Origin: Mumia sp. ZJ1417
GTDB taxonomy: Bacteria > Actinomycetota > Actinomycetes > Propionibacteriales > Nocardioidaceae
Length of the DNA stretch: 64,000 nucleotides
Assembly (NCBI RefSeq): GCF_014127285.1
Contig: NZ_CP059901.1
Location: 2,604,001-2,668,000, forward strand
Direction of reading: 5' to 3'
Position 1 is the first letter of the stretch; each line of letters begins with the position of its first letter. The position numbers were made by a program, and so were the translations under genes. Of this stretch, positions 1 through 64,000 are shown in pieces. The notes below the pieces were generated by a model that saw only the letters and a list, made by a program, of their open reading frames with translations, was not told the origin of the DNA and did not search any database.

Positions 1-1182
1 GGCCAGGGGCACCATGATCCCCGCCGCGGTGATCGTCGCGACCGTCGCGGATCCGGTTGCCAGGCGGATCAGGACCGCGACGAGCCACGCCACCAGGACC
101 ACCGAGACGCCGGAGTCGGTCACGAAGTCGGCGATGACCTCGCCGATGCCGGTGTCGATCAGCACCTGCTTGAACCCGCCGCCCGCACCGACGATGAGGA
201 TGATCCCGGCGATCGGCGGGAGCGACGTGCCGATGCTCGTGCTGAGGTCCTCCCGGTCCATGCCCGACCCGACCCCGAGGGTGAAGATCGCGACGATCAC
301 CGCGATCAGCAGCGCGATGAGCGGCTCACCGACGAAGTCCATGAAGGCGTACGGCACCCCCTCCTCGTCGAGCACGAGGTCGGCCACGGCCTTGGCCATC
401 ATGAGGACGACGGGCAGGAGCACTGTCGCGAGCGTGATCCCGAACGACGGCCGCCGTCCCTCGGTGTCGCGTGTCGCCTCGAACGCCGCCGAGTCGGCGT
501 GGACGTCCACCCACTGCGAGGCGAACCGGGTGAAAAGCGGGCCCGCGACGATGATCGTCGGGATCGCGACGAGGATTCCGAGTCCGAGGGTGATGCCGAC
601 GTCGGCGTTCAGGACGTCGATCGCCGCGAGCGGCCCCGGGTGCGGAGGGACGAAGCCGTGCATCGCCGAGAGGCCGGCGAGGGTGGGTAGGCCGACCGCG
701 ATCAGGGAGAGCCCGGAGCGCTTCGCCACCAGGTAGATCACCGGCATCAGCAGCACGAGGCCGATCTCGAAGAACATGGGGAGACCGATGAGCGCGCCGA
801 TCGCCGCCATCGCCCACGGGAGCATCCGGGTGCTGGAGCGCCCGACGATGGTGTCGACGATCTGGTCGGCTCCTCCGGAGTCGGCGAGGAGCTTGCCAAA
901 CATCGCACCGAGCGCGATGAGCACGCCGACACCGGCCACCGTCGCGCCGACACCGGCGGTGAAGCTCTCGAGCGTGTCCTTCATCGGCATGGTGGCGACG
1001 GCGCCGACGGTGAGGGAGCCAAGCGTCAGGGCGAGGAACGGGTGGACCTTCAGCCAGACGATGAGGACGACGATGAGCGCGATGCCGATCAGCGCCGCCG
1101 TCACGAGCTGGGCGGTTCCGGCGGCAGGCGTGATCGCCTCCTGCGTACCGAGGAGCCCGAAGAGCCCGCCCGGGCCGCTCAT
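1..1182 (-). CDS. gntP: GntP-family gluconate permease, 3' end cut by window edge
   Basis: Membrane proton symporter for gluconate or a related sugar acid. About 394 N-terminal residues are present; the C terminus lies beyond the left edge. Many hydrophobic helices are visible, and the segment HGFVPPHPGPLAA near residue 175 is characteristic of the GntP family. The start chosen is the ATG at 1182, whose ATGA overlaps the stop of the kinase gene upstream, so the two are translationally coupled. With the kinase it makes the standard uptake-plus-phosphorylation pair that feeds gluconate into central metabolism as 6-phosphogluconate. Family assignment is firm; the exact substrate is inferred from the neighbour. 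Confidence 0.9.
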   Translation of the reverse strand, partial: MSGPGGLFGLLGTQEAITPAAGTAQLVTAALIGIALIVVLIVWLKVHPFLALTLGSLTVGAVATMPMKDTLESFTAGVGATVAGVGVLIALGAMFGKLLADSGGADQIVDTIVGRSSTRMLPWAMAAIGALIGLPMFFEIGLVLLMPVIYLVAKRSGLSLIAVGLPTLAGLSAMHGFVPPHPGPLAAIDVLNADVGITLGLGILVAIPTIIVAGPLFTRFASQWVDVHADSAAFEATRDTEGRRPSFGITLATVLLPVVLMMAKAVADLVLDEEGVPYAFMDFVGEPLIALLIAVIVAIFTLGVGSGMDREDLSTSIGTSLPPIAGIILIVGAGGGFKQVLIDTGIGEVIADFVTDSGVSVVLVAWLVAVLIRLATGSATVATITAAGIMVPLA

Positions 1183-1709
1183 CGCGACCCCTCCTGCTCG
1201 TCCACGAGCTCGGTCCGCGCGAGGAACTCGTCGACGATCTCGGCAGGGGTGGGTGTGATGTCGAGGAGCTCGCCGTTCTCGTCCGGCTCGAGCTGCTCGA
1301 GGGTGTCTTCCTGGGACTGCAGCAGCGACACCGGCATGAAGTGGTCACGGTGCTCCATGCGCTGCCGGATGAGGTCGTGGTCACCGGCGAGATGGAGGAA
1401 GACGATCCGCGGCGCGGCGGCGACGAGTACGTCACGATAGACGCGCCGCAGCGCCGAGCAGCTCACCACTCCCCCGGACTCGTCGTGGGCTGCGAGCCAC
1501 TCGCCGATCGCCGCCAGCCACGGCCAGCGGTCTTCGTCGGTCAGGGGCTTCCCCGCGGACATCTTCGCGATGTTCGCCTCGGAGTGGAAGGCGTCCCCGT
1601 CCTCGTACGGAACGTCGAACCGTTCGGCCAGCTCGTGCCCGATCTCCGACTTGCCGACACCGGAGATCCCCATCACCACCGCGAGCGGCGGCAAGGTCGT
1701 TCGACTCAT
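1179..1709 (-). CDS. gntK: Gluconokinase
   Basis: Cytoplasmic kinase that phosphorylates gluconate to 6-phosphogluconate with ATP. A P-loop (GISGVGKS) lies near residues 14-21, followed by the DGDAFHSEANIAKMSAGKPL region and a DRWPWL motif typical of GntK. The 176-residue length is normal. A longer in-frame extension upstream exists, but the ATG at 1709 has a good AGGAGG about seven bases before it and begins the usual family N terminus, so it is preferred. The stop overlaps the start of the permease gene. It sits downstream of a CitE-like lyase and an IclR regulator in the same direction, which may control the group. Confidence 0.93.
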   Translation of the reverse strand: MSRTTLPPLAVVMGISGVGKSEIGHELAERFDVPYEDGDAFHSEANIAKMSAGKPLTDEDRWPWLAAIGEWLAAHDESGGVVSCSALRRVYRDVLVAAAPRIVFLHLAGDHDLIRQRMEHRDHFMPVSLLQSQEDTLEQLEPDENGELLDITPTPAEIVDEFLARTELVDEQEGSR

Positions 1710-1781
1710 CGGCCCACCTCCTGCGGCGAGCCTGGCACGGCCTGGGCGCACGCGCTGCCCGAACGTGCGGGTGTCGGAAGG

Positions 1782-2639
1782 TCAGCGCGCCAGAGCGATG
1801 ACGCTCCGCGCGCGGCGTACGACGGCTTCGTCGACCATCCGCCCGTCCGGCCCGACGACGACGCCGCGGCCCTCGGCGACGGCCTGGTCGAAGAGCGCGA
1901 CGAGCGCGCGCGCCTGGCCGAGCGACTCCTCGGACGGGGTGAAGACGTCGTTGGCCACGCCGACCTGCGCAGGGTGGATGCAGGCACGCCCGACGTAGCC
2001 GCGGCGAGCGAGAGCGCGCGTCGTCTCGGCGAATCGCTCGAGGTCGCGGAAGTCGGTGGAGACCGGCGCGACCGGCGCACTGATGCCTGCGGCAGCGCTG
2101 ACGAGGACGACCTGGCTGCGGATGGCCGCCCAGTCAGCGTCGTCGGTCCCTTCGCCGAATCCCAGGTCGGCGGCGAGATCAGCCTCTCCGACCTGCAGGC
2201 GTACGACCCGAGGAGCCGCGGCGATGGTGCGTGCCTCCAGGACCGCCGACGCCGACTCCAGCAGCGGGACGACACCGATCGATCCCGCATCGAGCCCTTC
2301 GCGAGCCTCCGCCTTGCCGAGCACGTCGTCGATCGCGTCCAGATCGGAGCGCGCCTCGGTCTTGGCGACCATGACGCCGCGCAGTCCAGCGGCGACGACC
2401 GCGGAGACATCGTCGAGCCCGACCGGTCCGGGGTTGACACGGACCCACACCTCGACGCCGCCGGCGTCACCGTCCAGGGCCTTCAACCACTCGGCGACCG
2501 CCGCTCGTGCCGTGTCCTTGGCCGACCACGGGACCGCATCCTCGAGATCGACGATCACCGCGTCCGCCCCCCTGCCCAGCACCTTCGCGAGCTTGTCGGG
2601 GGCGTTGCCGGGGACGTACAGGTACGAACGAGCGATCAC
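1782..2639 (-). CDS. CitE-like HpcH/HpaI-family CoA-ester lyase
   Basis: A TIM-barrel lyase of the stand-alone CitE group, 285 residues. Members cleave or form short hydroxyacyl-CoA esters such as citramalyl-CoA, malyl-CoA or HMG-CoA. Visible hallmarks are the N-terminal SYLYVPGN, the DLEDAVP metal/substrate segment near residue 33, a conserved arginine in VRVNP, the GEADLAADLG region and a C-terminal ACIHPAQV. No citrate-lyase alpha or acyl-carrier subunits are nearby, so it is not part of citrate lyase. It lies between the IclR gene and gluconokinase. Citramalyl-CoA lyase activity would suit a route from methyl-branched C5 acids, which the rest of the region hints at, but this is inference. 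Confidence 0.8.
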   Translation of the reverse strand: MIARSYLYVPGNAPDKLAKVLGRGADAVIVDLEDAVPWSAKDTARAAVAEWLKALDGDAGGVEVWVRVNPGPVGLDDVSAVVAAGLRGVMVAKTEARSDLDAIDDVLGKAEAREGLDAGSIGVVPLLESASAVLEARTIAAAPRVVRLQVGEADLAADLGFGEGTDDADWAAIRSQVVLVSAAAGISAPVAPVSTDFRDLERFAETTRALARRGYVGRACIHPAQVGVANDVFTPSEESLGQARALVALFDQAVAEGRGVVVGPDGRMVDEAVVRRARSVIALAR

Positions 2640-2726
2640 GAGCGTGCTCCCAATCTGGAACGGCGTTTCACTGAACGCTAGCGGGACCCTCGCGACTCCG
2701 TCAACGCGAGGAGCACCGCCCTCACG

Positions 2727-3536
2727 TCAGCCCGTCCAGCCGAATCGGCGCGAGAGCGTCGTCGTCGTCTCGAGGAGCGCCTCGCGGCACTCGTCGAGCG
2801 TGCGGGCGAACCGTTCGGCCGGCCCACAGACGCTGACGACGGCGACCGGGAGACCGTCGTAGCCGAGCACGGGAGCGGCGACGGACGCGGCGCCGTCCAT
2901 ACGCTCCCCGGACGACTGCGCCCAACCCTGGGCGCGGACGATGGCGAGATCCTCGCGCAGCGCGTCGGCGTCGACGACAGTGCTCCGGGTCAAGGCGTCG
3001 AGCGTCCCGCGTTCGAGGTAGGCGTTGACGTCCTCCTCAGGGAGGAACGCGAGGAAGGCGCGCGAGGAGGCCCCTGCATGCAGCGGGTACGGCTCACCGA
3101 GCGTCACCGCCATGATGACCTCCCGGTCGGGCGTCACCTGGTCGACGTAGATACGGGTGTGCTCCCCGAGGAGCACCGACAAGGTCGCGGTCTCGTCGGT
3201 GCGTGCCGAGAGCTCTTCGAGGTGCGGGCGAGCGGCCGCCCGTACGTCGATCCGGTCGAGGTAGGCGAGCCCCAGCCGCATCACGGCCACGCCCAACGAG
3301 TAGCGCCGGGAGTGCTCGTCGAAGGCGACGAGGTCACGGCCGCGCAACGATGCCAGGACACGGTGCACCGCGGCCTTGGAGAGCCCCAGCGCGTCGGCGA
3401 TCTCGGTGACACCGAGATCGGGGCCGGGAGCCTCTGCGAACAGAAGGAGCACGTCGGCCGCGCGCTCGACGGTGGCGATGGTGGCGCTGCCGCCGTCGGC
3501 GGACTCGTCGGCCACCGGTCTGGTCCTCGGGGACAC
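2727..3536 (-). CDS. IclR-family transcriptional regulator
   Basis: DNA-binding regulator of 269 residues. An N-terminal winged helix-turn-helix (about residues 20-85, containing VTEIADALGLSKAAVHRVLASL) is followed by the IclR effector-binding domain (about 100-265). The start is a GTG at 3536 preceded by AGAGGAG. It is first in the direction of transcription, 87 bases ahead of the CitE-like lyase and then the gluconate genes, so local control of that group is likely. IclR proteins often regulate carboxylic-acid or aromatic catabolism; the ligand cannot be read from sequence. Confidence 0.88.
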   Translation of the reverse strand: MSPRTRPVADESADGGSATIATVERAADVLLLFAEAPGPDLGVTEIADALGLSKAAVHRVLASLRGRDLVAFDEHSRRYSLGVAVMRLGLAYLDRIDVRAAARPHLEELSARTDETATLSVLLGEHTRIYVDQVTPDREVIMAVTLGEPYPLHAGASSRAFLAFLPEEDVNAYLERGTLDALTRSTVVDADALREDLAIVRAQGWAQSSGERMDGAASVAAPVLGYDGLPVAVVSVCGPAERFARTLDECREALLETTTTLSRRFGWTG

Positions 3537-3677
3537 GGATTCTCCTCTACGTCAACGACGCCGGGTGGAGTGCGCATCCGCCCGCGCGGCCACCTCCGAC
3601 CCAGCCCAACGAGCCCATTGTCTCGGACGAGGAGGATCGCGATCACCCGTGCTGCACCCGAAGGCCCCGAATCTCGG

Positions 3678-4376
3678 TCAGACGGGACGCGCCGCCGCGT
3701 TCAGGAGCAGGTCGGCGACGAGAGCCGGCACGGTGAGCGGGGCGTCGTGGCCGGCGTCGAGCACGTCGTACGGGACGCCACGCGCGTCGAGGCGATCGCG
3801 CGTGGTCTGCGACGGATATCCCGACGGCGTGCTGGCACAGAACGCGTACGTCACGGGAACCTTGTGGGTCTCGGCCACCGCGAGGACGTCCAAGGACGGC
3901 GCGAAGGGCGTCGGCGTCAGGCGCTGCGCCAGCCACGCGGCGGTGACGGCGTCGAGGTCCCCGGACACCTGCGGGGCCCGCGCGGGGACGAGCGTCTCGC
4001 GCGGCGGCAGCGCGACGCCGGGCGGCGGGGGCGTGAGGTCGACGGCACGCTCGCCCGGATCGGGCACACCCGCGTCGAGGTAGACGACATGGCGCAGGCG
4101 GTGAGGGATGCGGTCGGCGAGCGCCCTGACGACGACACCGCCCTGGCTGTGACCCACGAGGACGACGTCGTCCATGTCCTCCAGGTCGACGAGCGCGGCA
4201 AGCTCGTCGACCCAGTCGTCGAGACCGGTTACGCCCGCCGCGCCCGAGACCCGCTCCCCCGCTCCGGTCAGGCTCGGGGCGTACACGTCGTGTCCGGCGG
4301 CGATCAGGTGCGGACGGACCCGCCGCCACGACCAGCCGCCACGGAACGCGCCATGGACGAGCAGGAAGGTGGTCAC
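3678..4376 (-). CDS. Alpha/beta-hydrolase of the plant methylesterase (MES/pheophorbidase) type
   Basis: Cytoplasmic serine hydrolase, 232 residues. The start is GTG at 4376, whose GTGA overlaps the stop of the ABM-fold gene; the open frame extends further upstream but only as an antisense-like shadow. HGA (oxyanion region) lies at residues 8-10, the nucleophile elbow is GHSQGG with Ser77, and a C-terminal AGHDAPL supplies the histidine. The compact form and LVHGAFRGGWSW start resemble salicylate-type methylesterases, a family that includes Arabidopsis MES16 and radish pheophorbidase, which remove the C13-2 methyl ester of chlorophyll catabolites. In this locus, next to bilin-reductase-like genes, such a role is attractive but inferred. 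Generic esterase activity is the safe reading. Confidence 0.75.
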   Translation of the reverse strand: MTTFLLVHGAFRGGWSWRRVRPHLIAAGHDVYAPSLTGAGERVSGAAGVTGLDDWVDELAALVDLEDMDDVVLVGHSQGGVVVRALADRIPHRLRHVVYLDAGVPDPGERAVDLTPPPPGVALPPRETLVPARAPQVSGDLDAVTAAWLAQRLTPTPFAPSLDVLAVAETHKVPVTYAFCASTPSGYPSQTTRDRLDARGVPYDVLDAGHDAPLTVPALVADLLLNAAARPV

Positions 4377-4690
4377 CGCGGGTCCGGCTCGTCGAGCACG
4401 ACCTCGAGGTACTCGCGGGGGTAGGACTCGTACGGCCGGAGGTGCTCGTACATCGCCTCGGTGTGCGCGACGTAGTCCGGGTGGCGGGTGCACTCCTCGT
4501 ACGCCTCGACCGTGTCGAAGAAGCGCAGGTGGGTGAAGTGGGTGGGGTCCTCGACCCCGCGGGCCAGGCGGCGACCCCGGAAGCCGGGGTGGTCGCGGAA
4601 GAACCGTCCGAACTCCCCCGAGAGTGAGATGTAGGCCTGGGCGTGCTCCTCGCCGGGCTTGGTCCACGCCTGGCTGACGACGACGATCAT
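4373..4690 (-). CDS. Small ABM-fold (antibiotic biosynthesis monooxygenase / IsdG-like) protein
   Basis: A 105-residue ferredoxin-like alpha+beta protein of the dimeric ABM superfamily. It shows the pattern of an N-terminal strand (MIVVVSQAW), a helix rich in E/A/Y, a FRGRRLARG strand, an HFTHLRFFDT strand and a helix ending HPDYVAH. The superfamily includes quinol-forming monooxygenases and the IsdG haem-degrading enzymes, which also attack a porphyrin ring. The IsdG Asn/Trp/His triad is not clearly conserved here: a phenylalanine sits where Trp would be. The ATG at 4690 has GGGAG five bases upstream; a TTG twelve bases further up is less likely. It heads a two-gene transcript with the esterase. 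Confidence 0.65.
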   Translation of the reverse strand: MIVVVSQAWTKPGEEHAQAYISLSGEFGRFFRDHPGFRGRRLARGVEDPTHFTHLRFFDTVEAYEECTRHPDYVAHTEAMYEHLRPYESYPREYLEVVLDEPDPR

Positions 4691-4715
4691 GCGCGCTCCC
4701 AAGGGGTCTCGACTC

Positions 4716-4736
4716 GTAGATCATATATCATTATGC
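4716..4736. promoter_or_regulatory. AT-rich regulon motif A in divergent promoter
   Basis: The stretch GTAGATCATATATCATTATGC lies between the ABM gene (minus) and the reductase-like gene (plus). Its core TAGATCATATAT is identical to the core upstream of the related gene at 25905, in the same orientation relative to that gene. CATTAT at 4729-4734 sits nine bases before the ATG at 4744, and no Shine-Dalgarno is visible there, so it may be a -10 box of a leaderless transcript. Operator identity is inferred. Confidence 0.45.
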
Positions 4737-4743
4737 TTCCGTC

Positions 4744-5574
4744 ATGACAAGCAGTGCTCAGACCAAGACCATCCCGGAGTTCCTCGCCGAGGCACCCGAC
4801 GTCGACAGCCGCGAGCTGTGGCAGGCGTTCTGGGACATCCTCACCGCGGCCAAGGACAAGATCACCGCGGAGCTGCCGGTGCAGCCCCACGCCAACAGCG
4901 AGGGGCTCGCCGCCTGGAGCACCCCCGACGACTCGTACGAGGGGTCGCTCAACACCTACGCCGGGGACGCCGACAACGGCGCGGAGTGGCTCGTGCACTC
5001 GTGGATCGGCAACCGCAAGGCGTCGATCCTCGACATGAACCTCCAGGTGTGGCTCGGCCCCCACATCGACGTCCCGCACCTCATCATCGTGTTCGGGACA
5101 ATCCCCAACATCTTCCACTTCAGCGACCTCGTGCCCCGCCGCGACCTCGCCACGGACGTCGACTACCTCGGGCGCTACTACGAGCCCGAGAACGCCTCCT
5201 GGCTCGCGCTGCGCGGCGACAACCGCTTCACGTGGTCGGTGAGCCACGGGACCTACATGCGGGCGTTCCTCTCCCCCGTCGGCAACTCCTACGTCGCCGA
5301 CCGCACCGACGACGTGGTCGAGACCCTCCGCGAGGCCGTCGAGCAGCGCGTCGACACCTGGCTCGAGTCGGTCCGCAACGCCCAGCCCGTGCCGGTCGAG
5401 GAGCGCGCCGCGCTGCGCGAGCGCGACCACCTGCTGCGGACGTACGGCTACACCCTCGACCCGATGAACGAGCTCTCCAAGAAGTTCCTCGGGGCCGAAC
5501 GCGTCGACGAGCTCGTCTCCGTACGGGCGGGCCTCGACCAGATCCGTGCGAGCCGGACGGAGGGCGACAAGTGA
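4744..5574 (+). CDS. Red chlorophyll catabolite reductase-like protein, paralogue A
   Basis: Protein of 276 residues that I place in the red chlorophyll catabolite reductase (RCCR) / ferredoxin-dependent bilin reductase fold. Landmarks shared with plant RCCR from memory: EWLVHSWIGN (81-90), a paired-strand LQVWLGPHIDVPHLIIVFG (about 100-118), the LVPRRDLATDVDYLGRYYE segment (129-148), VSHGTYMRAFLSP (166-178), and a C-terminal helix with RERD and KKFLGAERVDELV. In plants RCCR reduces the C20/C1 double bond of red chlorophyll catabolite using ferredoxin. The acidic residue of plant RCCR (PNFVVEL context) aligns with Val116 here, so catalysis may differ. The ATG at 4744 has no Shine-Dalgarno. 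The stop overlaps the next gene by four bases. Fold assignment is reasonably strong, substrate unknown. Confidence 0.65.
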   Translation: MTSSAQTKTIPEFLAEAPDVDSRELWQAFWDILTAAKDKITAELPVQPHANSEGLAAWSTPDDSYEGSLNTYAGDADNGAEWLVHSWIGNRKASILDMNLQVWLGPHIDVPHLIIVFGTIPNIFHFSDLVPRRDLATDVDYLGRYYEPENASWLALRGDNRFTWSVSHGTYMRAFLSPVGNSYVADRTDDVVETLREAVEQRVDTWLESVRNAQPVPVEERAALRERDHLLRTYGYTLDPMNELSKKFLGAERVDELVSVRAGLDQIRASRTEGDK

Positions 5575-6434
5575 GGATCCTCGTCATCGGCGCCGGCCTC
5601 GTCGGCGCATCAGCGGCCACCACCCTCCGCGAGCGCGGCCATCACGTCACGGTGACCACGACCACGCCCGGACGGGTCGACGACCTGAAGGCGCGCTTCG
5701 ACGACGTGGCCGTGCTGCGCGGCGCTGACCGCGACGCCGTCCACGCACGCGTAGCCGACGCGGACGCGGTCGTCGTGACTGCGGGCCCCGTCGCCGCGCA
5801 CTCGATGACGCCCGAGGACCGCGCCAAGAGCTATCACGAGGTCCTCGTCGCGACTGCGGAGAGCGTCACGAGCGCCCCCGGCTCGGCCCACCTCGTCGCA
5901 CTGTCAGCACTGTCGGTGTATGGCGACGCCAGCAACCACCTCGCCGCGGTCGACGAGGACTCGCCTGTGACCGACTCGGACGATCCCAGCCCGAACCGCT
6001 TCCTGGCCATGGAGGACGTCTACCGTACGGCCGCAGGTGAGCGTTCGACGATCTACCGATGCGGTGACGTCTTCGGAGCGGACGATCCGCCGATCGACGA
6101 GAAGATCGCGATGGCACACAAGTTCCTCGGCGGGTCGGTGCCGTTCTGCGGCGATGCGCTCCTCTACCGGCTCGCCGTCGAAGACGCCGCCGACGCGATC
6201 GTCCACGCGGTCGAGACGCAGATCGTCGGGACGTACAACCTCACGCACCCCGATCTGCCTCCCACCAACGCCGAGCTCTTCGACACGATCAGCGCGGCAC
6301 AGGACCTCCCGCCGCTGGTCTACCGTGCCGAGATCGCTGCACCGGCCGTCCCGATCTCGGTCGACCGCCTGCGCGACGCCGGATTCGTCGCCTCCCGCTC
6401 GTACGTCGCGCACCCGTTGCTCGCGACGCGGTGA
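5571..6434 (+). CDS. NAD(P)-dependent epimerase/dehydratase-like protein (extended SDR)
   Basis: Rossmann-fold protein of 287 residues, starting at GTG 5571 in a GTGA overlap with the upstream gene. The N terminus RILVIGAGLVGASAATTLRE carries a GxGxxG-type nucleotide-binding motif. An ALSALSVYG segment follows, but the usual YxxxK is replaced by a less typical arrangement (MEDVYRTAAGE), so it resembles atypical SDRs of the NAD(P)H-binding YeeZ/epimerase group. A C-terminal region containing TYNLTHPDLPPTNAELF is typical of that group. Coupled to the RCCR-like gene, it may act as a reductase or isomerase on the same class of compounds; that is inference. Confidence 0.7.
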   Translation: MRILVIGAGLVGASAATTLRERGHHVTVTTTTPGRVDDLKARFDDVAVLRGADRDAVHARVADADAVVVTAGPVAAHSMTPEDRAKSYHEVLVATAESVTSAPGSAHLVALSALSVYGDASNHLAAVDEDSPVTDSDDPSPNRFLAMEDVYRTAAGERSTIYRCGDVFGADDPPIDEKIAMAHKFLGGSVPFCGDALLYRLAVEDAADAIVHAVETQIVGTYNLTHPDLPPTNAELFDTISAAQDLPPLVYRAEIAAPAVPISVDRLRDAGFVASRSYVAHPLLATR

Positions 6435-6438
6435 CAAA

Positions 6439-6493
6439 GACGAAGGTCCCGACGTTCTCACCCTCTGCTGGCGAGATTGTCGGGACCTTCGTC
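6439..6493. terminator. Convergent hairpin terminator
   Basis: Perfect 15-base inverted repeat GACGAAGGTCCCGAC / GTCGGGACCTTCGTC with a 25-base loop, placed between the converging epimerase gene (ends 6434) and the LPKTG gene (ends 6570). It likely serves both strands. Confidence 0.75.
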
Positions 6494-6569
6494 GTACAGA
6501 GCGAGCTCCCTGACGGTGACAGGTACGCAGGGAGCCCGCCGTCCATGGGGGCCGGGCGGCGTTGCCGGT

Positions 6570-7793
6570 TCAGCCGCTCGTCGGGGTGCTCCGGCGCGAG
6601 GGGAACCAGACGATGCCTGCGGCCCCGAGCAGGATCAGCGCGCTGGCGGCGAGGCCGATCACCGGGAGCGAGTTCGTGCCGCCGGTCTTGGGCAGGGTGT
6701 CGCCCGACGGCGTGTCGTCCCCGCCACCTCCGCCATCGTCCTCCGGCGGCTCGCTGCTGACGCCGAGCTTGGACAGCGCTCCGTTGCCGGTGCACTCCGC
6801 GCCGATCCCCGCAGACGGGAAGTTGAACATGAACGCTTTGGCCGTGACGTCGAGCTCGTCGCCGGACGCCTTGACCGAACCCTTGAGCGTCGGGACCGCG
6901 ACCTCTGCCTTCGGTGCGGCATTGACCGTGCTGGTCGCCTTGAGGGTTGTCGCCGTACCCCCGACAGACAGGTCAACCGTGAAGTCCATCGAACCGTCGA
7001 TCGGCACGGGCGCGATGCCGGGCAGCTTGCTCATGGTCGCCTGGAGCGTGACTGGATCGCCCGCAGCCGCGCGGTAGCCGGAGACGGACATCTTGGCGTT
7101 GTAGTCGAACTTCGAGCCGAGCGAGAGGGTGCACGCGAACTTCACGGTGCCCTCGGCGGGCTTGCCAGGGTTGCCTGCGGGCGGCGTGGTCTCTGCCGTT
7201 GTCGGCGGCGCCGTTGTCGGCGGCGCCGTCGCCGGCGGCGTCGTCGTCGGCGGCGTCGTCGGCGCACTTCCGTCACCGACAGTCAGTGTCGACAGCTTCT
7301 GCTCACCGGCACAGGGACCCGCCATCTGCAGGACCGGGAAGTCGAACTTGAACGCCTTCACGGTGACAGCGAGCTCCGCCTTGTCCGACGTCGTCACACC
7401 CTCGAGGTCAGGCAACGGGATGGGCGCCCGTGCCGCTGCTGTCACCTTGGCGCCGCCCTTGAGGACGACCTCCTTGCCGTCGACGTCGAGCGTGAGCGTG
7501 GTATCCATCTGATAGTTGTTCAGCGGCGCCGGAGACACTCCGGGCAAGTCACTCATGGTCGCGCGAAGCGTCACCGGGCCGCCCACCGAGGCTCGGTAGC
7601 CAGCGACCGAGATGTCACTGACGTACTGGAACTCGGGGAACGTCGACAGCTTGCACGTGAACGTCGTCTTGCCGGTCGCCGGCACGCCCTCGGCCGCTGC
7701 GGCCGGGCTCGACACCAGGGCGAGCGAACCGACCGTGAGCCCAAGGGCCGCGGCCACGCGCCCGACGATGCCAAGTCGACCCAGGGCCCTCAT
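6570..7793 (-). CDS. LPKTG cell-wall-anchored protein with two repeated domains
   Basis: Secreted surface protein of 407 residues. It has an N-terminal signal peptide (hydrophobic core about 12-35, cleavage near AAAA). Two homologous beta-rich domains of about 120-140 residues follow (roughly 40-175 and 210-345); each has T/K-F-x-C near its start, GYRA, PVTL.ATMS.LPG and a late cysteine, suggesting one disulphide per copy. They are joined by a PTT-rich linker and followed by an acidic/glycine spacer. The C terminus has LPKTG, a membrane helix and a basic tail: a sortase sorting signal. A class E sortase is encoded at 17821. The start overlaps the stop of the preceding surface-protein gene. 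Function of the repeats is unknown. Confidence 0.85.
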   Translation of the reverse strand: MRALGRLGIVGRVAAALGLTVGSLALVSSPAAAAEGVPATGKTTFTCKLSTFPEFQYVSDISVAGYRASVGGPVTLRATMSDLPGVSPAPLNNYQMDTTLTLDVDGKEVVLKGGAKVTAAARAPIPLPDLEGVTTSDKAELAVTVKAFKFDFPVLQMAGPCAGEQKLSTLTVGDGSAPTTPPTTTPPATAPPTTAPPTTAETTPPAGNPGKPAEGTVKFACTLSLGSKFDYNAKMSVSGYRAAAGDPVTLQATMSKLPGIAPVPIDGSMDFTVDLSVGGTATTLKATSTVNAAPKAEVAVPTLKGSVKASGDELDVTAKAFMFNFPSAGIGAECTGNGALSKLGVSSEPPEDDGGGGGDDTPSGDTLPKTGGTNSLPVIGLAASALILLGAAGIVWFPSRRSTPTSG

Positions 7794-8434
7794 GCGCTGA
7801 TCCCGTGACGCCGACGCGGGAGCACGAGCAGCACGCCCAGACCACCCATGAGCAGCACGCCCGCGCCCATCAGAAGCACGGGAAGGCTGTCGGTGCCGCC
7901 AGTCTTGGGCAGCGCGTTCGCGTCATCGCTCTCGGGAACGGTCGGAGCGGGGGTGGTCGCGGAGGTGTCGTCCGACGTCTGCGTGTTCTCCGATGCGGCG
8001 GCGCCGAACGTCAGCTTGACCGACACGGTGTTGGCGGCAACCACGTCGGCAGGACTAGACGTCGGAAGCGGGGCGGCGGCGACGACGCACGTCTCCTTGG
8101 CGCAGTCGATGGATCCGAACTTCTCGGCCAGCGTGATCGTCACGTCCGCGATGGCACCGTTGGCGTCGGCGTTGCGGAAGGTCGCACCACCCTTGAGGTT
8201 GCAGTCGGAGGGCCCCTTCTGGACCTCCTTGCACTGTCCGACGGCAATGTTCTTGAGGTTGGGCGCGAAGCCGGACGCCTTGACGGTGACCTTCTGCCCG
8301 TCCTTCAGGCCCGAGCTGGAACCCATGTCGAGCGACGGCGCTGCCGTCGCAGCGGGTGCGCCGACGAGCATCACGAGGCCGAGCGCGGCTGCAGCAGCCA
8401 CCGCCCGGAAGAGAGTCGAGATCCTGGGGGTCAT
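7790..8434 (-). CDS. LPKTG-anchored neocarzinostatin-like surface protein
   Basis: Secreted protein of 214 residues. A signal peptide (residues 1-31) precedes a single beta-sandwich domain with GLKDGQKVTVKASGFAPN, which is the pattern of the neocarzinostatin/macromomycin family, and two likely disulphides (Cys in VGQCKE, SDCNLK, IDCAKETC). A Ser/Thr/Pro-rich spacer leads to LPKTG, a hydrophobic helix and RRR tail for sortase anchoring. The ATG at 8434 begins the signal peptide, so the longer upstream open frame is rejected. Family members in actinobacteria are often cell-surface proteins with no chromophore; no chromophore pathway is nearby. Confidence 0.82.
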   Translation of the reverse strand: MTPRISTLFRAVAAAAALGLVMLVGAPAATAAPSLDMGSSSGLKDGQKVTVKASGFAPNLKNIAVGQCKEVQKGPSDCNLKGGATFRNADANGAIADVTITLAEKFGSIDCAKETCVVAAAPLPTSSPADVVAANTVSVKLTFGAAASENTQTSDDTSATTPAPTVPESDDANALPKTGGTDSLPVLLMGAGVLLMGGLGVLLVLPRRRHGISA

Positions 8435-8487
8435 GGCATTCGTTCTCCGAGTCGTGGGATCGGGCGGACGGGTCGTGGGTCGGTGGG

Positions 8488-11349
8488 TCATGGCGTCCCC
8501 GCAGGGAACGGCGCCACGCTGGCAAGCTGAGGGCCTGACCGCGCGATTGCGGCATGGTCGGAGCCGAGATAGGAGCTGACGACGTCCGGATGTGTCCGGA
8601 CCTCGTCGGGCGTGCCTTCGGCGATGAGCCGGCCGAGGTTCATGGCGACCATCCGGTCGCACAGGCGTGCAAGCAGCGGCAGGTCGTGCTCGATGATGAC
8701 CATCGCCGTGCCCAGCTCGCGGCGGATGTCGAGCAAGAGGTCACCCAAGGCGTCGCACTCGTTCTGAGCGATGCCCGCCGACGGCTCGTCGAGGAGCAGG
8801 ACGCGTGGCTCGAGCGCGAGCAGACACGTCAGCTCCACGACCCGCCGCGTGCCGGTGGACAGCTCAGAGATCGTGCGACCAGCGAACGGACCGAGGCCCA
8901 TCCGGTCGATCAGCTCGTCGGCTCGGCGCGCCTTCATCCGATCGGGAAGCGGCGTCCCGAGCGTCGCGGCGAGCAGGCTGCTCGGTGCGGTCCGCTCCCC
9001 CGCCACCATCACGGTCTCTCGAACGGTCATGGTCGGGAACAGCGCGGCGTCCTGGAACGAGCGCACGAGTCCTTCGTTCGCGCGACGCTCGGGTGTCGCC
9101 CGCGTCATGTCGTGGCCGCCGAAGTGGACGATACCGGTGTCGGGCTTGGTGAACCCGGCGACGATCTCGAACAACGTGGTCTTGCCGGCACCGTTGGGTC
9201 CGATGACCCCCACGATCTCGCCCGGCCTGACGGCCAGGTCGACATGGTCCACCGCGACCACACCACCGAAGTGGCGACTGACGTCGTTGACGACCAGCAG
9301 CGGCGCGGCGTCGGGACCCGCCTCCATATCCTCGGTGTCGATCGCGAACAGACCGTCCAACGCCGCCGAGCGTTGCAGCGGCGAGCGTTGCGTGACGTCG
9401 GGCTCGGCGCGCGCGACCAGGGGATCGATCCCGGCTCGTCTGGCGAGCCGGTCGTACCAGCGGTCACGCATCCGCATCGCCACTCCGCCGAGTCCGTCGG
9501 GCAGCAGGACGACGACCAGCAGCCATCCGATCGCAAGCAGGGCCTGTCCGGGGATCCCGAGCGCCACCATGCCCGGAAGCCCGACGATGATCAGCGCACC
9601 GACCATCGGACCTGCGACCAGCCCCAGACCGCCGACGACGGTGAGGGCCACGACGTCGATGCTCGCCGATGCTGGGAACGAGTTGACCGTGAGCGTCGTC
9701 TGCCCGTGGCCGATGACGACGCCGCCGAGCCCGGCGAGAGCGCCCGAGACGGCGTACAGCTGGAGCTTGCGCAGCGTCCGCGGGACCGTGAAGGCTCGTG
9801 CGGCGTCCTCGTTGTCGCGCAGCGCCTGCAGGGAGCGCCCGAAGCCGCCGCGCCACAGGTTCGCCGAGACGAAGATGCCGATCGCGAGCATGAGCAGTGC
9901 AAACAGGTAGTAGTCGCGGGCGAGCTCCATCGAGTAGCCCCACCACGACGGCTTTGCCGGCGACACGCCGTCACCGAGGAAGATGTCGAGCCGCAGCACC
10001 CATGCCGTCGTGGCGAGCGCGAACGCGAGCGTCGACACGGCGAGCGCCAGCCCTTTCAGGCGCAGTGCCGGGATGCCGACGAGCGCGGAGACGAGGGCAG
10101 CAGCGAGCACGCCGCCGATCGTGCCGAGGACGAAGCTCCCCCAGCTATCGACCAGGTGCACCGACACCGCCGCGGCGATGCCCGCGTACGCGAACTGGCC
10201 GAGCGAGAGCTGGCCTGCGACGCCGGTGATGAGTCCGACGCTCAGACCGACGAGCGCAAAACCCGCGACGGTGGTGAGGACGGACGCGGTCTCGTTGCTG
10301 ACGACATAAGCGAGTGCGACGGCGATCGTCGCGCAGCCTCCGACGAGGAAGTACGGCGCGAGACGAATCCCCCGCACGGTGAGGTACTCCGCGGGCACCG
10401 GCGGGGCACCGACACGTCGCCAGCCGCCCCGATCGGTGTCGGCGCGCCCGAGGGTCGGCTGGCGCAGGAGCGCGACGACAATGACGATGCCCAGCACGAC
10501 GGGGACCAGCCCGCGCGTGTCTGGGTTCGACAGCAGGACCTGCTCAAGGACCCCGATGCCGATGGAAGCCACGAACGCGATGGGGATCGACGTCATGCGC
10601 GCGATCACGGCGCCGGCGAGGCCCTTGAGCAGGAGGTCGGGCCCGAGGGTGTCGATCGACTGCCCGGCCGTCGTCGGAGTCACGAGGATTGCGGACAGCG
10701 CCGCGATGCCGCCGGCGATCGCCCATGCGTACGACGCCATCCGCGGGGCGCGGATGCCCTCGAGTGCTGCAGTGTCCGCGTCGTCGGCGGCCGCGCGGAT
10801 GGCCATCCCCTGGCGCATCCGGTGCAGGAACAGCGAGAGACCGACGAGGACCGCGGGTGCCAGCAGCACCATCGCGACGTGGGCGGAGGTCACCGGGAGA
10901 TTGCCGATCGTGAACGACGGCAGCAGCGGCGGCATCGGGAACGTGAAGCCGCTGACCCCGTCGCTGTTGAGCAGCAGCGCCATGATGAGGATGAACTGCG
11001 AGAGGCCGAGCGTCGCGATCATCCCGATGAGACTCGGGCGGCCGGCGAGCCGACGCACCACACCGACCTCGATGCCCGCGCCCAGCAGGGCGGCGACGGC
11101 GATGGCGACCGGGAACGCGACGTAGTAGGGGGCGCCCCAGTCGACGACGAGCAGGCCGAGCACGGAGGCGCCGAACGCACCGATCGAGCCGTGCGCGAAG
11201 TTGACGAAGCGGCTCGAGCGGTAGACGAGCACGAGGCCGACGGCCAGCAGCCCGTACGTGAGTCCGGTGAAGACACCGATGAGGATCCGGTCGATACCGA
11301 GCTCGAAGCCCATCACGCCGAGCGCGAGAGTGGTGTCCGGGGCGTTCAC
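8488..11349 (-). CDS. Branched-chain-type ABC importer: LivH-LivM-LivG fused in one protein
   Basis: A 953-residue fusion of two permeases and an ATPase. Residues about 10-300 form a LivH-type permease (GLTYGLLAVGLVLVYRSSRFVNFAHGS), about 325-635 a LivM-type permease (contains TGVAGQLSLGQFAYAGIAAAVS), and about 690-945 a LivG-type ATPase with Walker A GPNGAGKTT (Lys723), signature ELSTGTRRVVEL and Walker B VLLLDEPSAG. The start is GTG 11349 overlapping the LivF stop. With LivF and the lipoprotein LivK downstream in coordinates it makes a complete importer. Actinobacterial transporters of this class often import aromatic, steroid or other non-amino-acid carboxylates. The shared motif upstream of livK suggests its cargo belongs to the catabolic island. 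Confidence 0.88.
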   Translation of the reverse strand: MNAPDTTLALGVMGFELGIDRILIGVFTGLTYGLLAVGLVLVYRSSRFVNFAHGSIGAFGASVLGLLVVDWGAPYYVAFPVAIAVAALLGAGIEVGVVRRLAGRPSLIGMIATLGLSQFILIMALLLNSDGVSGFTFPMPPLLPSFTIGNLPVTSAHVAMVLLAPAVLVGLSLFLHRMRQGMAIRAAADDADTAALEGIRAPRMASYAWAIAGGIAALSAILVTPTTAGQSIDTLGPDLLLKGLAGAVIARMTSIPIAFVASIGIGVLEQVLLSNPDTRGLVPVVLGIVIVVALLRQPTLGRADTDRGGWRRVGAPPVPAEYLTVRGIRLAPYFLVGGCATIAVALAYVVSNETASVLTTVAGFALVGLSVGLITGVAGQLSLGQFAYAGIAAAVSVHLVDSWGSFVLGTIGGVLAAALVSALVGIPALRLKGLALAVSTLAFALATTAWVLRLDIFLGDGVSPAKPSWWGYSMELARDYYLFALLMLAIGIFVSANLWRGGFGRSLQALRDNEDAARAFTVPRTLRKLQLYAVSGALAGLGGVVIGHGQTTLTVNSFPASASIDVVALTVVGGLGLVAGPMVGALIIVGLPGMVALGIPGQALLAIGWLLVVVLLPDGLGGVAMRMRDRWYDRLARRAGIDPLVARAEPDVTQRSPLQRSAALDGLFAIDTEDMEAGPDAAPLLVVNDVSRHFGGVVAVDHVDLAVRPGEIVGVIGPNGAGKTTLFEIVAGFTKPDTGIVHFGGHDMTRATPERRANEGLVRSFQDAALFPTMTVRETVMVAGERTAPSSLLAATLGTPLPDRMKARRADELIDRMGLGPFAGRTISELSTGTRRVVELTCLLALEPRVLLLDEPSAGIAQNECDALGDLLLDIRRELGTAMVIIEHDLPLLARLCDRMVAMNLGRLIAEGTPDEVRTHPDVVSSYLGSDHAAIARSGPQLASVAPFPAGTP

Positions 11350-12122
11350 TGGGCCACCGCCACGTGGCCGCCGAGCATGAGCTCGCGCACCCGGTCAGGG
11401 TCGGCGCTCAGCTCTGCCGCCGTCTCGGTCGCGACGATCTGACCCTTCTCCATGAAGTACGCGCGGTCGACCAGCGAGAGCGCGACGTTGACCGACTGCT
11501 CGACGAGCAGCACGGCCGTGCCGCGCGCGTTGAGGCGCCGGACGAGCTCGAGAAGTCCTCCGACGACGACCGGGGCGAGCCCGAGCGAGAACTCGTCGAC
11601 GACGAGGATGCGCGGGTCCTGGACGATCGCCTTGGAGAGCGCCAGCATCTGCCGCTCACCACCGGAGAGCGTGGACGCGGGTTGATCCTGGCGGGCCCGC
11701 AACCGCGGGAACACTGCGAGCGCAGCGTCGACCGCCTCGTCGGCCCACGCCCTGTCCTCGATCGTGTAGGCGTGCATGCGGAGGTTCTCGGTGACGGTCA
11801 ACGAGCTGAATGTGGCCTGACCGACGACCTGGCCGAGGCCGCGCGCGATCCGCTCGCGGGTCGGCGCGGTGGTGACGTCGACGCCGCCGATCTGAACGCT
11901 GCCCGCATCCGGCTTGAGGAGCCCCGCCAGCACCTTGAGCATCGTGCTCTTGCCGACACCGTTCGGGCCGAGGAGCGCGACCATCTCGCCCTCCTCGACG
12001 ACCAGGCCAGCGTCGAAGAGCACCTGGACCTGACCGTACGAGCACTGGATCCCCTCGCACGCGAGTGCAGGAGCTCCGGGGCGCGGCGCGTACGAAGTGA
12101 CGCTACGACGTCGGGAAATCAA
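11346..12122 (-). CDS. LivF-type ABC transporter ATPase
   Basis: Second nucleotide-binding subunit of the importer, about 258 residues. Walker A is LLGPNGVGKST, the signature is LSGGERQML and the Walker B is RILVVDEFSLGLAP (Glu follows Asp; the usual EP is EF). No ATG or GTG lies at the expected N terminus. The best start is TTG at 12122, with AGGGGG six bases before it, which overlaps the end of the substrate-binding protein gene by about 20 bases. The stop overlaps the permease fusion start in a GTGA junction. It is the middle gene of a three-gene transport operon. Confidence 0.85.
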   Translation of the reverse strand: MISRRRSVTSYAPRPGAPALACEGIQCSYGQVQVLFDAGLVVEEGEMVALLGPNGVGKSTMLKVLAGLLKPDAGSVQIGGVDVTTAPTRERIARGLGQVVGQATFSSLTVTENLRMHAYTIEDRAWADEAVDAALAVFPRLRARQDQPASTLSGGERQMLALSKAIVQDPRILVVDEFSLGLAPVVVGGLLELVRRLNARGTAVLLVEQSVNVALSLVDRAYFMEKGQIVATETAAELSADPDRVRELMLGGHVAVAQ

Positions 12123-13467
12123 CGTCGCCCCCTTCGTAGACGAAGCAGTGGCAGTCGTTGTCGAACCGCAGCACCCGGTAGGCACCCGACGCAGCGTGAC
12201 GTCCGGTTCCGGTGAAGCCCGTAGCCGGGACGAACGCCGAGCCGAGCTTCTCCACCGCGGCGCCCCACGCGGCGGCGTTGAGGTTGTCGGTGAGGTCGGT
12301 GGCACCAGCCTGAAGCAGGAGCGCGGCGTCGCAGTACGGGAGGGCGACCCGCGCTGCTTCCCGCGAGGGGAACGTGATCCCGGCCTTCGAGTAGATGTCG
12401 ATGCACTTCTTCTCGGCATCGGTGCCGGGGAACGGCAGCTGCGCGTCGGCGACCTCCTGTGCGGGGGCGAAGCCGACGCCGACCATGCCCTTGAGGACCT
12501 CGGGCGGCACGGTGTCAGGGTTGTTGACGAAGAACGTCGGGTTGTCGAAGGTGGAGATCGCGTAGCGGGCCTTGAAGTTCTGCGCACTGGCGACGGTGGC
12601 GAAGATCGACGCGAGCCGGGCGCCCCCGAGGAACATCACCCGGTCGATCCCTGCGCTGCGGAAGGTCACCGCGCCCTGGTCGTTGCCTTGGAACAGGCTG
12701 CCCTGGTCAGTGGTGTCGACCCACGCGACTTCGGGCCTGACACCGGCCTCCTCGATCATCGGGAGGGCGATCTCTTCCATCGTGGCGCGGTTGATCGGGT
12801 TGTCCGCTGCCACGACGCCGACCTTCTTGCGCCCCTTGAAGAAGCCCTGATCCTTGAGGGTCGTGATGTATGCGCGGACGAACCCGTCGTACGAGGGATA
12901 GCTCGGCGACCACAGGTACGGCGAGAGCTCCTTGTAGGTGGCGTCGTCGGTGGCGACGAGCGTGGCGTCGAGCACCAAGGTCTTGCGCTGGGCGTAGCAG
13001 GGACGCGCGTTGCTCTGGAACTGGCCGGTAAGCACGACAGCGAAGGCCTGGTCGTCCTGCGTGATCTTGTTGCAGAGCTGCTCCTCGGCGGCCGGCGAGT
13101 CGGCCTGCGCGTCGTACATCCGGAAGACCGCGTCGAGCTGACGCCCGCCCACTCCCCCGTTGTCGTTGACCCACTTCTCGAGGGCCTCGACCTGCTTCTT
13201 GGGATCGCCTGCGTTGGCCGTCTTGAAGCCCGTGAGCTCCTGGACTCCGGCGAGATCGACCCCGACGAAGACGACCTTGACAGCGTCACCGGTGACACCG
13301 GGCCCGACTCCCTCGGCGGACGCCGACGTGCCGCCGTCGCCGACCACCGCGCCCGGCATCACGCTGCCACAGCCGACGAGGGCGAGCGCGAAGCAGGCAA
13401 GCGCCGCGCTCGCGCGGATCACCAACGATCGATCCGCGCTGCCTGCTGTGTCCTTCTGATGCCGCAT
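12103..13467 (-). CDS. Substrate-binding lipoprotein of the branched-chain-type ABC importer
   Basis: Periplasmic-binding-protein fold type I, 454 residues, anchored as a lipoprotein: the signal sequence ends in LALVGCGS with lipobox cysteine near residue 33. The mature part has the Leu/Ile/Val-binding-protein pattern (VKVVFVGVD, AEEQLCNKITQDDQAF, KVGVVAADNPINRATMEE, DRVMFLGGARLAS). The start ATG at 13467 has GGAGGG just upstream; a much longer open frame upstream belongs to another gene region and is rejected. An AT-rich motif at 13498-13515 precedes it and matches motifs before the catabolic operons, so import of a catabolic substrate is more likely than amino-acid uptake. Confidence 0.88.
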   Translation of the reverse strand: MRHQKDTAGSADRSLVIRASAALACFALALVGCGSVMPGAVVGDGGTSASAEGVGPGVTGDAVKVVFVGVDLAGVQELTGFKTANAGDPKKQVEALEKWVNDNGGVGGRQLDAVFRMYDAQADSPAAEEQLCNKITQDDQAFAVVLTGQFQSNARPCYAQRKTLVLDATLVATDDATYKELSPYLWSPSYPSYDGFVRAYITTLKDQGFFKGRKKVGVVAADNPINRATMEEIALPMIEEAGVRPEVAWVDTTDQGSLFQGNDQGAVTFRSAGIDRVMFLGGARLASIFATVASAQNFKARYAISTFDNPTFFVNNPDTVPPEVLKGMVGVGFAPAQEVADAQLPFPGTDAEKKCIDIYSKAGITFPSREAARVALPYCDAALLLQAGATDLTDNLNAAAWGAAVEKLGSAFVPATGFTGTGRHAASGAYRVLRFDNDCHCFVYEGGDVDFPTS

Positions 13468-13497
13468 TCGCCCTCCAGTCCGCTCACGATTGGCGGC

Positions 13498-13515
13498 TAG
13501 AATATACGATATTAG
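13498..13515. promoter_or_regulatory. AT-rich regulon motif D upstream of the ABC importer
   Basis: TAGAATATACGATATTAG, read on the minus strand as CTAATATCGTATATTCTA, lies 31-48 bases before the livK-type start. It contains the imperfect inverted repeat AATAT-ACG-ATATT and a TATATT -10-like hexamer. It closely matches the motif at 33768-33781 (AATATACRATAT core in both). It overlaps the 3' end of the neighbouring surface-protein gene. Confidence 0.45.
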
Positions 13516-14804
13516 TTCGCCTGGGAAGATTGTTTGCCGTCTCGTCGGGTCAGCCAGGCGTCCACCGCGTCCACGTCGACGACGGCATCGGCCGAGACGG
13601 GGCCCGAGGAGTCCGAAACGCCCTCCGGCGCTTCCGTCGTGGGGTGGCGGCGACGCAGCCATGCATCGAGCGCGAGCAGGTCGACCACGGCCGCTCCCGC
13701 CCCGTTCGTGCCCGCACCCACGTCCTGGACGAGGCTCCCCTCGGCCAGAGCGGGATCGCGCAACAGCGCCTGCAGGTCCTGACTCTCGAGGCGCCCGTCG
13801 AGCTGCTTGATGAGGCGCGACTTCCCGACGGCCTTCGGGCTCACGAGGAAGCCGCCGAGCGCGTCGACATAGACGACGTCGGGGAGCCCGTACGGTCGGC
13901 TCGTCAGCGCCGCCGCCGTCTCCGCAGGCACCCGGCCGGCACGGCGCCGTCGCACGTCCCTCGCCTGTACGAGCACGCCCAGGCCGAGGAGAACGGCCGC
14001 GAAGACGGTCAGCGCCACGAGACCCCACGGGTACGCCCCCCAGGTCGTCTCGAAGGTCGTCCCAAGGTCGCCCTCGCCGATCGAGCCCACGACGTGGTAG
14101 GTGCCGAACGCCGCGAACGGGAGCTCCACGTTCATCTCGATGCGGCCGCTCTGGAGCGGCTCGATCGTCAGGTCGCGGCCCACACCGATCGACGGCTCGG
14201 TCAGCTCCGACTGGCCCACGCCGATCTTGATCGGAGGGTTCACCGCCGGGGCGGTGCCCCGGTTCTCGATCGTCACGACGAGCTTGCGGGCCGGGGCGGC
14301 GCCGAAGAAGCCCCAGAAGCCACCGCTCCCCTCGAGCCGGATGTCCTTCACGTGCAGGTTCGGCAGCGGGAGCACGGGCGTCGGCGGTGTGCCGACGGGG
14401 TGCCCGTCGATCACGATCGGCATGTCGACGGCGAGCGCCGGACCGGTGTACGAGGCGAGGCGCACGACGCACGGGCACGGCCGCGGCGGGTTGCCGACGA
14501 CCATGTCGATGTCGACGTCGCCATCCACGTTCGCCACGCCGAGCACGGCGGTGGTCTGGTCGCACGCGGCCGACCCGCCGATCGCCAGGTCGCCGCACAC
14601 GACGGCCTGGACCTGCGTCATCGCCGGCCAGCCGGAGCCCTTGACCTTCACCCGCTCGGCATACGCGGCGGTGCCCGGTGTGACCGTCGCCGTGAGGCCG
14701 GTGGCGGGCTCGTCCTCGGCGAGGGCGGGGGTCCATGCACCACCCGACACCCCGAGCATCACGAGGAGGGAGAAGAGGACCGCCAGATTGCGCGCCGCCC
14801 TCAC
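13512..14804 (-). CDS. Surface protein with C-terminal membrane anchor and cytoplasmic tail
   Basis: Secreted or membrane protein of 430 residues. A signal peptide (1-28) leads to an extracellular beta-rich part with two cysteine pairs (VVCGDL...AACDQ; CPCVVRL), then a CARDB/DUF916-like Ig domain (HVKDIRLEGSGGFWGF, VVTIENRGTAPAVNPPIKIGVG). One membrane helix lies near 275-295, followed by an unusually long intracellular tail of about 130 residues rich in Asp, Ala and Arg. The GTG at 14804 overlaps the stop of the DUF916 gene in a GTGA junction. It appears to be the membrane component of a WxL/DUF916-type surface complex. The tail has no recognised domain. Confidence 0.7.
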   Translation of the reverse strand: MRAARNLAVLFSLLVMLGVSGGAWTPALAEDEPATGLTATVTPGTAAYAERVKVKGSGWPAMTQVQAVVCGDLAIGGSAACDQTTAVLGVANVDGDVDIDMVVGNPPRPCPCVVRLASYTGPALAVDMPIVIDGHPVGTPPTPVLPLPNLHVKDIRLEGSGGFWGFFGAAPARKLVVTIENRGTAPAVNPPIKIGVGQSELTEPSIGVGRDLTIEPLQSGRIEMNVELPFAAFGTYHVVGSIGEGDLGTTFETTWGAYPWGLVALTVFAAVLLGLGVLVQARDVRRRRAGRVPAETAAALTSRPYGLPDVVYVDALGGFLVSPKAVGKSRLIKQLDGRLESQDLQALLRDPALAEGSLVQDVGAGTNGAGAAVVDLLALDAWLRRRHPTTEAPEGVSDSSGPVSADAVVDVDAVDAWLTRRDGKQSSQAN

Positions 14805-15823
14805 CGGCCGGTCGCGATCGTCAGCTTCGGTGCGGTCGCGACGGCCTCGAAGGCGCGCCGTCGTTCGGCACGTCGCCTCAGCCACCACCACGTCGAACCT
14901 GCGATGAGCAGGAGCAGGATCAGGACGAGCGGCCACGGGACGATCCACACCGTCGTCGACGCCACGTCTCGCACGCCCTCCGGCGTCGCGAGCGTGACGT
15001 CGACGGACACACGGTCGGCCCACCCGACACCGGACACGTCCGCGCGCAGCTTTGCCGTCTGTCCCGGGAGCAGGTCGACGACCGCGGTGGTCTCGACCTC
15101 GTCGAGCTCACGACCTGCGACGCCGGAGAGCCTGATCACGCTCTCCGGAGACAACCGAAGGTTGCCGGTGTTCTCGACCGTGTACGACACACTGCCCTTT
15201 CCAGATCCTGACCAGGGGAAGAACCCACGGTCGTGCTCGAGACGTACGTCGCTGACCTTCAGCGCGGGGGTCGTCGGACCGCTCACGCGCAGATAGAGCC
15301 GGGCCGCGACCGCACGCTTAATGCCCACGTCGATGCCGCCGGACTCGGTCGTCCCCTCGACGGCACCGTTGAGCGCGACGATCCCGCCCACGTGGTCGCC
15401 CGGCGTCGCGTTCTCGGGGATCTGGACCGTGATGGGCACATCGACCTGCGTACGGCGGGCGACCTTCACCTGTTGGACAGGGAGCTTGGTCCAGGCACCG
15501 ACGTCGACCTGCGGACGCTCAAGGGTCCGAAGCGCGAAGAAGCCGCCCTGCTCGGTGTTGTAGCCGTCGGCTCCGTAGAGCGTGAAGGTGAGCGGGCGGT
15601 TGGTGTAGTTGCGGATGCGCACCTTGTCGGTGAGCGTCGTGCCGGGAGCGCCCTCGAGCACGAAGTAGCTCCGAGGCGTCGGTGACGACTCGGAGCCGGG
15701 CGTGGGAGTGACCGACCAAGCACCGTTGTCAGCGGCGTGCGCGGACGACGGCAGAAGGGCCATCGCCACGGCAAGCACGACGAAGGCGATCAGGGCGCGC
15801 ACGTGGCGCATCACTCGAGTCAT
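14801..15823 (-). CDS. DUF916-type (WxL-interacting) cell-surface protein
   Basis: Protein of 340 residues with a signal peptide ending at AHA (about residue 30). An Ig-like domain of the DUF916/WxL-peptidoglycan-interacting class follows (YFVLEGAPGTTLTDKVRIRNYTNRPLTFTLYGADGYNTEQGGFF, DVPITVQIPENATPGDHVGGIVAL), then a second Ig domain, one C-terminal membrane helix (WPLVLILLLLIAGSTWWWL) and a short basic tail. In Firmicutes, DUF916 proteins bridge WxL proteins to the cell wall. A WxL-like protein gene is immediately upstream in the same direction. Presumably they form one complex at the surface. Confidence 0.78.
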   Translation of the reverse strand: MTRVMRHVRALIAFVVLAVAMALLPSSAHAADNGAWSVTPTPGSESSPTPRSYFVLEGAPGTTLTDKVRIRNYTNRPLTFTLYGADGYNTEQGGFFALRTLERPQVDVGAWTKLPVQQVKVARRTQVDVPITVQIPENATPGDHVGGIVALNGAVEGTTESGGIDVGIKRAVAARLYLRVSGPTTPALKVSDVRLEHDRGFFPWSGSGKGSVSYTVENTGNLRLSPESVIRLSGVAGRELDEVETTAVVDLLPGQTAKLRADVSGVGWADRVSVDVTLATPEGVRDVASTTVWIVPWPLVLILLLLIAGSTWWWLRRRAERRRAFEAVATAPKLTIATGR

Positions 15824-15942
15824 CGGTCGGCAACTCCTGGCCGGTGGGACGTGGTGGTCCGGGTGGGCGCCGCTGAAGCGGTGCCCACCCGGACCTGTAC
15901 TACGTGGTGCGTGTCATGACAGATGACGTGTCGAGAGCAGGC

Positions 15943-17670
15943 TCACGACAGCGTCAGCGTGAGGAGGCCGGAGTAGTTACCGGCAGCCTGGCTGGAACCG
16001 ACCTCGAGCGAGAGCCCGGCGTCGGCGACGGCGTCGCCTCCGCTGGTCCCGTTCGCGCCGAGGCCGGACGTCGCCACCGCGCAGAGCGGCAGGTCGGTCG
16101 AAGCATCGGCGAACGAGCCCGCTGCACCCGCGACGACGGTGTCGTCGCTGTTGGCCTGGGGCGCACAGGTGGGCGTCCAGGACAGGGCGGTCGGGGCGAT
16201 GGTGAAGTTGCCACCGGCCGGCTTCGCGGGACCGTTGAGGCCCGAGAAGCGACCGACGAGCGACCAGCCGAGCGTGCCGCCGCGGTAGTCCTTCACCGTG
16301 ACGTTCTGAAGGTCGCCGGTCGAGGTCTGGTCCGTGCCGTCGAGCGTGACGCCCGACATCAGGACCTTGCCCGCGTCCTTCGACATCTTCAGGTCGCCGG
16401 CCACGACGGTCAGCTCGACCGTCTCGAGCAGCGCACAGCTGCCCGTGGCCGCAGATCCCTGCTTCGCCGTGCAGGTGTCACCCGAGAAGGTGAAGGCCTG
16501 CGAGCCGAAGAGGGCCACCGGCGGAGGGCCGGCCGCGTGGATACGGCTCGCGCCGATGAACGCGGTCCCTGCATCGTTCACGATGAACGAGGCCGAGATG
16601 TTGCCTGCGGAGTCGGCGGTCGTCGAGACCGTCGCATCCGACGAAGCCGGCGGCGGGAACGGCGGGCCGTTCTTGTAGCCACCGACCGTCACCGGCTGGT
16701 TCGGATCCCAGTTGCTGCCGGTCACCGTGACCACCGTGCCGGCGCCACCGCCGACGACGTTGGTCGAGACGGTCACGTCACCGAGGATGGTGATCGGAGT
16801 CAAGCTCGTCTCACCACCCGAGGTGACCTTGATCGAGCGCGATCCCGTGGTCGGGGTCGCCCCGACCGCGATCGTGCCCGAGCCCGAGCCGTCGCCAGCG
16901 ATCGTGACGCTCGACGACGTGGCGTCGCAGCTCGTCCCGCTGACGTTGCACAGCTCGACCGTGCCCGTCCCGGCCGCCGAGAAGTTCGTGACGCCGAAGC
17001 TGATCACGTCGTTCTTGCGCGCCGCGTTGGTCACCACCTGGTTGGTGATGCCGCTGACGGTGGCCGTCGGCCCCACCGCTGAGAAACTCGCGGTGATGTT
17101 GGTGTCGACCGGAGTGGTCGCCGGGTTGACCCCGCCGGCCACGCCCGTGCTCTGACCGTTGCAGTTGACGCGGGTCAGGAACGTCGGGATGTCGTAGATC
17201 ACCTTGCGGAGCTTGACGGTGTTGGCGCCAGCACCCGTGATCGTAAACGTCCCGGTGATGGTGTCACCGGGGATCACAGCACCGCCACCGGCCGAGAACG
17301 CCTTCGTGATCGCAGGGAGGGAGACCCCGTTGACCGAGAAGTAGTAGTACGCCGTGCCACTGGCAGGCGGTCCACCGTTCTTCGGACCCTTGTCGAATAC
17401 GAGCGAGAAGTTGCGTGTGCTGCCGACGGTGGTGCCCCCACTGGTGGTGAGGTTGTAGTCGGCAGCGCCATCACTCCACGGAGCAAGTGACGACGACGTG
17501 TTGCTCGCTGGCGTGGTGTCCTCGATGTCAGCTCCACTCGGTGGTGAGTAGACCCAGCATCCACCGGTGGGCGCGACCGCAGCAGCGGTCCCGGCTCCGA
17601 GGACGACTGCTGTCGTCGCAAGCATGCTGGCTCCAGCCAGCAGGGCGACGACGCGATTCTTCGATCTCAT
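15943..17670 (-). CDS. Secreted WxL-like domain surface protein
   Basis: Secreted protein of 575 residues. A signal peptide (1-32) precedes Ser/Thr/Gly-rich beta-repeat regions with IPT/TIG-like segments (SITNQVV; VVTVTGSNWDPNQPVTVGG) and several cysteine pairs. The last 170 residues look like an actinobacterial WxL domain: LGWSLVGRFSGL with the W-x-L motif, then YSGLLTLTLS at the C terminus. WxL domains bind peptidoglycan non-covalently. It is the first gene of the set WxL, DUF916, membrane partner. The gene is divergent from a class E sortase, with which it shares a 150-base promoter region. No ligand can be predicted. Confidence 0.72.
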   Translation of the reverse strand: MRSKNRVVALLAGASMLATTAVVLGAGTAAAVAPTGGCWVYSPPSGADIEDTTPASNTSSSLAPWSDGAADYNLTTSGGTTVGSTRNFSLVFDKGPKNGGPPASGTAYYYFSVNGVSLPAITKAFSAGGGAVIPGDTITGTFTITGAGANTVKLRKVIYDIPTFLTRVNCNGQSTGVAGGVNPATTPVDTNITASFSAVGPTATVSGITNQVVTNAARKNDVISFGVTNFSAAGTGTVELCNVSGTSCDATSSSVTIAGDGSGSGTIAVGATPTTGSRSIKVTSGGETSLTPITILGDVTVSTNVVGGGAGTVVTVTGSNWDPNQPVTVGGYKNGPPFPPPASSDATVSTTADSAGNISASFIVNDAGTAFIGASRIHAAGPPPVALFGSQAFTFSGDTCTAKQGSAATGSCALLETVELTVVAGDLKMSKDAGKVLMSGVTLDGTDQTSTGDLQNVTVKDYRGGTLGWSLVGRFSGLNGPAKPAGGNFTIAPTALSWTPTCAPQANSDDTVVAGAAGSFADASTDLPLCAVATSGLGANGTSGGDAVADAGLSLEVGSSQAAGNYSGLLTLTLS

Positions 17671-17820
17671 CTACCCGCTCTCCTTCTTCGGGTAGGGGGT
17701 CCCGAGAGACCCGACCTCAGTCGCAGTCCTGTCCACTGCATTGCACACATCCGGAGTGCAAGTAGGGATAGGCTGATTCACAGAGACGATATTGTCAATG
17801 ATATATCCGAGAGGATTTTG
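17671..17820. promoter_or_regulatory. Divergent promoter region of WxL gene and sortase
   Basis: 150-base spacer. It holds an AT-rich patch (17788-17810) containing CGATATTGTCAATGATATAT, weakly related to the regulon motif found elsewhere. A TTGACA lies on the minus strand near 17792-17797 and could be a -35 for the WxL gene, though no well-spaced -10 is clear. GAGAGG precedes the sortase ATG by six bases. Confidence 0.4.
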
Positions 17821-18486
17821 ATGAACCGGTCCGGCAACGTCGTGAGGACGCTCGCCCGAACCGCCGCGGAGACTCTGGTCACCGGCGGCGTCGTCGTGCT
17901 GCTCTTCGCCGTCTACCTGGTCTTCTGGAGCGACGTCCAGACAGCCGCCGCGCAGGTCGATCTGCGCGACGACTTCAAGCAGCAGGCGGCTGCCGTCCCC
18001 GCCACCTCCAAGGCGGCGTCGACCGCGCCCGTACGACCGTCCACCGGCGCCGGCGTCGCGGTCATGCAGATCCCCCGGCTCGGCGACGACTGGTCGTGGG
18101 TCGTGGTGGAAGGCGTGTCCGACGAGCAGCTCGCGCGCGGTCCCGGACGGTTCCCCGACACCGCCCTGCCCGGCCAGGTCGGCAACTTCGGCGTCGCCGG
18201 TCACCGGGCGACGCACGGCGAACCGTTCGCCCACATCGACCGCGTCCGCAAGGGCGACAAGATCTTTGTGGAGGCCGTCGGCTCGACCTACACCTACGTC
18301 GTCGACCGCACGGAGATCGTGGCACCGACCGCGGTCGGCGTCCTGTATCCGGTGCCCGACAAGCCGAACGCGACGCCACGCAAGGCACGGATCACGATCG
18401 TGACGTGCAATCCGCGCTGGGGATCCAGCGAGCGCTTGATCGTCCACGGCCGCCTGATCGAGACCCGCTCCGGAACGGAGGCATGA
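17821..18486 (+). CDS. srtE: Class E sortase
   Basis: Membrane-anchored cysteine transpeptidase, 221 residues, which attaches LPxTG/LAxTG proteins to the wall. One N-terminal membrane helix (about 14-38) precedes a linker and the sortase beta-barrel. The catalytic histidine is in AGHRATHG (His128), the cysteine in TCNPRW (Cys196), and the arginine in SSERLIVHGR. The ATG at 17821 with GAGAGG upstream is preferred over a TTG one codon earlier. The two LPKTG proteins encoded at 6570-8434 are plausible substrates. A small membrane protein gene follows after one base. Confidence 0.92.
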   Translation: MNRSGNVVRTLARTAAETLVTGGVVVLLFAVYLVFWSDVQTAAAQVDLRDDFKQQAAAVPATSKAASTAPVRPSTGAGVAVMQIPRLGDDWSWVVVEGVSDEQLARGPGRFPDTALPGQVGNFGVAGHRATHGEPFAHIDRVRKGDKIFVEAVGSTYTYVVDRTEIVAPTAVGVLYPVPDKPNATPRKARITIVTCNPRWGSSERLIVHGRLIETRSGTEA

Positions 18487-18487
18487 C

Positions 18488-18670
18488 ATGTACGCAGCAC
18501 TCTGGCGCGTCCTGCCAGGACCGAGCGCCGTCAAGGCGCTGCTCGCCCTCACGCTCTTCGTCACGCTCGTCGCCATCTTGTTCCTCTGGGCCTTCCCTGC
18601 GGTGCAGCCGATGCTGCCGTTCGACCAGATCACGCTCGAGTCCGAGCCGACCTCGTCCGCCGCACCGTAA
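18488..18670 (+). CDS. Small single-pass membrane protein downstream of sortase
   Basis: Sixty residues: a short N terminus, one membrane helix (about 17-38, LLALTLFVTLVAILFLWAFPAV) and a Ser/Glu-rich tail. It starts one base after the sortase stop and is evidently co-transcribed. Proteins of this kind are often found after class E sortases in actinobacteria, but I cannot assign a function. Confidence 0.75.
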   Translation: MYAALWRVLPGPSAVKALLALTLFVTLVAILFLWAFPAVQPMLPFDQITLESEPTSSAAP

Positions 18671-18750
18671 CCTCCTGACTGGAACGCTGTCCCGCGTTTG
18701 GCACCTCTTGCCCGCGGACGTGATGCGGATGTGACCAGGCGTCACCCGCA

Positions 18751-18792
18751 CGAGGATGCCCCCCGAGCCGCATGGCTCGGGGGGCATCCTCG
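18751..18792. terminator. Strong bidirectional hairpin terminator
   Basis: Perfect 19-base inverted repeat (CGAGGATGCCCCCCGAGCC / its complement) around the loop GCAT. It sits between the converging sortase transcript and the end of the eight-gene catabolic operon, 54 bases from the latter's last stop. Confidence 0.88.
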
Positions 18793-18845
18793 CGTGGAAC
18801 ACCGTGCGAGGCCGGGCCGGGGGAACTCCGGCCCCACACGGAGGA

Positions 18846-19592
18846 TCAGTGGTCGCGCAGCAGCGACCCGTAGCCGTGGATCTTGTCCTCGATGCCGTTC
18901 TCGCGCAGCGCCATCCACCACGTGGCGGCGTTGATGGCGACGACCGGCTTGCCCAGCCAGCGCTCGGCCTCGTCCGCAAGCTCGGCCATGCAGAGGTTGG
19001 TGCCGCACTGGACGATCGCGTCGACGTCGGGCTCGTCGACCTCGAGGATCGCCTCACGCAGCGTCTGCTCGCTCACGTGGGCGATCGCGACCGCGCTCTC
19101 GCAGCTGAGGCCCTTGATCTTGCCGACCTCGAAGCCGAGCTCGGTGAAGAACTTGCGGACGTTCTCGTCGCCGATCGGGGTGTACGGCGTGACGATGCCG
19201 ATCTTCTTGGCACCGAACAGCTGCAGCGCACGCTCGCAGGCCTCGGCACCCGTCGCGACACCGAGGCCACCGGAGAGGTCCTTGATCTGCTGGACGAACT
19301 GGCGGTTGCCTTCGACGCCGTCCCAGAAGGTCTCGGCGCTCATGCCCATGACCATGTAGTCGGGCTCCATCGTCATGATGCCCTCGACGCAGTCGGCCAT
19401 CGCGGCACGGATCTGCACGAGGAGGTTCTGCATGCCCTCGTCGTCGGCGATCCGGCCGTCGCGGATCAGGATCCGGCCGTAGTGCGAGGTGACGCCAGGA
19501 ACCCGCATCGAGTCGAACTCCGGCTGGACGATCGTGTTGGTGCTCGGGGCGATCACCCCGAACTTGCGGCGGTAGCCGAGGCGGTCGGTCAT
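18846..19592 (-). CDS. Maleate isomerase / arylmalonate decarboxylase-family enzyme
   Basis: Asp/Glu-racemase-superfamily protein of 248 residues, last gene of the eight-gene operon; ATG 19592 overlaps the upstream stop. The N terminus FGVIAPSTNTIVQPEF and the IGIVTPYTPIGDENVRKFF segment are typical of maleate cis-trans isomerases (MaiA). The second catalytic cysteine region is present (IVQCGTNLCM, Cys196 and Cys201). The first cysteine of MaiA is not: the corresponding loop reads MGMSAETFW (about 82-90), closer to the dioxyanion loop of arylmalonate decarboxylase. It could therefore decarboxylate a malonate- or beta-keto-acid-like group, or isomerise maleate-type acids by a variant mechanism. 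In a chlorophyll pathway either the C13-2 carboxyl or a maleimide-derived acid would fit; both are inference. Confidence 0.72.
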   Translation of the reverse strand: MTDRLGYRRKFGVIAPSTNTIVQPEFDSMRVPGVTSHYGRILIRDGRIADDEGMQNLLVQIRAAMADCVEGIMTMEPDYMVMGMSAETFWDGVEGNRQFVQQIKDLSGGLGVATGAEACERALQLFGAKKIGIVTPYTPIGDENVRKFFTELGFEVGKIKGLSCESAVAIAHVSEQTLREAILEVDEPDVDAIVQCGTNLCMAELADEAERWLGKPVVAINAATWWMALRENGIEDKIHGYGSLLRDH

Positions 19593-20266
19593 GAGAGGGA
19601 GGCTCCTTCGGAGACGGAGGGACGCTCGGCGTGCGGGAGACGCCTGCTGAGCCGGAGCGCACCGATGAGGAAGCAGAGCTGGACACCGGTGTTGGTGAGC
19701 TGCTCGATCCATTGCAGCGCCTCGGTCTGATGAGGCCGAGCCGCCAGCGGAGGGAGCACGAGCGTGCCGACGAGATAGAAGAGGAACAACCAGCGGCCGA
19801 GCTGGTCACCGTGACGAGCGGCGAGCGCCGAGGCCATCGCCCCGACCGCGACCGCAGCGAGCGCCGCGATGGCGAGCATCGGGGTGAGGTTGCGCGCAGC
19901 TCCGGAGATGCACGCGCCGACGAACGGCACCAGGGCGAACGGCGCCCACGACACGACCTTGCCGACGTACACGCTCGCCAGGGCCCACGCGAGCGCGGAG
20001 AAGCCGATCGCGAGGCACGGGAACAGCATCTGCTCGAGGAACGGGATCTCGATGCACGGTCCGGCGACGAGCAGCTTCCAGACCGCCTTGCCGAGGCCAC
20101 CGGCGGTGACGACGAGGCCGCCGAGCAGCGCTCCCACCCGTACGGCGGGGATCGACTTGCCCAGCGCTTGGGCGAGGACAACGAGACCGGCGCCAGCGAG
20201 CACGACGGGCGTGAAGTCCTGGATCGCAAGAGCCAGACCGTACTCGGTGCAGGGATCGATTGCCAT
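19589..20266 (-). CDS. Unknown polytopic membrane protein
   Basis: 225 residues with about six or seven predicted membrane helices (for example 18-40, 45-68, 75-100, 108-130, 135-155, 168-185, 200-215). It has paired Cys-Pro motifs near the N terminus (DPCTEYG; AGPCIEIP; LFPCLAIG). No family was recognised. Its ATG at 20266 shares one base with the SDR stop (TGATG) and its stop overlaps the next start (ATGA), so it is an integral part of the operon. It could be an importer, a membrane anchor for an electron-transfer partner, or a haem/tetrapyrrole-binding membrane protein. There is no evidence to choose. Confidence 0.7.
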   Translation of the reverse strand: MAIDPCTEYGLALAIQDFTPVVLAGAGLVVLAQALGKSIPAVRVGALLGGLVVTAGGLGKAVWKLLVAGPCIEIPFLEQMLFPCLAIGFSALAWALASVYVGKVVSWAPFALVPFVGACISGAARNLTPMLAIAALAAVAVGAMASALAARHGDQLGRWLFLFYLVGTLVLPPLAARPHQTEALQWIEQLTNTGVQLCFLIGALRLSRRLPHAERPSVSEGASLS

Positions 20267-21084
20267 CAGGCCTCCTCGCGCTCGGTCGGGGTGAAGATGT
20301 CGCGCTTGCGGAAGCCCGCGGTCATGAAGCGCCCCATCGCCTTCGACCGGGTCAGCCAGGCCACCCTGGCACCGTTCTTGCTGGCCGCAAGGACGCGGTC
20401 GGCGAGCCACGGCGTGACGGTCTCGACCCGGTCGCCGAGGATGTTGAAAATCTTGCGAGCCTTCTCGAACGCCTCAGGCTGCCCGTCGTAGTCGTCGACG
20501 AGGAGGTCGGTCGCGACGATGCCCGGGGAGAGGTAGCCGACGCGGACGTCGGTGTTCTTGGACTCCTTGACCAGCGCCGCGGTGAGATAGGTGACCGCGC
20601 GCTTGCTCGCGCCGTAGATCGCCATCCCGGGTTGGAGCTGCCCGTCGGAGCCGAAGCCCTCCATGTTCCAGATCCATCCGCCGCCCGGCTGCGCACTCAG
20701 GCCCGCCAGCGCGACGGTGCAACCGTTGATCGCACCGACGAGGTTGGTACGGACGACGGTGTCGGTGACGTCCGCCGAGATCTCCGGGAGCGGACGACGC
20801 GGCGCCGAGACGCCGGCGTTGTTAATCCACACGTCCACGCGACCGAACGTCTGCGACGCGTGGTCCCACAGCTTCTGCAGGGACTCACGGTCGGTGACGT
20901 CGGCAGGGATGCCGCTGATGCGGTCGCCACCGCGTGGCGCAAGCTCGGCGAGGGCGGCGTCGACCGCGGCCGAGGACCGTCCGCACACGACGACACGGCA
21001 CCCTCGGTCGAGGAGCTGGCCGGCGAGCCCGAGGCCGATGCCCCGGGTCCCACCGGTCACGACGACGACCCTGGACTCCGTCAC
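20266..21084 (-). CDS. Short-chain dehydrogenase resembling chlorophyll b reductase (NOL/NYC1)
   Basis: Classical SDR, 272 residues. The cofactor motif is TGGTRGIG (10-17), with WINNAG at 86-91 and catalytic Ser146, Tyr157 and Lys161 (YGASK). Beyond general SDR features it shares with plant NOL/NYC1, from memory, VWINNAG, RPL.E, NLVGAI, the run NMEGFGSDG (NMDGAGSGG in NOL), AIYGASK, LVKESKNTDV (IVKESQKTNV in NOL) and SPGIVATDLL. Those enzymes reduce the C7 formyl of chlorophyll(ide) b to hydroxymethyl, the entry of b-type pigments into breakdown. It is coupled by overlaps to the genes on both sides. SDR identity is certain; the NOL-like assignment needs a tree. Confidence 0.75.
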   Translation of the reverse strand: MTESRVVVVTGGTRGIGLGLAGQLLDRGCRVVVCGRSSAAVDAALAELAPRGGDRISGIPADVTDRESLQKLWDHASQTFGRVDVWINNAGVSAPRRPLPEISADVTDTVVRTNLVGAINGCTVALAGLSAQPGGGWIWNMEGFGSDGQLQPGMAIYGASKRAVTYLTAALVKESKNTDVRVGYLSPGIVATDLLVDDYDGQPEAFEKARKIFNILGDRVETVTPWLADRVLAASKNGARVAWLTRSKAMGRFMTAGFRKRDIFTPTEREEA

Positions 21085-22058
21085 GCCGGCTCCCAGGTGA
21101 GCAGGCCGTGAAGGAAGTGGGTGGTGCGCTCGCCCGAGAACAGCTGCCAGACGACCGACAGGTCACGCGTCTGGGAGTCGAGAAGGAACTCGCGTCCGCG
21201 GATCTTCTCGACACCGCGCGCGTCGGGTCCCATGAGGTGCTGGGTGGTGAACAGCGCACGGCCGTACGAGACGGCGTTGCCGAAGACGTCGCCCTCGTAC
21301 TGGGTGCGGGCACCGTCGCGGTAGCGCTCGAAGGTGTACGAACGGTCGAGCGCGCCGCTCCAGGTGACGCGCTGGCGGGTCCGCAGGAGCGAGAGGGGCT
21401 CGTGCTCGATCTGCACCTGGGTCTGGCCGAGCGTCTTCTGGGTAGCCGCGTCCTCGACCGAGAGCGACCCGGTCCAGGTGCCCTTCTCCTTGGTGGGAAG
21501 CACCTGAGGCGTCGGGCCGCGCTGGGTCTCGGCCGCGATCCACTCGTCGACGAACGCCTGCGTCTCGGGGTTCGTGTCGTGGTCGAGCGTCCGCTTGTAG
21601 ACGCCGTTGAAGACCGCGCAGACCGCCCAGCCGTCGTGCAGGACCGACGAGTAGACCTGCGTCACGCCGTCGGGGAGCACCTGGTTCCAGGTGCGCAGGT
21701 CGGCCTGCCAGCCCGGCGAGTAGTAGTTGGCCTCGACGAAGAACCCGTACGGCTGGCCGGTCCCGTAGAAGTCCGGACCGCAGTAGACACGGTTCTCGTC
21801 GGAGTCGACGATGCGGAAGTCGAAGTCGGCGCCGAGCTGGAACCGGTTGCGCAGCGGGCCGGCGCCTTCGAGGGTCGGACGCATCCAGTAGCGCGCCACG
21901 CCGTCCTCGATGACGCTCGCGCGCGCGATGCGCTCGAAGCCCACGTGGTTGCCCTCGGGGTCGAACAGCGCGGGACGGCCGTGCCACTCCCCCTCGATGC
22001 GCTGCTGCCACGCGCTCGTATCGACCGACTCCTGGTCGGTCTCGCTGGTCGCCGTCAC
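21081..22058 (-). CDS. Conserved unknown protein, two beta-barrel-like (lipocalin/DUF3598-like) halves
   Basis: 325 residues, no signal peptide or membrane segment. It appears to have two related beta-rich halves: the first begins EGEWHGRPALFDPEGN (about 22-37), the second KGTWTGSLSVED (about 196-207). This spacing and the W-x-G starts suggest a double lipocalin-like barrel, such as the cyanobacterial DUF3598 or CpcS/T bilin-lyase-type folds, which bind tetrapyrroles. I cannot confirm that by sequence alone. Other marked features are a run of aromatic residues (YYSPGWQADLRTW) and FFVEANYY. Start and stop both overlap neighbours in ATGA junctions, so it is made with the RCCR- and PAO-like proteins. 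A substrate-binding or chaperone role is a guess. Confidence 0.6.
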   Translation of the reverse strand: MTATSETDQESVDTSAWQQRIEGEWHGRPALFDPEGNHVGFERIARASVIEDGVARYWMRPTLEGAGPLRNRFQLGADFDFRIVDSDENRVYCGPDFYGTGQPYGFFVEANYYSPGWQADLRTWNQVLPDGVTQVYSSVLHDGWAVCAVFNGVYKRTLDHDTNPETQAFVDEWIAAETQRGPTPQVLPTKEKGTWTGSLSVEDAATQKTLGQTQVQIEHEPLSLLRTRQRVTWSGALDRSYTFERYRDGARTQYEGDVFGNAVSYGRALFTTQHLMGPDARGVEKIRGREFLLDSQTRDLSVVWQLFSGERTTHFLHGLLTWEPA

Positions 22059-22834
22059 TTGCGCACCTCGTTGTCGAGCAGCTGCGCCCGGACGTCCTCG
22101 GCGGCGTCGTCACCGATGAGGCGAGCGACCTGCGCCCAGACCTTGTCGACCTCGGGGCTGAAGATGAGCGCCCGGTTGCGGGCGTCACGTGCCGGAAGGT
22201 CGGTGTCGGCCACGTCGGCCAGCACCTCGGCGGGCACCGACGCGTCGAGCAGACCGAACCAGTGCTCGAGGTAGGTCGTGACGGCGCTCTCGATGGAGAC
22301 GAACGCGTCCGCGTCGGCGCGGTGCACGAGCATCCACGGCGACATCATGGCGTTCTGGCGAGGACCGATCGCGGCCTTGGTCAAGCCTTCCCAGGTCTCG
22401 ACTTCCTCGTACGTCTCTGTCAGCGGCTCGTGCGCCCAGTCGAGGTAGGCCAGGTGCGTGCCCAGGTCGGCCCGCGGGATGAGGTCGAGGTGGAAGGCGT
22501 AGGTGCCCTGGCCCTTGACCGAGTCGAGCGTGAAGTGCGGGATCGGCAGTCCGTCACGGGCGAACGCGAACACCATGTGGCTGTCCAGACCGATCATGTC
22601 GACCGCGAGGCCCACGTACACGACCTTGCCGATCGGGTTGGAGTCGTCGGTCGGGACGAAGACGCGAACGTCACCCACGGGGTCCGGCGTCATCGGCGAC
22701 GTGAGCGTACGGAACGCGGAACCGTCGTCGGCGGTCACCTCGACCAAGCCACGCTCGGCGACGATGCGCTCCCATGCGCGCTCGCACAAGCCGCGCGGAA
22801 GGCTCACAGACGCCTCGGACTCGGTGGTGCTCAT
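22055..22834 (-). CDS. RCCR / bilin-reductase-like protein, paralogue C
   Basis: 259 residues, a more divergent member of the same family as the products at 4744 and 25081. It keeps PIPHFTLDSV (97-106), YAFHLDLIPRADLGTHLAYLDW (about 112-133), a MMSPWMLVHRADADAF segment in place of the VSxSxxVRxxLSP strand, and a C-terminal helix pair with ARDARNRALIFSPEVDKVWAQV. Unlike its paralogues it has an acid, Asp104, at the position of the plant RCCR glutamate (PHFTLD against PNFVVE), so it is the best candidate of the three for a true reductase. Overlaps couple it to the Rieske gene upstream and the unknown barrel protein downstream. Homology is remembered, not searched. Confidence 0.6.
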   Translation of the reverse strand: MSTTESEASVSLPRGLCERAWERIVAERGLVEVTADDGSAFRTLTSPMTPDPVGDVRVFVPTDDSNPIGKVVYVGLAVDMIGLDSHMVFAFARDGLPIPHFTLDSVKGQGTYAFHLDLIPRADLGTHLAYLDWAHEPLTETYEEVETWEGLTKAAIGPRQNAMMSPWMLVHRADADAFVSIESAVTTYLEHWFGLLDASVPAEVLADVADTDLPARDARNRALIFSPEVDKVWAQVARLIGDDAAEDVRAQLLDNEVRK

Positions 22835-24057
22835 GCGGGGACCTCTTCTTCACGCGTCGTCGTCTTGGTGCTGTCGGTGCGCGGGACGTCCCCGCGCTCT
22901 TCGCGCTCGACCCGCTTGCCGAGCAGCTCCTTGCTGCGGACCTCCTTGAAGTTCCACGCCGAGGCCAGCTCGGGGACCTCCTTGCGGGTCGGCGACGGGA
23001 TCACGCGCGCCTCGACCCGGGCAGGGCCCTCGCCGACGATCGTGTTGCCCTCGACCGACCAGCCCTTGTCGATGAGCTCCTGACGGCGGCGGCGGTAGAG
23101 CACGGCGTTGTAGTCGCTCTTGACGTGCAGCTCTGCCGACAGGTCGAACGGGAGGAGCTCGGGGCGCACCCCGTTGACGACGGCCTCGTCCTCGTACAGC
23201 ACCTTGAACACGCGACGGCGCGCGTCACGGTCGGCCCACTTGCCCTTGAAGAACGTCCGCAGCGCGACGAACTTGACGAGTGTGGTCTCCTCGTCGATCG
23301 GGATGTTGACGTCGAAGATCTTGAGCTTGCCCATCGGGGTGTCGACCTCAAGCAGGATCATGTTGGGCAGCCACCAGGTGGTGGAGACCGGCACCTGCGG
23401 ACGCTTCATGAGGTCCTTGGTCTTGTTGGGGTTGAGCATGCCCCAGATGCCCTTGGAGTTCGGCGGGTTGAGCTTGACCGACACCTTGCAGTGCCACTCC
23501 GACTCCTCGATCTCGAACTCGGGGACCTCCGGCTTCTCCTTGTTGCCGAAGACGCCGCCGTGCACGAACGGCGTGTGCGCGACGTCGACGCCGTTCTCGA
23601 GGATGCGCTCGTAGTTGGACTTCCAGAGGAACGAACCGGTGACCGCACGGTAGGTCTCGGTGTCGTCGATGGCCGACCAGTCGGGCAGCGGCGGGCGCTC
23701 GGCCTCGGGCAGGTCGCCCATGTAGATCCAGATGAAGCGGTGCTTCTCCTGGACCGGGTAGGCGTCGATGCGCGCCTTGCGCGGGATGCCCTTGTCGGGG
23801 TGCGCGGGGATCTTGCGCACGGACCCGTCGGGCTCGTACTCCCAGCCGTGGTACGGACAGACGATGCAGTCGTCCTTGACCTCGCCGCCCGACAGCGCCG
23901 CACCACGGTGCACACACAGGTCGGACATGGCGACGACGCTGTTGTCGCTCGACTTGCGGTAGATGACGAGCTGCTGTCCGAGAAGCTTGACCTTCTTCGG
24001 GGTCCCGGCGGGGAGATCCTCGCTGAACTCGACGGCGTACCAGAAATTCTTGAACAT
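22831..24057 (-). CDS. Rieske oxygenase of the pheophorbide a oxygenase-like group
   Basis: Oxygenase of 408 residues with a Rieske [2Fe-2S] site C-V-H (Cys48, His50) and CPYH (Cys67, His70), then a mononuclear iron site N-x2-D-x2-H-x4-H (Asn155, Asp158, His161, His166). The start NFWYAVEFSEDLPAGTP and the late RPELLPFDLSAELHVKSDYNAVLYRRRR match the PAO/chlorophyllide-oxygenase/TIC55-like branch also found in cyanobacteria, rather than two-subunit benzoate-type dioxygenases. In plants PAO opens the macrocycle of pheophorbide a. No C-terminal membrane helices or CxxC are present, unlike plant PAO. No ferredoxin or reductase gene accompanies it. A charged linker-like tail of about 30 residues ends the protein. 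The ATG at 24057 begins the family N terminus. Confidence 0.8.
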   Translation of the reverse strand: MFKNFWYAVEFSEDLPAGTPKKVKLLGQQLVIYRKSSDNSVVAMSDLCVHRGAALSGGEVKDDCIVCPYHGWEYEPDGSVRKIPAHPDKGIPRKARIDAYPVQEKHRFIWIYMGDLPEAERPPLPDWSAIDDTETYRAVTGSFLWKSNYERILENGVDVAHTPFVHGGVFGNKEKPEVPEFEIEESEWHCKVSVKLNPPNSKGIWGMLNPNKTKDLMKRPQVPVSTTWWLPNMILLEVDTPMGKLKIFDVNIPIDEETTLVKFVALRTFFKGKWADRDARRRVFKVLYEDEAVVNGVRPELLPFDLSAELHVKSDYNAVLYRRRRQELIDKGWSVEGNTIVGEGPARVEARVIPSPTRKEVPELASAWNFKEVRSKELLGKRVEREERGDVPRTDSTKTTTREEEVPA

Positions 24058-24070
24058 CGCGGGTCTCCTC

Positions 24071-25084
24071 CTAGCGTCGCCGAATCTCGGCGATCTCCGA
24101 GCGGGGCTGCTCCGCCAGCAGCTCCAGTGCGTTCTTGGCCTCGACATCCCCGCGCACGGTCGCGCGGAGGAACGAGGTGACGGTGGTGGCGAGCGCGTCG
24201 CGCTGGGCGGCGGCGTCACCGGTGGACGGGTCTTCGAGGAAACCGCGTGCCGTGGTGGGGTCTTCGGGGTGGATCGCGAGCATGTGCGTCGCGTCCGCGA
24301 GGTGGACGAGCCAGGCCTCGGTCGTCGACGGGAGCGCCCGCTCCCACGTCGCCGTGATCGGGTCGTGAGCGGGAGCGTCCGGGTCCTCGCCGTACCGGAT
24401 GGCGCTGGCGGCGACCACACCGTCCGCCGTGCCGGCCAGCAGCATCACCGGTGCCTCGACCGGCGCCGGCAGCAGGGTGCTCGGCGGGTGCCCGAGCATC
24501 TGCGAGGCCTTCGTGTGGGCACCGTACGTCGCGACGGCGCGCACCTCGGGGAACCACTGCGGGCTCGCCGACTGCAGGGCAACGGTGCCGCCGGCCGAGT
24601 GACCGAACAGCGCGACGGCGCCGGTGTCGAGGAGCCCCGCGAGCGGGCCGGACTCCCCCAGCGCCGTGACGGCGCCGAGCACCGGACGCAACGCCTGGGT
24701 CGTCGGCCCGCTGCCGTAGGTGTCCGGGCCGACGGTGCCGAGGTCGACACCGGGCGTCAGCCCGTACTCGCCCACGCTGTGCTCACTGGGAGGAAAGAGC
24801 TCCCCCACCCAGTCGTACGTGACCGCGACGAAGCCGGCCTCGACCAGCCGCACGGCCAACCACGCGTAGGCGTCGGCGCAGACGTTGACGCCCGAGAGGA
24901 TCACGGCCAGCGGGTACGGGGCACCCGCCGGGTCCGCCGCGAGACGGCCGCTCATCCGCTCGGCCGTCGTCGTCGCGGGCAGCGCCGGGTAGCGCACCGT
25001 GACGTGCGCCGTGTCGTACGGAGCCTCGGCTCCCGGGATGCGGACGGCCGTGCGGAGCGCGCGGGCGAGGACGGGGTCGTTCAT
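24071..25084 (-). CDS. Alpha/beta-hydrolase resembling chlorophyllase
   Basis: Serine hydrolase of 337 residues. The nucleophile motif is GHSAGG (Ser153), a likely acid is Asp211 in LLAGTADGVV, and the histidine is His257 in ATHML. The segment PYPLAVILSGVNVCADAYAWLAVRLVEAGF (about 56-85) follows the layout of the chlorophyllase/PET-hydrolase-type family, in which YPVV.LLHG....YS.L..H.ASHGF is seen. Chlorophyllase removes phytol from chlorophyll or pheophytin. It starts in an ATGA overlap with the RCCR-like gene and ends 13 bases before the Rieske gene. An esterase acting on a lipophilic substrate is well supported; chlorophyllase identity is inferred from context and remembered similarity. 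Confidence 0.68.
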   Translation of the reverse strand: MNDPVLARALRTAVRIPGAEAPYDTAHVTVRYPALPATTTAERMSGRLAADPAGAPYPLAVILSGVNVCADAYAWLAVRLVEAGFVAVTYDWVGELFPPSEHSVGEYGLTPGVDLGTVGPDTYGSGPTTQALRPVLGAVTALGESGPLAGLLDTGAVALFGHSAGGTVALQSASPQWFPEVRAVATYGAHTKASQMLGHPPSTLLPAPVEAPVMLLAGTADGVVAASAIRYGEDPDAPAHDPITATWERALPSTTEAWLVHLADATHMLAIHPEDPTTARGFLEDPSTGDAAAQRDALATTVTSFLRATVRGDVEAKNALELLAEQPRSEIAEIRRR

Positions 25085-25905
25085 CGTGCCGAGTGAACCT
25101 CGTGCTCGTGAGCGCGCGGCAGCGTGCGGTCGCCGCCCCAGAGCGCACGGACGAGGCGCTGCGTCGTCTCGGCGCCGAAGTAACGGTCGCCCATCACGTT
25201 GGCGGGGTCACGCTCGGCGATGTTGCGGCGGATCGCCTCATCGTCGGCCGCCAGTGCGGCGCGCTCGGCGACCGGAACGGCCTCCGCGGCGTCGACCCAC
25301 CCGAGCCAGCGGTCGAGGTGCTCCTCAGCGACCTCGGTCACGAGCTTGGTCATTTCCTCGCCGGCGGGCGCCATGTGGCAGAACGCGGTCGGCGAGAGGC
25401 CGGCGCGCACGAAGGCCGAACGGCTGACGAACGGCTCGAGGAAGCTCTCGTTCTGGAGCTGCTCCCAGCGAGCGTTGACAGGCTCGTAGTAGCGGTCGAA
25501 CGAGTCGGTGTCGGTCACGAGATAGCTGCGCGGCACCGAGTCGAGGAAGAACCAGCCCTGCGGGAAGCAGCCGAGCGCCATGCCGAAGTGCGGGACCTTG
25601 ACCTGCGGACCGAGCCAGATCGTCAGGTGGACGTTGCAGAACCCGGCGGTCGCGTTCTCCATGTGGGAGTGGACCATCCAGTCGATCTCGGGGCCGGCGT
25701 ACGTGCGGACGCGGCCCTTGGCGCCGGTGTCACCGCCGAAGTCCTCGAGCGCCTCGGACGACGGGTCGCGCTCGAGCTCGAACCGCTCAGCGACCCGGTC
25801 TTTGAGACGCTCGACGAGGGCCAACCAGGTCGCGAAGGTCTCGCTGACGTCGGTCGGGCCCGACTCGTCGAGGTGCTCCTGCACGTACTTCAGACTCTGG
25901 CTCAC
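25081..25905 (-). CDS. RCCR / bilin-reductase-like protein, paralogue B (first gene of operon)
   Basis: 274 residues; the clearest RCCR relative of the three. Matches to plant RCCR, from memory, include IDWMVHSHMENATAGFCNVH (74-93), VPHFGMALG (104-112), LDSVPRSYLVTDTDSFDRYYE (121-141), and VSRSAFVRAGLSPTA (160-174), where Arabidopsis has VSPSLFVRSAFSPTA. A C-terminal DDEAIRRNIAERDPA...YFG precedes a last helix. The position of the plant glutamate is Ala110, so proton transfer may use another residue or the protein may bind rather than reduce. GTG 25905 has AAGGAG before it. It opens the eight-gene operon ending at 18846. Confidence 0.72.
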   Translation of the reverse strand: MSQSLKYVQEHLDESGPTDVSETFATWLALVERLKDRVAERFELERDPSSEALEDFGGDTGAKGRVRTYAGPEIDWMVHSHMENATAGFCNVHLTIWLGPQVKVPHFGMALGCFPQGWFFLDSVPRSYLVTDTDSFDRYYEPVNARWEQLQNESFLEPFVSRSAFVRAGLSPTAFCHMAPAGEEMTKLVTEVAEEHLDRWLGWVDAAEAVPVAERAALAADDEAIRRNIAERDPANVMGDRYFGAETTQRLVRALWGGDRTLPRAHEHEVHSAR

Positions 25906-25949
25906 GGGGGCTCCTTACGTGTCGTGCGACGTGATTCACGTTACGTTGA

Positions 25950-25969
25950 GACTATATATGATCTATACC
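25950..25969. promoter_or_regulatory. AT-rich regulon motif B upstream of the eight-gene operon
   Basis: GACTATATATGATCTATACC, 45-64 bases before the operon's first start codon. Read toward the gene it contains TAGATCATATAT, identical over 12 bases to the motif upstream of the paralogous gene at 4744. The surrounding intergenic stretch (25906-26065) shows no clear terminator for the upstream operon. Confidence 0.5.
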
Positions 25970-26065
25970 CTGGACGGACAGAGTTCGGGAAGAGAATCTT
26001 GACCCGACCGGCGGCCCGCTCGGCGCTGATGTCCGGAGACGTAACCGAATCTTGATGACGTGCTG

Positions 26066-27520
26066 TCAGGACGGATACGCGGTCGCGCCGAGCCCCTCGC
26101 CGCCCGCCCTGAAGGCCGCAGGCGCATGGACGACACAGGTCTGCACGTGCTCCAAGATCCCCTCGTCGCCGTACTCCCTCCCCCATCCGGACCGCTTGAC
26201 GCCCCCGAACGGCGCCCGCAACGACATGCCCGTCCGGTTGTGCGTGTTGACGAAGGTGAAGCCCGCGTCGAGCCGCGCGGCCAGGTCGAAGGCGCGCTGC
26301 TCGTCGACCGACCACACCGACGCACCGAGTCCCAGCTCGCCGGCGTTGGCGCGCGCGACGACCTCTTCCTCGGCGTCGAACGCGAGGATCGGCAGGGTCG
26401 GACCGAACTGCTCGGTCGCGACGACGTCGTCCGAGTCCGACGCACCCAGAACGAGGGTCGGCAGAACGTAGTAGCCCTCGTCGAGCCGCGCCTCGGGGTC
26501 GATGGTCCCGATCGGGACGACCTCCGCGCCCGCCGCCGCTGCGGAGTCGACCAGTGCCCGTACGCGCTCGGCCGAGGCCGCGCTCACGACCGGCCCCATC
26601 GTCACGCCGGGGGTCAACGGGTCGCCGACGCGCAGGATCCGGTCGGCCGCGGCACGCAGGGCCGTGACTACCTCGTCGTAGCGCGACCGGTGGACGTACA
26701 GGCGCTTGATCGCCATGCAGACCTGCCCGCTGGTCGCGAACGCGGCCATCAGCAGGCGCTCCGCGATGGACTCGTCCAGCTCGACGTCCGCGAGCAGGAT
26801 CGCCGGGTCGTTGCCGCCGAGCTCCAGCAGCGACGGTGTCAGCGCCCCGGCGGCCGTACGGGCGAGTGCACGCCCCGCGACGTCGCCGCCGGTGAAGGCG
26901 ACCCGGTCGACACCGCGGTGCCCGACCAGTGCGGTCGCGGTCTCGGCATCGCCGTGGACGACCTGGAGCAGGCCGGAAGGCAGGACGGCTGACATCGTGG
27001 CGACGACCTTCTCGACCGCGAACGGCGCGAGCGGTGACGGCTTCACGACGACGGCGTTGCCCGCGACCAGCGCCGGAGCGACCTTGAGCATGGCGAGGAT
27101 CACGGGGGCGTTCCAGGGCGTGACGGCAGCGACGACCCCGTACGGCCGGTGGCGCAGCACGAGCCGTCCCTGGGCGTCGTCGATCTCGCTGTCGACGAGC
27201 AACGTCTCAGCGCGCGCGGCGACCCAGCGCAGCACGGTGACGGCGAAGCCCGCCTCGCCCCGACAGTCGGCCAGCGGCTTCCCGGTCTCGCGCGCCATCA
27301 GCGCGGCGACGTCGTCGAGCACCGGATCGAGCAGGTCGGCGGCTGCCCGCAGCGCCGCTGACCGCGAGGCCACCGGCTGGTCGCGCCACGTCGCCTGCGC
27401 CGCACGGGCACGCCCGACGGCGCGGTCGACTGCCGCCGGATCGTCGAACACGACCTCCCCCACCACCTCGCTCGTACGGGCGGGGTTCTCGCGGCGCGAG
27501 CCGGTGGCCGCGATCGTCAC
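26066..27520 (-). CDS. Aldehyde dehydrogenase (first of two)
   Basis: NAD(P)-dependent aldehyde dehydrogenase, 484 residues. It has VTPWNAPVIL, the glutamate in LLELGGND, and the catalytic cysteine in SGQVCMAIKRLYV. GTG 27520 overlaps the stop of the flavoprotein gene in a GTGA junction; a much longer open frame upstream is not used. It is the last gene of the six-gene operon. Related enzymes oxidise aromatic or aliphatic aldehydes and semialdehydes. In a chlorophyll pathway a formyl group released by macrocycle opening or by pyrrole cleavage would be a fitting target; this is inference. Confidence 0.88.
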   Translation of the reverse strand: MTIAATGSRRENPARTSEVVGEVVFDDPAAVDRAVGRARAAQATWRDQPVASRSAALRAAADLLDPVLDDVAALMARETGKPLADCRGEAGFAVTVLRWVAARAETLLVDSEIDDAQGRLVLRHRPYGVVAAVTPWNAPVILAMLKVAPALVAGNAVVVKPSPLAPFAVEKVVATMSAVLPSGLLQVVHGDAETATALVGHRGVDRVAFTGGDVAGRALARTAAGALTPSLLELGGNDPAILLADVELDESIAERLLMAAFATSGQVCMAIKRLYVHRSRYDEVVTALRAAADRILRVGDPLTPGVTMGPVVSAASAERVRALVDSAAAAGAEVVPIGTIDPEARLDEGYYVLPTLVLGASDSDDVVATEQFGPTLPILAFDAEEEVVARANAGELGLGASVWSVDEQRAFDLAARLDAGFTFVNTHNRTGMSLRAPFGGVKRSGWGREYGDEGILEHVQTCVVHAPAAFRAGGEGLGATAYPS

Positions 27521-28710
27521 AGCGCGTCGCCCGCCGGCTCGAGCGGCCGCAGCGAGTCGATCATCGAGGTCCGGCGCAGGTATGCCCGCGCTGCCACCGG
27601 GTCCGCGGCGAGCGCGCGCAGCTCGGCGTGGTGCGCGGCGCGCGCGGAGGGGTCCTGCTCGCGCAGCTGCTTCCAGTTGTCGTGCGTGACCGTACGGACG
27701 TAGGACAGTGCGACGTCCCGGCGACCGGCGAGCACCACGTCGAGCGCGTCGAGGTCGGCCTCCCCCGCGAGCAGCGCCACCAGCGCGCGAGCGGTGAGCA
27801 CCGCGTCGTGGATGCCGCTGTTCATGCCCATCCCGCCGAGCGGGTTGTTGACGTGCGCCGCGTCGCCCACGAGCACGACCCGGCCGGTACGGAAGCGCTC
27901 GGCGACCCGCTGGTGGACGAGGTAGAGCGAGGAGTGGAGCAGCTCCCACGGGCGGCCGAGGTCGGCGACGCCGCGCAGGCGCTCCTGGACGCGCGCGTCG
28001 GCGACCTCGGCGTCGGCCGGGCTGTCGGGGTCGGTCGGGAACAGGATGCGCCAGTGCTCCGGGGTCCGCAGCAGCACCAGCCACTCGGTCGGGTCGAAGA
28101 CGTAGTTGACGTCGGCGATGCCGGGGAGCACGGCCGCCAGATCCTCGGTGGTCGAGACGACGAGGAAGCGCTCCGGGTAGGTGATGCCCTCGAACTCCGC
28201 ACCGGTGCTCTTGCGCACGACCGAGCTCGCGCCGTCGGCACCGACCACCCAGTTGGCGGTCCAGGAACGTCCGCTGGCACTGGTGACGGTGACCCGGTCG
28301 TCAGCCTGCGTGACCGACGTCGCCGGCTCACCGAACTCGACCGTGCACCCGTCGTGCCGCCGGAGTCGCTCCAGCAGGATCGGCGTGAGCTTGCTCTGCT
28401 CGCACTGCACCCGGAACGGGTACGGGGTGTCGTCGGCGAGGATGCCGAGGTCCAGCTCGGCGACGGGGCCGTCCTGGCGGTCGCGGTACTGGAAGGCCTG
28501 GGAGACGATGCCGTGCTCCCGCAGCGCGTCGAGCACGCCGAGGTCGGCGAGCATCTCCAGCGTCGGCGGGTGGTAGGTGCTCGCCCGCGACTCCGCGGAC
28601 AGTGACTCCCCCGCCTCCAGCACGGTCACCGCGTGACCGGCCTGCGCCAGCACGAGCGCCGTGGTGAGTCCGACGGGCCCCGCTCCCACGACCAGGATGT
28701 CGTTCGTCAT
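27517..28710 (-). CDS. FAD-dependent monooxygenase (PheA/MhpA-type hydroxylase)
   Basis: Class A flavoprotein monooxygenase of 397 residues. It has the FAD motif VVGAGPVGLTTALVLAQAG (6-24), a DG-type motif VVGADGASSVVRK and the GD motif RVVLVGDAAHVNNPLGGMGMNSG. This architecture hydroxylates electron-rich aromatics such as phenols and 3-hydroxyphenylpropionate, using NAD(P)H. It lacks the thioredoxin-like C-terminal domain of phenol hydroxylases. ATG 28710 overlaps the lyase gene stop; its own stop overlaps the aldehyde dehydrogenase start. The substrate here is unknown; a pyrrole or bilin fragment is possible. Confidence 0.87.
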   Translation of the reverse strand: MTNDILVVGAGPVGLTTALVLAQAGHAVTVLEAGESLSAESRASTYHPPTLEMLADLGVLDALREHGIVSQAFQYRDRQDGPVAELDLGILADDTPYPFRVQCEQSKLTPILLERLRRHDGCTVEFGEPATSVTQADDRVTVTSASGRSWTANWVVGADGASSVVRKSTGAEFEGITYPERFLVVSTTEDLAAVLPGIADVNYVFDPTEWLVLLRTPEHWRILFPTDPDSPADAEVADARVQERLRGVADLGRPWELLHSSLYLVHQRVAERFRTGRVVLVGDAAHVNNPLGGMGMNSGIHDAVLTARALVALLAGEADLDALDVVLAGRRDVALSYVRTVTHDNWKQLREQDPSARAAHHAELRALAADPVAARAYLRRTSMIDSLRPLEPAGDAL

Positions 28711-29606
28711 CGTGCTGCCTCCTCGGCGTACGCCGCTTCCAGGACGAGCTGGTCTCCCAGCCCGACGAGCTCGGTCAGGTCGTCCCACGCCATCCGTGGG
28801 ACGGCACCGGCATGGCCGGTGCGGGCGATCGCCGCGTACGTGTCGGCTGCCGCTCGGGCAGCAGCCAGCAGTGCGGAGACCGGGTGGATCACGAGGCGTA
28901 CGCCGAGCTCGGCGAGGGTCCCGTCATCGGGATGGCCCGCATCGGGACCCTCGATCGCGCCGGCCGCCTCAGAACGATTCATCACCAGGGGCACCTCGCC
29001 GCCGAGCGCCGCCGAGACCTCGCGCAGCTCAGACAGGCCCGCGCCCTCGACGAACACGGCGTCGGCACCCGCCGCGACGAACGCGTGGGCCCGCGCGACG
29101 ACGGCGTCGAGACCGTCGACCGAGAGCGCGTCCGTACGGGCGACGATCACGACGTCGGTGCCCGCCTCGACCGCGGCACGGACCCGGCCCGCCGCCTCGG
29201 CAAGCCCGACGACGGCCTTGCCGGTCATGTGACCGCACCGCTTCGGGGCGACCTGGTCCTCCAGGTGCAGCCCTGCGATGCCGGCCGCCGCGTACGCGCG
29301 CGTCGTGTGCCGCGCTTGCAACGCGTTGCCGTAGCCGGTGTCGGCATCGGCGAGCAGCGGGACGTCGGCCAGTGCCGGGACGACCTCACGGGCACGCGCG
29401 GCGATCTGGCTGCCGTGCACGAAGCCGAGGTCCGGCAGGCCGAGGCCGACCGCCGACGCGACCGCGCCCGAGAGACAGGTGGCGCGTGCGCCGGAGACCA
29501 CCGCGAGCCGCGCGGTCACCGCGTCGTACACGCCGGGCAGGTGGACGACCTCGTCACCGGCGAGCAGGGTACGGAGGGTGGCGGCGGGAGAGGTGGCGCC
29601 GGTCAT
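28707..29606 (-). CDS. Isocitrate lyase/PEP mutase-family lyase (dimethylmalate/methylisocitrate lyase type)
   Basis: Beta/alpha-barrel lyase of 299 residues. It has LADADTGYGN (Asp87, Asp89 metal site), LHLEDQV (Glu116) and the catalytic loop PKRCGH with Cys124. KRCGH marks carbon-carbon lyases such as methylisocitrate lyase and 2,3-dimethylmalate lyase, not phosphonate mutases. Dimethylmalate lyase belongs to the nicotinate route that passes through dimethylmaleate. An ethyl-methyl analogue could come from chlorophyll-derived maleimide, which would make this enzyme the cleavage step to pyruvate or an oxoacid plus a short acid; this is inference. Methylisocitrate lyase is less likely because no prpC/prpD genes are near. 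Both ends overlap neighbours. Confidence 0.82.
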   Translation of the reverse strand: MTGATSPAATLRTLLAGDEVVHLPGVYDAVTARLAVVSGARATCLSGAVASAVGLGLPDLGFVHGSQIAARAREVVPALADVPLLADADTGYGNALQARHTTRAYAAAGIAGLHLEDQVAPKRCGHMTGKAVVGLAEAAGRVRAAVEAGTDVVIVARTDALSVDGLDAVVARAHAFVAAGADAVFVEGAGLSELREVSAALGGEVPLVMNRSEAAGAIEGPDAGHPDDGTLAELGVRLVIHPVSALLAAARAAADTYAAIARTGHAGAVPRMAWDDLTELVGLGDQLVLEAAYAEEAAR

Positions 29607-31108
29607 CGCCCGTGCAGCGCGAAGCTGCCCTCGACCCCGACGACCCGGGCGTTGGTGAAGCATCGGATCGTCTCCACCGTGCCCTCCTCGCCGAGCCCCG
29701 ACAGGCCCCACGCCGGCCGCGGCGTCATGAGGTGCAGGCTCATGATCGTCGAGCCGTTCACCTTGACCTCGCCGGCACGCACGCGGCGGGCGAGCGCGAG
29801 CGCCCGGTCGGTGTCGGTGCCGACCACGTATCCCTCAAGCCCGTACGACGTGCCGTTGGCGAGCGCGAGGGCCTCGTCCTCGGTCGCGTAGGTGTGCACG
29901 GTCGCGATCGGGCCGAAGATCTCCTCCGCGGCAGCCGCGACCGGCACGCCGGTCACCAGTGCGGGCGCCAGGTAGTTGCCCGTGTCGGGGACGGGCGTCG
30001 CGCGGTGGACAGTGCCGCCGGCGGTGCCCAGCGCCTCGAGCGCCGACTCCAGGCGGGCCCGGTGGACCGAGTGGACGATCGGGCCGAGATCTGATGCCTC
30101 GTCCAGCGGGTCCCCCGCGGTGAGAGCGGTCAGCCGCTCGAGCGCCAGCTCGACGACCTCGTCGGCCATCGCCTCGGGCACGATCAAGCGTCCGAGCGCG
30201 CGGCACCACTGGCCGTTGAGGGTGGTCAGCAGGTCGACGGCAGCGTGCGCGGCCGCCTCAGGATCGGCGTCGGGCATCACGACGAGCGGGTTGTTGCCGC
30301 CGAGCTCCAGCTGGAGCGCGGCCAGCTTCTCGGCGCACGCGGCGGCGACCGCACGTCCTCCGACAGCGCCACCGGTGAACGACACGGCGCGGATGCGCGG
30401 GTCGGTGACGACCGTTCCGCCCACGGACGGTCCACCCTGGAGGAGCTGGAAGACCCCACCGTCGACCCCGGCTTCGGCCAGGACCTCAGCGACCGTAGTG
30501 CCGAGCAGCGTCGTCGCGTACGGGGCGTACTCGCTGGGCTTGAGGATCGTGGGGCAGCCTGCGGCGAGCGCGCTCGCGACCTTGTGCGCGGCCATCGGCG
30601 CGGGCGCGTTCCACGGGACCAGGCAGATCGCGGGCCCGACCGGCAGGCGCAGCACCTCGACGGCCTGACCGTTCGCGCCCGTCACCGGCGCATCGACCAG
30701 GGTCCCCGACCGCAGCATCTCGGCGGCGAGGCGGAAGGCGCCCGGGACGATCATGCCGACGATGGAGGTCTGACGGACCGGGACGCCGGTCGCGAACGCC
30801 TCCAGCGCCGCCAGTTCGGACTGGCGGGCCTCGAGCGCGACCGCCACGGCGTCGAGGAGGGCGGCCCGCTCGTCCGGCGACGTCGACGACCACGTCTCGC
30901 TGGTGTGGGCCGCGTCGGCAGCGGCCAGGGCCCGCTCCACGGAGTCCGGTGCGCTCTCGACGGCGTGCCCCAGAGACTCTCCGGTCGACGGATCCTCGAG
31001 GACGAGGTCGAGGGTGCCGGTCGCGGGAGCGACCTCACCCGCGACCACCTCGACCAGGGCTGGCAGCGTCACCGCGGCGATCGCCCCACCGTGCGCCGTA
31101 CTCGTCAT
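29603..31108 (-). CDS. Aldehyde dehydrogenase (second)
   Basis: Aldehyde dehydrogenase superfamily protein of 501 residues. LVPWNAPAPMAAHKVASAL, LQLELGGNNPLVV (general-base Glu) and a cysteine in LNGQWCRALGR are visible. The C-terminal part GLEGYVVGTDTDRALALARRVRAGEVKVNG is typical. ATG 31108 overlaps the acyl-CoA-dehydrogenase-like stop, and the stop overlaps the lyase start. Together with the other dehydrogenase at 26066 it gives the operon two distinct aldehyde oxidation steps. The catalytic cysteine context (QWC rather than QxC with following T/S) is a little unusual. Confidence 0.86.
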   Translation of the reverse strand: MTSTAHGGAIAAVTLPALVEVVAGEVAPATGTLDLVLEDPSTGESLGHAVESAPDSVERALAAADAAHTSETWSSTSPDERAALLDAVAVALEARQSELAALEAFATGVPVRQTSIVGMIVPGAFRLAAEMLRSGTLVDAPVTGANGQAVEVLRLPVGPAICLVPWNAPAPMAAHKVASALAAGCPTILKPSEYAPYATTLLGTTVAEVLAEAGVDGGVFQLLQGGPSVGGTVVTDPRIRAVSFTGGAVGGRAVAAACAEKLAALQLELGGNNPLVVMPDADPEAAAHAAVDLLTTLNGQWCRALGRLIVPEAMADEVVELALERLTALTAGDPLDEASDLGPIVHSVHRARLESALEALGTAGGTVHRATPVPDTGNYLAPALVTGVPVAAAAEEIFGPIATVHTYATEDEALALANGTSYGLEGYVVGTDTDRALALARRVRAGEVKVNGSTIMSLHLMTPRPAWGLSGLGEEGTVETIRCFTNARVVGVEGSFALHGR

Positions 31109-32412
31109 CCTTGTCCCGCCTTCGCCTTCGCGTCCACCGCGTCGGGCGTGGTCAGGCCGATCCACGACTCGTCGCTGACGAGCAGCTGAGCCAGGTCGAG
31201 GCGACCCCGCTCGGCGGGGAACGCCTGGACCAGACCCATCGCGGTGTCACGCACGGCGCGGCCGATGACGTTGTCCATCAACGCACCGGACGTTCCACAC
31301 ATCTTCAACGATCCGACCGCCACGGCAAAGGCCTTCTCGCAAACCGACCCCTTGGCGAGCTTCCAGTTCTTGACGACCTCGGGCTTGGGCAGGATCGGCG
31401 GGTCGCTCGACTCGAGCTCGACCTGGTAGCGCAGCCACAGGTGCATGTCGGTCAGGTCGTGCTGGGCCTCACCGATCAGCACCTGGTGCATCGGCGAGGA
31501 CGCGATCGGCTTGCCGGTGTCGGCGAACTTGGCCTTCATGGTCCGCTCGAAGGCGTAGTCCCAGGCACCCTTCGCGATGCCGGCATAGATCGCCGCGATC
31601 GCGATCTGGTTGCCGACCCACGACCCGCGCGACATCGACGTCGCCCGGGCGAAGCCCGCCGGCACCGCCAGCGCGTGGTCGGCGGGGACGAAGCAGTCCT
31701 CCATCACGAGCCCGAAGTTGTCCGAGGCCCGCATGCCGAGACCGCTCCACTCCTGCCGGGGGCGGATGCCCTCGGAGTCGCGGGCGACGAGGAACAGCGA
31801 GATGCCGTCGATGCCGTCGATGTCGGCACGGCGCGCGGTGACGAGGTAGAAGTCGGCGGTGCCGGAGAGGCAGCCGAACGACTTCTCGCCGTTGAGGAGC
31901 CAGCCGCCCTCGACCGGCGTGGCCGTCGTCGAGATGAGGACGTTGGCGTTGCTCGCCTTGGCGGCCTCGCTCGCGAAGTTGGCGAGGCAGCGCTCCTCGG
32001 TGCCCATGAGGTGGAGGACACGCTCGGCGAACGCACGGACCTCGTCCGCCTCGTCGTCGGTGTAGAGCCCGGCCTCGAGCGCAGCGAGCGGCAGCAGCCC
32101 GCGCGACGATGCCGAGCAGTGGAAGAAGTACGCGAGCGCGGTCGAACCGCAGACCGTCCCGAGCGCGTACGTGGTGGCGACGAGGTCACGGAGGCCCCCG
32201 CCGAGGCCGCCGTACTCCTTCGGGACGACAAGACCGAGCAGCCCGGCCTCGGCGAGGAGCTTGACGTGGCCCTCGGGGAACGCGCCACGGGCGTCGGCCT
32301 CCTGGGCGGCGTCACGGATGGCGGGGAGGATCGCCTCGACCCGGGCAGCGCGCTCGCGCTCCTCGGGGCTGAGGTCGGTCAAGAGGTGTTCGGCGGTCAG
32401 CATGGCCGTCAT
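31105..32412 (-). CDS. Acyl-CoA dehydrogenase-fold flavoprotein, possibly flavin-dependent monooxygenase
   Basis: 435-residue acyl-CoA-dehydrogenase-superfamily protein: N-terminal helical domain (LAEAGLLGLVVPKEYGGLGGG), middle beta domain (GGWLLNGEKSFGCLSGTADFYLV, WSGLGMRASDNFGLVMEDCFVP), C-terminal helical domain (QVLIGEAQHDLTDMHLWLRYQVE). It is six bases downstream of a flavin-reductase-domain gene. Such pairs are usually two-component monooxygenases (DszC, HpaH and HsaA types), so it may use reduced flavin and oxygen instead of dehydrogenating a CoA ester. A glutamate in the usual dehydrogenase base position could not be located confidently. ATG 32412 is used; ATG 32403 is possible because the Shine-Dalgarno is close to the first. 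The stop overlaps the next gene. Confidence 0.8.
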   Translation of the reverse strand: MTAMLTAEHLLTDLSPEERERAARVEAILPAIRDAAQEADARGAFPEGHVKLLAEAGLLGLVVPKEYGGLGGGLRDLVATTYALGTVCGSTALAYFFHCSASSRGLLPLAALEAGLYTDDEADEVRAFAERVLHLMGTEERCLANFASEAAKASNANVLISTTATPVEGGWLLNGEKSFGCLSGTADFYLVTARRADIDGIDGISLFLVARDSEGIRPRQEWSGLGMRASDNFGLVMEDCFVPADHALAVPAGFARATSMSRGSWVGNQIAIAAIYAGIAKGAWDYAFERTMKAKFADTGKPIASSPMHQVLIGEAQHDLTDMHLWLRYQVELESSDPPILPKPEVVKNWKLAKGSVCEKAFAVAVGSLKMCGTSGALMDNVIGRAVRDTAMGLVQAFPAERGRLDLAQLLVSDESWIGLTTPDAVDAKAKAGQG

Positions 32413-32418
32413 CAGCTC

Positions 32419-33741
32419 CTACAGGGAAGGCATTGGGGTGGGATGGGAGGTGCTCGCGGGCGAACCGTGCGGGGACGGCGGGGCCGAGGAGCCGGGCGGG
32501 TGTTCTCGGAGGCGGCGCGCGAGGCGGTCCAGTGCCACGGCGTCCGCGGGGGTGGTGACGTCGAGGGTCCCGAGCAGGCGCACGAGGTCCTCGGTTGCGA
32601 CGGCGCCGTCGAGGCCGCCGAGCGTGGTGTCGAAGTGGTGGACTCCCGACTTCAGCGCCGTGAGCACGTTGACCAGGCCGAGCCGGTCCTTGTCACGCAG
32701 CCGGAGGCGGAGCGGGACGGGCCGGGCGAGGCCGACGGCGTCCTGCAGGAGGGCCCGCACCTGAAGCGGCGTCGCCGAGCCGGAGGTGTCGTCGAGGCAG
32801 ATCTCGGTGGCGCCCGAGTGCGCGAGCACGTCGATCGCCGCGAGCGCCGACTCGCTGCCGGCCACGGCGAACGCGTCGTCGAGGATCACGACGCGGCCCG
32901 TCGCGGCGTCATCGCCCGCGAGCTCCCGGGCGAGCACGGCGGCACGCTCGACCGAGCGGGGGTCGTGGCCGTCGGCCCTGACCTCGAGGACCGAGATGCC
33001 CCGGTCGATTGCCCGACGCGCCTGCGCCGCGGACTCCACGAGCGCGCTTCGGTGAGCGGCATCCGCGCTGTCGACCGCTGCGCCGCTCCCCCACGGGAAG
33101 GTCTCGAGAGACGCGCCGGCCGTCAGGTCGGCGACACGCACGCGGATGCCCGAGCGGCGGACGTGGCGGGCTGTCCGGTGGACCGAGTCGCCGACCTCGC
33201 CGCGTGCCGCCAACGAGGTGACGAGACCGCTGTCGGCGAGTGTCGCGACGTCGGGGAGGACGTCGGCGAACTGGCCCCATCCGCGGGAATGGAAGAGCAG
33301 AGGTGCCGTACGACGGGCGGCGTGGCCCGCGAGCACCTCCCCGACGAAGATCGTGTGGTCTCCGCCCGGATAGGCGTGGAGGACCCGGCAGTCGAGCCAG
33401 CCGAGGGCTGAGTCGAGCAACGGGACCCCGGTAGCAGCTGTGGACCACGTCTCGCCGTCGAAACGGTCGGCAACCTCACCGGCCATCCCGGCGAAGCGGC
33501 GCGCCACCTCGGCCTGGTCCTTCGCGAGGACGCTGATCCCAAAGACACCGCTGGACTCGACCAGGCCGTGGCTGTAGAGCCGCCGGTCCAGACAGATCGA
33601 GACCAACGGCGGATCGAGACTCACGCTGGAGAACGAGCTCGCTGTCATGCCGTGCCGCACACCGTCGACGACGGTAGTGACGATGGTGACGCCGCTGGGC
33701 CACTGGGCCAGCACGTCGCGGAACGTCGAAGCCTCGACCAC
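32419..33741 (-). CDS. Flavin reductase fused to an HMG-CoA-lyase-like barrel lacking metal ligands
   Basis: 440-residue two-domain protein. Residues about 1-165 are an HpaC/DIM6-type flavin reductase (TFRDVLAQWPSGVTIVTT, GMTASSFSSVSLDPPLVSICLDR, WLDCRVLHAYPGGDHTIFVGEVL). Residues about 180-425 resemble the HMGL TIM barrel: ATEICLDDTSGSATPLQVRALL and LVNVLTALKSGVHHFDTTLGGLDG, then AVATEDLVRLL. In true lyases the strand HFHDT carries metal histidines; here it reads LRLRDK, and the catalytic cysteine loop GGCPFAPGATGN is missing. The second domain is therefore probably non-catalytic, perhaps structural or CoA/flavin-binding. GTG 33741 has an excellent AGGAGG seven bases upstream. It leads the six-gene operon and precedes its likely monooxygenase partner. 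Confidence 0.8.
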   Translation of the reverse strand: MVEASTFRDVLAQWPSGVTIVTTVVDGVRHGMTASSFSSVSLDPPLVSICLDRRLYSHGLVESSGVFGISVLAKDQAEVARRFAGMAGEVADRFDGETWSTAATGVPLLDSALGWLDCRVLHAYPGGDHTIFVGEVLAGHAARRTAPLLFHSRGWGQFADVLPDVATLADSGLVTSLAARGEVGDSVHRTARHVRRSGIRVRVADLTAGASLETFPWGSGAAVDSADAAHRSALVESAAQARRAIDRGISVLEVRADGHDPRSVERAAVLARELAGDDAATGRVVILDDAFAVAGSESALAAIDVLAHSGATEICLDDTSGSATPLQVRALLQDAVGLARPVPLRLRLRDKDRLGLVNVLTALKSGVHHFDTTLGGLDGAVATEDLVRLLGTLDVTTPADAVALDRLARRLREHPPGSSAPPSPHGSPASTSHPTPMPSL

Positions 33742-33767
33742 TGATCCACCTCCTTCAAGGTGGTAGA

Positions 33768-33781
33768 GAATATACAATATC
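33768..33781. promoter_or_regulatory. AT-rich regulon motif E upstream of the six-gene operon
   Basis: GAATATACAATATC, an imperfect inverted repeat (GAATAT-ACA-ATATC), 27-40 bases before the operon start. On the minus strand it includes a TATATT -10-like element. It matches motif D at 13498-13515 closely. The divergent GntR gene starts about 100 bases away. Confidence 0.45.
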
Positions 33782-33833
33782 AACTTGGGGTTGTGCCACG
33801 TGTTCATCGCTAAGAACGACCTGGCCTGCGAGA

Positions 33834-33847
33834 ATCTATGATGTAGA
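33834..33847. promoter_or_regulatory. Candidate promoter/operator of the GntR gene
   Basis: ATCTATGATGTAGA contains the short inverted repeat TCTA-TGATG-TAGA, with TATGAT as a possible -10 box, 37-50 bases before the regulator ATG, which itself has GAGGAG upstream. It may be an autoregulatory site. Confidence 0.35.
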
Positions 33848-33884
33848 CGCACACGCGTCATCTGACTCATAGAGGAGCACCCGC

Positions 33885-34592
33885 ATGGCACGACGTAGCC
33901 GATCCGACCGCACCGCCCGGCCGATCGCCCACGTGTCACTCGTCGACCGCGTGACCAGCGAACTCCGCGCGTCGATCCTCACCGGCGAGATCCAGCCCGG
34001 TTCATCGGTCTCCATCGTCGAGCTCTGCGAGCTGTACGACGTGAGCCACATCCCCGTACGCGAGGCGCTTCGTCGTCTCGAGAGCGAGGGCGTCGTGAGC
34101 CTGCGCCCGGGCCGGTCGGCGCTCGTCGCCGCCCTGAGCACGGAGGACCTCGCCGATATCTACCGCCTGCGGCGCCTCATCGAGGGCGACCTCGCGGCCA
34201 AGGCCGCCCGTCAGATGACGGACGAGCTGGTCACCGAGGCCGAGCAGGCGCTCGACGAGTACGTCGCGATCGAGCGCGAGCCGGCCGCCCTCGCAGCGGC
34301 GCACCACGCCTTCCACGCCACGTTGCTCTCCGACGTCATGGGCACCGCCGACAAGAACGTCCTCGAGCTGTTGTGGCACTCGGCCGACCGCTACCTGCAC
34401 CTCCTGATGGAGGATCTCGACCACGCACCCGAGACCAAGGAGCACCGCATCGACGAGCACCGCGAGCTGCTCGAGCTCGCCCGCGCGCGCAAGTCGGCGG
34501 CGTTCAAGAAGGCGTGGATCGCCCACCTCGACGGCAGCGAGCGCTCCCTGATGGCCGCGCTCGGCAACCGCGCGGTCGCCGACTCCGCCTGA
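33885..34592 (+). CDS. GntR-family (FCD/FadR subfamily) transcriptional regulator
   Basis: 235-residue regulator. The N-terminal winged helix (about 18-85; LVDRVTSELRASILTGEIQPGSSVSIVELCELYDVSHIPVREALRRLESEG) is typical GntR. The C-terminal all-helical FCD ligand domain (about 90-225) keeps histidines expected for its metal site (HHAFH near residue 145; HRIDEHRELL near 188). FCD proteins sense small organic acids. It is divergent from the six-gene catabolic operon and is the only GntR gene in the window, so it is the prime candidate to bind the AT-rich motifs before that operon and others. That link is inferred. Confidence 0.9.
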   Translation: MARRSRSDRTARPIAHVSLVDRVTSELRASILTGEIQPGSSVSIVELCELYDVSHIPVREALRRLESEGVVSLRPGRSALVAALSTEDLADIYRLRRLIEGDLAAKAARQMTDELVTEAEQALDEYVAIEREPAALAAAHHAFHATLLSDVMGTADKNVLELLWHSADRYLHLLMEDLDHAPETKEHRIDEHRELLELARARKSAAFKKAWIAHLDGSERSLMAALGNRAVADSA

Positions 34593-34602
34593 GCAGCACC
34601 AC

Positions 34603-36261
34603 CTAGGGCTTCACGAGCGCGTCGGCGATCGCCCACGGGCGGCCATCGACGACGTCGGTCCCGCGTGAGACGAACCGGTTGGACGCCTGCTCCGGGCTGA
34701 GCGCGGCGGCGGTGACGGACCCTTCCGACATGACCGGCTGGGGCCGACTAATGACGCCGTCGAACTGCCAGCTCCCGCTCCAGAGGGTGAAGTCCGACGA
34801 CAGCGGGACGAGCATCCCGGCCCCGAACGGACCGGGCCTGGAGGCGACGGCAAGGTTGAGGCGGTTCTCCGCCGACCGCTCGAGCAGCAGCAGGTCGAGG
34901 TCGTGCGCGGCCGCGGTGGTGAACGGCACGGCGACGACGTCAGCGTCCTGCAGCGAGGCGAGGCGGAACGTCTCTGGGTGCAGAGCGTCATCGCCCACGA
35001 CGAGGGCGAGGCGGCCCCACGGGAGGTCGATCACCTCCAGCGCCTCGCCGAGGCGGGTCACCCACTCTGCGTGGCGGGCACTTGAGTGGAGCTGCGGCTG
35101 GCGGAGGACGACGCCGCGAGCGTCCATGGCGAGGCCGACGTGCTGGTCCCCGTCTCGTACCGTCGTCACGAGCGTCGCGGTGGTGTCGGCGAGCACAGCA
35201 CGGAGGGCATCGGGATCGAAGCGCGGCGTCACCTCGTCCGTCACGATCCCACCAGGCCAGGCCGCGAGCTCGGGGAGGACGACGAGCTGCGCTCCCCCCT
35301 CGACGGCCTCGCGCACGAGGGCGACCACGTCGTCCCCGTCGGCCGGGCAGATCACGGCCGTCAGCAGGGACGCGGAGCCGGCGGGAGCACGGCGTCCGTG
35401 CGGCGGCGCGACGATCGGGCCGTACAGATCCGGGCGCCGCACCGCTAGGACGTCGGTGCCGTCCGGGCGCCGCTTGTCGTCGGCCGCCGAGACGTCGATG
35501 TCGGCGATCACGACCGCCTCGCCGGCGAGGGGGCCGCGTGCGACGACGGTCCCGTCGGGCGCGACGATCTGGCTCTCCCCCGCGCCGTGGAGACGTTCGA
35601 CCGGGACTCCGACCGCCTGCGCGACGGTGTTGATGCTGTGCTCGGGGACGAGCGGTCCGACCTTGTTGGCCGCCACCACCCAGACGCGGTTCTCGACCGC
35701 GCGTACGGGGACGTGGAGCGAGGCCTCGTCGAGCGCGAACGAGTTGAGGCTGTTGAGCAGCAGCTGCGCGCCACCGACCGCCAGCAGACGAGGCGTCTCG
35801 TTGATCACGCCGTCCATGCACGAGTAGAGGCCGAGACGGCCGAGCGGCGTCTCGACGACCGGCGAGGCCTCGGTCGCGGGATCGAGGTGATCACGCTCGC
35901 TGCCCATGAGGACCTGCTTGTCGCTCGTCGCCAGGACCTCGCCGTCGGGGCCGATGAGGATGTTGCTCCCCGTCGTGCGGCCGTCCTCGCGGGCGAGCGT
36001 GCAGTTCACGAGCAGGTGGATCCGGTGCTTCGCGGCCGTGGCAGCGAGCGTACGGACGAAGTCGCCGTCGAGGGTCTGGGCCATGCGGCGGGCGTGCTCG
36101 CGATCGGCGTACCAGGAGACGTGGTTGCCGAACTCCGGCAGAACGACCAGCTGGGCCCCTTGTCCGGCCGCGTCCTCGACGAGGCGGACCGCGGAGGCGA
36201 GGTTGGCCGCGACGTCCTCGCTGGCAGCGAGCTGGACGGCGGCGACGCGTACGACAGTCAT
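34603..36261 (-). CDS. Tandem nitrilase-superfamily hydrolase, second domain catalytically degenerate
   Basis: 552 residues made of two carbon-nitrogen-hydrolase domains. The first (about 1-265) has the full triad: Glu43 in VVLPEFGN, Lys115 in TSDKQVLMG and Cys148 in GLYSCMDGVINE. The second (about 300-530) keeps the fold and its glutamate (VVLPELAAW), but the cysteine strand reads LALVVGDDALHPE, so no nucleophile is present. Nitrilase-fold enzymes hydrolyse nitriles, amides or ureido groups. The ATG at 36261 lies nine bases after TATATG and has no Shine-Dalgarno, so a leaderless message is likely; an in-frame ATG twelve bases upstream is possible. It could open an amide made from a lactam or maleimide; that is inference. 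Confidence 0.82.
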   Translation of the reverse strand: MTVVRVAAVQLAASEDVAANLASAVRLVEDAAGQGAQLVVLPEFGNHVSWYADREHARRMAQTLDGDFVRTLAATAAKHRIHLLVNCTLAREDGRTTGSNILIGPDGEVLATSDKQVLMGSERDHLDPATEASPVVETPLGRLGLYSCMDGVINETPRLLAVGGAQLLLNSLNSFALDEASLHVPVRAVENRVWVVAANKVGPLVPEHSINTVAQAVGVPVERLHGAGESQIVAPDGTVVARGPLAGEAVVIADIDVSAADDKRRPDGTDVLAVRRPDLYGPIVAPPHGRRAPAGSASLLTAVICPADGDDVVALVREAVEGGAQLVVLPELAAWPGGIVTDEVTPRFDPDALRAVLADTTATLVTTVRDGDQHVGLAMDARGVVLRQPQLHSSARHAEWVTRLGEALEVIDLPWGRLALVVGDDALHPETFRLASLQDADVVAVPFTTAAAHDLDLLLLERSAENRLNLAVASRPGPFGAGMLVPLSSDFTLWSGSWQFDGVISRPQPVMSEGSVTAAALSPEQASNRFVSRGTDVVDGRPWAIADALVKP

Positions 36262-36268
36262 GGGCGAA

Positions 36269-36285
36269 ACCATATATCCTTCTAC
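36269..36285. promoter_or_regulatory. AT-rich motif F between nitrilase and MFS genes
   Basis: ACCATATATCCTTCTAC shares the ATATATC core with the regulon motifs but diverges in the flanks. On the minus strand TATATG is nine bases before the nitrilase ATG, in keeping with a leaderless start. Confidence 0.35.
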
Positions 36286-36351
36286 GATTCTCCCCTAGAG
36301 TTTCTCAGAGACGTTCCCCGACGCTGCTCTGCCCGATGACAGGAGCCGGAT

Positions 36352-37758
36352 GTGAGCAACCAGCCGACCGACGATCGCCCACCTGAGCAGGAGGAGACTG
36401 CCTCGGCGGCCACTGCTCTGGGCACGGTACCCCTGACGGCCTTCGTCGGTCGCCCTCCGATGGACGTCGACCTGGCACGCCCGGCGCCGTTCGGCTGGTG
36501 GGCGGCCATCGTGATCGCGCTCGTCGCGTTCATCGACCGGATCGAGGTCAACCTGATCGCCGGCGCCCTCCCGGCCATCCAGGAGGAGTTCGGCTTCAGC
36601 GACACGTGGGCCGGCGCCATCCCGACCGCTGCGTCGCTCGCCGCGGTCGTCCTGCTCCTGCCGGCCGGTCGGCTCGCCGACAAGGGGCGGCGGACCTGGA
36701 TCGTCGCGCTCGTGGTGCTCACCTGGGCGCTGTTCTCGGTGGCCAGCGGTCTCGCGACGACGTTCGCGATGTTCTTCGTCATCCGCATCCTTCTCGGCGC
36801 TGCCGGACAGCTCTACAACCCCCCGGCGTCGAGCCTCCTCGCCGACTACTTCCCGGGCAGCACCCGCGGCAAGGCGTTCGGACTCGAGCGTGCGGGCTAC
36901 TACATGGGCCTGCCGGTCGGCGTCGCTCTCGGTGGTGCCGTGGCCGAGGCGCTCGACTGGCGCGCGGTGTTCTTCATCGTGGCGATCCCCGGCGTGCTCG
37001 TGGCCGCGCTCGTCCTCACGGTGCGCGAGCCGGTCCGTGGGATCGGCGACCGGATCGACCGCCTCCGGGGCATGGGCGACACCGAGCCCACGACCGAAGG
37101 GGCCGCGTCGGCTGCACCGACGTCGATGTTCGCCGAAGCTCGCGCGGTCCTCCAGATCACCTCGCTGCGCGGCATCACCCTCAGCCTGGCGCTGCTCTAC
37201 CTCGGGCTCGGCGGGCTCTTCTACTGGCTCCCCACGCTGCTGGAGCGGACCGAGGACATGGCGTACGACACGGCGGCAGGCGTCGCGGGCGGTGTCGGCG
37301 GTGTCGGCATCGTGATCGGCATCATCCTCGGCAGCCGGATCGGCGACCGCGGCCACGGCGTGAAGGCCGGCTGGCGGATCCGGGTCAGCCTCTGGTTCCT
37401 CCTCGTCGGCGCGCTCTCGATCACCGGCGTCGTGGTCCTCCCCGGAGTCGCGCTGCGCATCGGCCTCGTCGCCCTCGCGTGCGTCGGCTTCGCCGGGGCC
37501 ATCCCGAACCTCACGGCCGCGTCCGCCGACGTCGTTCCCGCCTCGCGCCGAGGGCTCGGGTTCGCCGCCGTGCAGTTCCTGCTGTCGCTCGGTGGCGCGC
37601 TCGGACCGTTCCTCATCGGCGTGGTCTCCGACGCGACCGGCTCCATCAACATCGCGTTCCTCGCGCTGGTGCCGCCGCTGTTCGCCAGCGTGCTGATCCT
37701 GCGGTGGGCCGCGGTCACGTACGACGACGACGCGCGCAAGGCACTCGCAGGCGGCTGA
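36352..37758 (+). CDS. MFS transporter
   Basis: Major facilitator of 468 residues with about twelve membrane helices. A roughly 45-residue polar N-terminal extension precedes helix 1 (WWAAIVIALVAFIDRIEVNLIAGALP). The loop 2-3 signature is GRLADKGRRTW, and LERAGYYMGLPVGVALGG marks helix 5. A soluble loop lies between the two bundles (about 225-260). GTG 36352 follows AGGAG. It resembles sugar-acid/organic-anion or Spinster-like carriers. Being divergent from the nitrilase and inside the catabolic block, it probably moves a pathway substrate or product. Confidence 0.85.
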   Translation: MSNQPTDDRPPEQEETASAATALGTVPLTAFVGRPPMDVDLARPAPFGWWAAIVIALVAFIDRIEVNLIAGALPAIQEEFGFSDTWAGAIPTAASLAAVVLLLPAGRLADKGRRTWIVALVVLTWALFSVASGLATTFAMFFVIRILLGAAGQLYNPPASSLLADYFPGSTRGKAFGLERAGYYMGLPVGVALGGAVAEALDWRAVFFIVAIPGVLVAALVLTVREPVRGIGDRIDRLRGMGDTEPTTEGAASAAPTSMFAEARAVLQITSLRGITLSLALLYLGLGGLFYWLPTLLERTEDMAYDTAAGVAGGVGGVGIVIGIILGSRIGDRGHGVKAGWRIRVSLWFLLVGALSITGVVVLPGVALRIGLVALACVGFAGAIPNLTAASADVVPASRRGLGFAAVQFLLSLGGALGPFLIGVVSDATGSINIAFLALVPPLFASVLILRWAAVTYDDDARKALAGG

Positions 37759-37767
37759 CCCGTCGGC

Positions 37768-37808
37768 GCGCCAGCGTCCAAACGCCTGCGCGGCATGGAC
37801 GCTGGCGC
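37768..37808. terminator. Convergent hairpin terminator
   Basis: Perfect 13-base inverted repeat GCGCCAGCGTCCA / TGGACGCTGGCGC with a 15-base loop, between the MFS gene (ends 37758) and the cupin gene (ends 37833). Confidence 0.75.
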
Positions 37809-37832
37809 ACCGATCACAGGGTCCGAGGGGCG

Positions 37833-38426
37833 TCAGGCCCAGTGGCGTACGACGACCGGGCCGTCGTACGCAGGCGCGGCCTCCCCGGCTGGAACGTGCG
37901 CCCAGCGGCGCTCCGCCGTCCAGTAGAGGTCGACGTCCGCCGCGAAGGTGCTGATCTCGGCGCCGTCGAGCACCTCGACCGAGCCCGGGAGGGCACCGCC
38001 GGCAGGTCGTACCGCACCCGGCGCCACCGTGTGCACGCCGAGCGTGCCGGCATCGTCGGCCGGCCCCTCAGCCCAGCCGCCGGGCGCACCGCTGAACCAC
38101 ACCAGCGCCCGCGTCTCGACCTGCGTACCGGTCTGCGAACGAGTCGCCCGCGGCTCCACGACGAGCAGCGATCCCGGGCGGCACGTCTCGCCACTCATCG
38201 CCAGCGCCCCCTCGAGGACGAGCATCTCCTCGCCCGCGGGCTGGTGTCCCGTCATCGCCCGCTTCCACCCCTCGGGGAAGCGGACGAGGACGGTACGGGA
38301 GGTGGCGTCGGCCGACGCGCGGAGCATCACCATCTCCGCCTTCTGCTCGGCGCCGGCGGGGGCGAAGCTCGTCCACTCCAGCGCCTCGTCGTACAGGTCC
38401 TTCTCGGTCACAGCCTGCTCGGTCAC
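37833..38426 (-). CDS. Cupin-domain protein (ChrR-like double-cupin)
   Basis: 197 residues of beta-barrel type, with a PEGWKRAMTGHQPAGEEMLVLEGALAMSGETCRPGSLLVVEP segment (about 48-90) resembling the ChrR/anti-ECFsigma-type cupin, without a zinc-finger anti-sigma domain. The histidine/glutamate set typical of metal cupins (H-x-H, E) is partly kept as GHQPAGEE. GTG 38426 overlaps the stop of the amidase gene. Cupins of this kind act as dioxygenases, isomerases or acetylacetone-cleaving enzymes; the substrate is unknown. It is the last gene of the CoA-transferase/amidase/cupin operon. Confidence 0.72.
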   Translation of the reverse strand: MTEQAVTEKDLYDEALEWTSFAPAGAEQKAEMVMLRASADATSRTVLVRFPEGWKRAMTGHQPAGEEMLVLEGALAMSGETCRPGSLLVVEPRATRSQTGTQVETRALVWFSGAPGGWAEGPADDAGTLGVHTVAPGAVRPAGGALPGSVEVLDGAEISTFAADVDLYWTAERRWAHVPAGEAAPAYDGPVVVRHWA

Positions 38427-39088
38427 GGCATGGCTCCTTCTCGGGGGTCGGGGGTCGGTGTCGGGGTACGGAGGTAGGTGACCGCGTCTGCGAGAGGCAC
38501 GACGTCGGCGTACTTCGCGTCGAGGTCGAAGAGGTTGTGCGCGTGCACCTGCACGTCGCGGTCGCCACAGGCCTCGTCGACGACGATCGGGCGGAACCCG
38601 TGCTGCAGCGCGTCGGTCGCGGTCGCACGGACGCACCCGCTGGTCGAGAAGCCGACGACGAGCACCGTGTCGACCCCCCAGAAGCGCAGCGTCGACGCGA
38701 GAGACGTGCCGAAGAACGCCGAGGCGTACTGCTTGGTGATCACGACCTCGCCGGGCAGCGGAGCAGGCGATTCGGGGAACTCCGCCCATGGCGAGCCGGG
38801 CTCGAACGCGGCGAGCGCGGGGACCTTGCGGCGGAAGTGGCCGCCGTCGACCCCGTCGGTCGTGAGCCGCACCTCGGTGAAGACCACCGGGACGTCGTGC
38901 GCCCTCGCGATCTCCACGAGCTGCGCGCTGGCCGCACGGGCGCTCTCGAACCGGCCGCCGGTGTCGCTCAGCGGCGAAGCCGGGTCGAGGTAGGCCGTGA
39001 CGACGTCGACGACGACGACCGCCGGGCGGGCACCGAAGCCGACGCGCCCGAGGAACCCCGCTGCGGCGTAGTCGTCGCCGCGGTCCAT
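38423..39088 (-). CDS. Isochorismatase-fold amidohydrolase (N-carbamoylsarcosine/maleamate amidase type)
   Basis: Cysteine hydrolase of 221 residues. The triad is Asp28 (VVVVDVVTAY), Lys119 (VITKQYASAFFGT) and Cys152 (GFSTSGCVRATATDAL). The STSGCVRATA run is the signature of N-carbamoylsarcosine amidase, maleamate amidase (NicF) and related enzymes rather than of isochorismatases proper. In maleimide or nicotinate catabolism such an enzyme releases ammonia from a maleamate. ATG 39088 shares one base with the CoA-transferase stop. The family is clear; the maleamate-type substrate is inferred from the maleate-isomerase-like gene in the same region. Confidence 0.85.
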   Translation of the reverse strand: MDRGDDYAAAGFLGRVGFGARPAVVVVDVVTAYLDPASPLSDTGGRFESARAASAQLVEIARAHDVPVVFTEVRLTTDGVDGGHFRRKVPALAAFEPGSPWAEFPESPAPLPGEVVITKQYASAFFGTSLASTLRFWGVDTVLVVGFSTSGCVRATATDALQHGFRPIVVDEACGDRDVQVHAHNLFDLDAKYADVVPLADAVTYLRTPTPTPDPREGAMP

Positions 39089-40296
39089 CAGATCACCCCG
39101 GCCTCGGCAAGCGCCGTACGCTCGTCCGCGGCGATGCCGAGGAGGTCTCCGTACACCTCGTCGTTGTGCTGGCCGAGCGTCGGCCCCGTCCACCGGACGC
39201 TGCCGGGCGTGCCCGACAGCCGCGGGACGACGTTGGGCATCGCGAGGGTGCCGAAGGTCGGGTCGGGCACGCGGACGATCGCCTCACGAGCCGCGTAGTG
39301 CGGATCCTCGAGCATGTCGGCGGCGCGGAAGATCCGCCCGGCGGGGACGCCGGAGTCGTGCAGGAGGACGAGGAGCTCCTCGGCGTCGTGCTTCGCCGTC
39401 CACGCGGCGATCCGCTGGTCGAGCTCCTCCTGCCGGGCGCCACGAGCGCCGTGCGTCGCGTACTCGGGCAGCTCGGCGAGCTCCGGCTCCCCCATCGCCG
39501 CGGCGAGCCGCGTGAAGACGGTGTCCTGGTTGGCCGCGATGAGGATCGTGTGCCCATCGGCGGTCGGATAGACGTTGCTCGGCGCGACGTTCGGCAGGAT
39601 CGGGCCGGTCCGCTCGCGCTGGTAGCCGGCGACGTCCCACTCGGTGACCAGGCTCTCGGTCATCGCGAGGACGGCCTCGTAGATCGCGCTGTCGACGACC
39701 TGCCCCTCCCCCGTCCGTTCGCGGTGAAGCAGGGCGGCAAGCGTGCCGACCGTCGCATGGGTGGCGGCGAGGGAGTCGCCGATCGACAGGCCGGTCCGCG
39801 ACGGCGGACGGTCCGGCTCACCGGTGATGTAGCGCAGGCCGCCCATGGCCTCGCCGATGGAGCCGTAGCCGGCGCGCTCGGAGTATGGCCCGGTCTGCCC
39901 GTACCCGCTGACGCGGACGAGCACGATGCCGGGGTTGCGCTCCTTGAGACGCTCGTAGCCGAGGTTCCAGCGCTCGAGCGTGCCGGGCCGGAAGTTCTCG
40001 ACGACGACGTCGGCGTGCTCGACGAGGCGGAGGAACAGCTCCTGGCCCTCCGGACGGCGCAGGTCGAGGGTCACCGAGCGCTTGTTGCGCGCCACGATGG
40101 GCCACCACAGCGAGTGGCCGTGGGGCTTCTCACGGCCCCACTGCCGCATCGGGTCGCCCACACCGGGGGCCTCGACCTTGACGACGTCGGCGCCGAGGTC
40201 TCCCATCAGCTGACCGGCGAAGGGTCCGGCCAGGAGCTGGCCGGCTTCGATGACACGTACCCCGGCGAGGGCGCCAGGAGTCTGCTCGGTAGACAT
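39088..40296 (-). CDS. CaiB/BaiF-family (class III) CoA-transferase
   Basis: 402-residue class III CoA-transferase. It has GVRVIEAGQLLAGPFAGQLMGDLGADVVKVE at the start, RNKRSVTLDLRRPEG, and the catalytic aspartate in GLSIGDSLAATHATVG. A C-terminal PTFGTLAMPNVVPRLSGTPG is typical. It moves CoA between carboxylic acids, for example to mesaconate, citramalate or succinate analogues. ATG 40296 has no Shine-Dalgarno; TGATATACG lies nine bases before it and looks like an extended -10, so the message may be leaderless. It is divergent from an HMG-CoA-lyase-like gene, with which activation followed by cleavage would make biochemical sense. Confidence 0.87.
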   Translation of the reverse strand: MSTEQTPGALAGVRVIEAGQLLAGPFAGQLMGDLGADVVKVEAPGVGDPMRQWGREKPHGHSLWWPIVARNKRSVTLDLRRPEGQELFLRLVEHADVVVENFRPGTLERWNLGYERLKERNPGIVLVRVSGYGQTGPYSERAGYGSIGEAMGGLRYITGEPDRPPSRTGLSIGDSLAATHATVGTLAALLHRERTGEGQVVDSAIYEAVLAMTESLVTEWDVAGYQRERTGPILPNVAPSNVYPTADGHTILIAANQDTVFTRLAAAMGEPELAELPEYATHGARGARQEELDQRIAAWTAKHDAEELLVLLHDSGVPAGRIFRAADMLEDPHYAAREAIVRVPDPTFGTLAMPNVVPRLSGTPGSVRWTGPTLGQHNDEVYGDLLGIAADERTALAEAGVI

Positions 40297-40298
40297 GG

Positions 40299-40320
40299 AT
40301 CAGATCGTATATCAGATAGA
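40299..40320. promoter_or_regulatory. AT-rich regulon motif C in divergent promoter
   Basis: The stretch contains CAGATCGTATATCAGATAG, matching the TAGATCATATAT core of motifs A and B at 10 of 12 positions. It lies between the CoA-transferase (minus) and lyase (plus) genes and overlaps the putative -10 box of the former. Confidence 0.45.
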
Positions 40321-40355
40321 CTCGCCGCTCCCAGCCTTCCCCAGGAGGACGCACT

Positions 40356-41270
40356 ATGACATCCCGCCACGCCGCAGCGATCGAGATCGTGGAGGTCGCT
40401 CCGCGCGACGGGCTCCAGAACGAGGCCCGCATCCTCCCGACGCCGGTCAAGGCCGAGCTCGTACGGCGCAGCCTCGACGCCGGCGTACGGCGCATCGAGG
40501 TGACAGCCTTCGCCCGGCCCGACCGCGTGCCGCAGATGGCCGATGCCGAGGCGCTCATGGCGCTGGTGCGCGACGACCCACGGCTGAGCGCGATCGGGCT
40601 GGTGCTCAACCGGCGCGGGCTCGACCGTGCGATCGCCGCCGGGTGTGACGAGGTCACGGTGGTCGTCGTCGCCTCAGAGGGGCTGGCCGTCCGCAACCAG
40701 GGCGTCGGCACGTACGACCAGGTGGCGGCCTGGCACGCCATCGCCCCGGTGGCACGCGGGGCCGGGCTGCGTACGTCGGTGATCCTGGCGGCGGCCTTCG
40801 GATGCCCGTTCGACGGGGAGGTTCCGTCGGGGCGAGTGCTCGACGTCGCGAAGGCCGTCCTTGACGACGCGCCCGACGAGCTGGCGGTCGCCGACACGAT
40901 CGGCGTCGGCGTGCCCGGCCAGGTCGTCGATCTCGTCTCGGGACTTGCCGATCTCGCGCCGGCCCTGCCGCTGCGCGCGCACTTCCACAACACGCGCAAC
41001 ACCGGCTACGCGAACGCGATCGCCGCCGTGCAGTCCGGCGTGAGCGTGCTCGACGCGTCGGCCGGCGGCATCGGCGGCTGCCCGTTCGCCCCTGGCGCGA
41101 CAGGCAACATCGCGACGGAGGACCTGCTCTACCTGCTGCACCGCAGCGGCTACGAGACGGGCGTCGATCCCGAGCAGGTCGCGCGTACGGGGACGTGGGT
41201 CTCGGACCGGCTCGGCCTCGCGCAGGCGCCCGCACAACTCGGTCGGGCCGGGTGGTTCCCCGCGTCCTGA
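40356..41270 (+). CDS. Hydroxymethylglutaryl-CoA lyase-family enzyme
   Basis: 304-residue TIM-barrel lyase. It has VEVAPRDGLQNEARILPT at the start (metal Asp and Arg), the metal histidines in RAHFHNTRNTGYAN, and the cysteine loop GGIGGCPFAPGATGNIATEDLLYLL. All residues needed for HMG-CoA-type retro-Claisen cleavage are present, unlike the fused copy at 32419. Typical HMG-CoA lyase makes acetoacetate and acetyl-CoA. The divergent CoA-transferase suggests its substrate is a CoA ester formed in this pathway. AGGAGG precedes the ATG. Confidence 0.9.
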   Translation: MTSRHAAAIEIVEVAPRDGLQNEARILPTPVKAELVRRSLDAGVRRIEVTAFARPDRVPQMADAEALMALVRDDPRLSAIGLVLNRRGLDRAIAAGCDEVTVVVVASEGLAVRNQGVGTYDQVAAWHAIAPVARGAGLRTSVILAAAFGCPFDGEVPSGRVLDVAKAVLDDAPDELAVADTIGVGVPGQVVDLVSGLADLAPALPLRAHFHNTRNTGYANAIAAVQSGVSVLDASAGGIGGCPFAPGATGNIATEDLLYLLHRSGYETGVDPEQVARTGTWVSDRLGLAQAPAQLGRAGWFPAS

Positions 41271-41289
41271 CCAGCTCGCCGTCCGCGTC

Positions 41290-41341
41290 GTGAAAGCAAT
41301 CTGACGTTTTTGCGATCGCGAAAACGTCAGGTTGCTTTCAC
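41290..41341. terminator. Long convergent hairpin terminator
   Basis: Inverted repeat of about 21 base pairs (GTGAAAGCAATCTGACGTTT with its complement, one G-U pair) around a 10-base loop, between the lyase gene (ends 41270) and ffh (ends 41384). The AT-rich stem stands out from its surroundings. Confidence 0.75.
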
Positions 41342-41383
41342 CACGGGCACGGGTACGTACGGGGGGCGGAGGCGACGTGCGGC

Positions 41384-42943
41384 CTAGAAAAGGTCGCGGA
41401 GCTCCTTGGGGATCTCGATGTCGCCGTCGGCCTGCGGCTTGCCGCCGAAGCCGAACGCGGACGCACCGTCCGCTGCCGGCTTCGCGACCTCACCCTGCGC
41501 CGCGGCCGCCCGCTTGGCAGGGTTGCCGGAGACGCGACGTCCCTTGCCCTTGCCCTTCTTGGCCTGCTGGCGGGCTCCGGCGCGCTTGCCGCCCATGCCG
41601 GGCATCCCCGGCATGCCCGGCATCCCGGGGATGCCGCCGCCCTTGGCCATCTGCTGCATCATCTTGCGCGCCTCGAAGAAGCGGTCGACGAGCTGGTTGA
41701 CGTCGCTGACCTGCGTACCGGAGCCGCGGGAGATGCGGGCGCGGCGCGAGCCGTCGATGACCTTCGGGTTCTGACGCTCGGCCGGGGTCATCGAGTAGAT
41801 GATCGCCTGGATGCGGTCGATCTCGCGCTCGTCGAAGTTCGCGAGCTGGTCCTTCATCTGAGCGGCGCCAGGCAGCATGCCGAGGATCTTGCTCAGCGAG
41901 CCCATCTTGCGGACGGCCTGCATCTGCTGGAGGAAGTCCTCCAGAGTGAAGTCGCCGGTCTTGCCGGCCAGCTTCTCGGCGGTCTTCTGCGCCTGCTCGA
42001 CGTCGAACGCCTTCTCGGCCTGCTCGATCAGCGTCATCATGTCGCCGAGGTCGAGGATGCGCGAGGCCATCCGGTCGGGGTGGAAGATGTCGAAGTCGGT
42101 GAGCTTCTCGCCGTTGGAGGCGAACATCACCGGACGGCCGGTCATCTCCGCGATCGACAAGGCCGCACCACCGCGGGCGTCGCCGTCCAGCTTCGACAGC
42201 ACGACGCCGGTGAAGTCGACTCCCTGGAGGAAAGCCTCTGCCGTACGGACGGCGTCCTGACCGATCATCGCGTCCACGACGAAGAGGACCTCGTCGGGAT
42301 CGGTGGCGTCGCGGATATCCGACGCCTGCTTCATCAGCTCTTCGTCGATGCCGAGGCGACCGGCGGTGTCGATGACGACGACGTCGTGGAGCGTCTTGCG
42401 CGCCTCGTCAAGCGCGCCCTTCGCGACCTGGACGGGATCACCGACGCCGTTGCCCGGCTGCGGGGCATAGACGTCGACGCCGGCGCGCTCACCCACGACC
42501 TGGAGCTGGTTGACCGCGTTGGGCCGCTGGAGGTCGGCCGCGACGAGCATCGGCGAGTGGCCCTGGCTCTTGAGGAACAGGCCGAGCTTGCCGGCGAGCG
42601 TCGTCTTGCCCGCGCCCTGGAGGCCCGCGAGCATGATGACGGTCGGCGGGTTCTTGGCCAGGCGCAGGCGACGCGTCTCACCGCCGAGGATCTTGACGAG
42701 CTCGTCGTTGACGATCTTGATGACCTGCTGGGCCGGGTTGAGGGCCTGGCTGACCTCTTCGCCGCGGGCACGCTCCTTGACCCGGGCGACGAACTCCTTG
42801 ACCACGGGCAGGGCAACGTCGGCCTCGAGCAGCGCAACGCGGATCTCCCGGGCGGTGGCATCGATGTCGGCCTCGGACAGCTTGCCCTTGCCGCGCAGGT
42901 TGCGGAAGGTGGTCTGGAGGCGGTTCTGGAGTGTGTCGAACAA
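41384..42943 (-). CDS. ffh: Signal recognition particle protein Ffh
   Basis: SRP54 GTPase of 519 residues that binds signal peptides and 4.5S RNA and docks on FtsY. N domain (1-90), G domain with G1 GLQGAGKTTLAGKLG, DTAGRL, and SKLDGDARGG; M domain from about 300, with the RNA-binding segment SRRARISRGSG and a glycine/methionine-rich stretch (repeated GMP units). A basic Lys/Arg-rich segment and a tail ending KELRDLF follow. The start is TTG at 42943. FtsY, its partner, is encoded at 49236. Confidence 0.97.
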   Translation of the reverse strand: MFDTLQNRLQTTFRNLRGKGKLSEADIDATAREIRVALLEADVALPVVKEFVARVKERARGEEVSQALNPAQQVIKIVNDELVKILGGETRRLRLAKNPPTVIMLAGLQGAGKTTLAGKLGLFLKSQGHSPMLVAADLQRPNAVNQLQVVGERAGVDVYAPQPGNGVGDPVQVAKGALDEARKTLHDVVVIDTAGRLGIDEELMKQASDIRDATDPDEVLFVVDAMIGQDAVRTAEAFLQGVDFTGVVLSKLDGDARGGAALSIAEMTGRPVMFASNGEKLTDFDIFHPDRMASRILDLGDMMTLIEQAEKAFDVEQAQKTAEKLAGKTGDFTLEDFLQQMQAVRKMGSLSKILGMLPGAAQMKDQLANFDEREIDRIQAIIYSMTPAERQNPKVIDGSRRARISRGSGTQVSDVNQLVDRFFEARKMMQQMAKGGGIPGMPGMPGMPGMGGKRAGARQQAKKGKGKGRRVSGNPAKRAAAAQGEVAKPAADGASAFGFGGKPQADGDIEIPKELRDLF

Positions 42944-43054
42944 GACAGCCGTTCCTCAGGTGTCGTGACGGGTCCCGCGGGTCGCGGCACGTGCGTTCAA
43001 GCCTAGCCGCTCGCCTGTAGCCCGGACCCCGCAGGCGTCTTTCGTACGACCTCG

Positions 43055-45226
43055 TCAGAGCGGGAGCGCACGGATCCGCTCGGCCAGCTCGGCCGCTTCG
43101 GGCTCGCGCAGGGCGGAGCCGCCCGGCGCCACGACGTAGAACACGTCGCGCGCCTGCGGACCGAACGTCGACAGGTGCGCCGACCGGATCGCATGCCCGG
43201 CCTCGGCGATCGCACGGGCGACCGCCCACACGAGACCCCGGCGGTCCTGCGCGCGTACCTCCAGCACGGTCGCCGAGGTCGAGGAGCCCGCGTGGACGAC
43301 CACCTGGGGCGGGATCGCCGCCGAGGCCTCCCCCAGCCCGATCCGCTGCTCGAGGGACAGTTCGCCCGCCAGCACCTGACGGACCCGTCGGGTCAGCCGC
43401 GCCGGATCGACGGCGGCGTCGGTGACCTCCCAGATGCTGGTGGTCAGCCCATCCCGCTCGACCAGGCGCGCCGACCGGATCTGCTGTCCCGCCACGCTGA
43501 GCGCGCCCGCGAGGTCGGCCAGGAGCCCGATCCGGTCGCCGGCGGTGATCTGGACGAGCGAGCCGTCGTGGTGCGGGCGCACCTCCACGGTGAACGGCTC
43601 GCCGCGTGGCGCGTCCGGCAGGGGCACGGCCGCCGGCCAGCCCTCGTACGAGGGGTCCGCGAGCGCACCCGAACCGCCGAGCACCGTACGGGCCTTGGCG
43701 ACCAGGCCACGGATCAGGCCGGCGCGCCAGGCCGACCACGCGGCGGGGCTGGTCGCGCGTGCGTCGGACTCGGTGAGTGCCGCCAGCAGGTCGAGGTGCG
43801 CGACATCGCCCACCCGCTGGGCCACGTTGGCGGCGGTGTCGGGGTCTTCGATGTCTCGGCGGGTGGCGAGGGTCGGCAGCAGGAGGTGCTGGCGTACGAG
43901 CGCACCGATAGTCGCAGCGTCGGCGGGCTCGAACCCCCACCGCAGGACGATCCGCTCGGCGATCGGCGCGCCGACCTCGCTGTGGTCGCCCTCGCGGCCC
44001 TTGCCGATGTCGTGCAGCAGCGCAGCGGTGCAGAGCAGGTCGGGACGTGCGACATCGCGTATGAGCTCGCTGGCGACGACACAGGCCTCCACCGAGTGTC
44101 GGTCGATGGTGAAGCGGTGCACCGGTGAGGACGAGCCCCGCAGGCGGATCGGCGCCCACTCGGGGAGCCACCGGTCGACGAGACCCGCGAGGTCGATCTC
44201 GTCCCAGACCTGCACCAGCCCACGCCCGGCCGTCAGGGTCTCGACCAGGAGGCGATGCGCCTCTGGCGACCACGGCTCGGGCGGAGGCGGCACGCTCGCC
44301 AGCCGTCTGGCCGACGCCGCCGACAACGCCACGCCGCGGCGCGCCGACTCGGCGACCGCACGCAGCGCGACCAACGGGTCCTCGGCAGGATCAGGCGCGC
44401 CGGTCAGCACGATCTCGCCGCCGGCGAGCGCGACGCCCGGGGCGATCGGGTCGAGGCGGGGCCCGGGAGCGGATCTCGTACGCGGGCCGTCGGCGAAGAC
44501 GGCGTCGAGACGGCGCCACGTGGTGGTCGTGAGGTGCGCGGTACGACGGCCGAGGTCACGGACGTGCAGGTCGAGCTGGTCGGGCGCGTACCCCATGGCC
44601 GCAGCGACCTCGGGGACCAGCTCGGGGGTCAGCCGGTCCGTCGGGCGTCCTGCAACCTCGTGCAGCACGTCGCGGACGTCGAGCATCGCCGCGCGCAGCG
44701 CCTCCAGCTCGCGGTGCGGGACGTCCACGAGCCAGCTCGCGACCAGCGCCCGCATCGTCGTCCCGTCGCGCAGCCCCCCGCCGGACTCTTTGAGGTCCAT
44801 GATCGCCGACTGCGCGAGCCAGCCGACGCGCGCGACGCGCTCGTGGGTGGCGCGCTGCAGCTCGGGCAATCGCGTCCTGGCCGTACGTCGCCAGGCGGCG
44901 AGGACCTCCGACCGCAGGGCGACGACTGCGGCGGAGTCGCCGGCGACGGCGCGGGCATCGAGCATGCCGAGCGCCGCGCGGTAGTCGACGGCGGCCGTGC
45001 TCAGCATCTCCTCGGTGCTGCGGACCGCGTGGTCGAGGGCCACGCCGTCGTCCCAGAGGGGATACCAGACCTGCTCGGCCACCTGGGCGACTCGCGCCGC
45101 AGGGACGTCCGTACGGTGCACGAGCACCACGTCGACGTCGGAGAACGGGGACATCTCGCCGCGTCCGTACCCGCCCACCGCGACGAGCGCAAGGCCGCGC
45201 CGGCCTGCCTCGGGCAGGTCGGACAC
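43055..45226 (-). CDS. glnD: Bifunctional uridylyltransferase/uridylyl-removing enzyme GlnD
   Basis: PII-modifying nitrogen sensor. The nucleotidyltransferase motif GGYGRGEMSPFSDVD is near the N terminus, an HD domain follows (LLCTAALLHDIGKG, HSEVG), and two ACT domains end the protein (VEVRPHHDGSLVQITAGDRIGLLADLAGAL; VLEVRAQDRRGLVWAVARAIAEAGH). In actinobacteria it usually adenylylates GlnK. The first conventional start is GTG 45226 (723 residues). The frame stays open upstream with a helix-like TEELSARRRSRADDLDRRL, and a CTG at 45307 would overlap the glnB stop as CTGA, so the true start may be there. Part of amtB-glnB-glnD. Confidence 0.93.
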   Translation of the reverse strand: MSDLPEAGRRGLALVAVGGYGRGEMSPFSDVDVVLVHRTDVPAARVAQVAEQVWYPLWDDGVALDHAVRSTEEMLSTAAVDYRAALGMLDARAVAGDSAAVVALRSEVLAAWRRTARTRLPELQRATHERVARVGWLAQSAIMDLKESGGGLRDGTTMRALVASWLVDVPHRELEALRAAMLDVRDVLHEVAGRPTDRLTPELVPEVAAAMGYAPDQLDLHVRDLGRRTAHLTTTTWRRLDAVFADGPRTRSAPGPRLDPIAPGVALAGGEIVLTGAPDPAEDPLVALRAVAESARRGVALSAASARRLASVPPPPEPWSPEAHRLLVETLTAGRGLVQVWDEIDLAGLVDRWLPEWAPIRLRGSSSPVHRFTIDRHSVEACVVASELIRDVARPDLLCTAALLHDIGKGREGDHSEVGAPIAERIVLRWGFEPADAATIGALVRQHLLLPTLATRRDIEDPDTAANVAQRVGDVAHLDLLAALTESDARATSPAAWSAWRAGLIRGLVAKARTVLGGSGALADPSYEGWPAAVPLPDAPRGEPFTVEVRPHHDGSLVQITAGDRIGLLADLAGALSVAGQQIRSARLVERDGLTTSIWEVTDAAVDPARLTRRVRQVLAGELSLEQRIGLGEASAAIPPQVVVHAGSSTSATVLEVRAQDRRGLVWAVARAIAEAGHAIRSAHLSTFGPQARDVFYVVAPGGSALREPEAAELAERIRALPL

Positions 45227-45303
45227 GGCCTTGGTGAAGCAGTCGCGCAGGCGCCGGTCCAGGTCATCAGCCCGGGACCGGCGCCGTGCGCTGAGCTCCT
45301 CGG

Positions 45304-47024
<1,721 letters not shown>

Positions 47025-47116
47025 GGAACCTCCAGGGTGAGAACTTGCGACAGTGCCGGCGCTCGAACGGCTGTGTCCGGGGACGGCTTCGTTGACGATC
47101 AGGTTCGCTGCGGTTC

Positions 47117-47154
47117 GTTTCGGGTTGAGCGACTGTCTGTTTCGCTCAAGTGAC
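47117..47154 (-). promoter_or_regulatory. GlnR-type operator upstream of amtB
   Basis: On the minus strand the region reads GTCAC-n6-GAAAC, then GTCGC-n7-GAAAC after five bases. This fits the actinobacterial GlnR consensus (GTnAC-n6-GAAAC repeated). It is 93-130 bases upstream of the amtB start and implies induction under nitrogen limitation. The first half also forms an 8-base inverted repeat TTGAGCGA/TCGCTCAA (47125-47149). Confidence 0.65.
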
Positions 47155-47250
47155 ACTTCCCCCGGTTGTGTTACGTCGGCGTTTCCGAGTTGCCGACGCG
47201 CGCCGCCCGTGCGTTCTCGCTCCGAACCTCGGTCGGGTAAGGATGGGGGC

Positions 47251-49134
47251 ATGCCGTTCACCTCCGTACGCCGTCTCGCCTCCGGTGCCGTCGTCGCGAT
47301 GGTCGCCGCGGGCACCCTCGCCGCCTGCAGCGGTCCCTCCGCCGACCCCGAGGCCGAGCGCCTCGCCGAGGGGCTCTCCGCACTCGACCTCGCCAAGGTC
47401 CCGATCGACGATCCGCAGGCCTCAGAGGCGCTCGCGACCATCACCCGCGGCATGGACGAGCTCAAGCCGACCGTCTCGGTGGAGAGCGTCGAGGAGGACG
47501 ACGACCGCGCGACCGTCACGCTGTCGTACCGCTGGACGCTCGGCCCCGAGGCGACCTGGTCGTACGAGACCGAGGCGGCGATGACCCGCAAGGACGACTC
47601 CTGGACGGTCGCGTGGGACCCCACGCTGGTGGCGCCGGACCTCGCCGACGGACAGCGGCTGCGCATCCGTACCGTCATGCCCGAGCGCGGCGACATCATG
47701 GGAGGCGAGGGCACGGCGCTGGTCACGGAACGTTCCGTCCTGCGCGTCGGTCTCGACAAGGCAGCCGTCGAGCCCGCCCGCCACGACAGCTCGGCCCGGG
47801 CGATCGCGCGGCTCGTCGAGATCGACCCCGCCGCATTCGCGAAGAGGGTGTCCCAGTCCGGTCCGAAGGCCTTCGTCGAAGCGCTCGTCGTCCGTACGGA
47901 GCAGGCGCCGCCGCTCGGCGCCGTCGAGGCGATCCAGGGCGGCGCGGTGATCACCGACACGCTGCCGCTGGCGCCGTCGCGGACGTTCGCCGCCGGGGTT
48001 CTCGGGTCGGTCGGCGAGGCCACGAAGGAGCTGGTCGACGAGAGCGAGGGTCGGCTTCGCTCCGGGGACGTGACGGGCCTGTCGGGCCTCCAGCGCCGGT
48101 ACGACGAGACGCTGCGAGGGCGCAACGGCTACGTCGTGGACGTCGTCAGCGACTCCGCCGAGGACCCCGCGAACCCGTCCCCGGAGATGAAGGACACACC
48201 AGTCTTCGAGCAGGAGCCGGTCCCCGGCAAGCCGCTGCGTACGACGCTCGACCTCCGGATGCAGGAGCTCGGCGAACGCGTCCTCGCCGGCACGAAGCCG
48301 CCCAGCGCGCTCGTCGCGATCCGCCCGTCCGACGGTGCGGTGCTCGCTGCGGCGACCGGGCCTGGCGCCGACGGGCAGGCGATCGCGACGACCGGACAGT
48401 ACGCGCCGGGGTCGACGTTCAAGATCGTGACCGCGCTGGCTGCGCTGCGTGCGGGCGTGACGCCGCAGACGACGACACCATGCCCTGCGACGACGGTCGT
48501 GGACGGCAAGTCGTTCAAGAACTACGACGACTACCCGGCGAGCGCGCTGGGGCGGGTCCCGTTCGCCGAGGCGTTCGCGCAGTCGTGCAACACCGCGATG
48601 ATCGGGCTGCGCGGCAAGGTCGCCCAGTCCGATCTCGCCTCGGCGGCAGCGTCGCTGGGGATGGGGGTTGACCAGGATCTCGGGTTCCCCTCGTACTTCG
48701 GATCGGTGCCTTCGCAAGCTCCCGAGACCGAGCATGCGGCGTCGATGATCGGTCAGGGCAAGGTGCTCGCGTCGCCGTTCACGATGGCGACCGTGTCCGC
48801 GTCCGTCGCGGCGGGCCGTACGGTCGTCCCGGTGCTTCTTCCGGAGGTCACGCCGCCGAAGGCCGACTCCACGCTGACGGCCGCCGAGGGGCGCGCGCTG
48901 CAGGCGCTGATGCGGCGCGTGGTCACGAACGGCAGCGGGCGCGGGCTCGCGAGCCTCGGGGGCGAGGTCGGCGCCAAGACGGGCACGGCCGAGTACGGCT
49001 CGCCGGTGAAGACCCACACGTGGATGGTCGGGACGGACGGCGACCTCGCGGTGGCGGTGTTCGTGGAGACCGGCGAGTCCGGCTCGCAGACCGCGGGCCC
49101 GCTCCTCAAGCGCTTCCTCGCCGGCACCCCCTGA
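47251..49134 (+). CDS. Penicillin-binding protein (class B-type, MecA_N/NTF2-like N-domain)
   Basis: Exported transpeptidase lipoprotein, 627 residues. The signal peptide ends in TLAACSG (lipobox Cys about residue 25). An NTF2-like domain (about 30-145) is followed by a dimerisation domain and the transpeptidase domain, with SxxK as STFK (Ser388, Lys391), SCN and KTGTAEYG. It cross-links peptidoglycan outside the membrane. The ATG at 47251 starts the signal peptide. It is divergent from amtB. A similar protein lies near these genes in other actinobacteria as far as I recall. Confidence 0.9.
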   Translation: MPFTSVRRLASGAVVAMVAAGTLAACSGPSADPEAERLAEGLSALDLAKVPIDDPQASEALATITRGMDELKPTVSVESVEEDDDRATVTLSYRWTLGPEATWSYETEAAMTRKDDSWTVAWDPTLVAPDLADGQRLRIRTVMPERGDIMGGEGTALVTERSVLRVGLDKAAVEPARHDSSARAIARLVEIDPAAFAKRVSQSGPKAFVEALVVRTEQAPPLGAVEAIQGGAVITDTLPLAPSRTFAAGVLGSVGEATKELVDESEGRLRSGDVTGLSGLQRRYDETLRGRNGYVVDVVSDSAEDPANPSPEMKDTPVFEQEPVPGKPLRTTLDLRMQELGERVLAGTKPPSALVAIRPSDGAVLAAATGPGADGQAIATTGQYAPGSTFKIVTALAALRAGVTPQTTTPCPATTVVDGKSFKNYDDYPASALGRVPFAEAFAQSCNTAMIGLRGKVAQSDLASAAASLGMGVDQDLGFPSYFGSVPSQAPETEHAASMIGQGKVLASPFTMATVSASVAAGRTVVPVLLPEVTPPKADSTLTAAEGRALQALMRRVVTNGSGRGLASLGGEVGAKTGTAEYGSPVKTHTWMVGTDGDLAVAVFVETGESGSQTAGPLLKRFLAGTP

Positions 49135-49135
49135 C

Positions 49136-49231
49136 CGCGGGTCAGTCTCTGCCCGCCGCGGGTCAGTCTCTGCGGTCGCCGGGTCGGTTTCTGGCCGCAG
49201 GCTGACCCGGCGGGGGCAGAAACCGACCCGG
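49136..49231. terminator. Direct repeats and convergent hairpin after the PBP gene
   Basis: Two direct copies of CGCGGGTCAGTCTCTGC (49136-49152 and about 49157-49173) precede a perfect 15-base inverted repeat CCGGGTCGGTTTCTG / CAGAAACCGACCCGG (49179-49193 with 49217-49231). The hairpin separates the converging PBP and ftsY genes. Confidence 0.65.
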
Positions 49232-49235
49232 GAGG

Positions 49236-50450
49236 TTAGGAGAGGAGGGCGTCCACGAACTCCTCGGGCTCGAACGGTGCAAGGTCGTCGGCGCCCTCTC
49301 CGAGCCCGACGAGCTTGACCGGGACGCCGAGCTCGCGCTGGACGGCGATCACGATGCCGCCCTTGGCCGTCCCGTCGAGCTTGGTCAGCACGATGCCGGT
49401 CACGTCCACGACCTCGGCGAACACGCGCGCCTGGGTCAGACCGTTCTGGCCGGTGGTCGCATCGATGACCAGCAGCACCTCGGTGACCGGAGCCTGCTTC
49501 TCGATGACGCGCTTGACCTTGCCGAGCTCGTCCATCAGGCCCGTCTTGGTGTGCAGGCGACCAGCAGTGTCGACGACGACGGTGTCGTAGCCGCCCTCCT
49601 TGCCGGTCTTGACCGCGTCGAACGCGATCGACGCGGGGTCGCCGCCCTCAGGGCCACGGACGGTCGGCACGCCCACGCGCTCGCCCCAGGTCTGGAGCTG
49701 GTCGGCCGCCGCGGCGCGGAACGTGTCGGCGGCGCCGAGCAGGACCGTGTCGCCATCCGCGACCAGCACGCGCGCGAGGCGCCCGACGGTCGTGGTCTTG
49801 CCGGTGCCGTTGACGCCGACGACGAGCACGACGCCCGGCGTCCCGTCGGCACCCTTCGCGGCGACCGCACGATCGTACGAGGGGTCGACCAGCGCCACGA
49901 GCTCCTCGCGGAGGATCGACTTGGCCCGCTCGGGATCCGCGACGCCCTCGACCTTGATGCGGGTCCGCAGCCGTTCGACGAGCTCCTGGGTCGGAGCGAC
50001 GCCGACGTCGGCGGCGAGGAGGGTGTCCTCGATCTCCTCCCAGGTGTCCTCGTCGAGCCGGTCCCGACCCAGGAGCGCGAGCAGACCGCGACCGAGCGAC
50101 GACTGCGAGCGCGACAGGCGCTCGCGCAGGCGGACGAGACGGCCGGCCGTGGGCGCAGGCTGCTCGAGCTCCGGCGCGGTCGGTGCCCCCTCGGTGGCGA
50201 CTGCGCCTGGCTCGTTGTCGGAGTCCGACTCGTCGATCTCCCCCGGCTCGGGCAGCAACGGCTCGAGTCCGTCGCCGGTCGGCGCCGGCTCGTGCTCGGG
50301 GTGCTCGCGGAGGTCGTCGAGGCGCCGGTCGACCGTGTCGGCGGGCGGCAAGGCCTTGCCGCGGGAGCCGACTACGAAGGCGGCGATACCGCCGATCAGG
50401 AGGACAGCGATGACCAAACCGATGAAGAGGTACTGCGTGGTGTCAGACAC
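49236..50450 (-). CDS. ftsY: Signal recognition particle receptor FtsY
   Basis: SRP receptor GTPase, 404 residues. One N-terminal membrane helix (about 7-27, TQYLFIGLVIAVLLIGGIAAFVVG), an acidic A domain (30-95), then the NG domain with GVNGTGKTTTVGRLA, DTAGRLHTK, TKLDGTAKGG and GLGEGADDLAPF near the C terminus. GTG 50450 overlaps the cydC stop by eight bases. It docks ribosome-SRP complexes to the translocon and partners Ffh. Confidence 0.96.
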   Translation of the reverse strand: MSDTTQYLFIGLVIAVLLIGGIAAFVVGSRGKALPPADTVDRRLDDLREHPEHEPAPTGDGLEPLLPEPGEIDESDSDNEPGAVATEGAPTAPELEQPAPTAGRLVRLRERLSRSQSSLGRGLLALLGRDRLDEDTWEEIEDTLLAADVGVAPTQELVERLRTRIKVEGVADPERAKSILREELVALVDPSYDRAVAAKGADGTPGVVLVVGVNGTGKTTTVGRLARVLVADGDTVLLGAADTFRAAAADQLQTWGERVGVPTVRGPEGGDPASIAFDAVKTGKEGGYDTVVVDTAGRLHTKTGLMDELGKVKRVIEKQAPVTEVLLVIDATTGQNGLTQARVFAEVVDVTGIVLTKLDGTAKGGIVIAVQRELGVPVKLVGLGEGADDLAPFEPEEFVDALLS

Positions 50451-52071
50451 GGTCAACGATCCTAGTCGCCGCTCCGAGGCGTACGACGTGCGACGCGGCC
50501 GCGAGGGCTCGCTCGTCATGGCTGACCAGCAGGATCGACCGGTACGGGGCGAGGGCGACGAGGTCGCGCAGCAACGCCTCGGCGGTCGCGGCGTCGAGGT
50601 GCTCGGTCGGCTCGTCAAGCACGAGGACACGGTGGTCCCCGAGCAGGAGCCGGGCCAGTCCGAGCCGCTGCCGCTCTCCGCCGGACAGCCGGTTGCCGTT
50701 CTCGCCGACCTCGGTGTCGAGCCCGTCGGGCAGCCCGGCCACGAACAACCCGAGCCCCGCCGCGTCGAGTGCCGCACGCAAGGTCGCGTCGTCGGCGTCG
50801 GGATCGGCGATCCGCAAGTTCTCGCGGATAGTCGTGTCGAAGACGTGCTCGTCCTGGCGCAGGGTCGCGACGACCCGGCGGACCTGCTCGCCGGTGAGCG
50901 TGTCGATCGGCGTGCCTCCGAGCGTGATCGTGCCGGCGCGCGGCGCGGCGAGGCGCAGCAGGACCGCGGCGAGCGTCGACTTGCCGGACCCGCTCGGACC
51001 CGCGACGGCAACCACGGCGCCCTCTGGCAGGTCGAGGTCGAGGCCCCGTACGAGGTCCGGCGCGTCGCCCCAGCCGAGCGCGACGTCACGCAGGTGCAGG
51101 TCGAAGCCGACGGGATCCGCAGCCGGGTCGACCGGATCCACGACGTCCTCGGGAGCCGAGACGAGCTCGTCGACCCGGCGTCGCGACGCGGCCGAGCGGA
51201 GGTCCTGCTGCTCGATGCCGCTCAGGCCCTCCAGCGGCTCGGCCAGCGCCACGGGGGCGAGGACGACCACCGCGAGGAGCACCGGCGAGAGGGCCCCGTC
51301 GGCGGCCGCGGCGACACCGGTCCACGCGATCGCGCAGGTCGCGGCACCGAGGCACACCCGGACGAGGAGAACCCCGAGCCCGTCGAGGAAGGCGGTACGG
51401 CGCTCGGTGGACGCGAGATGATCCCCTGTACGGGCGACCTCGTCGCGTGCCTGGTCCGCGGCGCCGTACGCGACCAGGTCGCGCGCGGAGCGTACGGTCT
51501 GCGAGACCTCGGCGGCGAGCGCACCCCGGAGGTCCGCGGTGGCCGCGTTGGTCTGGTCGCCGCCGAGGCGTACGGCCACGAGAACCCCGCACCACGCGAC
51601 GAGAACCGCCGCCGCGAGGATCGCGCCGCCCAGCGGGAACACCGCGAGCACGAGCCCGACGACCACGGCTGCGGACAGGGCAGTGACGACCCGCGGGATC
51701 GCGACGCGCACGATCCGGTCCTGGAGGGCCTCGACGTCGGAGACGATGCGGCTGATGCGCTCGCCGCGCCGTCCGGCTGCCAGCGTCGACGGCGAGAGGC
51801 GCTCGAGCCCCTCGTACACCGCGAGCCGGATCTGCGTCCCAATCCTCAGCGCCCCGTCATGGGTGAACAGCCGCTCGACGTAGCGCAGCGCCGCACGGGC
51901 GACGCCGAAGGCGCGCACCGCCACGATCGCGAGCATGAGGTAGAGAACCGGAGGATGCTGTGCCGCCCGCGAGATCAGCCAGGCCGACACGAGCAGCAGC
52001 CCGATCGAGGCCAGGCTGGCGAGCAGGCCGAAGAATCCTCCGAGGACGAGACGGCGTCGTGCGGTCGTCAT
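50443..52071 (-). CDS. cydC: ABC transporter CydC (cytochrome bd assembly)
   Basis: Half-transporter of 542 residues: six-helix membrane domain (1-300) and an ATPase domain with Walker A GPSGSGKST, signature LSGGERQRLGLARLLLG and Walker B VLVLDEPTEHLD. With CydD it exports thiols (glutathione or cysteine in E. coli) required to assemble cytochrome bd. The start overlaps the cydD stop and its own stop overlaps ftsY. Last gene of cydABDC. Confidence 0.92.
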   Translation of the reverse strand: MTTARRRLVLGGFFGLLASLASIGLLLVSAWLISRAAQHPPVLYLMLAIVAVRAFGVARAALRYVERLFTHDGALRIGTQIRLAVYEGLERLSPSTLAAGRRGERISRIVSDVEALQDRIVRVAIPRVVTALSAAVVVGLVLAVFPLGGAILAAAVLVAWCGVLVAVRLGGDQTNAATADLRGALAAEVSQTVRSARDLVAYGAADQARDEVARTGDHLASTERRTAFLDGLGVLLVRVCLGAATCAIAWTGVAAAADGALSPVLLAVVVLAPVALAEPLEGLSGIEQQDLRSAASRRRVDELVSAPEDVVDPVDPAADPVGFDLHLRDVALGWGDAPDLVRGLDLDLPEGAVVAVAGPSGSGKSTLAAVLLRLAAPRAGTITLGGTPIDTLTGEQVRRVVATLRQDEHVFDTTIRENLRIADPDADDATLRAALDAAGLGLFVAGLPDGLDTEVGENGNRLSGGERQRLGLARLLLGDHRVLVLDEPTEHLDAATAEALLRDLVALAPYRSILLVSHDERALAAASHVVRLGAATRIVDRV

Positions 52072-53768
52072 GCGGTCACCCCCGTCGGTGCGGTGAGGGC
52101 GATGACGGTGTCGGCGTCCGCGACCAGCGCAGAGCGGTGCGCGACCACCACGACGGTGACCCGTGCGTCGCGCAGGCTGCGCCGGACCTCCCGCTCGGTG
52201 GCCGCGTCCAGACCCGCCGTCGGTTCGTCGAGGAGCATCACGGCCGCTCCCCCACGCCGTACGCGCAGCAGCGCACGTGCGACGGCGAGCCTGCGCCGCT
52301 CACCCGCGGAGAGGTTGGCACCGGCCTCGTGGACCTCGCGCCAGGGGTGCAGGTCGGGCGCGCCGGCGTCGCGCAGCGCTCGGGTCACGTCGTCGTCGGA
52401 CGCGTCGGGTGCGCCCAGGCGGACGTTCGCCGCGATCGTGCCCTCGAGGACCCCCGGCACCTGGGGGACCCACGCGATGCGGGTCCGCCAAGAAGCGAGG
52501 TCGAGGTCGGCCAGGTCGTACGACGTCCCGTCCGCGGCACGGATGGTGACGCGGCCGGCGGTGGGCGCGACGAACCCCATGAGCACGTCGACGAGCGTGC
52601 TCTTGCCGCAGCCCGACGGGCCGGTCAGGGCGGTGACCCGACCCGGCTCGATGGTCAGCGTCGTCGGAGGAAGCGCGGGGATGCTGCGTCCCTCGTACGA
52701 GACGGTCACGCCGTCGACGGCGATCGTGGCGCCGGTGAGGTCGGGGGCAGGGTGGTCTCGATACGTGGGTGCTCGACCACCAGCCTCACCGTCGAGGATC
52801 TCGTACACGTCGTCAGCGACCGACTGTCCCTCGGCGGAGTCGTGGAAGTGCGAGCCGACCTGCCGCAAGGGCAAATACGCGTCCGGGGCGAGCACGAGCA
52901 CGAACAGGCCCGTCATCAGGGACATGTGGCCCTCGACGATCCGCAGCCCGATCGAGACGGCGACCAGCGCCACCGAGATCGTCGCCACCAGCTCGAGGAC
53001 GAAAGACGACAGGAACGCCAGCCGCAGCGCCCCCATCGTCTCCTCACGGTTGCGCTCCCCCACCTCGGCGATGCCCTTGGTCTGGTTGCGCGAGCGGCCG
53101 AACACCTTGAGCACGACCAGTCCGTCGAGGACGTCCGAGAAGTGGTGGCCGAGCCGGACCATCGCGCGCCACCTCCGCTCCGTACGGTCGCGCGTCATGT
53201 AGCCGACGAGCACCATGAACAGGACGGTCAGCGGCAGGGTCACCGCGATCGTGACGCCCGACAGCGGGTCGGCCACGAAAGCCGCGACGATCACGACCGC
53301 CGGCACGGTCAGCGCCAGTGCGAGTGCCGGCAGATAGCGGGCGAAGTAGGTGTCGAGCTTGTCGAGTCCCGGCCCGAGCAGGGTCACGACATGGCTCGAC
53401 TCCGGGCGTGGCCCCCGCCGAGGCGCGCCGTCGAGCAGGCTCGCGACCACCTCGTCACGCAGCTGCGTCTTCACCCGGACGGCAGCGCGGGCGGAGACCA
53501 CCTCGTGGATCCACCCGAGCCCCGCCCGCGCCAGCACGGCCACCGCGAGGGCGACCACCGCGGCCGTGACGGCGGGGACGGGGCCTGAGCCCTCGAACCC
53601 GTCCGACACGATCCGCGCGATCAACCAGGACTGGGCGACCACCAGGGCGGCCATGACGGTCGCGAGGGCGACGCTGGTGACCAGGTACGACCGCACCGCA
53701 CGCGAGCGACGCACCAGACGTGGGTCCAGCGGGCGGGTCGACCCAGCTTGTACGGCCGTACTGCTCAT
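52068..53768 (-). CDS. cydD: ABC transporter CydD (cytochrome bd assembly)
   Basis: Half-transporter of 566 residues; membrane domain (about 25-310), ATPase with Walker A TGPSGCGKST, signature LSAGERRRLAVARALL and Walker B VMLLDEPTAGLD. ATG 53768 overlaps the cydB stop. Within it, near 52753-52782, the coding sequence carries a copy-like GGTCTCGATACG...CTCGACCACC element in the linker before the ATPase domain, resembling the dispersed repeats at 62281. The reading frame stays open across it. Confidence 0.93.
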   Translation of the reverse strand: MSSTAVQAGSTRPLDPRLVRRSRAVRSYLVTSVALATVMAALVVAQSWLIARIVSDGFEGSGPVPAVTAAVVALAVAVLARAGLGWIHEVVSARAAVRVKTQLRDEVVASLLDGAPRRGPRPESSHVVTLLGPGLDKLDTYFARYLPALALALTVPAVVIVAAFVADPLSGVTIAVTLPLTVLFMVLVGYMTRDRTERRWRAMVRLGHHFSDVLDGLVVLKVFGRSRNQTKGIAEVGERNREETMGALRLAFLSSFVLELVATISVALVAVSIGLRIVEGHMSLMTGLFVLVLAPDAYLPLRQVGSHFHDSAEGQSVADDVYEILDGEAGGRAPTYRDHPAPDLTGATIAVDGVTVSYEGRSIPALPPTTLTIEPGRVTALTGPSGCGKSTLVDVLMGFVAPTAGRVTIRAADGTSYDLADLDLASWRTRIAWVPQVPGVLEGTIAANVRLGAPDASDDDVTRALRDAGAPDLHPWREVHEAGANLSAGERRRLAVARALLRVRRGGAAVMLLDEPTAGLDAATEREVRRSLRDARVTVVVVAHRSALVADADTVIALTAPTGVTA

Positions 53769-54787
53769 GCCGGCGTGTGCTCCACCGGCACGTCCGCCGC
53801 GATGGACTCCACGCTGATCCGCTTGCGGAACACCCAGTAGCTCCAGGCCTGGTATCCGATGACGATCGGCAGGAAGATCACGGCGACCCAGCTCATGATC
53901 TCGAGCGTCTTGTCGGTCGAGGCCGCGTTCTCGGTCGTGAGGCTGTACGCCGGATCGAGCGTCGAGGGCATCACGTCGGGGAACAGCGCCACGAACAGGG
54001 CGGTGACAGCGAGACCGATCGCGGCCATCGTGCCGACGAACGCCCAGCCGTCGCGACGAGCCCAGGCAGCGACGAGCCCACCGACGAAGGCGAGCGCGGC
54101 GAGGCCAGACAGCGCCCACACCCAGACGTCGTCGTGGTCGAGGCACGTCCACAGCAGGAAACCGACCGCGAGCACCGCGGCGACCAGACCGACCTTGAGC
54201 GAGGCGTCGCGCGCCCGCTCGTGGATGATGCCGCGTGTCTTGAGCGCGAGGAAGTTCGCTCCGTGGGTCAGGAACAGGGTCAGCGTGACCGCCCCGGCCA
54301 GCAGTGCGTACGGGTTGAGCAGGTCGAAGAAAGTGCCGACGTAGTTCTTGTCGGCGTCGATCTCCACGCCACGCACGATGTTGCCGAACGCCACTCCCCA
54401 CAGCAGGGCGGGGACGAATGAGCCGAAAATGATCGCGGCGTCCCAGCGCTGCTTCCAGGCCGCGTCGTCGCGCTGGTGGCGGTACTCGAACGCCACGCCA
54501 CGCACGATCAGCGCGACCAGGATCAGAAGCAGCGGGAGGTAGAACCCGCTGAACAACGTCGCGTACCACTCCGGGAACGCGGCGAAGATGCTGGCGCCGG
54601 CGACGATCAACCAGACCTCGTTGCCGTCCCAGAGCGGGCTGATCGTGTTGATCATCGTGCGGCGTTCGCGGTCGTCGCGGCCCAGGAAGGGCAGCAGCAT
54701 GCCGACGCCGAAGTCGAATCCCTCGAGTACGAAGTACCCGACGAAGAGGAACGCGACGACGCAGAACCAAACGGTGGTGAGCTCCAT
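53765..54787 (-). CDS. cydB: Cytochrome bd ubiquinol/menaquinol oxidase subunit II
   Basis: Membrane subunit of 340 residues with about eight or nine helices. The N terminus has TTVWFCVVAFLFVGYFVLEGFDFGVGMLLPFLGRDDRERR, and WDGNEVWLIVAGASIFAAFPEWYAT is the family signature. It pairs with CydA to form the high-oxygen-affinity terminal oxidase. It begins 15 bases after cydA and overlaps cydD. Confidence 0.95.
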   Translation of the reverse strand: MELTTVWFCVVAFLFVGYFVLEGFDFGVGMLLPFLGRDDRERRTMINTISPLWDGNEVWLIVAGASIFAAFPEWYATLFSGFYLPLLLILVALIVRGVAFEYRHQRDDAAWKQRWDAAIIFGSFVPALLWGVAFGNIVRGVEIDADKNYVGTFFDLLNPYALLAGAVTLTLFLTHGANFLALKTRGIIHERARDASLKVGLVAAVLAVGFLLWTCLDHDDVWVWALSGLAALAFVGGLVAAWARRDGWAFVGTMAAIGLAVTALFVALFPDVMPSTLDPAYSLTTENAASTDKTLEIMSWVAVIFLPIVIGYQAWSYWVFRKRISVESIAADVPVEHTPA

Positions 54788-54802
54788 GATTCCTCTCCCT
54801 TC

Positions 54803-56215
54803 CTAGTAGGCGAACGCCATCGGCTTGTCGTCGGGCTGCTTGCCGGTCTCGTTGTCGGGATCGACGTCGGGCAGCCCCTTTTTGATCGCCGACAGCAGCA
54901 GCTTGACCTCGACGACCGCCAACGCTCCGTACAGCAGGGTGAAGACGATCAGGGACGTGAGCACGGTGCCGGCCCCGACGTTCGGCGAGACACCGGCCTC
55001 GGTCCGCATCAACCCGAACACGATCCAGGGCTGACGACCCATCTCGGTGAAGATCCAGCCGAAGGAGTTCGCGAACAGCGGGAGCAGCGTCGCCGCGACG
55101 GCGAGCCAGATCGGCCATCGCCGGTCGCTGCGGGGGACGCGGCCCTTGCGCGTGACCCAGAGCATCCAGGCGCCGATCGCCATCGCGAGCGCGCCACAGG
55201 TGATCATCAGCCGGAACGACCAGTACGTGACGGGGATGTACGGCTTGTAGTTGCCGGGCCCGTACGTCTCCTCGTACTCCGCCTGCAGGTTGTTGATCCC
55301 CTGGACCTCACCGTTCCACGTGCCGGTGGCGAGGTACGACAGGAGGTGCGGGACCTCGAGCTGGTAGAAGGGCTTGTCACCGTCGAGCGAGCCGACCGTG
55401 AGGATCGAGAACGGCGCTGGTTGCTTGGTCTCGTACAGCGCCTCGGCCGCGGCCATCTTCATCGGCTGGACCTCGGTCATGACCTTGCCCTGGATGTCGC
55501 CGGTGACGACGGTGCCGAGCCCGGCGACGAGCAGGGTCACGGCGCCCAGACGAAGGGTGGAGCGGAACGCGTCCGCATCGACGGGCTTGCGTCGGATCAG
55601 CCACCACATCGAGACCGCGGCCATGAGGCCGCCGGCCACCATGAAGGCGCCGAACAGCGTGTGCGGCAGCGTGATGAGGACGACCTTGTTGGTCAGGACC
55701 TCGGTGAAGCTCTCCAGTTCCGCACGTCCGCGCTCGGCGTTGAACGTGTAGCCCACCGGGTTCTGCATGAAGGAGTTCGCCGCGAGGATGAAGTACGCAG
55801 AGAGAGCGGTGCCGATCGCCGCGATCCACATGCAGGCGTTGTGCACCGCGGGTGAGAGCTTGTCCCATCCGAAAATCCAGAGGCCAAGGAAGGTCGACTC
55901 GAGGAAGAAGGCCAGCAGGCCCTCGACCGCGAGCGGCGCACCGAAGATGTCACCGACGAAACGTGAGTAGTCGGACCAGTTCATGCCGAACTGGAACTCC
56001 TGCACGAGGCCGGTGACGATCCCCATCGCGAAGTTGATCAGGAACACCTTCCCGAAGAACTTCGTGAGTCTCAGCCATTTCTCGTTGCGCGTCCTGACCC
56101 AGGCCAGCTCCAGGCCTGCGACGAGGAACGAGAGCCCGATCGTGATCGGGACGAAGAAGAAGTGGTAGACGGTCGTGATGCCGAACTGCCACCGCGCCAA
56201 CTCGAGGGCTTCCAT
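54803..56215 (-). CDS. cydA: Cytochrome bd oxidase subunit I
   Basis: Quinol-oxidising, haem-binding subunit, 470 residues. It has LARWQFGITTVYHFFFVPITIGLS with the haem-ligand histidine near residue 18, GLVQEFQFGMNW, GRQPW and a Q-loop of short length between helices 6 and 7 (GSLDGDKPFYQLEVPHLLSYLATGTWNG). First gene of cydABDC. The start at 56215 lies 87 bases from a row of BlaI-type palindromes shared with the divergent blaI-like gene, so repression by that regulator is plausible. Confidence 0.95.
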   Translation of the reverse strand: MEALELARWQFGITTVYHFFFVPITIGLSFLVAGLELAWVRTRNEKWLRLTKFFGKVFLINFAMGIVTGLVQEFQFGMNWSDYSRFVGDIFGAPLAVEGLLAFFLESTFLGLWIFGWDKLSPAVHNACMWIAAIGTALSAYFILAANSFMQNPVGYTFNAERGRAELESFTEVLTNKVVLITLPHTLFGAFMVAGGLMAAVSMWWLIRRKPVDADAFRSTLRLGAVTLLVAGLGTVVTGDIQGKVMTEVQPMKMAAAEALYETKQPAPFSILTVGSLDGDKPFYQLEVPHLLSYLATGTWNGEVQGINNLQAEYEETYGPGNYKPYIPVTYWSFRLMITCGALAMAIGAWMLWVTRKGRVPRSDRRWPIWLAVAATLLPLFANSFGWIFTEMGRQPWIVFGLMRTEAGVSPNVGAGTVLTSLIVFTLLYGALAVVEVKLLLSAIKKGLPDVDPDNETGKQPDDKPMAFAY

Positions 56216-56301
56216 GTCTCTCCCATGGCTCGAACTTCAGGTCACGCTAGTACCAGCGGCCCGGCCCGGCGACCCAGAAGATCCAGTCCCGCGAGGTCGA
56301 T

Positions 56302-56373
56302 GACGACACGCTGTAGGAAAAACCTACTACGCTGCGTCGTAGATCAGTACGTGGGGTACGACACGGTGTCGTA
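56302..56373. promoter_or_regulatory. Row of BlaI/MecI-type operator palindromes
   Basis: Three 17-base boxes: 56302-56318 (GACGACACGCTGTAGGA, weak), 56325-56341 (TACTACGCTGCGTCGTA, one mismatch per arm) and 56357-56373 (TACGACACGGTGTCGTA, perfect). They lie between cydA and the blaI-like gene, in the correct place to control both. TACnACA/TGTnGTA palindromes are known for the BlaI/CopY families. Confidence 0.7.
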
Positions 56374-56393
56374 GCAGCCCGTACACTCATCTC

Positions 56394-56819
56394 GTGGCAC
56401 GACTTGGCGAGCTCGAGCGCGAGGTGATGGACCTCCTCTGGGACGCGGACGACCCGCTGACCGGACGTGAGGTCCTCGATCTCCTGACCCCCAGCCGCGA
56501 CCTCGCCTACACGACGGTCACCACGGTCCTCGACCGGCTCGCCCGCAAGCAGGTCGTCGCACGCCGCCGCGAGGGCCGCGCCTTCACGTACGCACCGCAG
56601 GTCGGCCGTGACGAGCTCACCGTGACGCTCATGCACGAGGTGCTCGCGTCGGCCGGCGAAGACCGTACGGCAGCGCTCGTCTACTTCGCCGAGACGGCCA
56701 GCGACGACGACGCCCAGGCGCTGCGCGCCGCGCTCGCCCGCATCGAGGCGAAGAACCCGCCGGTCGAGCCTCCGCCGGTCGAGCCTGTCCCGCCGGTCGA
56801 GCCTGTCGAGACCCCATGA
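56394..56819 (+). CDS. BlaI/MecI/CopY-family repressor
   Basis: 141-residue winged-helix repressor. LGELEREVMDLLWDADDPLTGREVLDLL and YTTVTTVLDRLARKQVV (recognition helix) are the family hallmarks, followed by a dimerisation helix region to about residue 115. The last 20 residues are an odd Pro/Val/Glu repeat (PPVEPPPVEPVPPVEPVETP), encoded by copies of the dispersed element GGTCGAGCCTGTCGAGACC. The GTG start at 56394 lies 20 bases after the nearest operator palindrome. Coupled by ATGA to a BlaR-like protease gene. Confidence 0.9.
   Translation: MARLGELEREVMDLLWDADDPLTGREVLDLLTPSRDLAYTTVTTVLDRLARKQVVARRREGRAFTYAPQVGRDELTVTLMHEVLASAGEDRTAALVYFAETASDDDAQALRAALARIEAKNPPVEPPPVEPVPPVEPVETP
56758..56813. 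repeat. Dispersed GGTCGAGCC element inside the repressor 3' end
   Basis: Three tandem, partly degenerate units of CCGGTCGAGCC, the last complete as CGGTCGAGCCTGTCGAGACC. The same sequence occurs twice at 62313-62382. Here it is translated in frame as a V-E-P repeat. Confidence 0.7.
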
Positions 56820-57712
56820 CCACCCCGCTCCTGCTGGGCCTGATCGGGCTCGCGCTCGCCCAGCCCGTGCCCGCCGTCCTGGCGCGGATGGAGTGGCCCT
56901 ATCGCGCCCCGCGTGCCGCCGTCGTCCTCTGGCAGGCCCTGGCGCTCGCCGCGATCCTCGCCGTCGTCGGCGCCGGCCTGTCGGCGTCGTTGTGGCTGGT
57001 CGTGCACGAAGGCGCCCCGAACCCCGAGCCGGGTGCCTGGCGGGTCGCGCTGCACGTCGCATTCCTCGCACTCACGCTGGTCGTGGTGTTCCGTACGGCC
57101 TGGTCGATGGTGTCGGTCACCCTCGAGGTGCGTGCCGTACGACGGCGCCACCGGACCCTGGTGGACCTCGTCGCGAGCCGTGACGCGTCACGACGCTCCG
57201 TGCGCATCCTCGACACCAGCGAGCCCTTCGCCTACTGCCTCCCGGGCATGGACGCCCGCGTGGTCCTCTCGCGCGGCACCGTCGCCTCGCTGGATCCGTC
57301 CGAGCTCGACGCGGTGCTCGCCCACGAGCGCGCGCACCTGCGCGCACGTCACGACCTCGTGCTCGACGCCTTCACCGCGCTGCACCGCGCGTTCCCGCGC
57401 GTCCTGCGCAGCGAGGCCGCGCTGGCCTCGACCCGGGTCCTCGTGGAGCTGCTGGCCGACGACCATGCGCGACGCGCGAGCGGCACCACTCCCTTGGCGC
57501 GCGCGCTGGTCAAGATCGGCACGCGGCCGGCACCTGCCGGGGCCCTCGGCGCCACGACCACCCTCGTCCGTCGCATCGAGCGGCTGGAGGAGGAGCGGCC
57601 GGGCCGCCGAGAGGCGGTCGCCTGCTACGTGATGGCCGCGGTCGTCGTCGTCGGACCGACGGTCAGTCTCGCGGTGCCGTGGATGAGCTCAGCCTGGGCA
57701 ACGTTGAGCTGA
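56816..57712 (+). CDS. M56/BlaR1-like membrane metalloprotease
   Basis: 298-residue membrane zinc protease with helices near 1-20, 35-60, 75-100 and 275-292, and a cytoplasmic catalytic part holding HERAH (His-Glu-x-x-His) and a downstream glutamate region LLADDHARR. It lacks the penicillin-sensing domain of BlaR1, as is usual for the actinobacterial form. In such pairs the protease relieves repression by the BlaI-type protein. The start overlaps the repressor stop. The 3' end overlaps a small convergent gene by 50 bases. Confidence 0.88.
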   Translation: MTTPLLLGLIGLALAQPVPAVLARMEWPYRAPRAAVVLWQALALAAILAVVGAGLSASLWLVVHEGAPNPEPGAWRVALHVAFLALTLVVVFRTAWSMVSVTLEVRAVRRRHRTLVDLVASRDASRRSVRILDTSEPFAYCLPGMDARVVLSRGTVASLDPSELDAVLAHERAHLRARHDLVLDAFTALHRAFPRVLRSEAALASTRVLVELLADDHARRASGTTPLARALVKIGTRPAPAGALGATTTLVRRIERLEEERPGRREAVACYVMAAVVVVGPTVSLAVPWMSSAWATLS

Positions 57713-57917
57713 CGTCGCCCTCGTGGCCGGCGTCGGGGTGGTGACCGATCTGCGCCCACTCCGCGATCGCCGTGAGCATCCGGTCGAGCGCCGCCGATCC
57801 CGGCACCCGCGCAGGCACCACCCGCCCCCGGTACGGATAGGCGAGCACCGCCGCCAACAACACGGCGGCGATGACGATGAGCAGCATGACGGGCACGATG
57901 ACGACTGCCGACGACAT
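57663..57917 (-). CDS. Small membrane protein, function unknown
   Basis: 84 residues: one strong N-terminal membrane helix (about 3-27, AVVIVPVMLLIVIAAVLLAAVLAYPY) and a polar tail. It converges on, and overlaps by 50 bases, the protease gene. A G-rich Shine-Dalgarno-like stretch lies about ten bases before the ATG at 57917. Coding character is plausible; no family was recognised. Confidence 0.5.
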   Translation of the reverse strand: MSSAVVIVPVMLLIVIAAVLLAAVLAYPYRGRVVPARVPGSAALDRMLTAIAEWAQIGHHPDAGHEGDVSSTLPRLSSSTAPRD

Positions 57918-58009
57918 GTAGCGCAGACCCCCCGGGATCGGTCTCAAACGGACTGCATCAGGCTCTCACACAGATCGTCTAGAGGCCGATCCAGGCGCGA
58001 TGACCTTGG

Positions 58010-58456
58010 TCACTCCCGCGTGGATCCATCGGGCACGGGACCACCTGCCCGCGGGTCCGCACGGCTGCTCACGTCGCGGATCCCGAGCCCGATGAGGATG
58101 AAGATCACTCCCATCGCGGCCGCCATCGCCGCGACGCCGAAGGCGACGACGGAGGTGAACAGCGACGCCTGCAAGAACGCCGACGTCATCGCCGTCTCCC
58201 GCAGCGGGTCCTCCTGGTCGAGCTCAGCGTACGTCTTCCCGTCGGTCGACTCGAGCGTGTGCTTGTCGATGACCTTGGCCTGACAGTAGGCGCTGATCGG
58301 CCCTCGTACGGGGTCTCCCGCCGCGCAGTCGGCGTCATCGGCGACCGTGATCTTCTGGTCGGACAGGGTGGTGGAGACCATCACCCAGGTGACGATCGCC
58401 GCGACGATCATGATGGCGCCCAGCACGATCGAGGCGATGGAAGCGGTCTTGCGCAT
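58010..58456 (-). CDS. Two-helix membrane protein (often misnamed aromatic ring-opening dioxygenase LigA)
   Basis: 148 residues with membrane helices at about 7-28 and 96-122, and an extracytoplasmic loop with three cysteines (DDADCAAGDP, AYCQAK) and the conserved TLESTDGKTYAELDQEDPLRETAM. Actinobacterial homologues carry the label LigA in databases, as I recall, but nothing here looks like a dioxygenase. AAGGAT precedes the ATG at 58456. Function unknown. Confidence 0.72.
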   Translation of the reverse strand: MRKTASIASIVLGAIMIVAAIVTWVMVSTTLSDQKITVADDADCAAGDPVRGPISAYCQAKVIDKHTLESTDGKTYAELDQEDPLRETAMTSAFLQASLFTSVVAFGVAAMAAAMGVIFILIGLGIRDVSSRADPRAGGPVPDGSTRE

Positions 58457-58615
58457 GGTGATCCTTTCGGCGGAACGGCGATGCGAGCGTGACCCCCTGC
58501 ATATCGGGCCCGGATGACGCACGCAACAGGGACATGCGAAACCTTGACGCCGTCTGTAACTCTCCACGACGATCCGGACACTCACTTCATGACCGGCCGA
58601 CCGGAGGAGGCGCCC

Positions 58616-59161
58616 GTGGACGACGTCGAGCGGCACGACATGCTCGAGGCGTGGTTCCACGCGTACGCCGACCGTGTGCTCGCGTACCTGATGCACCGGA
58701 CCGACCCGGAGACGGCGCAGGACGTGATGCAGGAGGTGTTCGTGATCGCCTTCAAGAAGGCCGATGTCGTCCCGGAGCCCGCGCTCGGGTGGTTGTTCGG
58801 GACCGCGCGACGGGTGCTCGCCAACCATCGCCGCTCGTCTCGGCGGCGTGATCGGCTGACCGAGCGGATCGCCGTCGAGGCCGCGGTGTCCGCAGGCGCG
58901 TCGGGCGACGACATGGGCACTACCGACCGCCTCGCCCGCGCATTCAGCGCGCTCTCCCCCGCGGACCAGGAGGTCCTCTCGCTCAGCGCCTGGTACGACC
59001 TTGACGCCGATGAGGCGTCACGGGCGCTCGGGTGCTCGCGGGCGACCTACCGCGTACGCCTCCATCGTGCCCGGCGTCGGCTCGCCGAGCGGCTCGACGC
59101 GTCGGATCAGGCCGAGCGCCGGACCGACCCGAGCACACGGGCGGGAGCGACCCATGACTGA
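58616..59161 (+). CDS. ECF-type RNA polymerase sigma factor
   Basis: 181-residue sigma-70 family protein: region 2 (about 10-75; ADRVLAYLMHRTDPETAQDVMQEVFVIAFKKAD with LGWLFGTARRVLANHRR) and region 4 (about 120-165; FSALSPADQEVLSLSAWYDLDADEASRALGCSRATYRVRLHRARRRL). GTG 58616 is five bases after GGAGGAGG and is preferred over ATG 58589. The stop overlaps the start of the beta-propeller gene, which likely controls its activity. Confidence 0.88.
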   Translation: MDDVERHDMLEAWFHAYADRVLAYLMHRTDPETAQDVMQEVFVIAFKKADVVPEPALGWLFGTARRVLANHRRSSRRRDRLTERIAVEAAVSAGASGDDMGTTDRLARAFSALSPADQEVLSLSAWYDLDADEASRALGCSRATYRVRLHRARRRLAERLDASDQAERRTDPSTRAGATHD

Positions 59162-61178
59162 CGACGACCTCGACCGCAGGCTCCGCGCGCTGCGTCCCCC
59201 GACTCCCGCTGACGACGGGTGGGCGGAGTCCGGTGCAGGTGAACGCCTGCTCGCTCGTGTCCGCGCAGCCACCGCTGTCTCCGCTTCGAGGGGCCACGCA
59301 CCTCGCGCACACCGGCTGCGATTCGGCCTCGCCGCCGTCGCGGTGGCGGCCGTCGCCACCGTCGCTGTCTCGCTTCCGGGAGGCGTGGACGCTCCGCCAC
59401 CGCGCAGCCCAGGTGGCGATGTCGCGTTCGCCGGCGCCCGCCCTGTCGCGCACACGCTGTCGGCCAGCGACAGCTGCGACGCCCTGCTCGCCGACCTGCG
59501 CGCGCACGCGGTGAAGAACGTCGACGCGTACGACCCGTTCTCGCTCTACGTAATGCCGGTAGCCGCACTGGAGAAGACGTCCGGAGACCTCGGGGCCAGC
59601 GCCAAGGGCACACCCGCGCACTCGACCACCAACAACCAGGAGGTCGGCGTCGACGAGCCCGACGTCGTCAAGACCGACGGCGCGCGCCTCGTCTCGATCA
59701 CCGGCGGCGTCCTGCGCATCACCGACGTGGAGTCCCGTACGGTCGTCGGCACGCTCAACCTCACAGCCTATGCAGGTGCGGAGTCGGCCTCGCTCCTCGT
59801 GGACGGCGACCGCGCGCTCGTCACCTTGGGCGCGTCCGGCTCGGTCGCCTTGGGCCCGGCGGTCGAGAGCAGGTTCGCCGCTCCAGGCCCGCCGAGCAGC
59901 CTGTTCGTCCTTGTCGACCTCTCCGGCAAGGCGCCTCGCGTGCTGTCGATGCTGCGCCCCGACGGCGGCCTGGTCGACGCCCGCCTCGTCGACGGGCGCG
60001 TGCGTCTCGTGGTACGCAGCGCGGCCGACATCACCCTCCCGACGCTCCGACAGAGCGAGCAGAGCGATGCGACCCGCCGCGACGTGCTCGCGAAGGCGCC
60101 GCTCGATGCCTGGCTGCCCTCGTACGAGGTGACCACGGGCGGTGAGTCGACCACGACGACCGTGCCGTGCACCAGCGTCGTCCGGCCCCCCGACTACACG
60201 GGTGCGAGCCTGGTCACCGTCTACACGGTCGACCTCGGCGCAGACTCCTTCGGCGGCCTCTCCCCCGTCACGCTCACCGCCGACGGCGCCACGGCGTACG
60301 CGAGTCCCACGAGCCTCTATCTCACGAGCTCCGACACGGCTCCGGCCGCCGGCAGCACCGAGGTCCACCGCTTCGACCTCGCGCGGTCCGGCAAGCCGCT
60401 CTATCTCGGGTCCGGCAAGGTCGCCGGGCAGGTGCTCGACTCGTACTCGCTGTCGGAGTACGACGGCACGTTGCGGGTGGTCACGACCAGCGGCAGCTCC
60501 GAGCGGTCGCGGGCGACGTCGGTGTCCGCCCTCGACGCCGACACGCTCGCCGCCCGCGGCAGCGTCGGCGGGCTCGGCAAGGGTGAGGACGTGTACGGCG
60601 TGCGGTTCGTGGGCCCGTACGCCTACCTCGTGACGTTCCGTCAGATCGACCCGCTCTACGTCGTCGACCTCAGCGACCCCGCCCGGCCGGTCGCCTCCGG
60701 CGAGCTCAAGATCACCGGCTACTCCGACTATCTCCACGTCGTCGGCGACGGCCGCCTGCTCGGGGTCGGCATGGACGCGACCCGACGAGGCCGCACCACC
60801 GGCGCCCAGGTCTCGTTGTTCGACGTCGCCGAGCCGACGCGACCCGCGCTGCTGAGCCGGCTGCTCCACAGGCACAAGGACTCCTCCGACGTCGCCGATC
60901 CGCATGCGTTCCTCTGGTGGGAGGCCACGCGGACGGCCTTCGTCCCGCTGCGTGACTGGACCGGCGACGGACGCACGGAGATCCTCGCCGTGCGCGTGGA
61001 CGGCGACTCCCTGCGAGAGCTCGGCACGCTCTCGCACCAGGAGGGGGCGAACCCATACGACGGCGGCATCCGCCGCGCGCTCGTCATCGGCGACACGGTC
61101 TGGACGCTCTCCGACGGTGGTCTGCAGCTCAACGCGGTCGACGACCTCACGCGGGAGGGGCGGATCTCGTTCGACTGA
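59154..61178 (+). CDS. Membrane-anchored beta-propeller protein, possible anti-sigma partner
   Basis: 674 residues. The N-terminal 55 residues are cytoplasmic and resemble an anti-sigma segment (TDDDLDRRLRALRPP); one membrane helix lies at about 56-75; the rest is an external domain of the secreted beta-propeller family, with motifs such as TTNNQEVGVDEPDVVKTDGARLVSI, GSGKVAGQVLDSYSLSEYDGTLRVVTT and VRFVGPYAYLVTFRQIDPLYVVDLSDPARP. The ATG at 59154 overlaps the sigma factor stop. The pairing suggests transmission of an extracellular signal to the sigma factor; no signal is predictable. Confidence 0.82.
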   Translation: MTDDDLDRRLRALRPPTPADDGWAESGAGERLLARVRAATAVSASRGHAPRAHRLRFGLAAVAVAAVATVAVSLPGGVDAPPPRSPGGDVAFAGARPVAHTLSASDSCDALLADLRAHAVKNVDAYDPFSLYVMPVAALEKTSGDLGASAKGTPAHSTTNNQEVGVDEPDVVKTDGARLVSITGGVLRITDVESRTVVGTLNLTAYAGAESASLLVDGDRALVTLGASGSVALGPAVESRFAAPGPPSSLFVLVDLSGKAPRVLSMLRPDGGLVDARLVDGRVRLVVRSAADITLPTLRQSEQSDATRRDVLAKAPLDAWLPSYEVTTGGESTTTTVPCTSVVRPPDYTGASLVTVYTVDLGADSFGGLSPVTLTADGATAYASPTSLYLTSSDTAPAAGSTEVHRFDLARSGKPLYLGSGKVAGQVLDSYSLSEYDGTLRVVTTSGSSERSRATSVSALDADTLAARGSVGGLGKGEDVYGVRFVGPYAYLVTFRQIDPLYVVDLSDPARPVASGELKITGYSDYLHVVGDGRLLGVGMDATRRGRTTGAQVSLFDVAEPTRPALLSRLLHRHKDSSDVADPHAFLWWEATRTAFVPLRDWTGDGRTEILAVRVDGDSLRELGTLSHQEGANPYDGGIRRALVIGDTVWTLSDGGLQLNAVDDLTREGRISFD

Positions 61179-61205
61179 GGCGCCGGACGCACGTACGCTC
61201 TGCCG

Positions 61206-61730
61206 GTGCCTCTCCCCCGCGCCTGCATCGTCCACCTCGCGCCCGAAACGATCAGCGCGCTGGCCGACGGCGACCTCGACGCCGCCAACGCCACCTCACC
61301 CGTGCCGCTGACCGAGCCGTTCGTCAGCGAGACGTTCCGCGCCGTCTGGCGGATGCGCGCACGCCAGGTCGTCGACGACCCCGCCAGCGCGGAGTGGGTC
61401 ACCGGCGTGATCTGGGACGAGGACGCCGACGTCGCGGTCGGGAGGGCAGGATTCCACGGGCCTCCCGACACCGACGGCATGGTGGAGATCGGGTACGAGG
61501 TCGACCCTTCGTACCGGCGCCGTGGCTTTGCCCGTGCGGCCCTCACCGCACTGATCGCCCGCGCCGACGCTGACCCGACAGTGGCGGTCGTCCGGGTGAC
61601 GATCGCCCCGGACAACACGCCGTCGCGTGACCTCGCGCTGCCGTTCGGATTCGTCCACGTGGGCGAGCAGTGGGACAAGGAGGACGGGCTCGAGCTCGTG
61701 TACGAACGGCCCGCACGGCCTCAGGCCTAG
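61206..61730 (+). CDS. GNAT-family N-acetyltransferase
   Basis: 174 residues with the acetyl-CoA-binding motif in VDPSYRRRGFARAAL (about 101-115) and a C-terminal strand-helix LPFGFVHVGEQWD, typical of RimJ/RimL-type acetyltransferases. GTG 61206. The acceptor is unknown. Confidence 0.82.
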   Translation: MPLPRACIVHLAPETISALADGDLDAANATSPVPLTEPFVSETFRAVWRMRARQVVDDPASAEWVTGVIWDEDADVAVGRAGFHGPPDTDGMVEIGYEVDPSYRRRGFARAALTALIARADADPTVAVVRVTIAPDNTPSRDLALPFGFVHVGEQWDKEDGLELVYERPARPQA

Positions 61731-61798
61731 GTGCGCGGTGTCTCCCCGGTCGACCGCGCTCTCGGCAGCGCCTTCGTCGGCAGCCGCCTGCGCCCCGC

Positions 61799-62229
61799 TC
61801 AGCCCCGTACGAGAGGGGTGACCGCGTCGCGGATCGCCTCCGGACCGGGGTGACCGTGCGGTCCTCGCGGGTGACGTAGACGTGGACGAAACGGCCGATC
61901 GCGGCCGGCTCGGGCGACTCCCCCTGGAACAGCCCGATCTCGTACACGATCGAGGAGCTGCCCAGCCTCGTGACCGCCAGCCCGACCTCGACGTCCTCGG
62001 GGAAGCCGAGCTCGCGCTTGAACTGGCAGCCGGTCTCGACGACGAGCCCGATCGCGTCGAGGCGGCGGATGTCGGTGCCGGTGGCGTCGATGAGGTAACC
62101 GTTCACCGCGGTGTCGAAGTAGGAGTAGTAGGTCACGTTGTTCACGTGGCCGTACACGTCCTCGTCGGACCACCGCGTCGTGAGGCGGCGCAGCACCGGG
62201 AAATCGTCACGCGTGGGGAGGACAGTCAC
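61799..62229 (-). pseudogene. Hotdog thioesterase (4-hydroxybenzoyl-CoA type) with one-base frameshift
   Basis: Acyl-CoA thioesterase of the YbgC/4HBT type: DFPVLRRLTTRWSDEDVYGHVNNVTYYSYFDTAVNGYL carries the catalytic Asp-containing YGHVNN, and CQFKRELGFPEDVEVGLAVTRLG follows. After VTREDRTVTPV the frame becomes implausible, while the next frame continues PEAIRDAVTPLVRG and stops at 61799, giving the normal length of about 143 residues. Inserting one C near 61843-61845 (in the cggaccgggg tract) restores the frame. Without it the protein would run about 85 residues antisense into the acetyltransferase gene. Either a sequencing error in a GC tract or a recent mutation. Confidence 0.75.
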
Positions 62230-62280
62230 GCGCCGGACGATACCGGGCGAGGCTACGACAAGCGCACACCCCGCCGCCAG

Positions 62281-62382
62281 GTTTCGACAAGCTCAACCAA
62301 CGAACTCCCCCGCCGGTCGAGCCTGTCGAGACCACGACAAGCTCAACCCACGAACACCCCGCTGGTCGAGCCTGTCGAGACC
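62281..62382. repeat. Two tandem copies of a dispersed actinobacterial repeat next to smc
   Basis: Each unit is about 50 bases: TTCGACAAGCTCAACC...CGAAC followed by CGGTCGAGCCTGTCGAGACC. The two halves are near-complementary (GACAAGCTCAACC against GGTCGAGCCTGTC), so each copy can fold into a hairpin. The second copy ends on the smc stop codon. Related copies occur at 56758-56813 and, diverged, at 52753-52782. Confidence 0.75.
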
Positions 62383-64000
62383 TACGCCGGCTCGGCCTCG
62401 CGCATCCGCTGGCTGATCACCGCGGACACCCCGTCGCCGCGCATCGAGACCCCGTACAGCGCGTCAGCGACCTCCATCGTGCGCTTCTGGTGCGTGATCA
62501 CGATGAGCTGGCTGTTCTCGCGCAGCTCCTCGTAGATCTCCAGCAGGCGCCCGAGGTTGGTGTCGTCGAGCGCCGCCTCGACCTCGTCGAGGATGTAGAA
62601 CGGGCTCGGCCGCGCCTTGAACAACGCCACCAAGAACGCCACGGCGACCAGCGACCGCTCTCCACCGGACAGCAGCGACAACCGCTTGACCTTCTTGCCC
62701 GGCGGCCGGGCCTCGACCTCGATGCCAGTGGTGAGCATCGACGACGGGTCGGTGAGGATCAAACGGCCCTCGCCTCCGGGGAACAGCCGCGAGAAGACGC
62801 CCTCGAACTCCCTGCTCACGTCCTCCCAGGCACTCGTGAACACCTGCTCGACGCGCCGGTCGACCTCGGTGACGATCTCGAGGAGGTCCTTGCGGGTCTT
62901 GCGCAGGTCCTCCAGCTGCTCGGACAGGAACTTGTGCCGCTCCTCCAGCGCCGAGAACTCCTCAAGCGCGAGCGGGTTGACCTTGCCGAGCAGCGCGAGC
63001 GACTTCTCGGCGGCACGCAGCCGCTTCTCCTGCTCGGCACGGACGTACGGGACGGGCTCGGGGTCGGGATCGTCCTCGGCAGCGTCGACGGGACGTGGCA
63101 CGGGGACGAGGGCCTCGGGACCGTACTCCGTGACGAGCGAGTCCGGCTCGATCCCGATCTCCTCGAGCGCTCGCGTCTCGAGCGCCTCGATCCGCAGGCG
63201 CTGCTCGGCGCGGGCGACCTCGTCGCGGTGCACCGAGTCGGTGAGACGCGCGAGCTCGACGGACAGGTCACGCAGGCGGCGCCGTACGTCGGCGAGCTTC
63301 TGCTCACGCTCCGCGCGCGCCGCCGTGATCGCGTCGCGCGCCGTCTTGGCGGCGGCCAGCGACACCGCGAGGTGCTCCAGGACGACCTGCGTCGCCTCGC
63401 CCACCGCACGCGCGGCGACACCTTCGCGGCGCATCCGCTCACGACGGACGCGGTCACGCTCGCGCGCGGCACGCTCCTCGGCGGCACGACGACGCAGACC
63501 TGCGGCACGGCCGGAGATCGCGCGGGCACGCTCCTCGCTCGTGCGTAGGGCCAGGCGAGCCTCGGTCTCGGCCGCGCGGCGCTGCTTGGCCGTCTCCGCG
63601 AGCTGTTCGCGCGGCTCCGTGTCCGGCTCGTCCTCCGGCGCGTTCTCGGCTTCGGTCAGCCGCTGCTCGAGCGCCTCCAGCCCGGAGGACGCGTCGTCGC
63701 GGGCCTTCTGAGCGTTCGTGATCGCGGCCGCGAGGCGGGTGGCCTCGTCGCGGGCCGCCTTCACGGTCGAGCCGAGCTGGGCGAGCTTCTCGGTGAGGGC
63801 GTTGGCCTTGGCCTCGGACTCGCGCCGCTTGGCCATGGCCACGTCGAGGCGCTGCTTAGCCTCGTCGCGCTGGCCCTTCAGACGGACGACCTCGGCGTCC
63901 AGCTCCGTACGGCGCCCAGCGACGTCACGGAGGCCTTCGGCCGCCTGGTCGACCGCGGCTTGCACCTCGATCAGGCTCGGGATGTCCTGTGAACCGCCGG
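62382..64000 (-). CDS. smc: Chromosome segregation SMC protein, 5' end outside window
   Basis: C-terminal 539 residues of SMC. They comprise a long Arg/Glu/Ala-rich coiled coil, then the C-terminal head half: signature LSLLSGGERSLVAVAFLVALF, Walker B FYILDEVEAALDD and the D-loop/H-switch VITHQKRTMEVADALYGVSM. SMC compacts and segregates the chromosome with ScpA/ScpB. In many actinobacteria smc is next to ftsY; here about 12 kb separate them. Confidence 0.96.
   Translation of the reverse strand, partial: GGSQDIPSLIEVQAAVDQAAEGLRDVAGRRTELDAEVVRLKGQRDEAKQRLDVAMAKRRESEAKANALTEKLAQLGSTVKAARDEATRLAAAITNAQKARDDASSGLEALEQRLTEAENAPEDEPDTEPREQLAETAKQRRAAETEARLALRTSEERARAISGRAAGLRRRAAEERAARERDRVRRERMRREGVAARAVGEATQVVLEHLAVSLAAAKTARDAITAARAEREQKLADVRRRLRDLSVELARLTDSVHRDEVARAEQRLRIEALETRALEEIGIEPDSLVTEYGPEALVPVPRPVDAAEDDPDPEPVPYVRAEQEKRLRAAEKSLALLGKVNPLALEEFSALEERHKFLSEQLEDLRKTRKDLLEIVTEVDRRVEQVFTSAWEDVSREFEGVFSRLFPGGEGRLILTDPSSMLTTGIEVEARPPGKKVKRLSLLSGGERSLVAVAFLVALFKARPSPFYILDEVEAALDDTNLGRLLEIYEELRENSQLIVITHQKRTMEVADALYGVSMRGDGVSAVISQRMREAEPA

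Follow-up and report, generated by a model that had tools for sequence, protein, structure and literature searches.

A gene island with red chlorophyll catabolite reductase homologues in Mumia sp. ZJ1417, a candidate catabolic system for open-chain tetrapyrroles

Chlorophyll is degraded yearly in very large amounts to open-chain products, and for the later fate of these products we know of no defined bacterial route, nor was one found in the open-licence literature. The characterised red chlorophyll catabolite reductase (RCCR) and ferredoxin-dependent bilin reductase (FDBR) enzymes have open-chain tetrapyrroles as substrates, and bacterial clusters for N-heterocycle catabolism (nicotinate/pyrimidine type) combine flavin oxygenases, amidohydrolases, aldehyde dehydrogenases and lyases with a GntR-type regulator. 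Excerpts of two articles agree with this action of RCCR and FDBR (PMC10151467, PMC13193486). The locus analyzed here resembles the plant PAO/phyllobilin pathway in its RCCR homologues, Rieske oxygenase, short-chain dehydrogenase (SDR) and esterase-type hydrolases; the FDBRs (PcyA, PebA/B, PebS, HY2) and the pre-PcyA enzymes of heterotrophs in the fold modelled for one protein, 22055, and in a retained helix-side Asp; and the N-heterocycle clusters in the enzyme classes and the GntR-type regulator. It differs from the plant pathway in possessing several RCCR-type genes joined to uptake, amidase, CoA-transferase and lyase genes, suggesting full breakdown, from the FDBR systems in lacking a Fe_bilin_red match over cut-off and in having degradative neighbours, and from the N-heterocycle clusters in its core of RCCR/FDBR-type reductases and an orphan family, 21081. 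Based on the sequence comparisons below, we read the locus as a probable catabolic regulon for importing and degrading tetrapyrroles whose ring is already open (phyllobilins or bilins), with a probability of roughly 60%.

All coordinates are positions in the window, a 64,000-nt stretch of Mumia sp. ZJ1417 (NZ_CP059901.1, 2,604,001-2,668,000), and genes lie on the minus strand unless marked (+). The initial annotation had described eight ORFs at 18846-25905 as a tight operon resembling a PAO-pathway system for chlorophyll breakdown. All eight are present on the minus strand, with starts refined by codon usage at 22831-24057, 19589-20266 and 18846-19592, and six of the seven gene junctions overlap, by 4 bp at 25081/24071, 22831/22055, 22055/21081, 21081/20266 and 19589/18846 and by 1 bp at 20266/19589, the single exception being a 13-bp gap (24058-24070). 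The gene order is non-random: three further Mumia records and Nocardioides soli share it, and other genomes do so in part. A relation to tetrapyrroles was supported by the RCCR homologue 25081, the RCCR-fold protein 22055 and an extra RCCR homologue at 4744, but the plant PAO pathway as such was not. The operon sits within an island of some 25 genes. The initial annotation covered only part of the system, which seems to include the locus of the second RCCR homologue, a transporter and a second operon as well.

The first gene of the operon (25081-25905), previously proposed as an RCCR, encodes a PF06405 member (58.8 bits, E 6.3e-16, cut-off 24.9), termed RCCR1. In phmmer its matches to chains of Arabidopsis RCCR ranged from 6.6e-8 to 9.9e-8, the alignment containing the motif pair formerly quoted for the two proteins, and profile A1 reached 1.6e-17 against an Arabidopsis RCCR chain. 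A second homologue that had been missed, RCCR2 (4744-5574, +), matched PF06405, the only model listed, at 55.1 bits (E 8.6e-15, cut-off 24.9), and the RCCR1 family at 100% in hhalign. The catalytic residues of RCCR are Glu154 and Asp291. The helix-side Asp291 is Asp in RCCR1 (17/17 rows), RCCR2 (5/5) and the 22055 family (20/21); Glu154, differently from the plant enzyme, is replaced by Ala in RCCR1 (17/17 rows) and Val in RCCR2 (5/5), so their reaction may differ from that of RCCR. Because of this replacement, we label both as reductase-like RCCR homologues with a predicted reductase role, not as proven RCC reductases. The lost Glu154 would also suit an RCCR fold turned to a different pyrrole, indole or N-heterocyclic substrate, the compound that the cluster would then degrade, and the flavin monooxygenases, amidases, aldehyde dehydrogenases, CoA-transferase and lyases of the island are a general set for heterocycle degradation. 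We consider such a substrate unlikely, since the helix-side Asp is conserved, the characterised sequence-similar members bind tetrapyrroles, and two different RCCR/FDBR-type genes occur together in 15/15 genomes, with a third linked in the family f1.

The second of these genes, 22055 (22055-22834), had also been called an RCCR, which holds for the fold and for remote homology but not for Pfam membership, as no family was matched. hhalign related it to the RCCR1 family at 97.9% (E 3.3e-13), and the best 12 Foldseek matches of its weak model (mean pLDDT 55) were all RCCR/FDBR, five of them at E<=0.001, with TM of 0.42-0.58 and RCCR, HY2, PcyA, PebA and PebS among the matches. By profile and modelled fold, the protein is thus a member of the RCCR/FDBR superfamily. 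Its profile is slightly closer to phytochromobilin synthase (4.9e-4) than to RCCR (6.6e-3), and an invariant Asp (21/21) occupies the Glu154 position, both of which would favour a pathway of the same kind whose substrate is a heme-derived bilin or a phycobilin rather than a product of chlorophyll; Pfam nevertheless rates RCCR1 and RCCR2 as RCCR over bilin reductase (58.8 versus 25.5 bits for RCCR1), and we regard this restriction of the substrate as rather doubtful. The adjacent 21081 (21081-22058) could not be upheld as a further RCCR paralogue (hhalign 0.6%). It is an orphan protein that has no Pfam family and found no match below E 0.06 among PDB sequences, possibly a beta-barrel according to a low-confidence structure model, and its family occurs in 12 of 394 class genomes, every one an RCCR carrier.

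The remaining operon proteins bear on whether the bacterium runs a PAO pathway proper, in which chlorophyllide or pheophorbide would be taken, the ring opened by the Rieske protein and the product reduced by RCCR. The RCCR membership is genuine, and a Rieske gene of the 22831 type is found in 15/15 related genomes. This gene (22831-24057) encodes a Rieske non-heme iron oxygenase with a VanA-type C-terminal domain (PF00355, PF19112), and the C-x-H/C-x2-H and N-x2-D-x2-H-x4-H motifs noted before are invariant in 15/15 aligned orthologues. A Rieske centre with a mononuclear iron site is common to Rieske oxygenases generally. Its assignment as pheophorbide a oxygenase found no backing: 22831 did not match PaO (PF08417) at E<=1, none of the 17 carrier genomes had a PaO match over cut-off, and the sub-threshold matches in 5/17 carriers (E 0.23-0.83) compare with 8/14 control genomes at an equally loose limit. 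In contrast to the plant pathway, no PaO-type ring-opening oxygenase was found in these genomes. The closest solved relatives of 22831 are SxtDIOX/SxtT, whose substrates are saxitoxin precursors, and NdmA, which uses methylxanthines. The supposed chlorophyllase (24071-25084) is an alpha/beta hydrolase whose Ser163, Asp221 and His267 do not vary over 14 aligned rows; it hit no chlorophyllase model at E<=1, every Pfam match lay under cut-off, and its closest PDB relatives are polyester (PET) hydrolases/cutinases. Staygreen (Mg-dechelatase), another component of the plant route, was matched in 0/17 carrier genomes and equally in no control, so that the search had no positive control. The SDR (20266-21084; PF00106, 1.6e-41) was confirmed as to family and is classed as a generic SDR by the curated models, perhaps NYC1/NOL-like; the proposed kinship relies on a putative NYC1 fragment, which matched 20266 at 38% over 122 aa and scored it best of 30 SDR loci (70.5 bits; next 53.9, others <=32.3). 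This ranking, as well as the hydrolase at 3678-4376 of the SABP2/MES/hydroxynitrile lyase type (PDB 1y7h, 2.5e-15), a methylesterase type that includes the 'probable pheophorbidase' 5hk8 (5.2e-10), would speak for a PAO pathway, which the results for PaO, the solved Rieske relatives and the hydrolase, along with the uncontrolled Staygreen search, make quite improbable in our view. The last two genes encode a hydrophobic protein, judged by its sequence probably membrane-bound (19589-20266; no Pfam, 10/15 related genomes) and an Amdase/maleate isomerase superfamily protein (18846-19592; PF17645, 4.6e-18). For the latter, formerly a maleate isomerase/decarboxylase, the superfamily stood and the maleate isomerase identity did not, as the first catalytic Cys is missing in 15/15 rows; the second, as in arylmalonate decarboxylase, is Cys in 11/15 and Val in 4/15.

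Around RCCR2 and the 3678 hydrolase lie an HpcH/CitE-type lyase (1782-2639; 3/15 related genomes), an IclR regulator (2727-3515; near the cluster in 4/15), an ABM-family monooxygenase-like gene divergent from RCCR2 (4373-4690; PF03992, 4.4e-07) and an NAD(P)-binding reductase/epimerase-like gene with a 4-bp overlap with RCCR2 (5571-6434, +; PF01370). These are followed by transporter genes predicted from their sequences, a fused branched-chain-type ABC transporter of two permeases and an ATPase (8488-11349; homologue near RCCR genes in 4/15), an ABC ATPase (11346-12023) and a substrate-binding protein (12103-13422). Upstream of RCCR1 the genes encode an aldehyde dehydrogenase (26066-27520; 12/15), an FAD monooxygenase (27517-28710; PF01494, 11/15), a methylisocitrate lyase/PEP mutase-type lyase (28707-29606; PF13714; TIGR02317 209.5 bits, under that model's cut-off of 354.4), another aldehyde dehydrogenase (29603-31108; 11/15), an acyl-CoA dehydrogenase-like flavoprotein, probably a flavin monooxygenase (31105-32412; 13/15), and a flavin reductase fused to a partial HMGL domain (32419-33741; 9/15). 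Farther on are a GntR/FCD regulator (33933-34592, +; 8/15), a nitrilase-superfamily amidohydrolase (34603-36261; 12/15), an MFS transporter (36460-37758, +; 2/15), an isochorismatase-type amidohydrolase (38423-39088; 11/15), a type III CoA-transferase (39088-40296; 10/15) and an HMG-CoA lyase-like protein (40356-41270, +; 11/15).

Both RCCR loci share a 13-bp operator-like site, for which the GntR/FCD regulator is a candidate reader. It has two matches in the whole 4.19-Mb genome, one upstream of each RCCR gene: GATCATATATAGT 45 bp upstream of the RCCR1 operon (25951-25963) and GATCATATATCAT inside the 53-bp gap upstream of RCCR2 (4719-4731, +). The core of GATCATATATAGT is retained in three other Mumia, and in two further genomes of the same family the site also stands upstream of a transporter gene or the second operon, in locus L037 upstream of a homologue of the 12103 substrate-binding gene; the site was observed in f1 loci only.

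Rearranged versions of the island recur in four families within the class and in two genomes outside it, and PF06405 and the 22055 family match the identical 15 of 394 class genomes. In 15 other genomes, picked for having RCCR1, the 22055 gene and a Rieske gene of the 22831 type are present throughout and the rest of the island genes in at most 14, though several compared stretches are incomplete. The co-occurrence counts are related by descent, with six of the 15 genomes belonging to f6 and five to f1, and some of the counted genomes also went into the 22055 and 21081 profiles, so that only the absence of matches elsewhere is informative. A link of RCCR2 to the island is confined to the five f1 genomes; in f6 (L046, L047) it lies among unrelated genes. 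One 1.7-Mb genome holds eight distinct RCCR/22055-type genes, as would befit a main nutrient pathway. No heme oxygenase was found in 8/17 carrier genomes, an absence that is weaker for f6, where four of six genomes are <90% complete, and in the remaining carriers the gene is on another contig or distant; self-made biliverdin is therefore not required. Pre-PcyA bilin reductases are described from heterotrophs in excerpts of PMC10151467, which would make a PcyA-like synthesis of bilin chromophores for photoreceptors or globins conceivable, and according to the same excerpts the pre-1 and pre-3 clusters typically carry heme oxygenase, Fe-S, V4R and globin genes. The scan of 27 window proteins showed none of these, and the neighbouring genes are catabolic, which leaves a chromophore role very improbable.

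From the protein families, the clustering, the co-occurrence and the shared site, all read from sequence, we infer the substrate, all reactions and their order for the favoured catabolism of opened tetrapyrroles. A chlorophyll-derived phyllobilin-type compound or a bilin would be imported by the ABC, perhaps also the MFS, transporter and its side-chain esters removed by the esterases, whereupon RCCR1, RCCR2 and 22055 may reduce different double bonds in succession. The Rieske protein, the SDR and the flavin monooxygenases would oxidize and cleave the product to single-ring pieces, from which the aldehyde dehydrogenases, two amidohydrolases, the CoA-transferase and aldol-type lyases could release nitrogen and pass carbon to central metabolism. 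In one chemically consistent last step, a dialkylmaleate from the pyrrole rings would be hydrated to a methylisocitrate homologue, which would fit the 28707 lyase as a substrate; the Pfam scan of 27 window proteins showed no ferredoxin, and no hydratase for this end step.

The gene set probably lets a soil-type actinobacterium take up and degrade open-chain chlorophyll- or heme-type pigments. That it is the first defined bacterial pathway mineralising open-chain tetrapyrroles (phyllobilins or bilins) as food of soil and small-genome actinobacteria, with serial RCCR-type reductases acting before ring cleavage and plant RCCR being of shared ancestry, is a proposal to which we give slightly less than an even chance. 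The conserved, co-regulated gene set makes the fate of open-chain chlorophyll products testable in cultured species, among them Mumia quercus, M. xiangluensis and Nocardioides soli; the set also bears on the origin of plant RCCR and may be a source of new candidate bilin-active enzymes.

The eight-gene operon proposed in the initial annotation was confirmed at 18846-25905 on the minus strand; of its seven junctions, six are overlaps of 1 or 4 bp and the other is a 13-bp gap. Its gene at 25081-25905 (RCCR1) likewise proved to encode a homologue of red chlorophyll catabolite reductase (RCCR): its match to PF06405 (6.3e-16) exceeds the cut-off, and its match to the bilin-reductase model PF05996 does not. 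When the RCCR1 family profile was searched against the PDB, it retrieved the RCCR of Arabidopsis at 1.6e-17. Two PF06405 genes were found genome-wide in the host, and the second, RCCR2 (4744-5574), also lies inside the window, about 20 kb from the operon, where it overlaps the gene of an NAD(P)-binding protein and is divergent from that of an ABM protein, for which no PDB match was found. RCCR2 had not been reported in the initial annotation. The RCCR1 loci of three Mumia records are 89-91% identical, and that of Nocardioides soli is 68% identical. A recent gene transfer from plants was rejected, because the likeness to the Arabidopsis RCCR is remote. On plasmids, the RCCR1 query gave zero matches and the relatives of the operon's Rieske protein (762 records) were all below 60% identity, and scans of viral contigs with the 21081, 22055 and Rieske families found no relatives.

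A second gene of the operon, 22055-22834, had also been proposed as an RCCR relative, and this was borne out at the profile level: its product belongs to no Pfam family, and its family profile aligned with the RCCR1 profile (97.9%, E 3.3e-13) and, searched against the PDB, retrieved phytochromobilin synthase at 4.9e-4 and RCCR at 6.6e-3. In genome searches, the same profile additionally detected the RCCR2 of four genomes and the RCCR1 of one (2.5e-8 to 2.7e-5). AlphaFold models were generated from five sequences each for 22055 and 21081, taken from alignments of 21 and 13 sequences, respectively. The 22055 model was weak (pLDDT 55, pTM 0.59); its top 12 Foldseek matches were solely RCCR, HY2, PcyA, PebA and PebS. 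For these matches, the TM-score was 0.42-0.58, the rmsd 8-10 A and, in five cases, E<=0.001; the lower ranks were scattered. A reading of 21081 as a third RCCR paralogue was rejected, as the protein gave neither a profile match (hhalign 0.6%) nor a PDB sequence match below E 0.06; like the product of 19589, it is an orphan. Its model was too weak (mean pLDDT 44.6), and matched de novo beta barrels, nitrobindin, siderocalin, BFA1 and thioesterases with a best E of 1.2e-3, a hint that 21081 may form a beta barrel. In two genomes outside the class, the gene next after 21081 (3308-4009 of locus L070 and 15715-16602 of locus L071) encodes a protein that resembles the vicinal oxygen chelate type and is possibly a further ring-cleaving enzyme.

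For the active site, RCCR residues Glu154 and Asp291 were compared, both numbers agreeing with the 3agb chain at a single offset of 43. Asp occupies the position of Asp291 in every aligned RCCR1 (17/17) and RCCR2 (5/5) and in 20 of the 21 members of the 22055 family. At the position of Glu154 there is Ala in all 17 RCCR1, Val in all 5 RCCR2 and Asp in all 21 rows of the 22055 family. According to PMC11879140, proton donation in tomato HY2 is attributed to a helix-side Asp and a sheet Asp. Given this pattern of a kept Asp291 and a replaced Glu154, reductase chemistry is plausible for RCCR1, RCCR2 and 22055, and would not necessarily be that of RCCR itself.

The two RCCR loci share an operator-like site. 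The sequence ATCATATAT was found twice in the 64-kb window (mean 0.00 in shuffles). Allowing at most one mismatch, the palindrome-like GATCATATATNRT had two occurrences in the 4.19-Mb genome, at 25951-25963, 45 bp before RCCR1, and at 4719-4731, in the 53-bp gap before RCCR2. Its reversed-pattern control had 0, a count that measures rarity rather than providing an unbiased test, since the pattern was picked after the sites were known. The site core before RCCR1 is also kept in three other Mumia, and Nocardioides soli has the site in an altered version. Within the host's family (f1), genome G092 carries the core before both RCCR genes and before the gene of the transporter's binding protein. 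In genome G380 it precedes RCCR2 and also lies in the interval that separates the GntR gene from the flavin reductase operon; no core was found in the loci outside f1. From this placement, both RCCR loci probably belong to a single regulon, together with the transporter and the second operon in G092 and G380. The ABC transporter at 8488-11349 appears, from its sequence, to be a fusion of two permease parts and an ATPase in 953 residues.

The plant identities proposed for the remaining operon products mostly did not hold. The Rieske protein (22831-24057), taken for pheophorbide a oxygenase (PaO), is a VanA_C-type oxygenase with SxtDIOX/SxtT and NdmA as nearest relatives, its PaO identity being rejected, and both its metal sites are kept in 15/15 aligned rows. 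The presumed chlorophyllase, 24071, is an alpha/beta hydrolase nearest to PET hydrolases, with Ser, Asp and His invariant in the alignment; the chlorophyllase assignment was rejected. The product of 18846 belongs to the Amdase/maleate isomerase superfamily and is not a canonical maleate isomerase: none of the 15 rows has the first catalytic Cys, and 11 have the second. Curated models identified the SDR (20266-21084), earlier likened to chlorophyll b reductase, as a generic SDR. Of 39 SDR matches genome-wide, 30 loci were compared with a provisional NYC1 fragment, which scored 70.5 bits against this SDR, followed by 53.9 for the second-best locus and <=32.3 for the others.

Beyond the operon, the island contains two aldehyde dehydrogenases, an FAD monooxygenase, a methylisocitrate lyase-like enzyme, an acyl-CoA dehydrogenase-like flavoprotein, a flavin reductase, a GntR/FCD regulator (33933-34592), nitrilase-type and isochorismatase-type amidohydrolases, a CoA-transferase, HMG-CoA lyase-like and HpcH-type lyases, the ABM protein and an SABP2/MES-type hydrolase. 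The flavin reductase (32419-33741) is fused with a partial HMG-CoA-lyase-like domain (residues 290-407) and has homologues in 9/15 related genomes; the nitrilase-superfamily protein (34603-36261) is long, at 552 aa with two matched stretches. Conservation was scored in 15 other genomes chosen for RCCR1, over 13 to 89 kb of each, several ended by contig ends, by tblastn (E<=1e-10, identity >=30%, >30% of the query), because a simple gene caller mis-called some high-GC loci; the rows omit the host and the incomplete genomes G050, G067 and G096 of family f6, which have PF06405 matches (loci L046, L048, L051 and L054). The 22055 and Rieske genes were present in 15/15 genomes, the Amdase-type gene in 14, 21081, 24071 and 31105 in 13, 26066 and 34603 in 12, the SDR, 27517, 29603, 38423 and 40356 in 11, 39088 in 10, and 28707 in 8, counting G361, whose copy is at just 40% and does not lie near the cluster. 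Across groups, the island content is constant, and order and strand vary. RCCR2 was found in at least 4/15, the Mumia genomes G311 and G319 carrying it about 20 kb off, beyond the fetched locus; its linkage to the island is confined to the f1 genomes G000, G311, G319, G380 and G092, whereas it sits among unrelated genes in f6 (L046, L047) and has no island neighbours in the fetched stretches of G050 and G067 or on one G096 contig.

PF06405 occurred in 15/394 genomes of the class, in 8/137 genera and four families (five genomes in f1, six in f6, three in f18 and one in f5), in 3/396 genomes of a phylum-wide sample, namely the host and two outside the class, and in 0/14 control genomes. The 22055 family was found in 15/394 class genomes, identical to the PF06405 set, and the 21081 family in 12/394, all PF06405 carriers. 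As these events are not independent and some rows of either profile come from the same genomes, the informative part is that no matches fell outside the PF06405 carriers. All six f6 genomes examined, of 1.0-1.7 Mb, matched the RCCR1 profile. One of them, G032 (1.7 Mb; loci L044, L047, L049 and L052), has eight distinct RCCR/22055-type genes, with four PF06405 matches (one below the cut-off) and five of the 22055 profile, one place being common to both.

In PMC10151467, pre-PcyA bilin reductases occur in heterotrophs and Schekmanbacteria sequences form an RCCR-side outgroup; RCCR is also used as FDBR outgroup in PMC13193486, and Mg-dechelatase homologues are known from bacteria (PMC8531759, PMC11006732). 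No bacterial RCCR catabolic cluster was found in the open-licence literature searched.

RCCR and FDBR enzymes with established function are known to use open-chain tetrapyrroles as substrates. Chromophore biosynthesis was rejected on comparison with known bilin-reductase systems and on the heme oxygenase search. Heme oxygenase, encoded 0.6 Mb away in the host, was not found in 8/17 carrier genomes (six of f6, four of these <90% complete, plus G624 and G662), and PaO was above the cut-off in 0/17, which favours an imported, already opened tetrapyrrole as the putative substrate. Among the candidate substrates, chlorophyll-derived ones are favoured by the type of RCCR, by the MES-type hydrolase and perhaps by the SDR, heme bilins or phycobilins being possible. 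Both the sequence of reactions and the degradation route are inferred. The best reading is that the island may constitute a regulon for the uptake and breakdown of open-chain tetrapyrroles, which would be phyllobilins or bilins.
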